This document shows positions 1 through 27,317 of a stretch of 27,317 nt of DNA, piece after piece; positions within the stretch are counted from its first letter, which is position 1; every line of letters begins with the position of its first letter. The notes under the pieces were generated by a model, which worked only from the letters and a program-made list of their open reading frames with translations, searched no databases and was not told the DNA's origin. The stretch spans positions 1 to 27,317 of IMG/VR virus record IMGVR_UViG_3300021962_000524; one strand, written 5' to 3'. The translations under genes were made by a program, and so were the position numbers. This stretch comes from a virus.

Positions 1-28
1 CTTGATATGGATCAGTTGCATTCGTCAT
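1..28 (-). CDS. start of an unidentified gene downstream of uvsW (partial)
   Basis: An ATG at 28-26 overlaps the uvsW stop codon (ATGA arrangement) and opens a frame running off the window edge, giving M-T-N-A-T-D-P-Y-Q. The overlap is the usual sign of translational coupling in this genome, so a real gene probably starts here. Nine codons are too few to identify it. Confidence 0.4.
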
Positions 29-1482
29 CCCTTTACATCTACGTTGTAAATCTTAAAGTCGAATCCTTCATCAGTGTAGATCTTCACTCTTTCCACGAAG
101 TGCCTTACAGCAAAGTTCTGAGTATTTTTCCATTGAAGGTCATCGGCTATGTCATATAGAGTTGCAGAAGTTTTGTCGTTACCCTTGCGTAAGACGCGTC
201 CGATGGACTGTAGGTTTCTGATGCGACCCTTTGAGGGAGAAGCAAATATTAGGTTGTCCAACTCTGGAATATTTATACCTGTACTAAACGTACCGTATGA
301 GGCGCAAATGATGTTGCCTCTCGTCTTACGTACGTCCAGGCGTATGGCCTCACGCTCGTCCGTACCCACGCCCCCGTGGACGAAATGTACAGCATGTTCC
401 TCAGACTTGTTCAGCATGTCGTAAAGAACCTGACCGTGCTTATCGACGTATTGGAAGAGTATGAGGGTGTTGCCTTTCAGGTTCCACGCAAGGTTCCTGA
501 TATATGTGTTACGAGCTTGGTTACGAACGATCCAGTCGATCTCCTCCTGATAGGTCTTACCCTTGTTCGCCTTTCTGGTCTCGTCAGAGTACTTCAGAAC
601 AATGGCCTTGATGTCGAACGCGGCAAGGACCTTATCATCGATCAGTTTCTTCGTCTTGATAACCTGATAAACGGGTCCGAAAAGTCCTTCGAGTACCAGC
701 TTGTTGGTCAGAGTTCCGTCGAGCGTACCTGTAAGACCGAATCGATACTTGACATGCGGCATCTTCTCGAGGATAGATGTGAGAGACTTAGCTTTGAAGT
801 TGTGTGCTTCATCACCGAAGACTACATCAAACTTCTCGAAGAACTCTTTCTTCATCTTGTAGATGGACTGCCAAGTCGTGATCGTGATTCTGGCTTCGGA
901 TATTTTTTCCATGCCACCGCGGATCTTATGGATGTCCATCTTGCGCCCCTTGTTGTATTCAACAAAGTCGGAAGCCATCTGGTCGACAAGAGACGTGGTA
1001 GGAACCACGATCAAGATGTTCTTATCGAGCATCAGGTAATGGCACATGATCAGGAATATGATGAAGGACTTGCCAGATGCGGTAGGTGAAAGGAACAACG
1101 CGCGGTTGTTGCGTATAGCGTGGTTTACCGCCTCTCCCTGATAGTCGCGAACTTCGAAGGCTGCCTCAACCTCTTTAGCGATCTCTTCTGCATAGTTATC
1201 TGGAACGATCTCGGTGTTCACTATCGACTTATCAAGTGTACACTCGTAGCCGTTTTTCTCACAAAACCTTTGGATATGAGCAACTAGACCGTGGTAGATA
1301 TAACCGGTCATCGTGTTGAGAAGTCTTACTTTGCCGTCCCAAACTTTATTTCTGACTGCGGGCATGAACTTTGCCCCTGGAACTTCAAACGTGAAGTATT
1401 CTGACATTTCCATCTTGATCGATGGTTCAGCCACGACTCTCACAAATACTTCATTGACTTTCTCAACGTGTACTAAATCCAT
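25..1482 (-). CDS. uvsW: UvsW-like recombination DNA helicase
   Basis: Superfamily 2 ATP-dependent helicase of 485 aa (T4 UvsW is about 500 aa). In T4, UvsW remodels branched DNA, dismantles R-loops and helps switch from origin-dependent to recombination-dependent replication. Visible motifs are a Walker A-type SPTASGKS at 132-139, DEAH at 224-227, a GLTGT motif near 249-253, and motif VI QSIGRVLR at 425-432. The first 90 residues precede the helicase core and match the small N-terminal DNA-binding domain position in UvsW. The ATG overlaps the uvsY stop codon by one base (TAATG), so the two are probably translationally coupled and share the promoter in front of uvsY. The next gene begins at its stop codon. 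Identification is confident from the motifs and the uvsY neighbour. Confidence 0.93.
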   Translation of the reverse strand: MDLVHVEKVNEVFVRVVAEPSIKMEMSEYFTFEVPGAKFMPAVRNKVWDGKVRLLNTMTGYIYHGLVAHIQRFCEKNGYECTLDKSIVNTEIVPDNYAEEIAKEVEAAFEVRDYQGEAVNHAIRNNRALFLSPTASGKSFIIFLIMCHYLMLDKNILIVVPTTSLVDQMASDFVEYNKGRKMDIHKIRGGMEKISEARITITTWQSIYKMKKEFFEKFDVVFGDEAHNFKAKSLTSILEKMPHVKYRFGLTGTLDGTLTNKLVLEGLFGPVYQVIKTKKLIDDKVLAAFDIKAIVLKYSDETRKANKGKTYQEEIDWIVRNQARNTYIRNLAWNLKGNTLILFQYVDKHGQVLYDMLNKSEEHAVHFVHGGVGTDEREAIRLDVRKTRGNIICASYGTFSTGINIPELDNLIFASPSKGRIRNLQSIGRVLRKGNDKTSATLYDIADDLQWKNTQNFAVRHFVERVKIYTDEGFDFKIYNVDVKG

Positions 1483-1916
1483 TATGCGCCTGTTCTAAAT
1501 TTCTCCCAATCAACGATCGTTTTCAGGAGGAAATTCCTATTACTAATATGTTTAACGATTGATTCTAAATATGCGACTTTTTCTTCTTGAAGACCGATCA
1601 ACAGAGACTTCTTAACCACCTCTGGATCTGCCTCTAGGTATGATGGAACGTCTGCCTTAAGGATACGTAGGGCCTGAGGCTTCCATCCGTTTTGCTTGAG
1701 TTCCTCTTCGTCTAACTCACCGCGATAGTATTCGCCCTTGAGTTTCCAAAGAATCTTGTACTCCGCCTTAAGCTTCTTCAACTTGAGGCCTTCATCTACG
1801 TACAACTTGAAGTATTTATTGTGCAGTTTTGGGATGTCTGTGACTGCTCGAGACACATTTGTCTGGTCGATCTCGCCATCTTTGGCCCATTCACTGTAGA
1901 TCGCTTCAATATCCAT
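1482..1916 (-). CDS. uvsY: UvsY-like recombination mediator
   Basis: Small, charged, helical protein of 144 aa, close in length to T4 UvsY (137 aa), which loads the UvsX recombinase on single-stranded DNA covered by gp32. The call rests on size, a pattern of basic and acidic helices (a KLKKLKAEYKILWKLKGEYY segment followed by an acidic DEEELKQ turn), a C-terminal stretch ending near a WEKF motif, and its position directly in front of uvsW. I chose the ATG at 1916: it has GGAG seven bases upstream, while the in-frame GTG six bases earlier (1922) lies inside that Shine-Dalgarno context. Sequence similarity to T4 is low, so context carries much of the weight. Confidence 0.8.
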   Translation of the reverse strand: MDIEAIYSEWAKDGEIDQTNVSRAVTDIPKLHNKYFKLYVDEGLKLKKLKAEYKILWKLKGEYYRGELDEEELKQNGWKPQALRILKADVPSYLEADPEVVKKSLLIGLQEEKVAYLESIVKHISNRNFLLKTIVDWEKFRTGA

Positions 1917-1942
1917 AATCACTCTCCGATGGTTGACATACT

Positions 1943-1971
1943 ACAGTACTACAACTCGCGGAAAATGTCAA
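1943..1971 (-). promoter_or_regulatory. sigma70-like promoter for uvsY-uvsW
   Basis: On the minus strand TTGACA (1971-1966, perfect -35) is followed after 17 bases by TACTGT (1948-1943, a moderate -10), placing a start about 20 bases before the uvsY ATG. The -35 contains the stop codon of the upstream 163-aa gene. No TATAAATA late element occurs here, which fits expression of recombination genes before the late phase. This is pattern matching only. Confidence 0.45.
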
Positions 1972-2459
1972 CCGTTTATGCGATTAATCTTGTATCCGTT
2001 GTGTCCAAAGGTGACGTCACACGAGACGTAGTTTATGGTCGACTGTGTGGTATCTAGGGCAATACTACCGAGTGCAACCGGGAAAATGTCGTTGAACACT
2101 ACCTCGAGTGCAGGGTTCTGTTTGCTATTGAGTACGATCAATGAAGCGTCCGAATATAGACCCGCATCGCTGTTCTTCAAAGTAGTGTATTGATCGAAAG
2201 ACTTAGTTGGAGCCAAACCTACCATCCAGTTAAAGATCTCGTTGTAACTGTCCATGTATTCGTCCACACGGATATTAACGGTGAACTGCTCAAAGTTAAG
2301 TTTGCTTGATGCAAACTCTAGGGTCTTAAATGGGGTAGGATACTCGATGGCATTCATCGTGATTCCAGGAATGGTTGCTGCCTGAATGAAGAACGAAACG
2401 TTTGGCAGTCTCTTGATGGAGAATCTAAACCCTGCCGGTGAAAGAAAGTTCTGTTGCAT
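1968..2459 (-). CDS. tail-tube-fold virion protein (gp19-like)
   Basis: Protein of 163 aa located between the capsid gene and uvsY. The N-terminal half has a pattern seen in T4 tail tube proteins: a short beta hairpin, a TIPGI-type motif (compare the SIPAS motif in the gp19 of this phage), a segment FEQFTVNIRVDEYMDSYNEI, then a W-containing helix (IFNWMVG). The same order of elements occurs in the gp19 protein at 10529-11080 (TFAEWSVTVINDEDFLVRNA, then ENWMASI). I therefore infer a tube-fold protein, perhaps a tail completion or baseplate-hub tube component; the exact T4 counterpart is unclear. It has its own late promoter at 2495-2502 and an AGGG Shine-Dalgarno sequence five bases before the ATG. 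Confidence 0.65.
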   Translation of the reverse strand: MQQNFLSPAGFRFSIKRLPNVSFFIQAATIPGITMNAIEYPTPFKTLEFASSKLNFEQFTVNIRVDEYMDSYNEIFNWMVGLAPTKSFDQYTTLKNSDAGLYSDASLIVLNSKQNPALEVVFNDIFPVALGSIALDTTQSTINYVSCDVTFGHNGYKINRING

Positions 2460-2494
2460 ATTATCCCTATTGACATTTGGTACAGTACTGTGTA

Positions 2495-2502
2495 TATTTA
2501 TA
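2495..2502 (-). promoter_or_regulatory. late promoter TATAAATA (163-aa tube-like gene)
   Basis: Exact T4-type late promoter octamer on the minus strand, 36 bases before the ATG at 2459 and directly downstream of the gp23 terminator. It gives the tube-like gene transcription independent of the capsid gene. Confidence 0.75.
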
Positions 2503-2516
2503 AGGAATCACAGAAT

Positions 2517-2543
2517 AAAAAAAGGGACTCCCGAAGGAGTCCC
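2517..2543 (-). terminator. rho-independent terminator after gp23
   Basis: On the minus strand an 8-bp perfect stem GGGACTCC/GGAGTCCC closes a TTCG tetraloop and is followed by seven T residues. It lies about 37 bases after the gp23 stop codon. It is the only clear intrinsic terminator in the window and separates the very highly expressed capsid gene from the next unit. Confidence 0.93.
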
Positions 2544-2579
2544 AGTTTGAGATTTGATCGGTTAACCCGATTCTCTTTA

Positions 2580-3848
2580 TTAGAGAATGTTGGTAACACG
2601 CACTCTACGGTAGTAGAGGTTGCTGTTTGCGGTGATAGCACCAGCACCAGCGGTAAGGCCCTGTGCGAATGGGTTAGCAACCATGCCGTAGCGAGTCTTG
2701 AAGCCAAGCTTTGACTGGAAGCTGTTTTCGCCAACTGCGCGAACCATTTGTAGCGGAACGTATGGGCAGTAGAAGAGACCAGCGTCGAACGTTGAAGAAC
2801 CTTTGTAGCCAACGACCATGTAGTTTGCACCAGCATATGGGTCGATGTACACGCGGAAGCGACCGTTAAGCACACCAGCGAAGGTGTTGCCGGTGTCGTC
2901 AACGTTGAGTGAGTTGCTGTTAAGAGCTGGGGTGTAATCCAGAACACCAGCCATCTGAAGAGCAGAAGCTACGTCAGAAGAGCAGATGAGGATGTTAGCC
3001 TTACCACGACGGGTGTCTTTTGCGACTTGGTTAGCTTCGCGTTCAATTTGGAACATAAGTCCCTTGAACTTTTCAACTGACCAACGGCCGTTTGCGTCGA
3101 CGTCAAGGTCGAAGATACCTGCAGTAGCAGTACCGGTCTGAGCACCAGTCACAGCGGTGTTGTACACAGTACGAACAACTTCACGGTTGATTTCTGCAAG
3201 GAGTTCAGCCTGAAGCATGTTTGCAAGCTCTGACTCAGCGTCAAGACCGTGGATAGCCTTAAGGTCCTGTGCGAGTTCAGTTGTGTATTCTGCCTTGAGA
3301 GCACGTGACTTTGCAGTTACGGACACTTTTTCAATGCTGAACGACATTTGAGCGAAGTCAGTACCAGCGCCGTCACCAAGAGCTTCAGCAGCTGCTGTTG
3401 ACATACCCGTACCGGTGTTTGCGGTTGAGAACGTACCGGTTGTACCAGCCATCGTACCCGTACCGGAGAACGCGGTGTTAACTTCGTTGTAGAAGGTTTC
3501 GCCGGTTGCTGCGGTGGTGTTAGCGTAGTTCGAACGCATCGCGAAGATAAGTCCGGTTGGACCAGTCATTGGCTGAACGCCAGCGATGTCGTAAGCGATG
3601 AGGTTAGGCATTGCACGACGAACGAGGCTGATAAGCACTGGATCGTAGTTCTGTGCCACACCGGTTGCGTTCACTGGAGCTTCAGTAAGGAACGAGCTAG
3701 GCGAATAGCTTGAGCCTTCCTTAAGAGCAATCTCGGTATTCTCGAGAAGCTGTGCAGTGACCGACTTTCTGTGTGAGTCTTTAATTCCTGGCAGAGCGTT
3801 GTGCTCAAGCACAGGGCCCCACTTTTTCATCAAGTCTTCATTTCTCAT
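2580..3848 (-). CDS. 23: major capsid protein gp23
   Basis: Main hexameric shell protein of the head, 422 aa (T4 gp23 is 521 aa; shorter forms are common in marine T4-like phages). The N-terminus MRNEDLMKKWGPVLEH and the later PNLIAYDIAGVQPMTGPTG segment are characteristic of gp23. A predicted prohead-protease site, Leu-Thr-Glu at 54-56 followed by Ala57, occurs at the end of the N-terminal propeptide and fits the L/I-x-E rule; T4 gp23 is cut at a similar place. The start has AAGGAG eight bases upstream and a late promoter at 3881-3888. A strong terminator follows. The gene is visibly richer in G+C than the region-4 genes. Confidence 0.97.
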   Translation of the reverse strand: MRNEDLMKKWGPVLEHNALPGIKDSHRKSVTAQLLENTEIALKEGSSYSPSSFLTEAPVNATGVAQNYDPVLISLVRRAMPNLIAYDIAGVQPMTGPTGLIFAMRSNYANTTAATGETFYNEVNTAFSGTGTMAGTTGTFSTANTGTGMSTAAAEALGDGAGTDFAQMSFSIEKVSVTAKSRALKAEYTTELAQDLKAIHGLDAESELANMLQAELLAEINREVVRTVYNTAVTGAQTGTATAGIFDLDVDANGRWSVEKFKGLMFQIEREANQVAKDTRRGKANILICSSDVASALQMAGVLDYTPALNSNSLNVDDTGNTFAGVLNGRFRVYIDPYAGANYMVVGYKGSSTFDAGLFYCPYVPLQMVRAVGENSFQSKLGFKTRYGMVANPFAQGLTAGAGAITANSNLYYRRVRVTNIL

Positions 3849-3880
3849 TTTAGTTTCTCCTTTGATGGATTAGATATAGT

Positions 3881-3888
3881 TATTTATA
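3881..3888 (-). promoter_or_regulatory. late promoter TATAAATA (gp23)
   Basis: Exact TATAAATA on the minus strand in the 44-base gap between gp22 and gp23, 33 bases before the gp23 start codon. A dedicated late promoter for the capsid gene is also the arrangement in T4. Confidence 0.85.
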
Positions 3889-3892
3889 AGAA

Positions 3893-4792
3893 TTAGTTTT
3901 TGCCGAACTTATTTAGCGAAGCGACGTACGCAGCGACTGATTCTGAAAGAACCGGTGCTTTAGTATCTTCAACTTCTTCCTCAAGAAGATCTGATTGATC
4001 TTCAGCGCGAGCTACTGATTCAGCGAAATAGCCTTCCTTGATTGTTTCAAGCTTAGCTACAAAGTCTTCTACTGATTCGTGGTTTACACCTTCAGCAAGG
4101 ACTCTGAATCTTTCAGCGTCGGTTGCGACCATACCTTCTGAGAGTGCTGCAAGTGCGGCATTCTTTTGAAGCATTTCTTTTTCTTCGCGAAGTGCAATCA
4201 TCTCTTCAAAGAGGTCGTTGTACTTAGCGTTTGATTCTGCGACTTGCTCTTCCATAGCAGCAACGACGTCAACGGTTTCTTCGTCGACTGCCATGTTGTG
4301 CTCGGACATAAGCGATTTAAGTCCATCAAATAGTGATTCAGCAACTTGAACCTTGAAACCGGTTTCAAGAGCAACTTCGTTTTCAGCCATCCAGTTTTCA
4401 ACAACGTAGTCTAGGTACGCGTCAAGCTTGGTGGTAAGGTCTTCAACGATGGCTTCTGTCTGCTCTTCAAGAACCGCTTCAAATTCTTCTGCGATTTCTG
4501 CACGAGCTGCCTCAACCTTTTCGTGCACTGCTGCTTCGAAAATGGTTACTGTCTTTGCCTTGAAGTCTTCTGAAAGATCAGTGTCGCCAAAGAGCGCAGC
4601 GATCGCTTCATGAAGTCCAGCGTTGTTTGTGCCCATAGGAGTCTTGACGTTCTTTTCGATGTCGTCAGCAACTGGGTCAACTTTCTTCTTTACGTCGCCG
4701 TTACGATTCTTTACAGGACCGCCAGCGCCTACCACTGGATCAGCAGAGTATGACTCTTCACCAGTAGCCTTTTTTTCATTTAGGTCATCCAT
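3893..4792 (-). CDS. 22: prohead core scaffolding protein gp22
   Basis: Assembly-core scaffold of the prohead, 299 aa (T4 gp22 is 269 aa). It is strongly acidic and almost entirely predicted helix, with long runs rich in Glu, Ala and Lys typical of coiled-coil scaffolds. Position between the protease gp21 and the capsid gp23 is the conserved T4 order. In T4 this protein is degraded to small peptides by gp21 during maturation, and several L/I-x-E sites are visible here (for example near AGLHEAIAAL). The ATG has AAGGAG upstream and a late promoter at 4821-4828. Identity is by composition, size and context rather than by a sequence motif. Confidence 0.9.
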   Translation of the reverse strand: MDDLNEKKATGEESYSADPVVGAGGPVKNRNGDVKKKVDPVADDIEKNVKTPMGTNNAGLHEAIAALFGDTDLSEDFKAKTVTIFEAAVHEKVEAARAEIAEEFEAVLEEQTEAIVEDLTTKLDAYLDYVVENWMAENEVALETGFKVQVAESLFDGLKSLMSEHNMAVDEETVDVVAAMEEQVAESNAKYNDLFEEMIALREEKEMLQKNAALAALSEGMVATDAERFRVLAEGVNHESVEDFVAKLETIKEGYFAESVARAEDQSDLLEEEVEDTKAPVLSESVAAYVASLNKFGKN

Positions 4793-4820
4793 TTTGGTTC
4801 TCCTTTATGGTAATTAATAG

Positions 4821-4828
4821 TATTTATA
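4821..4828 (-). promoter_or_regulatory. late promoter TATAAATA (gp22)
   Basis: Exact late octamer on the minus strand, 29 bases before the gp22 ATG and within the gp21-gp22 gap. Confidence 0.8.
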
Positions 4829-4843
4829 AGAATACGGTTTTTG

Positions 4844-5506
4844 TTATAAGCTATTCAAGAACTTCTTGAAGATGTCCGCAGCAGCTGCTTCATCGATCTG
4901 CTTATAGTTATTCTTCACATGCTCTTCGATGCGATCGAACTCGTTAGCTGCTCTCCATGAAGAAGAAGCAACGTCATAGATCCACTCAACACCTTCCATG
5001 ATGCCTTTGATGAAAGCATCGGGGGCTGAAGGATCAGCTACGATGTCGCCGGCAGTCGCAAGCATGAAGTCGTCTTGAACTTCCATGATACCTTGTTTGT
5101 TAGGTTTCACAGAACCCATACCACGAGAAGAGATACCGAGTTGAGCGCCTGACTTAATCAGACCCTTTACCGTATCACCCATTGGAGTATCAACGATTTT
5201 AGCACGGCCAACTACGTTAGATCCGTCTGACTTAAGTTCAGTGAACATGTGCGAAACACGATCGAGGTTGATGGTCGGACCCTGTGGGTGACCAAGTTCA
5301 CCAAACGCCCGGTTTTTAGACACATAGTTTTCGTTATAACGTCCCATCTCTCTCATCAAAACGCTTGATGGATAGATTCTACCGTTGCGGTTCTTAATGT
5401 CACCCTGCATGATGATACCTTCGATGAAAGTATTCTTCTCACCTTTTTCATTTGCTTCGGTAATATATTGAACATCTTCAACTATGTCTTTGATTAATAG
5501 TGCCAT
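4844..5506 (-). CDS. 21: prohead core serine protease gp21
   Basis: Maturation protease of the T4 type (family S77), 220 aa (T4 gp21 is 212 aa). It is packaged in the prohead core, activates itself, and cuts the scaffold, core proteins and capsid propeptide after L/I-x-E. Visible active-site regions are GELGHP with His73 and the GISSRGMGS segment around residues 124-132, which carries the nucleophilic serine (Ser126 or Ser127). The N-terminal part, with NRNGRIYP near 39-46, is typical of the family. The start has AAGGAG upstream; a late promoter overlaps the stop codon of the preceding 80-aa gene. Likely substrates in this window are gp22, gp23 and the two repeat-rich core proteins. Confidence 0.95.
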   Translation of the reverse strand: MALLIKDIVEDVQYITEANEKGEKNTFIEGIIMQGDIKNRNGRIYPSSVLMREMGRYNENYVSKNRAFGELGHPQGPTINLDRVSHMFTELKSDGSNVVGRAKIVDTPMGDTVKGLIKSGAQLGISSRGMGSVKPNKQGIMEVQDDFMLATAGDIVADPSAPDAFIKGIMEGVEWIYDVASSSWRAANEFDRIEEHVKNNYKQIDEAAAADIFKKFLNSL

Positions 5507-5527
5507 TTTAGCTGCTCCTTTTGCTTA

Positions 5528-5770
5528 TTATTTATAAGAGACAGCTACGGCATTAACCGCTACTGTAGCCGCAATGGTGTCGGTACGCTCTTTAACAAAG
5601 AACTGTTCTGTACCGGCACCCATAGTGTAGGTGCCGATTGTTCCACCGGTATTTGCAAACGTAAGCACCGACGCCGATGGGGCATAAACCCTAACGACGT
5701 TGGCACTGTTTACGGTATTAGCTGCAGTAAAACTAATCTCGGTAGATTTGACCTTAATGTAATCAGCCAT
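5528..5770 (-). CDS. small uncharacterised protein between core and protease genes
   Basis: Protein of 80 aa, mostly predicted beta strand with alternating Val, Thr and Ala, containing two Gly-Thr-rich turns (GGTIGTYTMGAGTEQFFV). I do not recognise a family; the composition suggests a small secreted-like or virion beta-sandwich protein, and the position among head genes suggests a structural or head-associated part. The start at 5770 (M-A-D-Y) is preferred because GGAG lies about seven bases upstream; an earlier in-frame start at 5785 lacks one. It overlaps the end of the 829-aa gene by eight bases, so expression is probably coupled. The stop codon lies inside the gp21 late promoter. Confidence 0.75.
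   Translation of the reverse strand: MADYIKVKSTEISFTAANTVNSANVVRVYAPSASVLTFANTGGTIGTYTMGAGTEQFFVKERTDTIAATVAVNAVAVSYK
5529..5536 (-). promoter_or_regulatory. late promoter TATAAATA (gp21)
   Basis: Exact late octamer on the minus strand, 23 bases before the gp21 ATG. Its end overlaps the TAA stop codon of the 80-aa gene, so the promoter is partly coding. Confidence 0.75.
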
Positions 5771-8252
5771 TAATATTCTCCGCAAAGCTAAGGATCTCGT
5801 TATAACCCTTTGGACTTGACATGAGACGCTCTTCCATCTTTGACTTGTTTGTTGGATTCAACTGGGTGAATAGAGAATTAAGCGACTCAGCAGACTCTTT
5901 TGTAAGAGTTACCGATGATCCGTCCTTGAGAGTCATTGCACCAGCTTTGAAAGCCTCGTCAAGATCTTCCTTAGTAAGACGGTTTGTTGCTCTACTGATA
6001 CCTGTCAAGCTATTAACAGTCTTTCTGTTGAGCTTTGTCAAAGTTGATCTAGCTGCCGGTGTAATATTGCTATCACCTCTGCCTTCAATCTCACCCGCGT
6101 GGTTTGATTTACTCGCAACTCTCATACTTGCCTTCTTGATATAAGATCCAAGAGTCTTTGGTGAAAGCTCATCAAGCTGGTCAACTTCTTCTTTTGTAAG
6201 ACGATCTACGGCTTTATCGATTTGTTTTTCTCTGCCTAAAGTCTTTGACCAACTTGCTTGTGGTTTAAGTGGATCTCTAGCGCCTAGTTGATACGCCTTG
6301 CCAGCAACATCGGTTTTTGCCTTTTTGATATATCTTCCAAGCAAAGCCTTTGAAACTTCGTCAACCTGCTCAGTTTCTTCTTTGGTCAAACGGTCGACAG
6401 CGCGTGCAGCACTTTTTACAGTGTGTTGATACTTCTTGTAAGCTTTGTCAGATGCCTTGCCGTATAGTTCTGAATTTTGATGACTCACGTCAGCATCAAA
6501 TTGACGACGACCAAGAAGATCTGATTTTAGACGAGCATTTGCTGCTTTTTCAGGTGCTCTTGCAATTACAGCCTTAAGAGCTTTTCTACCAGCTGGAGTA
6601 TCACCAATCTCATCGAGTTGTTCTGTTTCCTCGTGTACGGCGTTTGCCTTATCCGAAAGACGACCAGAAGCAGAAGTGATACCTCTAACACGATTAGTCG
6701 TCCAACGAGTTAGGTCCTTGTGCGGATTCTTACCAGAACCAACCGCCATGCCAATACCGGAAGCATTACCAGCGAGTGATAGCGCTGCCTTTTTGGTGTA
6801 GGAGTGAAGCGTGTTTGGTGAAAGTTCGTCGAGTTGATCAGCAGTTTCCTTGAATTCTTCTTTGTTCTTAGTTGTTGCCTTGTACGCGTCATGGTTAGCT
6901 TCTGAAGATTCTTTTGAAGATTTGCCTACAGCCTTTGCTTCGTCAAGATCGACTTCTTCGATCACATAACCTTTTTTCTTTGCCGTCCCAACTCGCATTG
7001 CACCGTTTGCGCCTGTTTTAAGTTTAGGCGCGTCTTTTGTCGCTTTACTATATCCTACGATTGTATCTTTTTTAGGATTATGGAACGATCCAGCGTGATT
7101 GATATGTACCCAATCATCTTCAGATTTTGCTTCGTCAAGATCAACTTCCTCTTTCCAAGGAGCTTTTGGTAAAGAGACTTGACTCTTTGGCTTAGCGGTA
7201 GCGCCAGCAAGAGCCTTGCCAATCGCCTTACGGCGGTTGTGTAGGTACTTGTCGGTTTTGTTAACGCTTCCATCGTTGTTGATGTCGGAGTCTTCCTTAC
7301 CAACAGGATCCATTGCTTCAGCCTTGATGCTCTTTGCGATCTCGTGACCCTTCATGATGGTCGACTTCTTCAGAGGAGGATGGTCACCGGTTGCTTTCAT
7401 GGCTGCTGCCATTCCAACTGCGTATGGGTTATCAACCTTCTCGTCAAGATCTTCTTTCACAGGTTTCTTAGCGAAAGGTCCTGCGACGGCGTGCGCCATT
7501 GCGTGATTACGCGCAAGAGTCCCTGCATGTATATCGTTACCCATTACACCAGAGTAACCTTTCAGATACGCGTCAGCTTCACCCTTTGCCTTTTCAGCAG
7601 TGTCATATGAATGGCCGCCAGAATACATAGTATGGCCTTTAGTCTTATGCTTGATCTCTGCGCGGTAACCACCGAACTGAGACTTAACACCATGAGTCGA
7701 GTAGTCATTAGTACTGAGCGCTTCATCAAGGTCAACTTCTTCCTTGGTAAGTTTATCAGTAGCTTTTTCGACACCCTTTAATCTTTGGGCAGCTTTTCTA
7801 AAGCTTTCGGGCTCGCCTTGTGTGCCATATTTTAGAGCATGTTTAGCTGCATCAAATGATGCTTTCTTAGCATAAGAGCCAATAGTCTTCTTTGAAAGTT
7901 CGTCGATCTGTTCGACTTCTTCACCAATCTTAATTTCCCCGGTAGCGGCTTTCTTAACAACGTTAATCCCCTTGCGAGTGACAGGATCAATGCCTCTCGA
8001 GATTACAGGCTCTTTGTCCGCACGCTTAGTGTGTACCGAAGTATCGTTGAACGCTGCTTCATAAACACCTTCACTTGATGCTTCGTCACGATTAGCAGGA
8101 TTTGTTTTTGACTTCTTTGTACTTGCCTTGAACTGTGTCGGTTCGGCAACAGGATGGTCAAGCAACTTACGTACATGCTTGTCCCAGAATTTCTTCTCGT
8201 CACCGCCCTTAGGCATGTATGTAGTTTCTAAAATTTGCTTAATGGTTTTCAT
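5763..8252 (-). CDS. large repeat-rich prohead core protein, probable protease-processed polyprotein
   Basis: Protein of 829 aa, lysine-rich and low in hydrophobics, sitting where T4 has the small core genes 67 and 68. A short motif recurs about ten times: variants of EEVEQIDELS, EEVDLDEA or DQLDELS. Nine copies contain Ile/Leu-Asp-Glu (ends near residues 118, 177, 271, 374, 438, 476, 548, 695 and 766) and one has Val-Asp-Glu (632). Ile/Leu-x-Glu is the T4 gp21 cleavage rule, so the motif may mark cut sites between basic modules. Several modules share a pattern like KTLGSYIKKA followed by a helix and RLTKEE. Residues 323-334 (DINNDGSVNKTD) match an EF-hand/dockerin-type calcium loop. Repeat proteins of this kind are known among T4-like phage hypotheticals; the polyprotein role is my inference. 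The start has AGGT upstream. Confidence 0.8.
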   Translation of the reverse strand: MKTIKQILETTYMPKGGDEKKFWDKHVRKLLDHPVAEPTQFKASTKKSKTNPANRDEASSEGVYEAAFNDTSVHTKRADKEPVISRGIDPVTRKGINVVKKAATGEIKIGEEVEQIDELSKKTIGSYAKKASFDAAKHALKYGTQGEPESFRKAAQRLKGVEKATDKLTKEEVDLDEALSTNDYSTHGVKSQFGGYRAEIKHKTKGHTMYSGGHSYDTAEKAKGEADAYLKGYSGVMGNDIHAGTLARNHAMAHAVAGPFAKKPVKEDLDEKVDNPYAVGMAAAMKATGDHPPLKKSTIMKGHEIAKSIKAEAMDPVGKEDSDINNDGSVNKTDKYLHNRRKAIGKALAGATAKPKSQVSLPKAPWKEEVDLDEAKSEDDWVHINHAGSFHNPKKDTIVGYSKATKDAPKLKTGANGAMRVGTAKKKGYVIEEVDLDEAKAVGKSSKESSEANHDAYKATTKNKEEFKETADQLDELSPNTLHSYTKKAALSLAGNASGIGMAVGSGKNPHKDLTRWTTNRVRGITSASGRLSDKANAVHEETEQLDEIGDTPAGRKALKAVIARAPEKAANARLKSDLLGRRQFDADVSHQNSELYGKASDKAYKKYQHTVKSAARAVDRLTKEETEQVDEVSKALLGRYIKKAKTDVAGKAYQLGARDPLKPQASWSKTLGREKQIDKAVDRLTKEEVDQLDELSPKTLGSYIKKASMRVASKSNHAGEIEGRGDSNITPAARSTLTKLNRKTVNSLTGISRATNRLTKEDLDEAFKAGAMTLKDGSSVTLTKESAESLNSLFTQLNPTNKSKMEERLMSSPKGYNEILSFAENING
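7893..7922. repeat. 30-bp perfect direct repeat, copy 1
   Basis: Thirty bases identical to 8732-8761. This copy lies in the 829-aa gene and encodes the EEVEQIDELS unit. Repeat ends are set by the first mismatch on each side. Confidence 0.9.
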
Positions 8253-8263
8253 TTGACTACCTA

Positions 8264-8905
8264 TTACTTTGAAAGTCTTTTTGTAGCTTGCGCAATACCA
8301 GTAATGCGCTTACCAATTACTTTACGATCTTTTCTCTGTGATTTCTCATCAGCGTCAAGAACCTTTTTCATGTTGTCGCGTACAGTATACTTGTCTGGCA
8401 TATGACGGTTTGTCATGCGATCTACTTCATCGGAACGCTCTGACTTTTTGCCAAGACTATGTGCAGCATTAGCCATAGAATCAGCGGCTTTATTTGTATA
8501 GGATGCGAGAGTTTTGTTCGAAAGCTCGTCAAGTTCTTCGACTTCTTCAGACATTTTATTGGCTGCAGCAGTCATACCCTTACCGCGCTTAACAAAACGC
8601 TTATATGCGTCAGTTGTTTTCTGAACGCTTGCAGGAGTAAACTTCTTTGCGGTAAATCCTTTTTCAGCTTCAGCCTTCGCTTTTTGGCGATCTGCTCCGG
8701 CTTTAGCATGATAGTCCTTAAGCTTGTCATCTGAAAGTTCGTCGATCTGTTCGACTTCTTCGTCAAGGTCTTCTTCAGCTTCCTCAGCGGTAAACGCAGT
8801 TTGAACAGCAGCAGAGACCTTGTCTTGCATGACTGACTGAAATGCTGATTCAAACGCAGTAGCGTCTTTGTTATATGCCGCTGCAATTAGATCTTTAATT
8901 GACAT
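8264..8905 (-). CDS. prohead core protein, gp67-like N-terminus with protease-site repeats
   Basis: Protein of 213 aa directly after the portal gene, the position of T4 gene 67. The N-terminal 40 residues (MSIKDLIAAAYNKDATAFES onward) form an amphipathic helix pattern like the start of T4 gp67, then an acidic stretch follows (EEAEEDLDEEVEQIDE). It shares the EEVEQIDELS type motif with the 829-aa neighbour; L/I-D-E sites end at residues 49, 56 and 127. The C-terminal half is basic. I infer a prohead core protein cut by gp21 during head maturation. The ATG at 8905 has AAGGAG upstream and is preferred over an in-frame start at 8932 that overlaps the portal gene. Confidence 0.75.
   Translation of the reverse strand: MSIKDLIAAAYNKDATAFESAFQSVMQDKVSAAVQTAFTAEEAEEDLDEEVEQIDELSDDKLKDYHAKAGADRQKAKAEAEKGFTAKKFTPASVQKTTDAYKRFVKRGKGMTAAANKMSEEVEELDELSNKTLASYTNKAADSMANAAHSLGKKSERSDEVDRMTNRHMPDKYTVRDNMKKVLDADEKSQRKDRKVIGKRITGIAQATKRLSK
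8732..8761. repeat. 30-bp perfect direct repeat, copy 2
   Basis: Second copy of the repeat at 7893-7922, here inside the 213-aa core gene and coding for the same EEVEQIDELS motif. Shared nucleotide identity across two genes suggests recent duplication or recombination. Confidence 0.9.
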
Positions 8906-8915
8906 GTTAGTCTCC

Positions 8916-10478
8916 TTATTTGGATGGTACATTATTTGGTTGTGGTGGGTTTGAATCGAGAGGTCCAGGCGGTGTCACGGGTTCTTCTGCCGGAGGCTCA
9001 TCCTTAACTTCTTGATCAATTTGTTTCTTAATTTCTTCAATGTCGTCTTCGCTCATATGGAGTACATTCTTACGAACCCACTCTTTAGAGAAGTAATCAC
9101 CGGTGTAATTACTTATATCGGCTAGAATACTCAATCTGTCACGAAGGATTTCAGCTTCCTTCAACTCTTCAAAATGGTTATCATTCATGAAGTTGTAACG
9201 GATCTTGTCCTTGATAAGATCCCACTCTTCAGGCTTAATGATACCCTTGAGGATCAGTTGCTTTTCAAGTGCCTTATCGAAAAGGATAGTGAAGCGAGCA
9301 CGAAGACGACGAATAAACTTTGCAAACTTGACTTCATCGCGGGAGATTTCAGAGGCTCTACCAAGTGAGAAACCTGTCTCTGGTTCCATACGCGAGATTG
9401 GAACGTTCAATGACTTGTACAACTTCTTTTGGAAGTACATAATGTCGTCGAGTTCACCTAGGTTCTGACCACCAGGAAGGGTGGTAATTTCTGTACCACG
9501 TCCACCTTCACGGCGAGGAAGCCAGAAGTCGTCCGTGATCGTCATGAACTTGCGATCGTCTCTCATCTCGCCTGTCGCAGCGTCATAGACGAGTTTGTTC
9601 TTGTGGTTGACCATCATATCACGAAGATACTGTTCAGCCTTCAGTTTTGGAAGGTTACCGACGTCGATATAGAAGATTCTACGTTCTGGGGCACGTGAGA
9701 TTCTGTAGATAACTGCGGCGTCTTCCATCATACGAAGTTGGTTCAAAGGCTTGTATGCCTTATGCAAATAAGAGAGAACAACTGTGTTTCTCTCGTTCAG
9801 CATACCAGAGTTACAGTGAATGATCGAGTCTTTTGCGATCTTCAAGCCCTGAATAGAATCAGTAGCACCAAGAACGTTTGCAGATTGACCGTCATATCCT
9901 CTTTCCGAGTACATGTAATACTCGGCTTTTACTTTCTTGACCGCGAAGTTTGTACCATCAACTCTTTGACGCTCGAACTCACGAATCTTACGAATCTTAC
10001 GTGGGTCGATGTAACGAAGTTCCATGATCCCTTTTCGTGGAGCAGATTCGTCAATAAGTATATGATAATTCAAACGCCCATCTACATACCAACGCTGGAA
10101 AATATCATAACCTTGATTAGAAAAGTCAAGGAGTTTCAGAATGTTTTCAAATTCTTCGCGAATCTTCTTACGAATGCTGTCTGGCATTTCGATGTCGTCA
10201 GTCACGCACTCAACTACATTATCATCATCAGCAATAGTGATTGCTTCGTTCACAATATCATCTACTGCTGACTGTACTTCCGGCTGCTGAAGCATTCCGC
10301 GGTAACGATTTACCAATTCTGCTTCAGTCTTTGCCGTACCGTCTAAGTCTACAAACGAACTTTGTGCGCCACCAGTCGCAACTGAAATAGCTCCATCATC
10401 ATTAGTAGGTTCGGCGAAGGACCTTATCTGATCCTTCGCTTCTTCTTTTCGCTTTATTTCGAAGCCGAACAGCTGCAT
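8916..10478 (-). CDS. 20: portal vertex protein gp20
   Basis: Dodecameric portal through which DNA enters the head and to which the neck attaches; 520 aa, nearly the same as T4 gp20 (524 aa). The N-terminus MQLFGFEIKRKEE, the VNRYRGMLQQPEVQSAVDDI segment, the PISRMEPETGFSLGRASEIS region and the proline-rich acidic C-terminal tail are typical of the T4 portal family. The ATG has AAGGAT upstream. Placed between the tail tube gene and the core genes exactly as in T4. Confidence 0.97.
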   Translation of the reverse strand: MQLFGFEIKRKEEAKDQIRSFAEPTNDDGAISVATGGAQSSFVDLDGTAKTEAELVNRYRGMLQQPEVQSAVDDIVNEAITIADDDNVVECVTDDIEMPDSIRKKIREEFENILKLLDFSNQGYDIFQRWYVDGRLNYHILIDESAPRKGIMELRYIDPRKIRKIREFERQRVDGTNFAVKKVKAEYYMYSERGYDGQSANVLGATDSIQGLKIAKDSIIHCNSGMLNERNTVVLSYLHKAYKPLNQLRMMEDAAVIYRISRAPERRIFYIDVGNLPKLKAEQYLRDMMVNHKNKLVYDAATGEMRDDRKFMTITDDFWLPRREGGRGTEITTLPGGQNLGELDDIMYFQKKLYKSLNVPISRMEPETGFSLGRASEISRDEVKFAKFIRRLRARFTILFDKALEKQLILKGIIKPEEWDLIKDKIRYNFMNDNHFEELKEAEILRDRLSILADISNYTGDYFSKEWVRKNVLHMSEDDIEEIKKQIDQEVKDEPPAEEPVTPPGPLDSNPPQPNNVPSK

Positions 10479-10528
10479 TTAGTTATCCTTGATCAGTTAT
10501 CTATTGAAAGCTTGTTGCTTTCTTTCAC

Positions 10529-11080
10529 TTAAGCTTGAGTACCAGCATCACCAGTGATGCCACCATTTACGCTCCACCAGTCGTATTGGAATGTAACGTT
10601 GAACTCTTGGATACCATCGGCTTCCCAGTTAGTTTCCATCGCGCTAATTTCTACAGGGAAGAGTCCGCTGAACTCATATGTACGTAGAATTGCACCAGTC
10701 TTAGAGAACTGACTGATTTGTGCTTGTGCTTTGTACTGAAGTGGTTGAGCAGAAGCAAGTGCTGTGATATTACCTTGGTGGCTGTTGATAGAAGCCATCC
10801 AGTTTTCCATCGCGTTACGAACGAGAAAGTCTTCATCGTTGATAACTGTGACAGACCATTCAGCAAAAGTTCTGTTACCAGCAACTTTGATCTTACGACC
10901 AAAGTAAGGAACTTCAACCGTGCTCAATGTGCTAGCAGGAATAGAAGAAGCCTTTACCATGAAAGGAACTTTAATGTCTGCTAGACCATTAACTGGGTTT
11001 GTAATTTGTACTTGGAAGAGCGATGATTTCGCTCCTCCAAATGTTAGTTGTGATCTAAGGTCGTTAATATTGAAAGCCAT
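10529..11080 (-). CDS. 19: tail tube protein gp19
   Basis: Forms the inner hexameric-ring tube of the contractile tail; 183 aa (T4 gp19 is 163 aa). The pattern MVKASSIPAST, VPYFGRKIKVAGNRTFAEW, ENWMASINSH and the closing segment with FQYDWWSV are typical of the T4 gp19 family. It lies between sheath gp18 and portal gp20 as in T4. AAGGAG precedes the ATG and a late promoter lies at 11104-11111. Confidence 0.95.
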   Translation of the reverse strand: MAFNINDLRSQLTFGGAKSSLFQVQITNPVNGLADIKVPFMVKASSIPASTLSTVEVPYFGRKIKVAGNRTFAEWSVTVINDEDFLVRNAMENWMASINSHQGNITALASAQPLQYKAQAQISQFSKTGAILRTYEFSGLFPVEISAMETNWEADGIQEFNVTFQYDWWSVNGGITGDAGTQA

Positions 11081-11103
11081 TTTAGATTCTCCTTATCTTT
11101 CTA

Positions 11104-11111
11104 TATTTATA
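11104..11111 (-). promoter_or_regulatory. late promoter TATAAATA (gp19)
   Basis: Exact late octamer on the minus strand, 24 bases before the gp19 ATG and just before the gp18 stop codon is left behind. Gives tube protein extra transcription over the sheath message. Confidence 0.8.
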
Positions 11112-11113
11112 CC

Positions 11114-12691
11114 TTAGCGTTGACCAATGATTTCATCAAACTCTACGCCGGTTCTAACCGCGACGAAGTTAAGTTGGATGAAGTTGATTGCACGCGCTGG
11201 CTTAATGTAGATGTCACCGACAAAAGAGTTGCTATCAATGACTTGGGCTGTGTTATTTGTTTCATCACATACAACTTTGAAGTCATAGATACCACGACGA
11301 CCTTGAACATCTCTAAGGAATGGTTCAACCAAGTTCTTGAACTGAGCGCGAGTGAAAGCATCGTTGAATTCAAATAGAGTTGATTTAGATGCTCTTGAGA
11401 TTGCTTTTTCAAGGACGATGAATAGACGACGAACGTTGATTCTATCGAATGCAGATGTAACGTTTAAGTGAGTCTTGTCACCGAACAATAGCGTACCTTG
11501 ACCTGGCTGAGTTACTACTGGGTTTACACCAGCTTTGTATAGCTCGTCGCGGTCAGCCTTTTTAGGATTGTATGAAAGCTTGATTACGTTTTTGATCAAA
11601 CCTCTGTTGTAACCAGCAGGTGAGAACCATGGGTCACGTACTTCGTCAGTTCTTACACATAGACCAGCGATATCACCGTTCAACGGAGTATAGATGTATC
11701 TGTCATTATAACGGTCGTAACGATACTTATAGCCGCTGTCAAGAACAGCGTATGAAGAGTATGAAAGGTTTCCACTGAAAGTTTTGATCGCAGCGAGTTC
11801 GTTTCCAGCGTTTGCCACAACGTTAGCATAAGAAGGAGATACGAATACCATGCAGTCTTTTCTAACTGAGCAGATGTTGTCAATGATGTGATTTGCAACT
11901 TGAACACCGTTAGTACCCATTGCTTTACCAGCAAGAATCAATGAGATATCAATGTCTTCAGGTGAAACAAAGTAGTTGTAACCAGCAATGAGTGCTGCAG
12001 CAGTTACAGCAGATTCGTTAGCACCAGATGTGCCACCAACAAGGCCTTCTTCGATCGCAATGGTTGAACCAGAACTGATAATTGTTGTTACTGCTGCGTC
12101 CGTTAGTGTAACGTAGTTTGATTTTTGTGCAATAACTTCAGCAATGTAGTTTGTAGCGCCGTCTTCAGTTACAGCCGTATTTGAAGTTGAAAGTGATTCA
12201 TAAACTTCAAGCGCAACGTTTGCTGATGTATCCATAACAACAACGTTTACTTTACCTGTTGCAGGGGTTCTAAGTTTATCAGCATAGAACTTCGCACCAA
12301 CACCAAGTAGCGATGTATTACCGGTAGGACCAATAACTGAAACACTGAGACTGTTACCATATGTTCCAGGGTACTTAGCACTGATTGATGTATCATATGA
12401 TGAACCAGTGTTTGGTGTAGCAGCAATACCATCACTTACACGAACTACATATAGCGAATTTCCATATGCTAGAAAGTCTGCAGCTGTATAGAACGTTTCA
12501 GCATTAAAACCAGTGACTGGTTCGCCGAATCTATTAACAAGATCTGTTTCTGATGATACAAGAATTGGAGTATTTGTTGGTCCCCATGCGAAAACGCCTG
12601 CGATAGCTCCAGTCGTAGTTGATACAGCTGGAACGACAGAAGTAAGGTCGACCTCAGATACGTTGATTCCTGGGCTTAATTGATATGCCAT
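11114..12691 (-). CDS. 18: contractile tail sheath protein gp18
   Basis: Sheath protein of 525 aa that contracts around the tube at infection. T4 gp18 is 659 aa, so an outward-facing domain is reduced, as in other marine relatives. Recognisable features are the N-terminus MAYQLSPGINVSEVDLTSVV, the GVFAWGPTNTP motif, the GYNRGLIKNV region and the C-terminal sheath core with VRRLFIVLEKAI and ending in GVEFDEIIGQR. The ATG has AGGAG upstream and a late promoter sits at 12742-12749. Confidence 0.96.
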   Translation of the reverse strand: MAYQLSPGINVSEVDLTSVVPAVSTTTGAIAGVFAWGPTNTPILVSSETDLVNRFGEPVTGFNAETFYTAADFLAYGNSLYVVRVSDGIAATPNTGSSYDTSISAKYPGTYGNSLSVSVIGPTGNTSLLGVGAKFYADKLRTPATGKVNVVVMDTSANVALEVYESLSTSNTAVTEDGATNYIAEVIAQKSNYVTLTDAAVTTIISSGSTIAIEEGLVGGTSGANESAVTAAALIAGYNYFVSPEDIDISLILAGKAMGTNGVQVANHIIDNICSVRKDCMVFVSPSYANVVANAGNELAAIKTFSGNLSYSSYAVLDSGYKYRYDRYNDRYIYTPLNGDIAGLCVRTDEVRDPWFSPAGYNRGLIKNVIKLSYNPKKADRDELYKAGVNPVVTQPGQGTLLFGDKTHLNVTSAFDRINVRRLFIVLEKAISRASKSTLFEFNDAFTRAQFKNLVEPFLRDVQGRRGIYDFKVVCDETNNTAQVIDSNSFVGDIYIKPARAINFIQLNFVAVRTGVEFDEIIGQR

Positions 12692-12741
12692 GGTTGGTTA
12701 TCTCCTTTTATGAGCATTATTTTGGTATAACTTCTTCCTTT

Positions 12742-12749
12742 TATTTATA
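12742..12749 (-). promoter_or_regulatory. late promoter TATAAATA (gp18)
   Basis: Exact late octamer on the minus strand in the 68-base gap between gp17 and gp18, about 50 bases before the gp18 ATG. Confidence 0.8.
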
Positions 12750-12759
12750 AGAAAGACAA

Positions 12760-14403
12760 TTACCAATCATTTAACCAACTGTCGTGCTTCGGCATGTAAA
12801 CAGGTTCGGCATTTTCAATATCGTCATAGGTTAAACCAAATGGGAGCAAATCGTCCATAATCTCTGAATCAGTCTTCTCTCTTAATCTCATCATAGTGTT
12901 AATATCAGTGATGTCTTTAAAGAATGTCTGTGTACTGAGCCATGCAAATAGAACAAGTCCCATCACCAAGTCGTCGTGACATCCAGATTCGGCTTCATAG
13001 GACGAAGCTCTTTTAGAGAATGTTGATAGCTCATTGATCGTATTGAAGTCAACAACCTCTAATTGCTTCTGTTCAAGAAGTAGTTTAAGGATTGAACAGC
13101 CAACTGATTTCACCTGCTTTGTGGTACGAATACCCTTATCAGCATTTGCACCAAAACCGCCAGAGATCCTTTTGCCAGATCGACCAGCAGATTCAGTGTA
13201 GAGCAGGGTCTCGACTTCAAATTCAAAGTGCAACGTATCAGATACCTGAGCACCGATGTCGTTGATCTCGATAAGGATGTATGCGTCGTTGTATGATTTC
13301 GTTGTTCGGAAGATGATGTCTGCATAATCGACTGGAGTGATCAAGTTGTTTCGATAGACTGCCACTTGTCGGTAAGGCATCTGGCTCACGTCGAAGATAT
13401 GAAAAGCTGAATAGTCCAGACCTTTGCCACGGGACACGTCAGCCACAGCTACGTACGTCTTGCCCTTCTCAGGTAGAGAATACACAGTTAAGCCCTGAGC
13501 CTCATGTAGAGGGATCTTGAATGATGATTGAAGCATCTTCAGTGTAGCACCATCAATGAGTGTGCCGGATGAACCAAGGAACTGAGCCTCGTATTCCTGA
13601 GCGAACTTCTCAGTGTCGAAGTTCAGAGCTTCAAGTGTCTCTTGCTTCCACGCAGGCCCGCGTCCAGGAACTTTGTCCCAAGTTACTTCAGTGTATTGAT
13701 AGCCATTTGTGCCTTGCTTTGCACCTTCACAGATCTTAAAGAAGTGATTCAACCCATTCGGCGTTGAAGTCATAAGAAGTTTAGTCTCTTCACCAGATGA
13801 GATGGTAGGATAAACCGAAGCGAAGAATTCGTCGTAACCTTCCACGAACGCACATTCGTCGATGTAAAGGAACGCAATAGACTTACCACGGATTGAGCTT
13901 GAAGTAGTCGTACCAGCATAGACCTTACAACCATTCTCAAGTTCGATCGAGTTCTTGTTCCATTCGAGAATACCGTGTTGCATCCACTTTGGAAGATTTT
14001 CATAAGCAAGTTTGATACGTTCAAGTACTTCTTTTGAGCCTTCACCTTTATTTGAAAGGATACCCACATTCTTGTGTTCATTGAAGATGATATAGTGTAG
14101 AATGATAGCAACAGCGGTAGTAGTCTTACCGGCCTGACGAGCGGTCAGAACTGCAACACGACGGTTGTTGAAGATTTTAAGGGCGATGTCTTTTTGGTAA
14201 TCGTACATCTGCATCTTGATAAGTCCACGGTCAACGTGAACGATCTTGATGTATGTTTCAGCGAAGTAGATCGGATCCATCATACATTTTGCCATTTCAG
14301 CAAGTTGCTCAGGAGTCCAGTTCTGTTGTTGGCCGATGCGCTTGAGAAGATTGTTACCTAAGTAACCCTTCTGCTTTTCCGGTTCTTTATTGGGATTTTC
14401 CAT
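12760..14403 (-). CDS. 17: terminase large subunit gp17
   Basis: DNA packaging motor with an N-terminal ATPase and C-terminal nuclease; 547 aa (T4 gp17 is 610 aa). Walker A-type TARQAGKT lies at 87-94, Walker B with Asp182-Glu183 in FLYIDECAF, and a coupling motif-like LLMTSTPNG at 209-217. The nuclease part shows Asp322 in VADVSRGKG, an acidic EINDIG segment and the late HDDLVMG motif, matching the three-acid RNase H-type site. The start overlaps the gp16 stop by 17 bases, with GAGG four bases before the ATG, so large and small subunits are coupled. Confidence 0.97.
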   Translation of the reverse strand: MENPNKEPEKQKGYLGNNLLKRIGQQQNWTPEQLAEMAKCMMDPIYFAETYIKIVHVDRGLIKMQMYDYQKDIALKIFNNRRVAVLTARQAGKTTTAVAIILHYIIFNEHKNVGILSNKGEGSKEVLERIKLAYENLPKWMQHGILEWNKNSIELENGCKVYAGTTTSSSIRGKSIAFLYIDECAFVEGYDEFFASVYPTISSGEETKLLMTSTPNGLNHFFKICEGAKQGTNGYQYTEVTWDKVPGRGPAWKQETLEALNFDTEKFAQEYEAQFLGSSGTLIDGATLKMLQSSFKIPLHEAQGLTVYSLPEKGKTYVAVADVSRGKGLDYSAFHIFDVSQMPYRQVAVYRNNLITPVDYADIIFRTTKSYNDAYILIEINDIGAQVSDTLHFEFEVETLLYTESAGRSGKRISGGFGANADKGIRTTKQVKSVGCSILKLLLEQKQLEVVDFNTINELSTFSKRASSYEAESGCHDDLVMGLVLFAWLSTQTFFKDITDINTMMRLREKTDSEIMDDLLPFGLTYDDIENAEPVYMPKHDSWLNDW

Positions 14404-14878
14404 TTTTCCTCATGTCTGCTAAAACCTTCAGCAGATCATGCGTTGTGCCCACGAATAGGTTGTTATTTGTCACACCGCCAGATCCTGTCTGAGGTTCATC
14501 ATTAATTTTTTCCTCTTCAACCTTCTTCTTTGAAAGGGTGACGAGTTCTTTGTTTGCATCAACGAGGGTCTTCATTGTAGTCGCGAGGACTTCATAGGCT
14601 CGAGGGTGCTGTGACTGAGTTGCTACGCCCAGTAGTTCTTCAAGGGCTTGTGTACCTTTTTCGATCACATCATACATATTCTTTCGTGCATAGTCGTAAT
14701 CATTCTCTGCTTGCTCGACTCGAGTTTCAGGCTCTTTAGGCAAATTCTTGTTAAGTTTTTTAGAGATATGCTGAGAAGTAACAGTAGCAACTGGTTTTTT
14801 CTCTTCAACCACTTCAGCGTCAGGAATTACTCCCATTGGCGGTAAGCCAAGGTACCGACTGATTTGATCATTACTCAT
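14387..14878 (-). CDS. 16: terminase small subunit gp16
   Basis: Small terminase of 163 aa, the same length as T4 gp16 (164 aa), which forms a ring that regulates packaging by gp17. The middle is helical (NDYDYARKNMYDVIEKGTQA and beyond) between a flexible N-terminus (RYLGLPPMG) and a C-terminal tail, as in T4. GAGG lies about ten bases before the ATG, which starts one base after the gp15 stop. Identity rests on size, helix pattern and location directly in front of gp17. Confidence 0.92.
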   Translation of the reverse strand: MSNDQISRYLGLPPMGVIPDAEVVEEKKPVATVTSQHISKKLNKNLPKEPETRVEQAENDYDYARKNMYDVIEKGTQALEELLGVATQSQHPRAYEVLATTMKTLVDANKELVTLSKKKVEEEKINDEPQTGSGGVTNNNLFVGTTHDLLKVLADMRKNGKSQ

Positions 14879-14879
14879 A

Positions 14880-15677
14880 TTATAAATCCTCTATCTGGAC
14901 AATGTAAGCCCAATCATCATCGATGTTCACGTTTGCGTATGGAACACTATTCGCTAAGATAGTTGTTGGTTGGCCATTTGCTGTAAGTCCGGGTTGAACC
15001 GTGATATTCACTACAGGTGCAGCAGCAAGAGTGTCTGAGTAGATATTAGTATCGACAAACTTGATAACTTTCTTATCAGAAGTTGGTCCATAATAGTAAC
15101 CCTTGAGCGTAAATTGAAGTGTCCAAATAACTGCTCTACGTTCGTCATAACTTCCTTCATATGTGTCTTCTGTAGTGACAGAATTCAAAATGATCGGAAT
15201 GTCAGTTAAGTTATCCATTGTATCAACCATCTTTGCAGTAACAGTAAATTCTGGTTTAAAAAATGGAAGAATTTGTTCAACTATTTTAGTAGCATCTTCA
15301 GAATACTTAGCCATGATGTTGAGTTGAAATTCAAGATTATATGGTGTAGCAGTAAACTGCGTACGGACTCTGTCGTTCGTACCGGCGATACCCTTTGATA
15401 CTAGCGTACGGTTTGTAAGCTTTCTTTCGCCATCATAGTTCATAGAAGTGAGTTCAAACGTAATACGAGGTAAGGTAATTGCTTGAGCCTGTAGATTCGG
15501 ATCTTGTTCGATCTTCGCTAGAAACTTTTGTGACGGGCCATAGTTAACTGGTACCTTAAAACGTTGTTGTTCTTGACCAGCATTATTTGAACGACCAATA
15601 GAGATATCATTAAAGAGTGTACCAAATATGGCAACATATCTTCTCGTTGTTTGGTTGTAATATGAGTATCCGAACAT
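14880..15677 (-). CDS. 15: tail terminator / sheath stabiliser gp15
   Basis: Caps the finished tail and joins it to the neck; 265 aa (T4 gp15 is 272 aa). The N-terminus MFGYSYYNQTTRRYVAIFGT followed by LFNDISIGR is the hallmark of this family. Start and gp14 stop overlap by one base (TAATG). Confidence 0.95.
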   Translation of the reverse strand: MFGYSYYNQTTRRYVAIFGTLFNDISIGRSNNAGQEQQRFKVPVNYGPSQKFLAKIEQDPNLQAQAITLPRITFELTSMNYDGERKLTNRTLVSKGIAGTNDRVRTQFTATPYNLEFQLNIMAKYSEDATKIVEQILPFFKPEFTVTAKMVDTMDNLTDIPIILNSVTTEDTYEGSYDERRAVIWTLQFTLKGYYYGPTSDKKVIKFVDTNIYSDTLAAAPVVNITVQPGLTANGQPTTILANSVPYANVNIDDDWAYIVQIEDL

Positions 15678-16336
15678 TAGTAATTTTCCTCACCAAACGG
15701 GTTTTCTTCAGTGAAGTCGAGAATACCATCAGCAACATTTTCGATAGTTAGGTTGTCAGCAGCAAAGTCAATCGATTCAACGCCAGCCATTGTGTTATTT
15801 GCGGTTGTGATAAGATTAGCTGAGATGATGTCGATCTCTTCAACACCAGTATTGAATCTCTCGTTCGAGAATTCAAACAGTTCGCAGCGAAGATCATACA
15901 TCTGAAGCGCACCGAGTTGATAGAAGATAGGCTTGTTATCTACAAACATCACTTCATACATTTTGCGATTGAGTGGGAAGTAGATTAAATCGCCTTCATT
16001 CGGTCTGACCTGCTCGTCATATCTTCCAACATCTTCAGCATAACGTCTCATAGCAACAGAGAAAGTAACAGAGTCTCTGATCTGTAGGCCAAACTTAGAT
16101 AGGAATTCTCCATCACCGCCAAAGCCTTCGACGTTCTTGATGTACATCTCAATCTGATATGCGTTGTTGAAGATCGGAAGATCATCTTCGTTTAGTAAGT
16201 CATCCTTAGCACCGAGCACTCGAGGCAAGTACCACATATCAACACCATGAATACGAATGCTTTCAATAATCAAATCCTCGATAAGTGTTTGCTCCATCGA
16301 GTTAGAAAAGTTACTGAAGTAAAAGTTCGTTGCCAA
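15677..16336 (-). CDS. 14: neck protein gp14
   Basis: Neck protein of 219 aa (T4 gp14 is 256 aa) that, with gp13, completes the head and receives the tail. The opening MATNFYFSNFSNSMEQTLI and the GVDMWYLPR segment are family signatures. The only start that preserves this conserved N-terminus is TTG at 16336-16334; the nearby ATG at the gp13 stop is in another frame. GGAT lies a short distance upstream. A weak start may limit the yield of this low-copy part. Confidence 0.93.
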   Translation of the reverse strand: MATNFYFSNFSNSMEQTLIEDLIIESIRIHGVDMWYLPRVLGAKDDLLNEDDLPIFNNAYQIEMYIKNVEGFGGDGEFLSKFGLQIRDSVTFSVAMRRYAEDVGRYDEQVRPNEGDLIYFPLNRKMYEVMFVDNKPIFYQLGALQMYDLRCELFEFSNERFNTGVEEIDIISANLITTANNTMAGVESIDFAADNLTIENVADGILDFTEENPFGEENY

Positions 16337-16341
16337 TTCAT

Positions 16342-17082
16342 TTATCCGATCATGTCAGTAATTGGTAGAGAATAACTCGAAAGCATCTCTTGTTCCATCT
16401 TCTTTATTTCTTCATCAGCGTCGTTCAAAATCTTTTCACCATTGAACTGTACGCCGCCTGGAAGGTTCATACCGATGAACTTAGTAAGGTTTGCACCCCA
16501 CTGATACTTGATCTTCGCGGTTGCGTAGTTTTGAAGCCAACGGTCTTTCCATACATCTGCGTAAGTAACTGGGTCTAAGACTTGGTAGCATTCGTAAACG
16601 ATAAACTCACCGACATTGATCTTGTCTTTATTCATATCAATGTAAAGCTTGTTCTGATTACGATTATAACGAATCGGCTGACGACCACTTAACGTCTCTT
16701 GCATAAAGGCAAGATGTTGGAAAGACATGTAATAGTTGATTAGATCATAGTTGACAAAGTCGTGAAGATTGTTTAGAACAAACTGGTAGGTAGCACTAAA
16801 GATACCAGACCCTGTTAGATTGCCAGCAATGGGAAATAGATTCACGACACCAATCACGTTTTCTGGAACTAGAATATAACCGTTGTTGAGGTCAGTTTGA
16901 GTCATCTGGTATTTCACGTACATTTTTTCAGTGCCATCAAAGTGATAGTCCCAATAGTATGCGAGTGCTTCGTCAATTCGATCTTCAATCTGATCGTCGT
17001 CGACGTTGATTTCAATGACTGGCTTACCCAATTTGCGTAAGCAATATTCTTTGAATTCCGTACGTGATGTTGGTTGAGCCAT
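16342..17082 (-). CDS. 13: neck protein gp13
   Basis: Head-completion neck protein of 246 aa (T4 gp13 is about 309 aa). The N-terminal half has the typical RTEFKEYCLRKLGKPVIEIN and the acidic VDDDQIEDRIDEALAYYWDY segment. AGGAG precedes the ATG and a late promoter lies 22 bases upstream. It is the first gene of the conserved neck-to-head module; everything upstream of it here is the accessory block. Confidence 0.95.
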   Translation of the reverse strand: MAQPTSRTEFKEYCLRKLGKPVIEINVDDDQIEDRIDEALAYYWDYHFDGTEKMYVKYQMTQTDLNNGYILVPENVIGVVNLFPIAGNLTGSGIFSATYQFVLNNLHDFVNYDLINYYMSFQHLAFMQETLSGRQPIRYNRNQNKLYIDMNKDKINVGEFIVYECYQVLDPVTYADVWKDRWLQNYATAKIKYQWGANLTKFIGMNLPGGVQFNGEKILNDADEEIKKMEQEMLSSYSLPITDMIG

Positions 17083-17103
17083 GATGTTCTCCTGCTTTAA
17101 TGA

Positions 17104-17111
17104 TATTTATA
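17104..17111 (-). promoter_or_regulatory. late promoter TATAAATA (gp13)
   Basis: Exact late octamer on the minus strand in the 48-base gap after the accessory block, 22 bases before the gp13 ATG. It lets the neck genes be transcribed regardless of the block upstream. Confidence 0.8.
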
Positions 17112-17130
17112 CTATTTCCATATTAAAATA

Positions 17131-17700
17131 TCAATCGTGATCGTATAGAAACAAATCGACAGGTAGTGCTATGCGCAGAGTTGAATCATATCTTCTGACA
17201 TGGTGATATAGAAAACCTGGAAAAACAACAACATCTCCAGTCTGTGGCATATGAACAGTCGGCTTAAACTGCTGTTGGAATTCTAAAGTATATCCGCGGT
17301 TTGCGTTGGTTCGAGGATCACTGAAAACAATCTCTCCACCTTTGTCTTCATGCTCAGCCATGATATAGAAAACAGCAACAAATGGCGAACCGGCATGGTT
17401 ATGAGTATCCATACTGTAGCCGCCACGACTACCAGTCAACCATGATTTGAACTTAAACTCGTAGTCATAAAGGCTAATACCACACACCTTATCGAGGTAC
17501 TCAGCGAACTTTTCTTCTGCAAGTTCACGAAGTCTTGGTATCTTATGTATTACGAGTGAAGCGTCATCATCACCCGGAGAGGTAACAACTTCGTTTGACA
17601 TGACACCTGTCAGTATAGTTTCGCAATCTTCTTTACTAATCTTCGATAAGTACACCGAAGTTGGGTAAAGATTATTGAATCCTAAATCCAATCTCTTCAT
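17131..17700 (-). CDS. 2-oxoglutarate/Fe(II)-dependent oxygenase-like protein
   Basis: Protein of 189 aa with the layout of the phage 2OG-Fe(II) oxygenase family common in marine T4-like phages. Metal-site residues appear as His100 and His102 in MDTHNHAGSPF, a distal His166/His167 in FPGFLYHHVRRY, and Arg176 as probable 2-oxoglutarate ligand; PQTGDVVVFPG between them is the usual strand leading to the distal histidine. The reaction would be oxygen-dependent hydroxylation, substrate unknown. The ATG has GAGG about ten bases upstream and overlaps the preceding gene by 29 bases. It is the last gene of the accessory block. It differs from the two other oxygenases here, which have a His-x-Asp site. 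Confidence 0.8.
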   Translation of the reverse strand: MKRLDLGFNNLYPTSVYLSKISKEDCETILTGVMSNEVVTSPGDDDASLVIHKIPRLRELAEEKFAEYLDKVCGISLYDYEFKFKSWLTGSRGGYSMDTHNHAGSPFVAVFYIMAEHEDKGGEIVFSDPRTNANRGYTLEFQQQFKPTVHMPQTGDVVVFPGFLYHHVRRYDSTLRIALPVDLFLYDHD

Positions 17701-18076
17701 TGTAATATTCCCTCACATCTGGCACCATACCAGTCATTTTTAGTGGTAATGTAATGTCGTTTAAGATTTTGTCGTACGTCTCAGGATCTTGATTGTAAGT
17801 TACAAAATATGGATCATTTCCAGCAAGTAACATCGAATCTTTGAGTAAGTCAATAAGATCTTCGCCGTAGTCAGAACTGATCCAACTTGCATAACATACT
17901 GCGACAAAATAACTCTTAGCTGGATATATCCATTCATCAACCTTTTCGTGGAAGTGTCGAACGATATCGCTGTAATCTTCGCTTATAGTAATGTCAACAC
18001 TGTTTAAATCATCAGTGTACTCTTGATTGAGTCTATGATAGATTTCTTGTTTAACTTTCCATTCTTGCATAGCCAT
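17672..18076 (-). CDS. unidentified 134-aa protein in the radical SAM block
   Basis: I do not recognise a family. The 134 residues are acidic and aromatic-rich, mostly predicted helix, with features such as DEWIYPAKSYF, SSDYGEDLIDLLKD and a C-terminal VREYYNEEIGF. No cysteine cluster, signal peptide or membrane span. It is wedged between a radical SAM gene (26-base overlap upstream) and an oxygenase gene (29-base overlap downstream), which argues for tight co-expression; an accessory or substrate-binding partner is possible. An alternative start two codons later cannot be excluded. Confidence 0.7.
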   Translation of the reverse strand: MAMQEWKVKQEIYHRLNQEYTDDLNSVDITISEDYSDIVRHFHEKVDEWIYPAKSYFVAVCYASWISSDYGEDLIDLLKDSMLLAGNDPYFVTYNQDPETYDKILNDITLPLKMTGMVPDVREYYNEEIGFRIQ

Positions 18077-18962
18077 ACCAATCTAAAAGCCCTTTGTATC
18101 CATTGCAGCTAGTGTCTAAATTTTCTACATATCTATAGTGTTCAGTTAGACATCCGCCGTAGTATTTACATTCCTTACAAATATCACTTAGCTCAGTCTT
18201 TTCCTTTTGCGCCCATGATACATATTCACCCCAAGAATCAAGTTCTAAAAAGTACTCTCTATCATATTTATCGAATTCAAGTACACCAAACTTTCCATTT
18301 GGCGTAATGTAGACGTGGTTATCAGAGAACGCATTATAGTTACCATTGTATGAATTCTGAATGTGAGACTCATTTATAAACTGAAACTTCTTTGTAGTGA
18401 TAGCTGTTAACCACTTGATAACAAAGTTCTCATAATCTTGGTGTGTAACTTTAAATGAGTTGGCTTGGTTTATTGAATACGGTTTTATCTCTACTGACTC
18501 AATAGAAGAACACATGTTCAGCATCGATATCATCTCTTCAACATTCATCTGTAATACCTTTGGCGAAGCAAGTATGAGTACGGCGATAGGAACGGGCGAC
18601 ATGAGCATGTTCCTATAGACCAGTTCAGACTTTTCTCTTGCTTCAAAATCATAAGACACTGAGAGGTATACATCGTCTTCATAGAAACCGTCATGGATCA
18701 TTGAGTAGTTTGTGATGATATTGATGTCTCCGTTGTAATGCTTTCGAATTACGTCCTTCATCAAATAGAAGTAATCTTTCTTCAGCGCACCGATTTCACC
18801 GCCATAAAGATCAATATGTTCTATGCCAGGTACTTGACTCAGTAATTCATCTAATTTCTCTAAACTTATCTTTTTCGTATCACGAAGTTGAGAGTCAGTT
18901 AGATAACAAAAATCACAACTGAAATTGCAGAAGTATGACGGGTTGATACTTACAGTATACAT
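18051..18962 (-). CDS. radical SAM protein with C-terminal SPASM-like cysteines
   Basis: Protein of 303 aa. A radical SAM cluster motif CNFSCDFC (Cys12, Cys16, Cys19) follows a short first strand, and the GGE motif that binds the SAM amino group is seen in DLYGGEIG (about 51-58). The C-terminal end has Cys262-x2-Cys265-x5-Cys271 plus Cys286, resembling part of a SPASM/twitch auxiliary cluster domain as found in peptide-modifying radical SAM enzymes. It would generate a 5'-deoxyadenosyl radical to modify a substrate, probably a peptide. The start overlaps the previous radical SAM gene by 13 bases. Confidence 0.88.
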   Translation of the reverse strand: MYTVSINPSYFCNFSCDFCYLTDSQLRDTKKISLEKLDELLSQVPGIEHIDLYGGEIGALKKDYFYLMKDVIRKHYNGDINIITNYSMIHDGFYEDDVYLSVSYDFEAREKSELVYRNMLMSPVPIAVLILASPKVLQMNVEEMISMLNMCSSIESVEIKPYSINQANSFKVTHQDYENFVIKWLTAITTKKFQFINESHIQNSYNGNYNAFSDNHVYITPNGKFGVLEFDKYDREYFLELDSWGEYVSWAQKEKTELSDICKECKYYGGCLTEHYRYVENLDTSCNGYKGLLDWYGYARMES

Positions 18963-19987
18963 GATTCATCCACATATGGAGTTGGCTCTAGAGTTAATCC
19001 ATTTGCTAGAATAATTTCTGGCGCAAGTTGTTTCATATGGCGGCAATGCTCTTCAACCATCCCAAAGTTCTTTAGGTCCTTTACAGTCTTTCTACAACCA
19101 TTACATATTTCAAACATTGGACACGTCAAGCACGATCTTTTCAGAGATAGTAAGTTTAAGTCATCAGTTAGTGGAGTAGAGAATCCTCCTGCCATCTCGT
19201 ATTCAAAATCTATAGACTTATCTTTGTCATCTCCAAACGAACCACATGAATAGTAGTCTCCTTCTGGATTGATATTTCTAATATGCGAGTCACATGTTCT
19301 ACTCTGTGGGCAGATTGTGTTTTCACCCTTTAGACGCTTCAACATCTGTTGAGTGTTATGCTCCCATGGTGCCAGTCCGGCTTTCCATATCTCAATGTAT
19401 TTCTCGTAGATCTTTGACAATCTGTACGGCTTGTCTTGATCTCCACTTGCCATAGCATAGTTAACTTTGCAGACCACGTCCATCTTCTTAGCTAACTCAA
19501 CAGTCTGTATCACGCTGTCTTCGTTTTCTTCGGTGATCACAGCTAGAAAGCTTGGTCGGTATCCAACATGTTCCAACATCGAATTCGAAGCAGCCCAGAA
19601 GTCTTCTTCAGTGAAGACTGAATAATCACCTTTCAGTCTACCATTGCCATACTGAAATGACGTTGCTACACCTATACGAGGATGAAGAAATAACTGTTTC
19701 CACTTTGACACATTCTTATAGAATGGCCACAGGTTAGTCGTAAGCGATATCGTCGCTGGGTAGTTGTTATCATCGAGATGCTTGATGAGTCTCCAGTAGT
19801 AAGCTGGACTCATCATCAAAGGATCTCCGCCGTTCACAATTATTGTGTTAGTGTTCGGATATCTCTTGAGAAAACGGTACACTCGATCTAAGTCTAATTG
19901 ACTTGTATGATCTGCAGATATTTTTGTTGACGAACAGAACGTGCATTTGAAGTTGCACACTTCTGTCGGCTTGATTATTAGGTCCAT
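18950..19987 (-). CDS. radical SAM/SPASM-type protein
   Basis: Protein of 345 aa. CNFKCTFC (Cys11, Cys15, Cys18) is the radical SAM motif and VNGGDPLMM (about 51-59) the GGE-like motif. The C-terminal third is cysteine-rich: Cys226, Cys232, Cys248, then Cys286-x2-Cys289-x5-Cys295-x2-Cys298 and Cys315. That order fits a full SPASM domain with two auxiliary iron-sulfur clusters, the architecture of peptide-maturing enzymes such as anaerobic sulfatase-maturating enzymes. Substrate unknown; the nearby Cys/His-tailed 204-aa protein is the best candidate. It starts 12 bases after the 101-aa gene and overlaps the next radical SAM gene. Confidence 0.9.
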   Translation of the reverse strand: MDLIIKPTEVCNFKCTFCSSTKISADHTSQLDLDRVYRFLKRYPNTNTIIVNGGDPLMMSPAYYWRLIKHLDDNNYPATISLTTNLWPFYKNVSKWKQLFLHPRIGVATSFQYGNGRLKGDYSVFTEEDFWAASNSMLEHVGYRPSFLAVITEENEDSVIQTVELAKKMDVVCKVNYAMASGDQDKPYRLSKIYEKYIEIWKAGLAPWEHNTQQMLKRLKGENTICPQSRTCDSHIRNINPEGDYYSCGSFGDDKDKSIDFEYEMAGGFSTPLTDDLNLLSLKRSCLTCPMFEICNGCRKTVKDLKNFGMVEEHCRHMKQLAPEIILANGLTLEPTPYVDESCIL

Positions 19988-19999
19988 TATGTCACTTTG

Positions 20000-20305
20000 T
20001 TAAACGTCTGCGTTAGGACGATCTTTTCCATACTTATAACTGCATTCTCTAATATACTTGGTTTGATCGATAGAGTCAACACCTTCTATCTCGCACAGCC
20101 TGCGATTTATGTCTCTGATCTCTGCTTTGATTACTTGACCGTAAGGTTCCATCACTTGGATCATATCCATGTACATTTTGTACTTTTCTGGATTGTCTTG
20201 ATGATCATGCATCTTAGTAATCCATACGTTGTAAACCTCAGCGCAAAGATCTCGCTCTTGACTAAGGTCTTCTTTCTTCTTTAGTAACTCTTCCGTTTCA
20301 GTCAT
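20000..20305 (-). CDS. small helical protein of unknown function
   Basis: Protein of 101 aa, highly charged and almost entirely predicted helix. The first 30 residues (ETEELLKKKEDLSQERD) look like a coiled coil, and KAEIRDINRRLCEIEG forms a second helix. No known motif. The ATG overlaps the end of the oxygenase gene by eight bases. Small helical proteins in such operons can be binding partners, but nothing here shows that directly. Confidence 0.7.
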   Translation of the reverse strand: MTETEELLKKKEDLSQERDLCAEVYNVWITKMHDHQDNPEKYKMYMDMIQVMEPYGQVIKAEIRDINRRLCEIEGVDSIDQTKYIRECSYKYGKDRPNADV

Positions 20306-20819
20306 CGATCAACCCCACGTTAAAATCGAAACTGGCTACTCGTCGAGTAATCTTAGTTGACTCCGCTCGATGCCAGAACCCTCTACAATTATTGACCATA
20401 AACAAATCGCCAGCTTGTGGATAAAATTGAGCAGTCTGTTCAGTACCTGTATCATCACGCCATTTGAAATTGATAGATCCACCTGTATCTGGATGCTGAG
20501 TGTCGAAGTAGTATAGAAAGAATATGTCGTATCCTTCAAACATATCAGTATGCCAACCTTGGTTATCAGCATCAACCCCGTCCCATATTAAGAATTTATT
20601 ATATCTTGCAGTTGGCCACTCAGGTAAGATATACTTGTGAGTCAAATACTGCGCAAAGATGTTCATTCGACTTTTTAGTTCGGGGTGGATGTCCTTCTCA
20701 CCGTTATCGCGAGAACGCTCTTCGGTGTTTAGAAGTCTAAATTCTGACACGTTAATGAGACCCAGTGCTTCAGGCTCTGAAAACTTGATAAAACCCTTTA
20801 TGGTAATGTCTTTCATCAT
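20298..20819 (-). CDS. 2OG-Fe(II) oxygenase-like protein with His-x-Asp site
   Basis: Protein of 173 aa with the double-stranded beta-helix ligand set: His90-x-Asp92 in QGWHTDMF, distal His150 in FWHRAES and Arg159/Arg160 in TRRVASF as the likely 2-oxoglutarate ligand. PQAGDLFMVNN leads to the distal histidine. It is clearly related to the oxygenase at 23552-24034: both have W-x-G-V-D about six residues before WH[T/N]D and end with HRA...RR..SF[D/E]F. The reaction would be hydroxylation or a related oxidation. ATGA overlap with the B12 radical SAM gene indicates coupling. Confidence 0.82.
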   Translation of the reverse strand: MMKDITIKGFIKFSEPEALGLINVSEFRLLNTEERSRDNGEKDIHPELKSRMNIFAQYLTHKYILPEWPTARYNKFLIWDGVDADNQGWHTDMFEGYDIFFLYYFDTQHPDTGGSINFKWRDDTGTEQTAQFYPQAGDLFMVNNCRGFWHRAESTKITRRVASFDFNVGLIDD

Positions 20820-22564
20820 GCTGCACCCTTAACATGAAGATGTTTAAACATCTCTGATATTATGATTGTTTTATACTTATCTAGTAGATTGTTAATAGTC
20901 TGATTTCTAAGCACACCATCTAAGCGCTTAATATTTCTAGCAGGTGTTGCAGGATTCAATATATCTGCGATCTCATCGCGTATTGGTTTATAATCGTCGA
21001 GTCTTGAAATTATTTCGTAACATAGTTTACCGAAATTTCCAGGAGTTATATCATTTTCAAATAGGTGGTAAAGTTCTTTCAACAGAGTATTACCAGCGAT
21101 ATTCATAAACCACATTTCGCACATGTCGGTGTAACTGTATGAGTAGCAAGACGATATCGTCTTAAACCGATTTCTCTTCGACTTGTAGAAACTTAACTGA
21201 TTGTCAACACCCTCTTCGTCAATAAGATCGGTGTAAACTTCTACTAGTTCGATCTTATACTTCTTGATGTATTCTGGGTTTGTCAAGGCCGAATCCGGCA
21301 AAAACATATAATCATGTCTGAAACTACTCCACGACTTAAAGTTCCATAGTATATCGAACTCTCTATAGAAGTCGTCTTTCGTACTTCCCGGCATACCTAA
21401 AATCAACTCTAACGCTGGCACGGGATAGCCCTGTTCGTGACATCTTTTATTGATGTGTTCGCTTAACTTCAACTTATCATCTAGCTTCAAGTCAACCCTT
21501 GCAGCAACCTTCATAGCTTCTTCACTGACACTTTGCAGGCTGACGGTTGGTACTATACTGATGTATGGATTTCCTTCATTAACCTGCGCGGTATATTCTG
21601 GTGCTCCTGCTACAAGGATAAACCCGCCTTCTTTTTTGGTAGTAGATATGCTATGCATCTCGGGACCAGTTCCAACTACGTTGAAGCAAGCATCAACCAA
21701 ACTGATACGTCTGGCTAGATCCTTACTTTTCATTGTACTAATGTCGGTGAGGTTTGCTTTGTTATCATATGCAAACTTAAAGATTTCCATGTCTCTTTCG
21801 ACAAAGGCTCCGAAGTTTGCATCTGTTAGATACATGTCTCTGAAGCCAGCATCTCTAAGAGCAAGGATGTCTTGCTTCACAACATCCGTTGGTTTTTTGT
21901 ATACCTTAGATCCAATGCCACCTCCCCATTCGCAAAAACTACAACTGTATGGACACCCACGGGTGGTTTCTAAAATACAGAACGGTTCAAGGTAGTTGTC
22001 TTGAGCGTAGGTTCGTGTCTCTTTCAAATAGTCGAAGTGTTCGCTATATACACTATAGTCTTGCATGAATTGCGGGCAAGTTTTCTCACTGTTCAGTTCC
22101 CATGATAGATCTTCACGCTTCGGTTGTTTATTATTCTCGAAGTATGAGTCGATCAGATCTTTTACAAACTCTTCTCCAGGTTTAGTCGGCTTAAGTATGA
22201 AGTCATATGCCGGTCGAGAGTTTAAAAATTCGGCATCGTTAGTACCAATCTGCGGACCACCTAATACACAAATTGCATTTGGCTTAACATCTTTGACAAA
22301 TGAACATAACGAGTCGCATATGTCATAGTTCCAGATATAGCTAGAGAATAAGAAGATGTCGGCATCTTTTACTTCTTCATAGATGTCTTCAATAGATTGA
22401 TACTCGTTGAACTTATACGGAGCCGGAATCCAGTTTACTTTATCACCAAACTTACCGTATCTACTGTAGTGACTTTGAAACATCAGATACGCAGCGTTAT
22501 TTGCCAAACACCAATCAGCATGAGGCGGGTTGATAAACGCTATATTAACTTTTTGATTCAACAT
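20816..22564 (-). CDS. B12-binding-type radical SAM protein
   Basis: Protein of 582 aa. The N-terminal half is a Rossmann-like cobalamin-binding domain pattern (KVNIAFINPP at the start, CVLGGPQIG near residue 109), followed by the radical SAM motif CPYSCSFC with Cys204, Cys208 and Cys211. Later SIVPTVSLQSVSEEAMK and GMPGSTKDDFYRE are typical of this class, as in radical methyltransferases and some oxidative cyclases. The canonical DxHxxG base-off motif is not seen. I chose the ATG at 22564, just before the first conserved strand; an upstream in-frame GTG at 22594 would lengthen the overlap with the previous gene. Likely task: methylation or carbon-carbon chemistry on a peptide, not proven. 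Confidence 0.88.
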   Translation of the reverse strand: MLNQKVNIAFINPPHADWCLANNAAYLMFQSHYSRYGKFGDKVNWIPAPYKFNEYQSIEDIYEEVKDADIFLFSSYIWNYDICDSLCSFVKDVKPNAICVLGGPQIGTNDAEFLNSRPAYDFILKPTKPGEEFVKDLIDSYFENNKQPKREDLSWELNSEKTCPQFMQDYSVYSEHFDYLKETRTYAQDNYLEPFCILETTRGCPYSCSFCEWGGGIGSKVYKKPTDVVKQDILALRDAGFRDMYLTDANFGAFVERDMEIFKFAYDNKANLTDISTMKSKDLARRISLVDACFNVVGTGPEMHSISTTKKEGGFILVAGAPEYTAQVNEGNPYISIVPTVSLQSVSEEAMKVAARVDLKLDDKLKLSEHINKRCHEQGYPVPALELILGMPGSTKDDFYREFDILWNFKSWSSFRHDYMFLPDSALTNPEYIKKYKIELVEVYTDLIDEEGVDNQLSFYKSKRNRFKTISSCYSYSYTDMCEMWFMNIAGNTLLKELYHLFENDITPGNFGKLCYEIISRLDDYKPIRDEIADILNPATPARNIKRLDGVLRNQTINNLLDKYKTIIISEMFKHLHVKGAA

Positions 22565-23555
22565 ACTTAAAGGTCTCTTTGAAAACACATTCACCTAGGT
22601 CTCTTTTTATCTTAGAGTAGTCATTTTTAATAAAGCATGTAAATGGACACTTCTTGTAGAACTCACATTCAAAGCAATTATACCGATTGATAAACTTCTC
22701 TACTATCATACCAGAGAATAGATCGTTCGATGATGGGTTCGTTAGAAATATAGAGCCAGAGCACCCAATTGGAACTGGACCGGTAGGTAATACAGTATAA
22801 CTATTACCTCTAGTACATGACATCTTATTCGTCGGAGTATCTTCAGTGAAGTACGCAATATTTATACAGTCAGGATAGTTGTCGACAAGATGCTTGTAGA
22901 ATGCCAGCATCTCAGTCTCGCTTGGCATCAGTGCTTCTGATGTGCTAACAGCTGGAATAAGCGAATCAAAATCACACGGGAAGTTAGCATACAGATAATC
23001 AAAGAACGTATCACCGTCTATGATACGCTTAATGCTTTGCTTAGTCGCAACACAACTGATCATTCGAATTCGATCTTTTAGCAGAACTACGTTAGACTTA
23101 AACTGTTCTAGTTGATCGTTGTTAAATCTGCCAGTCGGATCGTACGATACAGATATGATGTAGTCGTGTTCTTCTAAGAATGACTGAATCGTTTCTACAT
23201 CATCAAACAATAGATTAGTGATAAAGTTGGCTTCAACAAATTTGTCGCCAATCACTTTGTTACGAATGCTTTCTATAAACTCTTGGTAGATGTCAAGAAA
23301 ACCGCGTTCTATCCAATGGTCCTGAAACAACTCACCACCCATCAAGTGGATCTTAAAATGCTTTGATCTTTTGTTGTTGTTTATCCACTCGGCTATGCTA
23401 TCGACCTTCGCAAGTATTTCTTCTCTACTCGCGCCAACTATTGATCGGTGATCCTGAGGACAGAATACACACGCAAGATTACAATGTTCAAATAAACAGA
23501 CTACGATTTCTGCGTAATCAATGACCTTCTGGCCAATTACATCATATATGCTCAT
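22545..23555 (-). CDS. radical SAM protein with SPASM-like C-terminus
   Basis: Protein of 336 aa. CNLACVFC (Cys25, Cys29, Cys32) is the cluster motif and LMGGELFQD the SAM-binding GGE motif. The C-terminal part has Cys294-x2-Cys297-x5-Cys303-x3-Cys307 and Cys323, a SPASM-like pattern also seen in the partial enzyme at the window edge. A role in modifying a peptide is likely by family; the substrate is inferred from the neighbourhood. The start overlaps the oxygenase stop codon (ATGA), and the end overlaps the B12 enzyme start. Confidence 0.88.
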   Translation of the reverse strand: MSIYDVIGQKVIDYAEIVVCLFEHCNLACVFCPQDHRSIVGASREEILAKVDSIAEWINNNKRSKHFKIHLMGGELFQDHWIERGFLDIYQEFIESIRNKVIGDKFVEANFITNLLFDDVETIQSFLEEHDYIISVSYDPTGRFNNDQLEQFKSNVVLLKDRIRMISCVATKQSIKRIIDGDTFFDYLYANFPCDFDSLIPAVSTSEALMPSETEMLAFYKHLVDNYPDCINIAYFTEDTPTNKMSCTRGNSYTVLPTGPVPIGCSGSIFLTNPSSNDLFSGMIVEKFINRYNCFECEFYKKCPFTCFIKNDYSKIKRDLGECVFKETFKYVESKS

Positions 23556-24034
23556 GGAATGGCTGGTATCTTAAACTCGAATGACAACAGGCGTCTAGGA
23601 CCACTGACATGAGTAGCTCTGTGCAAGAATTTTTTGTCTTGGTTCAACCATACAAATTGATTCTTCTTTGGATAGATTTTAAACTCTTCAGAAGGTGTTT
23701 TGATCTCAATAGAGTTACCGTAGGTCTCCCCATCGTCTAGATATATTAAGAAATTGCTGTTGAACTCTGCACAGTTATCATTATGCCAGTCTTTAGATAG
23801 ACTATCCACGCCGGTCCACATACAGCTTCGCGCAATGGTGTATTCACTAAATAGAGGTGACACATAAGTATTGCTGATGAATGAGTGTAGTGCATTTAGC
23901 AAGTTTACTGCTTCAGGGTCTATCTCAGAATCACCATCGTTGCAATCAGCAAACTGGAATCTCTTAAACAAAAAAGCCAAATCAGACTGCATAATACCAG
24001 TCGCGAATCCATTCAATAAAAAGTTCTCAAGCAT
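23552..24034 (-). CDS. 2OG-Fe(II) oxygenase-like protein, paralogue of the 20298-20819 product
   Basis: Protein of 160 aa. Ligands line up as His84-x-Asp86 in KDWHNDNC, distal His138 in FLHRATH and Arg147/Arg148 in GPRRLLSF. The match to the 173-aa oxygenase runs through most of its length (W-x-G-V-D, WH-x-D, YP, HRA, RR, SF-x-F), so the pair arose by duplication and may act on different sites of one substrate. AGGT lies about six bases before the ATG. It follows the 388-aa gene with a two-base gap and overlaps the next radical SAM gene. Confidence 0.82.
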   Translation of the reverse strand: MLENFLLNGFATGIMQSDLAFLFKRFQFADCNDGDSEIDPEAVNLLNALHSFISNTYVSPLFSEYTIARSCMWTGVDSLSKDWHNDNCAEFNSNFLIYLDDGETYGNSIEIKTPSEEFKIYPKKNQFVWLNQDKKFLHRATHVSGPRRLLSFEFKIPAIP

Positions 24035-24036
24035 TA

Positions 24037-25203
24037 TTAACCTAACGTATATTTAAGAAGGAGTTCTTTATTTTGGTGGTTCTGTAGGATAAAGTCAACG
24101 AAGTATGTATTGACAGATCCTAGGTCGATAGCATAGAATGCACCGGCAGCATGATTGTGATGGTGCAGTTCATAATCGATAACTTTCTGCATATCCGCAA
24201 CACTAATGACATCACCATTAGCAAAGAATGGAATAAAATCTAGCTTATCTATTTCAGATCTCAGTATAGTATACCATTGCTCATCAGTCCAAACTGTGCC
24301 GGTTACAATACTATACTGCCTTAGAACAGAAATGTCAACTGCTGTAATATTTTGCAAGTTGATATTGCCAGCAGCAGATGGTGCAGACATAGACGTCTTT
24401 GTGTTACCCCAAATGGATGGACGACACATTACTTCGATCATTGGAGCTGGATCGTTTGGCATATCATAAAAATTATCAAACGTATATGGTCCGTTTTGAA
24501 CTTGCAGTAGCTGTTGAAACAGTGGTTTTTGGAAGTGTACAAGCAAAATTTCTTTATGTTCGTATAGAAACTTTTCAATATCTTTCTTGATAAGTGGAGA
24601 CATACAAAAAGCTAATTCTTCAGCATATCTGCCATCGTAAAGATAAGACGCTAATAGGAACTCAACTCTAAGTTTTGATTTCACAGAATCGATGAATTGT
24701 TTATAGTCAGATCTGATTTCTGCGTCTGCTTCCCAACAAGTTGTGAATAGCGCTTCTTCTAAAGCCCAAGTCTCAGAAACACTATTTGCGAATCGCTGTG
24801 TAGCTGACATACGGCTGTTGATAAAGTTCTTTTCTTTGAACATATGTGATTTAAAAAACTTCCATCCATCTGTAGTAGTAGCATTAGGCAAAAGCAATTT
24901 AAGCCATTTACTAGCTAGTTTGTAGTATGATTCAAAATCACAGTAAATGTATACAGGGCGGTTACTTTCATCACCGCACTCTTTTACTGCAATCAACATA
25001 TCTAAAAACGATGAGTATGGTGCGCTTTCGCCAAATAGATTATCAACAGATTTAACGGTAGCTAAAACACTACCATAAAACACAACTTTCAGGTCAGTTA
25101 AAATCTCATTACCACCGTGTTCAGACGACACGATAATTCGATCATAACTCATATTAATTTTTTCATCAAAATCTATATAGACTTTATTAAACAGGTGAAA
25201 CAT
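24037..25203 (-). CDS. unidentified 388-aa protein, related to the 236-aa neighbour
   Basis: I do not recognise a family. The first 100 residues alternate strands and helices, then a mainly helical middle and a separate C-terminal part (about 275-388) containing a His-rich ELHHHNHAAG at 345-354. Three segments resemble the 236-aa protein just upstream: residues 83-129 with its 50-96 (both ending MF or IF, then KN), 145-168 with its 112-137 (W, LE, LF, C, DY), and a P-M-to-W-G stretch near 252-266. So the two look like divergent tandem duplicates, this one with an extra C-terminal domain. The ATG at 25203 has GGAG nine bases upstream and overlaps the previous gene by 17 bases. A role in substrate recognition is possible, not shown. 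Confidence 0.72.
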   Translation of the reverse strand: MFHLFNKVYIDFDEKINMSYDRIIVSSEHGGNEILTDLKVVFYGSVLATVKSVDNLFGESAPYSSFLDMLIAVKECGDESNRPVYIYCDFESYYKLASKWLKLLLPNATTTDGWKFFKSHMFKEKNFINSRMSATQRFANSVSETWALEEALFTTCWEADAEIRSDYKQFIDSVKSKLRVEFLLASYLYDGRYAEELAFCMSPLIKKDIEKFLYEHKEILLVHFQKPLFQQLLQVQNGPYTFDNFYDMPNDPAPMIEVMCRPSIWGNTKTSMSAPSAAGNINLQNITAVDISVLRQYSIVTGTVWTDEQWYTILRSEIDKLDFIPFFANGDVISVADMQKVIDYELHHHNHAAGAFYAIDLGSVNTYFVDFILQNHQNKELLLKYTLG

Positions 25204-25897
25204 CGACTACTTCTCCGATTGATTTTATCTTTGCATCTATATAATCTTGGTTTTCAAAGCCACCAGTAACGATTCCCCAAGTAAGAAGAAACATCGGGTT
25301 ATTCTCATTTGCCCAATACGAATATAAGTTTTTTCCTTTAAACATATATTCATTAAAGTATTTAGAGTAGTATATAAGATCAGACTCATTAACACCTTCG
25401 AAAAAGGTATAGAAATTTTGATGCTTCAGCAGACTGACAAAGTTGATACCTTCTGTACTATTAGTATCATCTTCTTTTTGTGCGCGAACATAATCTTTGA
25501 GTGTCTCGTCATTTACACAGAATATATTGAAGAGTACAAGCGATTCTAATTTTTGAATCCATTGATCAAGCATACCAGAAAATTTATCAATAATCTCTGG
25601 TGTGAATTGTGGCTTAAGATTCTTTCGTTGAAAGATCATGTCAATTACTCTTGACTCTAACGATTCAATGTTTACAATGTGATTAAACTTGAGATATGCT
25701 TCAACCATTTCAAATAACGATTCATCATTATCGTATATGATATCGCAAGGTATATCTAGATTACCGAGATATGTTAATAGTTTTTCACCTTTCAGATCTG
25801 ATGTACCATAATCGATTAAGTACTTAGTATCTTTGTCTTGAAAATACACTTTCAGGTCTTCTAAACCGATAGGGGCTTTGGTGTAAATGACACTCAT
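25187..25897 (-). CDS. unidentified 236-aa protein directly after the Cys/His-tailed gene
   Basis: No family recognised. It begins with a small alpha/beta-like part (VIYTKAPIGLEDLKVYF, then KYLIDYGTSDL) and continues as helices. It is similar in pattern to the 388-aa product downstream. I place the start at the ATG at 25897 because GGAG, which overlaps the last codons of the 204-aa gene, lies eight bases upstream; an upstream start at 25915 would be inside that gene. Immediate adjacency to the presumed substrate gene suggests that it handles or binds the substrate. Confidence 0.75.
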   Translation of the reverse strand: MSVIYTKAPIGLEDLKVYFQDKDTKYLIDYGTSDLKGEKLLTYLGNLDIPCDIIYDNDESLFEMVEAYLKFNHIVNIESLESRVIDMIFQRKNLKPQFTPEIIDKFSGMLDQWIQKLESLVLFNIFCVNDETLKDYVRAQKEDDTNSTEGINFVSLLKHQNFYTFFEGVNESDLIYYSKYFNEYMFKGKNLYSYWANENNPMFLLTWGIVTGGFENQDYIDAKIKSIGEVVDVSPV

Positions 25898-25901
25898 AAT
25901 A

Positions 25902-26516
25902 TTATCTCCGACCACGCGAGCTGTGGCAATTGCTGTGACATGATGCGTGACATACTGTAACTTGCTGTAGTTGTACAGTATCCCTAGCAGTAGTATATGC
26001 AGTTCGCAAATTCGTAAAAAATGTTTCTAAATTCAAAGTATTAATATCACTATCAGTAGCTATACCAGTTGACGCAGTCGCGCCTAAAGTTTGCAGATAT
26101 GTTGTGCTAAGATTTGCTTTACCAGTGACGTCAATAATGTTTCCAGGACCCTGACCAGTAATCGGGCCAGCATCGACTCTAGTACCAGCACCGACGGTAT
26201 TGCCAGCTCCACTAATCGTTAATACTGCTCTGAGGTTTCTAATTCGAGTATATGCGGTAGTTTCTGCACGCAACACACTTACGATTGTTGCAGCAGTAAT
26301 AAGTGATCCAGTACCTCCTAAGTTTGTTCCAGTGATACCGATCGTTTTACCCGTTGTCGAGCCACCCCATATGTTTGGGAAATACGATGAATAAGTTGGT
26401 GCGAATGGGTTAGCATTATCAGCATATATAATACTAGCATTTGCAGTTGCAACAACATAGTCAGCGAAACGGTCTACTACGTTTTGGTCATTTATGTTAT
26501 TTGTTAAAGTAGCCAT
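25902..26516 (-). CDS. candidate modified-peptide precursor with C-terminal Cys-His-x-x repeat
   Basis: Protein of 204 aa. Residues 1-180 contain no cysteine or histidine and are rich in Gly, Thr and Ala, with an aromatic patch PTYSSYFPNIWGG at 40-52; this resembles a phage structural or fibre-type protein more than an enzyme. A helix-like segment (about 160-186) leads into the tail, where Cys189-His190, Cys193-His194 and Cys197-His198 repeat every four residues, ending SSRGRR. All Cys and His of the protein lie in this tail. Surrounded by radical SAM and 2OG enzymes, it is the natural candidate substrate: long leader or carrier domain plus short core. Alternatives are a metal-binding tail. 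It begins two bases after a radical SAM/SPASM gene; the Shine-Dalgarno sequence is weak (GGAA). Confidence 0.75.
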   Translation of the reverse strand: MATLTNNINDQNVVDRFADYVVATANASIIYADNANPFAPTYSSYFPNIWGGSTTGKTIGITGTNLGGTGSLITAATIVSVLRAETTAYTRIRNLRAVLTISGAGNTVGAGTRVDAGPITGQGPGNIIDVTGKANLSTTYLQTLGATASTGIATDSDINTLNLETFFTNLRTAYTTARDTVQLQQVTVCHASCHSNCHSSRGRR

Positions 26517-26518
26517 AC

Positions 26519-27317
26519 TTATTCCATCTTAGCCAATAATTTCATCAGACTCTTCGGAGCTCCACATATGTCATCTTGCCATTCTAACTGATGGCAATCG
26601 CCATTACAATACTGAAAGACTGGGCATGTGTAGCACTTAGGGTTTCTGCTTCGTTCTTCTACAATACTACGAAGCCTTCTTGGACTATTTATAATGGCGC
26701 TAACAGTGTCGTCTATTGATCCATAATGAAACTCTGGTGCAGCATTAGGACAACCAGATATTGTGCCATCCGCGTTTATTGTGAAAATCTTTTCTTCACA
26801 ATCTCTACAGAAAGTTCCAGCACAAGTGTACCCCTTTTCAAACTTAGAATATATGTTCTCTAAAGATTCGTTATCAAACCAATTGCGAGCCTGATAATGT
26901 TCGGAGTCGAGGTGTAGGTCTACAAACCACTTATTAAGCTCTATATTAGTTGGGAAAATGTGTGGAAACATCTTAGCTGATCCGTTACTTGTTAACCGCT
27001 CAAACGATACTTCTTGAACTCCAAGTCTACGAATCCATCGCAGTAACGTGATCGGCTTATAAGAGATCGTATCTCGAGTGACGCTTATAAACAACTTGAC
27101 GTGAATGCCTTCGGCTAGCAAGGTCTTAACGTTAGAATGCCACAACTTATATTGCTTGTTATTAGTGAACCGAATCTTAGGATCCCAGGATGTGCCAATC
27201 CTACCACCAAGTTCATTTTTTATAAACTCTATCTGATCCTGTTTTAACTTGTATGTTAAATTGGTCGTTGCTCCGAATGATTGATTAGTTGATAAATCTT
27301 TGCATCGGTCTACAACC
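26519..27317 (-). CDS. radical SAM/SPASM protein (N-terminus beyond the window)
   Basis: The frame is open from the stop at 26519 to the window edge (265 codons visible), so the apparent TTG start at 27145 is not needed; upstream codons continue in frame with SWDPKIRFTNN, a conserved-type segment of SPASM-family radical SAM proteins. The core CX3CX2C motif must lie outside the window. The visible C-terminal SPASM domain shows CAGTFCRDC, then a Gly-Cys pair in DGTISGCPNA, and CYTCPVFQYCNGDC with a later Cys, the usual two-cluster ligand order. Peptide-maturing enzymes carry this domain. It lies two bases upstream of the Cys/His-tailed gene, the typical neighbour of a RiPP precursor. Confidence 0.88.
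   Translation of the reverse strand, partial: VVDRCKDLSTNQSFGATTNLTYKLKQDQIEFIKNELGGRIGTSWDPKIRFTNNKQYKLWHSNVKTLLAEGIHVKLFISVTRDTISYKPITLLRWIRRLGVQEVSFERLTSNGSAKMFPHIFPTNIELNKWFVDLHLDSEHYQARNWFDNESLENIYSKFEKGYTCAGTFCRDCEEKIFTINADGTISGCPNAAPEFHYGSIDDTVSAIINSPRRLRSIVEERSRNPKCYTCPVFQYCNGDCHQLEWQDDICGAPKSLMKLLAKME
26686..26693 (-). promoter_or_regulatory. possible internal late promoter TATAAATA before the 204-aa gene
   Basis: Exact late octamer on the minus strand inside the partial radical SAM gene, about 170 bases upstream of the 204-aa gene. Its placement could boost the substrate over the enzymes, but similar octamers also occur inside uvsW (270-277) and the 336-aa gene (22859-22866), so chance is a real option. 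Confidence 0.3.

Follow-up and report, generated by a model that had tools for sequence, protein, structure and literature searches.

A compact operon upstream of the neck genes

The window, by which we mean the whole stretch of 27,317 nucleotides analyzed here (positions 1 to 27,317 of IMG/VR virus record IMGVR_UViG_3300021962_000524), contains 13 overlapping minus-strand genes between 17131 and 27316, upstream of the T4-like neck genes gp13 and gp14 (Table 1); gp15 was assigned by PF16724. The list of open reading frames (ORFs) and the profile matches confirm the content given in the initial annotation, namely an operon of radical SAM enzymes (rSAMs; four with SPASM-like cysteines, one of the B12 type) and 2OG enzymes: there are five rSAMs and three 2OG oxygenases, together with four proteins without assigned function and one protein of 204 aa. 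The tight packing described there, with no gap above about 15 bases, also held, as the 12 junctions between the operon genes measure -29, -26, -13, +12, -8, -4, -50, -4, +2, -17, -14 and +2 nt, the largest intergenic gap being 12 nt. The 50-nt overlap results from the listed GTG start of the B12 rSAM gene, whose real start may be internal. Position 27317 is the end of the IMG/VR fragment and not of the operon: beyond the matching point, relatives carry a gene for a JmjC_2 cupin, in most cases followed by one for a tail fibre. The system sits among tail-fibre genes, but the place upstream of gp13 is not general, since relatives have the operon elsewhere in the structural region; marine T4-like phages are known to have a hypervariable cluster for host recognition at this place (PMC7029224).

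Table 1. Features of the operon and its borders, in window coordinates.
Feature	Position	Strand	Evidence
rSAM-A, SPASM radical SAM enzyme	26519..27316	-	SPASM PF13186 and TIGR04085 above cut-off; N-terminal part past contig end
TATAAATA, T4-type late promoter of precursor, inside rSAM-A gene	26686..26693	-	recurs in relatives
204-aa precursor (putative substrate), globular N-terminal domain	25902..26516	-	phrog_35144; AlphaFold2 model
Invariant 16-residue C-terminal tail CHASCHSNCHSSRGRR of precursor	25905..25952	-	alignment
p242, conserved partner protein	25187..25915	-	accompanies precursor in 34/34 pattern-found loci
p388	24037..25203	-	in 52/70 operons; no family match
2OG-Fe(II) oxygenase	23552..24034	-	PF13640 24 bits, under cut-off 27; HxD...H...R visible in sequence
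rSAM-C, SPASM-like radical SAM enzyme	22545..23555	-	PF04055 21.5 bits (weaker); CX3CX2C intact
B12-binding radical SAM enzyme, putative C-methyltransferase	20816..22594	-	B12-binding and Radical_SAM domains; nearest NCBIfam model NF033712 KedN5 methyltransferase, 105 bits (cut-off 700)
2OG-Fe(II) oxygenase	20298..20819	-	PF13640 25.9 bits, just under cut-off; HxD...H...R visible in sequence
p101, small protein	20000..20305	-	kept in 16/70 operons
rSAM-D, SPASM radical SAM enzyme	18950..19987	-	PF04055 39 bits, above Pfam cut-off; nearest model DynA 42 bits (cut-off 450)
rSAM-E, radical SAM with SPASM-like cysteines	18051..18962	-	PF04055 31 bits, above Pfam cut-off
p134	17672..18076	-	phrog_20737, E 8.5e-40; in 66/70 operons
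2OG-Fe(II) oxygenase	17131..17700	-	PF13759 43 bits, above Pfam cut-off; phrog_81
TATAAATA, late promoter of gp13	17104..17111	-	inside 48-nt gap separating operon from gp13
T4-like neck genes gp13 and gp14 (context)	15677..17082	-	gp13: phrog_211 head-tail adaptor, E 2e-42; gp14: PF11649

Enzyme families

The catalytic cysteines of the rSAM/SPASM enzymes are retained in nearly all of their relatives. The CX3CX2C motif is kept in 98-100% of the relatives of each rSAM and, within the window, is missing only from the truncated rSAM-A, whose relatives have it in 154/157 cases. Both CX3CX2C and CX2CX5C occur in 137/138 relatives of rSAM-C, while those of rSAM-E show them in 111/111 and 110/111 cases, respectively; rSAM-D is 54-62% identical to proteins of jumbo phages. 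The cupin, whose gene lies past the end of this contig, matches PF08007 (JmjC_2) in 30/30 members (33.8 bits against a cut-off of 22) and the histidyl hydroxylase MINA by profile (E 4.6e-6), and 125 of 132 cupins carry the HxD...H metal-triad pattern. As judged by profile likeness, the operon enzymes resemble peptide- or protein-modifying rSAM/SPASM enzymes and a ribosomal-oxygenase-like cupin rather than enzymes of cofactor or lipopolysaccharide pathways, in agreement with the initial annotation.

The window rSAMs all scored far under the cut-offs of the curated maturase models in NCBIfam, and the type of bond that they make is therefore a guess. The best scores in the window were 42.1 of 450 bits for dynobactin DynA and 26 of 650 for darobactin DarE, with 27.7 of 340 for the PapB ranthipeptide model and 21 of 310 for the GrrM cyclophane model; HxsC reached 15-27 bits against a cut-off of 267.9, and HxsB was not among the matches of the window proteins. 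In profile searches, none of the window's operon proteins, four of which have no assigned function, matched a peptidase or exporter family. The partner protein p242 was modeled with a pLDDT of 85 and had no PDB match in Foldseek.

A nearly invariant tail linked to the enzymes

The 204-aa protein ends in VCHASCHSNCHSSRGRR. Its last 16 residues follow the nearly invariant signature CHxSCHxSCHxSRGRR, in other words three CHxS units and RGRR, and the invariant columns of an alignment of 60 sequences all fall within this C-terminal tail, the conservation of which was also judged on 145 representatives. Outside the tail, the sequence is variable and the fold common: the AlphaFold2 model (pLDDT 85, pTM 0.82) shows a disordered tail after a globular domain, and precursors of other phage lineages match it in predicted fold. 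Foldseek found no fold match in the PDB, and no NCBIfam model matched the protein, the HxsA precursor model included. Considering that the tail ORFs end exactly at the stop codon and that both synonymous codons of Cys and of His are used about equally, the tail peptide is under selection. With the 204-aa protein as query, tblastn returned nothing in phages, since alignments omit the tail and the remaining sequence is too divergent. For Atu_ph07, the BLAST alignment covered residues 1-280 of 296 and stopped short of the tail, which illustrates how such a system escapes similarity searches.

We counted loci in which an ORF ends exactly in CHxxCHxxCHxxRxRR-stop. This tail-only scan yielded 129 loci, 117 of which contain operon enzymes, and most of the others hold little DNA. 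From codon degeneracy we estimated about 0.3 chance occurrences in the viral collection; as the pattern was found in more than 100 loci, nearly always exactly C-terminal, a chance origin is excluded. Conversely, 61 of the 80 loci found by their enzymes have the tail protein, and the remaining 19 stop short of its place; enzymes and the 204-aa gene thus co-occur, the point that the initial annotation had set out as its test. In 34/34 pattern-found loci rSAM-A lies directly upstream of the precursor gene. The conserved genetic coupling of the modifying enzymes to a ribosomally made putative substrate (117/129 and 61/80, with nearly all of the remainder truncated) is the mark of a RiPP pathway in the broad sense. 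It supports the earlier idea of a modified product, although a whole protein is a likelier product than a short peptide. In the genome collection, most of 88 matches were discarded as chance or low-complexity hits without the tail at the C-terminus, whereas in every genuine one the first C lies exactly 16 residues from the end. Several genuine matches, located in small MAG contigs (L210, L229, L248, L250/L269/L296), are probably misbinned phage.

This linkage bears on an auxiliary metabolism that helps the infected cell, a reading published for Campylobacter phages CP220 and CPt10 and their rSAM module (PMC2853527). For the operon studied here we find that reading very improbable, given its position in the virion gene block and the fact that its enzymes are obligately linked to a single tail protein that is not itself an enzyme. 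CP220 itself was rejected as a member: it has no CH tail in its first 100 kb and appears to carry another system, a module with an amidinotransferase and sugar transferases.

A private late promoter for the precursor

In T4-like loci, TATAAATA occurs within 200 nt upstream of the precursor in 78/139 cases, against 22/972 for other operon genes; in many loci it forms part of the 3' end of the enzyme gene that comes before. The codon choice of that enzyme gene is bent to keep it (55/89 versus 61/1759; codon bias test, P 4e-49), and this comparison led us to reject the in-gene element as a mere by-product of the protein motif INSP. The promoter test used IMG/VR loci, mostly T4-like, and therefore lends no support for phiKZ-like phages. 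Judged from sequence, a private late promoter would be fitting as for a virion protein.

The promoter also weighs against a carrier or scaffold, in which the tail protein would be a reusable platform and the enzymes would build a small molecule on its C-terminus for later release, as in pearlin-type pathways. Such a role would account for conservation that reaches exactly to the free C-terminus, for the many redox enzymes and for the B12 methyltransferase; we nevertheless think it unlikely, since the operon holds no look-alike of an aminoacyl-tRNA peptide ligase or releasing peptidase, and a promoter of this kind better suits an abundant structural product than a catalytic scaffold.

Distribution and fibre neighborhood

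The system was found in T4-like, phiKZ-like and Rak2-like phages, with FLC6, FLC8, SURPRISE13, Phosso, Atu_ph07 and pPa_SNUABM_DT01 as cultured members, and in chromosome-like contigs of Bdellovibrionota. The phrog_35144 protein is gp72 in FLC6 and SURPRISE13_072 in SURPRISE13. An enzyme block adjoining the tail protein is thus common to certain predatory bacteria and to large phages from three lineages or more; one clade has tandem short precursors. Phage contamination is an unlikely source of the Bdellovibrionota copies, which form a separate clade (support 100/96) and have housekeeping neighbors, with no tail sheath in five genomes. An S74 fibre gene lies 3.5-14 kb from the cluster in 5/5 of these genomes; the S74 proteins are short, and one or more of them begin with a pilin-like segment, while the Bdellovibrionota precursors have no obvious export signal.

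Among the phages, the cupin gene is immediately preceded by a gene with a tail-fibre domain in 77/120 cases; the same domain was not found upstream in phiKZ-like phages. This adjacency, and a CHx repeat able to bind metal, would suit enzymes that act on the neighboring fibre protein or on a host surface molecule, with the CH-tail protein serving as an adaptor or as a donor of metal or iron-sulphur. That other substrate seems improbable to us: lineages have different fibre genes, yet all loci with sufficient DNA contain the tail protein, and a donor would need no late promoter of its own.

Display on the virion, as initially proposed, has indirect support from the private T4-type late promoter, the adjoining tail-fibre gene and the fibre genes near the Bdellovibrionota cluster. 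In Atu_ph07, the precursor gp170 belongs to the virion-proteome cluster CDS 170-215, and all three such clusters span exactly 46 CDS (PMC6102473); we therefore no longer take the cluster start at CDS 170 to prove detection in virions.

Comparison with known systems

Like the His-Xaa-Ser (Hxs) and other rSAM/SPASM RiPP pathways, the operon has SPASM rSAMs beside a ribosomal substrate with short C-terminal repeats, and HxS triplets recur in the phage tail. It differs in its CHxS units with Cys, in combining four to eight rSAMs with 2OG enzymes and a cupin, in its phage structural context and in having no recognized peptidase or exporter in common. An antimicrobial or superinfection-excluding RiPP, freed at lysis to harm competitors or block rival phages, would be in keeping with what rSAM/SPASM enzymes typically mature and with the tandem short precursors; we give it little credence, however, because the tail is invariant and not diversifying, the leader would be a folded domain of 110-350 aa, synteny is with fibre genes, and no recognized transporter or peptidase is shared, an ABC pair adjoining the cluster in one Bdellovibrionota genome only.

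QhpD, the maturase of quinohaemoprotein amine dehydrogenase, is an rSAM/SPASM enzyme that puts Cys thioethers into a folded protein and not a cleaved peptide; its substrate is another one, and rSAM-C scores 18.7 bits against its cut-off of 453. With the ribosomal oxygenases (YcfD, MINA53, NO66; JmjC_2), among which MINA is a histidyl hydroxylase, the cupin shares HxD...H and the PF08007 match, but it is a short domain of 150-200 aa with a phage protein as its predicted substrate. Comparable rSAM cassettes lie between VrlC and gp14 in the host recognition cluster of pelagimyophages (PMC7029224) or among tail-fibre genes, as in Aeromonas phage 332-Vera with its eight rSAM genes (PMC12390700), although neither study recognized a substrate protein or pathway. 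The S74 genes close to the Bdellovibrionota clusters recall the MAT fibres of Bdellovibrio, S74 chaperone fibres by which the predators grip prey (PMC10769870); the neighbors seen here are short, and the MAT paper does not mention rSAMs.

A proposed maturation pathway

We consider it fairly probable that a late virion protein, associated with fibres and in contact with host cells, has its Cys/His tail cross-linked and hydroxylated by these enzymes; the tail as substrate, the kinds of bond, the virion location and the role are all what we infer. The whole operon would then serve to mature a single phage protein. This 204-aa protein would be made late, from its own promoter, with its C-terminal tail exposed and unstructured. 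Carbon or thioether cross-links on Cys, His and Ser of the tail would be the work of rSAM-A, rSAM-C, rSAM-D and rSAM-E, the JmjC_2 cupin and the 2OG enzymes would hydroxylate side chains (His, Ser or Arg), and in marine phages the B12 enzyme would add C-methyl groups. The product would be a virion protein of the fibre or baseplate region whose tip is rigid, resists proteases, may bind metal and touches the host envelope.

There is about an even chance, in our estimation, that this radical chemistry builds a hardened, non-canonical adhesive or envelope-penetrating tip common to unrelated large phages and predatory bacteria; it would then be the first system known in which enzymes are dedicated to the post-translational tailoring of a phage protein for host contact. 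Papers call phage rSAM clusters unusual, and we found no publication naming their substrate; clusters earlier called "highly unusual" or filed under metabolism would hereby gain a candidate substrate, a signature and an expression logic. If this is true, RiPP-type chemistry would give phages virion parts that are impossible with the 20 standard amino acids, and Bdellovibrionota predators would use the same parts.

A putative precursor with a conserved tail among modification enzymes

The window is one entire viral contig of 27,317 bases. On its minus strand, 13 closely packed genes lie upstream of gp13 in a T4-like structural block (gp13, phrog_211; gp14, PF11649; gp15, PF16724) and reach the contig end, with junctions between a 50-nt overlap and a 12-nt gap. 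The gene inventory of the initial annotation proved correct: five radical SAM (rSAM) proteins (one B12-type, four SPASM-like), three 2OG-type oxygenases, four unknown proteins (p242, p388, p101 and p134) and a 204-aa protein, here called the precursor, whose C-terminus is VCHASCHSNCHSSRGRR. The window stops within the rSAM-A gene, and its own cupin and fibre genes are therefore predicted past position 27317. Elsewhere, between portal gp20 and prohead protease gp21, an 829-aa and a 222-aa protein carry many repeats like EEVEQIDELSKKTLGSYxKKA.

Among 145 representatives, the tail consensus is C-H-[SA]-S-C-H-S-[SN]-C-H-[GS]-S-R-G-R-R, its C, H and R residues being prescribed by the selection pattern itself; 129, 108 and 127 of them have Ser at the three respective x+2 positions. 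All 10 invariant columns in an alignment of 60 precursors fall within the tail, while the body is variable, its sequences falling into two large clusters and several small ones. Each synonymous pair of Cys and His tail codons is used about equally, so it is the peptide that is under selection. The AlphaFold2 model of the precursor (pLDDT 85, pTM 0.82; tail ~53) matched predicted structures of gp170 of phage Atu_ph07 and of a 178-aa phage protein, the length of the DT01 precursor (Foldseek probability 1.0 for each); Foldseek gave no PDB match.

Coordinates of features in the window and in collected loci (L-numbers)
Feature	Location	Remark
Operon	window 17131-27316	minus strand
rSAM-A	window 26519-27316	cut by contig end
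Precursor	window 25902-26516	204 aa
rSAM-C	window 22545-23555
B12 rSAM	window 20816-22594
rSAM-D	window 18950-19987
rSAM-E	window 18051-18962
Intragenic TATAAATA	window 270; 22859	the latter within rSAM-C
Repeat proteins	window 5763-8932	829 and 222 aa
Dihydrofolate-reductase-like genes	L005:13855-15032	Burkholderia phage
CP220 rSAM module	L300:20690-29755	CP220 70690-79755
Pilin-like/S74 protein and neighbour	L311:17959-19705	Bacteriovorax MAG
Similar pair	L313:12658-14324
ABC transporter and DsbA-like genes	L311:3298-7783	after Bacteriovorax cluster

Enzymes and tail occur together

Using rSAM-D as a tblastn query, we found syntenic clusters in six distinct jumbo phages (Burkholderia FLC6, FLC8 and SURPRISE13, Sinorhizobium Phosso, Agrobacterium Atu_ph07 and Pseudomonas pPa_SNUABM_DT01), and 6/6 encode a protein that ends in this tail. 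The same query in IMG/VR gave 80 loci, 61 with a tail protein and 19 without one, these having <7.5 kb available upstream of rSAM-D; enzymes without the 204-aa gene, which the initial annotation had proposed looking for in relatives, were thus found in none of the rSAM-D loci with sufficient DNA. The reverse scan was enzyme-blind, counting ORFs that end exactly in CHxxCHxxCHxxRxRR-stop; the operon's rSAMs are present in the available DNA of 117 of its 129 loci, the other 12 being mostly short on DNA. Both rSAM-A and p242 occur in 34/34 single-precursor loci with room on either side. In 70 larger loci, many of which contain rSAM-D by construction, rSAM-C, D and E are found in 70, rSAM-A in 68, p134 in 66, p242 in 65, 2OG in 61 and B12 rSAM in 40; the cupin is present in all 55 that have room upstream. 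The canonical order is tail-fibre gene, cupin, rSAM-A, precursor, p242, p388, rSAM-C, B12 rSAM, 2OG, p101, 2OG, rSAM-D, rSAM-E, p134, 2OG. A second clade has a tandem pair of ~128-aa precursors, accompanied by another rSAM group (X in 11/12).

One Burkholderia phage operon has two dihydrofolate-reductase-like genes between rSAM-C and rSAM-D. Operon copies on small contigs of GTDB MAGs labelled Euryarchaeota, Rickettsiales, Bacteroidetes and Rhodobacteraceae (L210, L229, L248, L250, L269, L296) are probably misbinned phage DNA.

In every rSAM family, 98-100% of relatives keep the motifs intact. Four of the five window rSAMs match phrog_1802, and none reached a curated RiPP-maturase cut-off; the pathway works like rSAM RiPP pathways but falls outside the curated families tested. 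The cupin matches JmjC_2 (PF08007) in 30/30 members tested, and its profile also matches, among other cupins, the histidyl hydroxylase MINA (E 4.6e-6). From the rSAM families and this cupin it is natural to infer that the Cys/His/Ser/Arg tail would be cross-linked and hydroxylated. Campylobacter phage CP220 has a separate rSAM module, which includes an amidinotransferase and nucleotide-sugar transferases; no CH tail was found in the first 100 kb of this phage, and the module may belong to a different modification pathway. The open-access literature searched (preprints excluded) notes these rSAM enzymes without mentioning their substrate.

A late promoter ahead of the precursor

The motif TATAAATA is the established late promoter of T4. 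It occurs 10 times in the window against 1.3 expected, always on the coding strand and mostly immediately upstream of structural genes; one site lies within rSAM-A, 170 nt ahead of the precursor. In IMG/VR relatives it is found ≤200 nt upstream of 78/139 precursors versus 22/972 other operon genes (P 1.6e-60), and Ile-Asn codons spell it in 55/89 cases in rSAM-A versus 61/1759 elsewhere in operon proteins (P 4e-49), both P values being too small owing to relatedness of loci, though the contrast is nonetheless large. Precursors preceded by a gap of 15 nt or more have the motif in that gap in 14/20 cases; with shorter gaps, it is mostly in the rSAM-A coding region. The predicted promoter, an expression signal of the virion-protein type, belongs to the substrate and not to the enzymes. 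Two further window sites are also inside genes, one of them upstream of the B12 rSAM gene.

Genomic place and overall reading

Just upstream of the cupin, 77 of 120 operons with room encode a protein with a tail-fibre-family domain (phrog_22593/19602, Peptidase_G2-like), among them those of Atu_ph07 and Phosso; phiKZ-like phages have a different tail or virion protein there. The host recognition cluster of pelagimyophages contains rSAM cassettes that lie between VrlC and gp14 (PMC7029224), the position also taken by the window operon. Eight rSAM genes are part of the structural cluster of Aeromonas phage 332-Vera, alongside tail-fibre genes (PMC12390700). The Atu_ph07 precursor, gp170, falls in CDS 170-215, one of three virion-proteome clusters (PMC6102473); because all three span 46 CDS, this position is only suggestive of a virion protein. 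The best reading, which we consider fairly probable, is that the phages carry in this operon a pathway that matures the Cys/His tail of a protein made late and associated with fibres; both the modified tail and the virion tip are what we infer from the genes.

Related clusters in predatory Bdellovibrionota

The tail was also found in 9 of 369 Bdellovibrionota genomes, all labelled as MAGs. Housekeeping genes (pyruvate kinase, thiolase, methionyl-tRNA synthetase, KAS III) lie near the clusters in the regions examined, phage tail sheath was found in 0/5 genomes, and the rSAM-D proteins form a single supported clade separate from phages. Next after the Bacteriovorax cluster come two ABC transporter genes and a DsbA-like thioredoxin gene, possibly an exporter, which was not seen at the other Bdellovibrionota loci that we examined.

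In 5/5 genomes the cluster has an S74 fibre-chaperone gene 3.5-14 kb away (combined P ~1e-6); one of these is fused to a pilin-like N-terminus (Pfam), and a second is similar in appearance. In the Bacteriovorax MAG, the protein that combines a type IV pilin-like N-terminus with an S74 chaperone adjoins a 184-aa protein of unknown family. Bdellovibrio deploys S74 'MAT' fibres against prey (PMC10769870). The common theme of the phage and Bdellovibrionota clusters is attachment to other bacteria.
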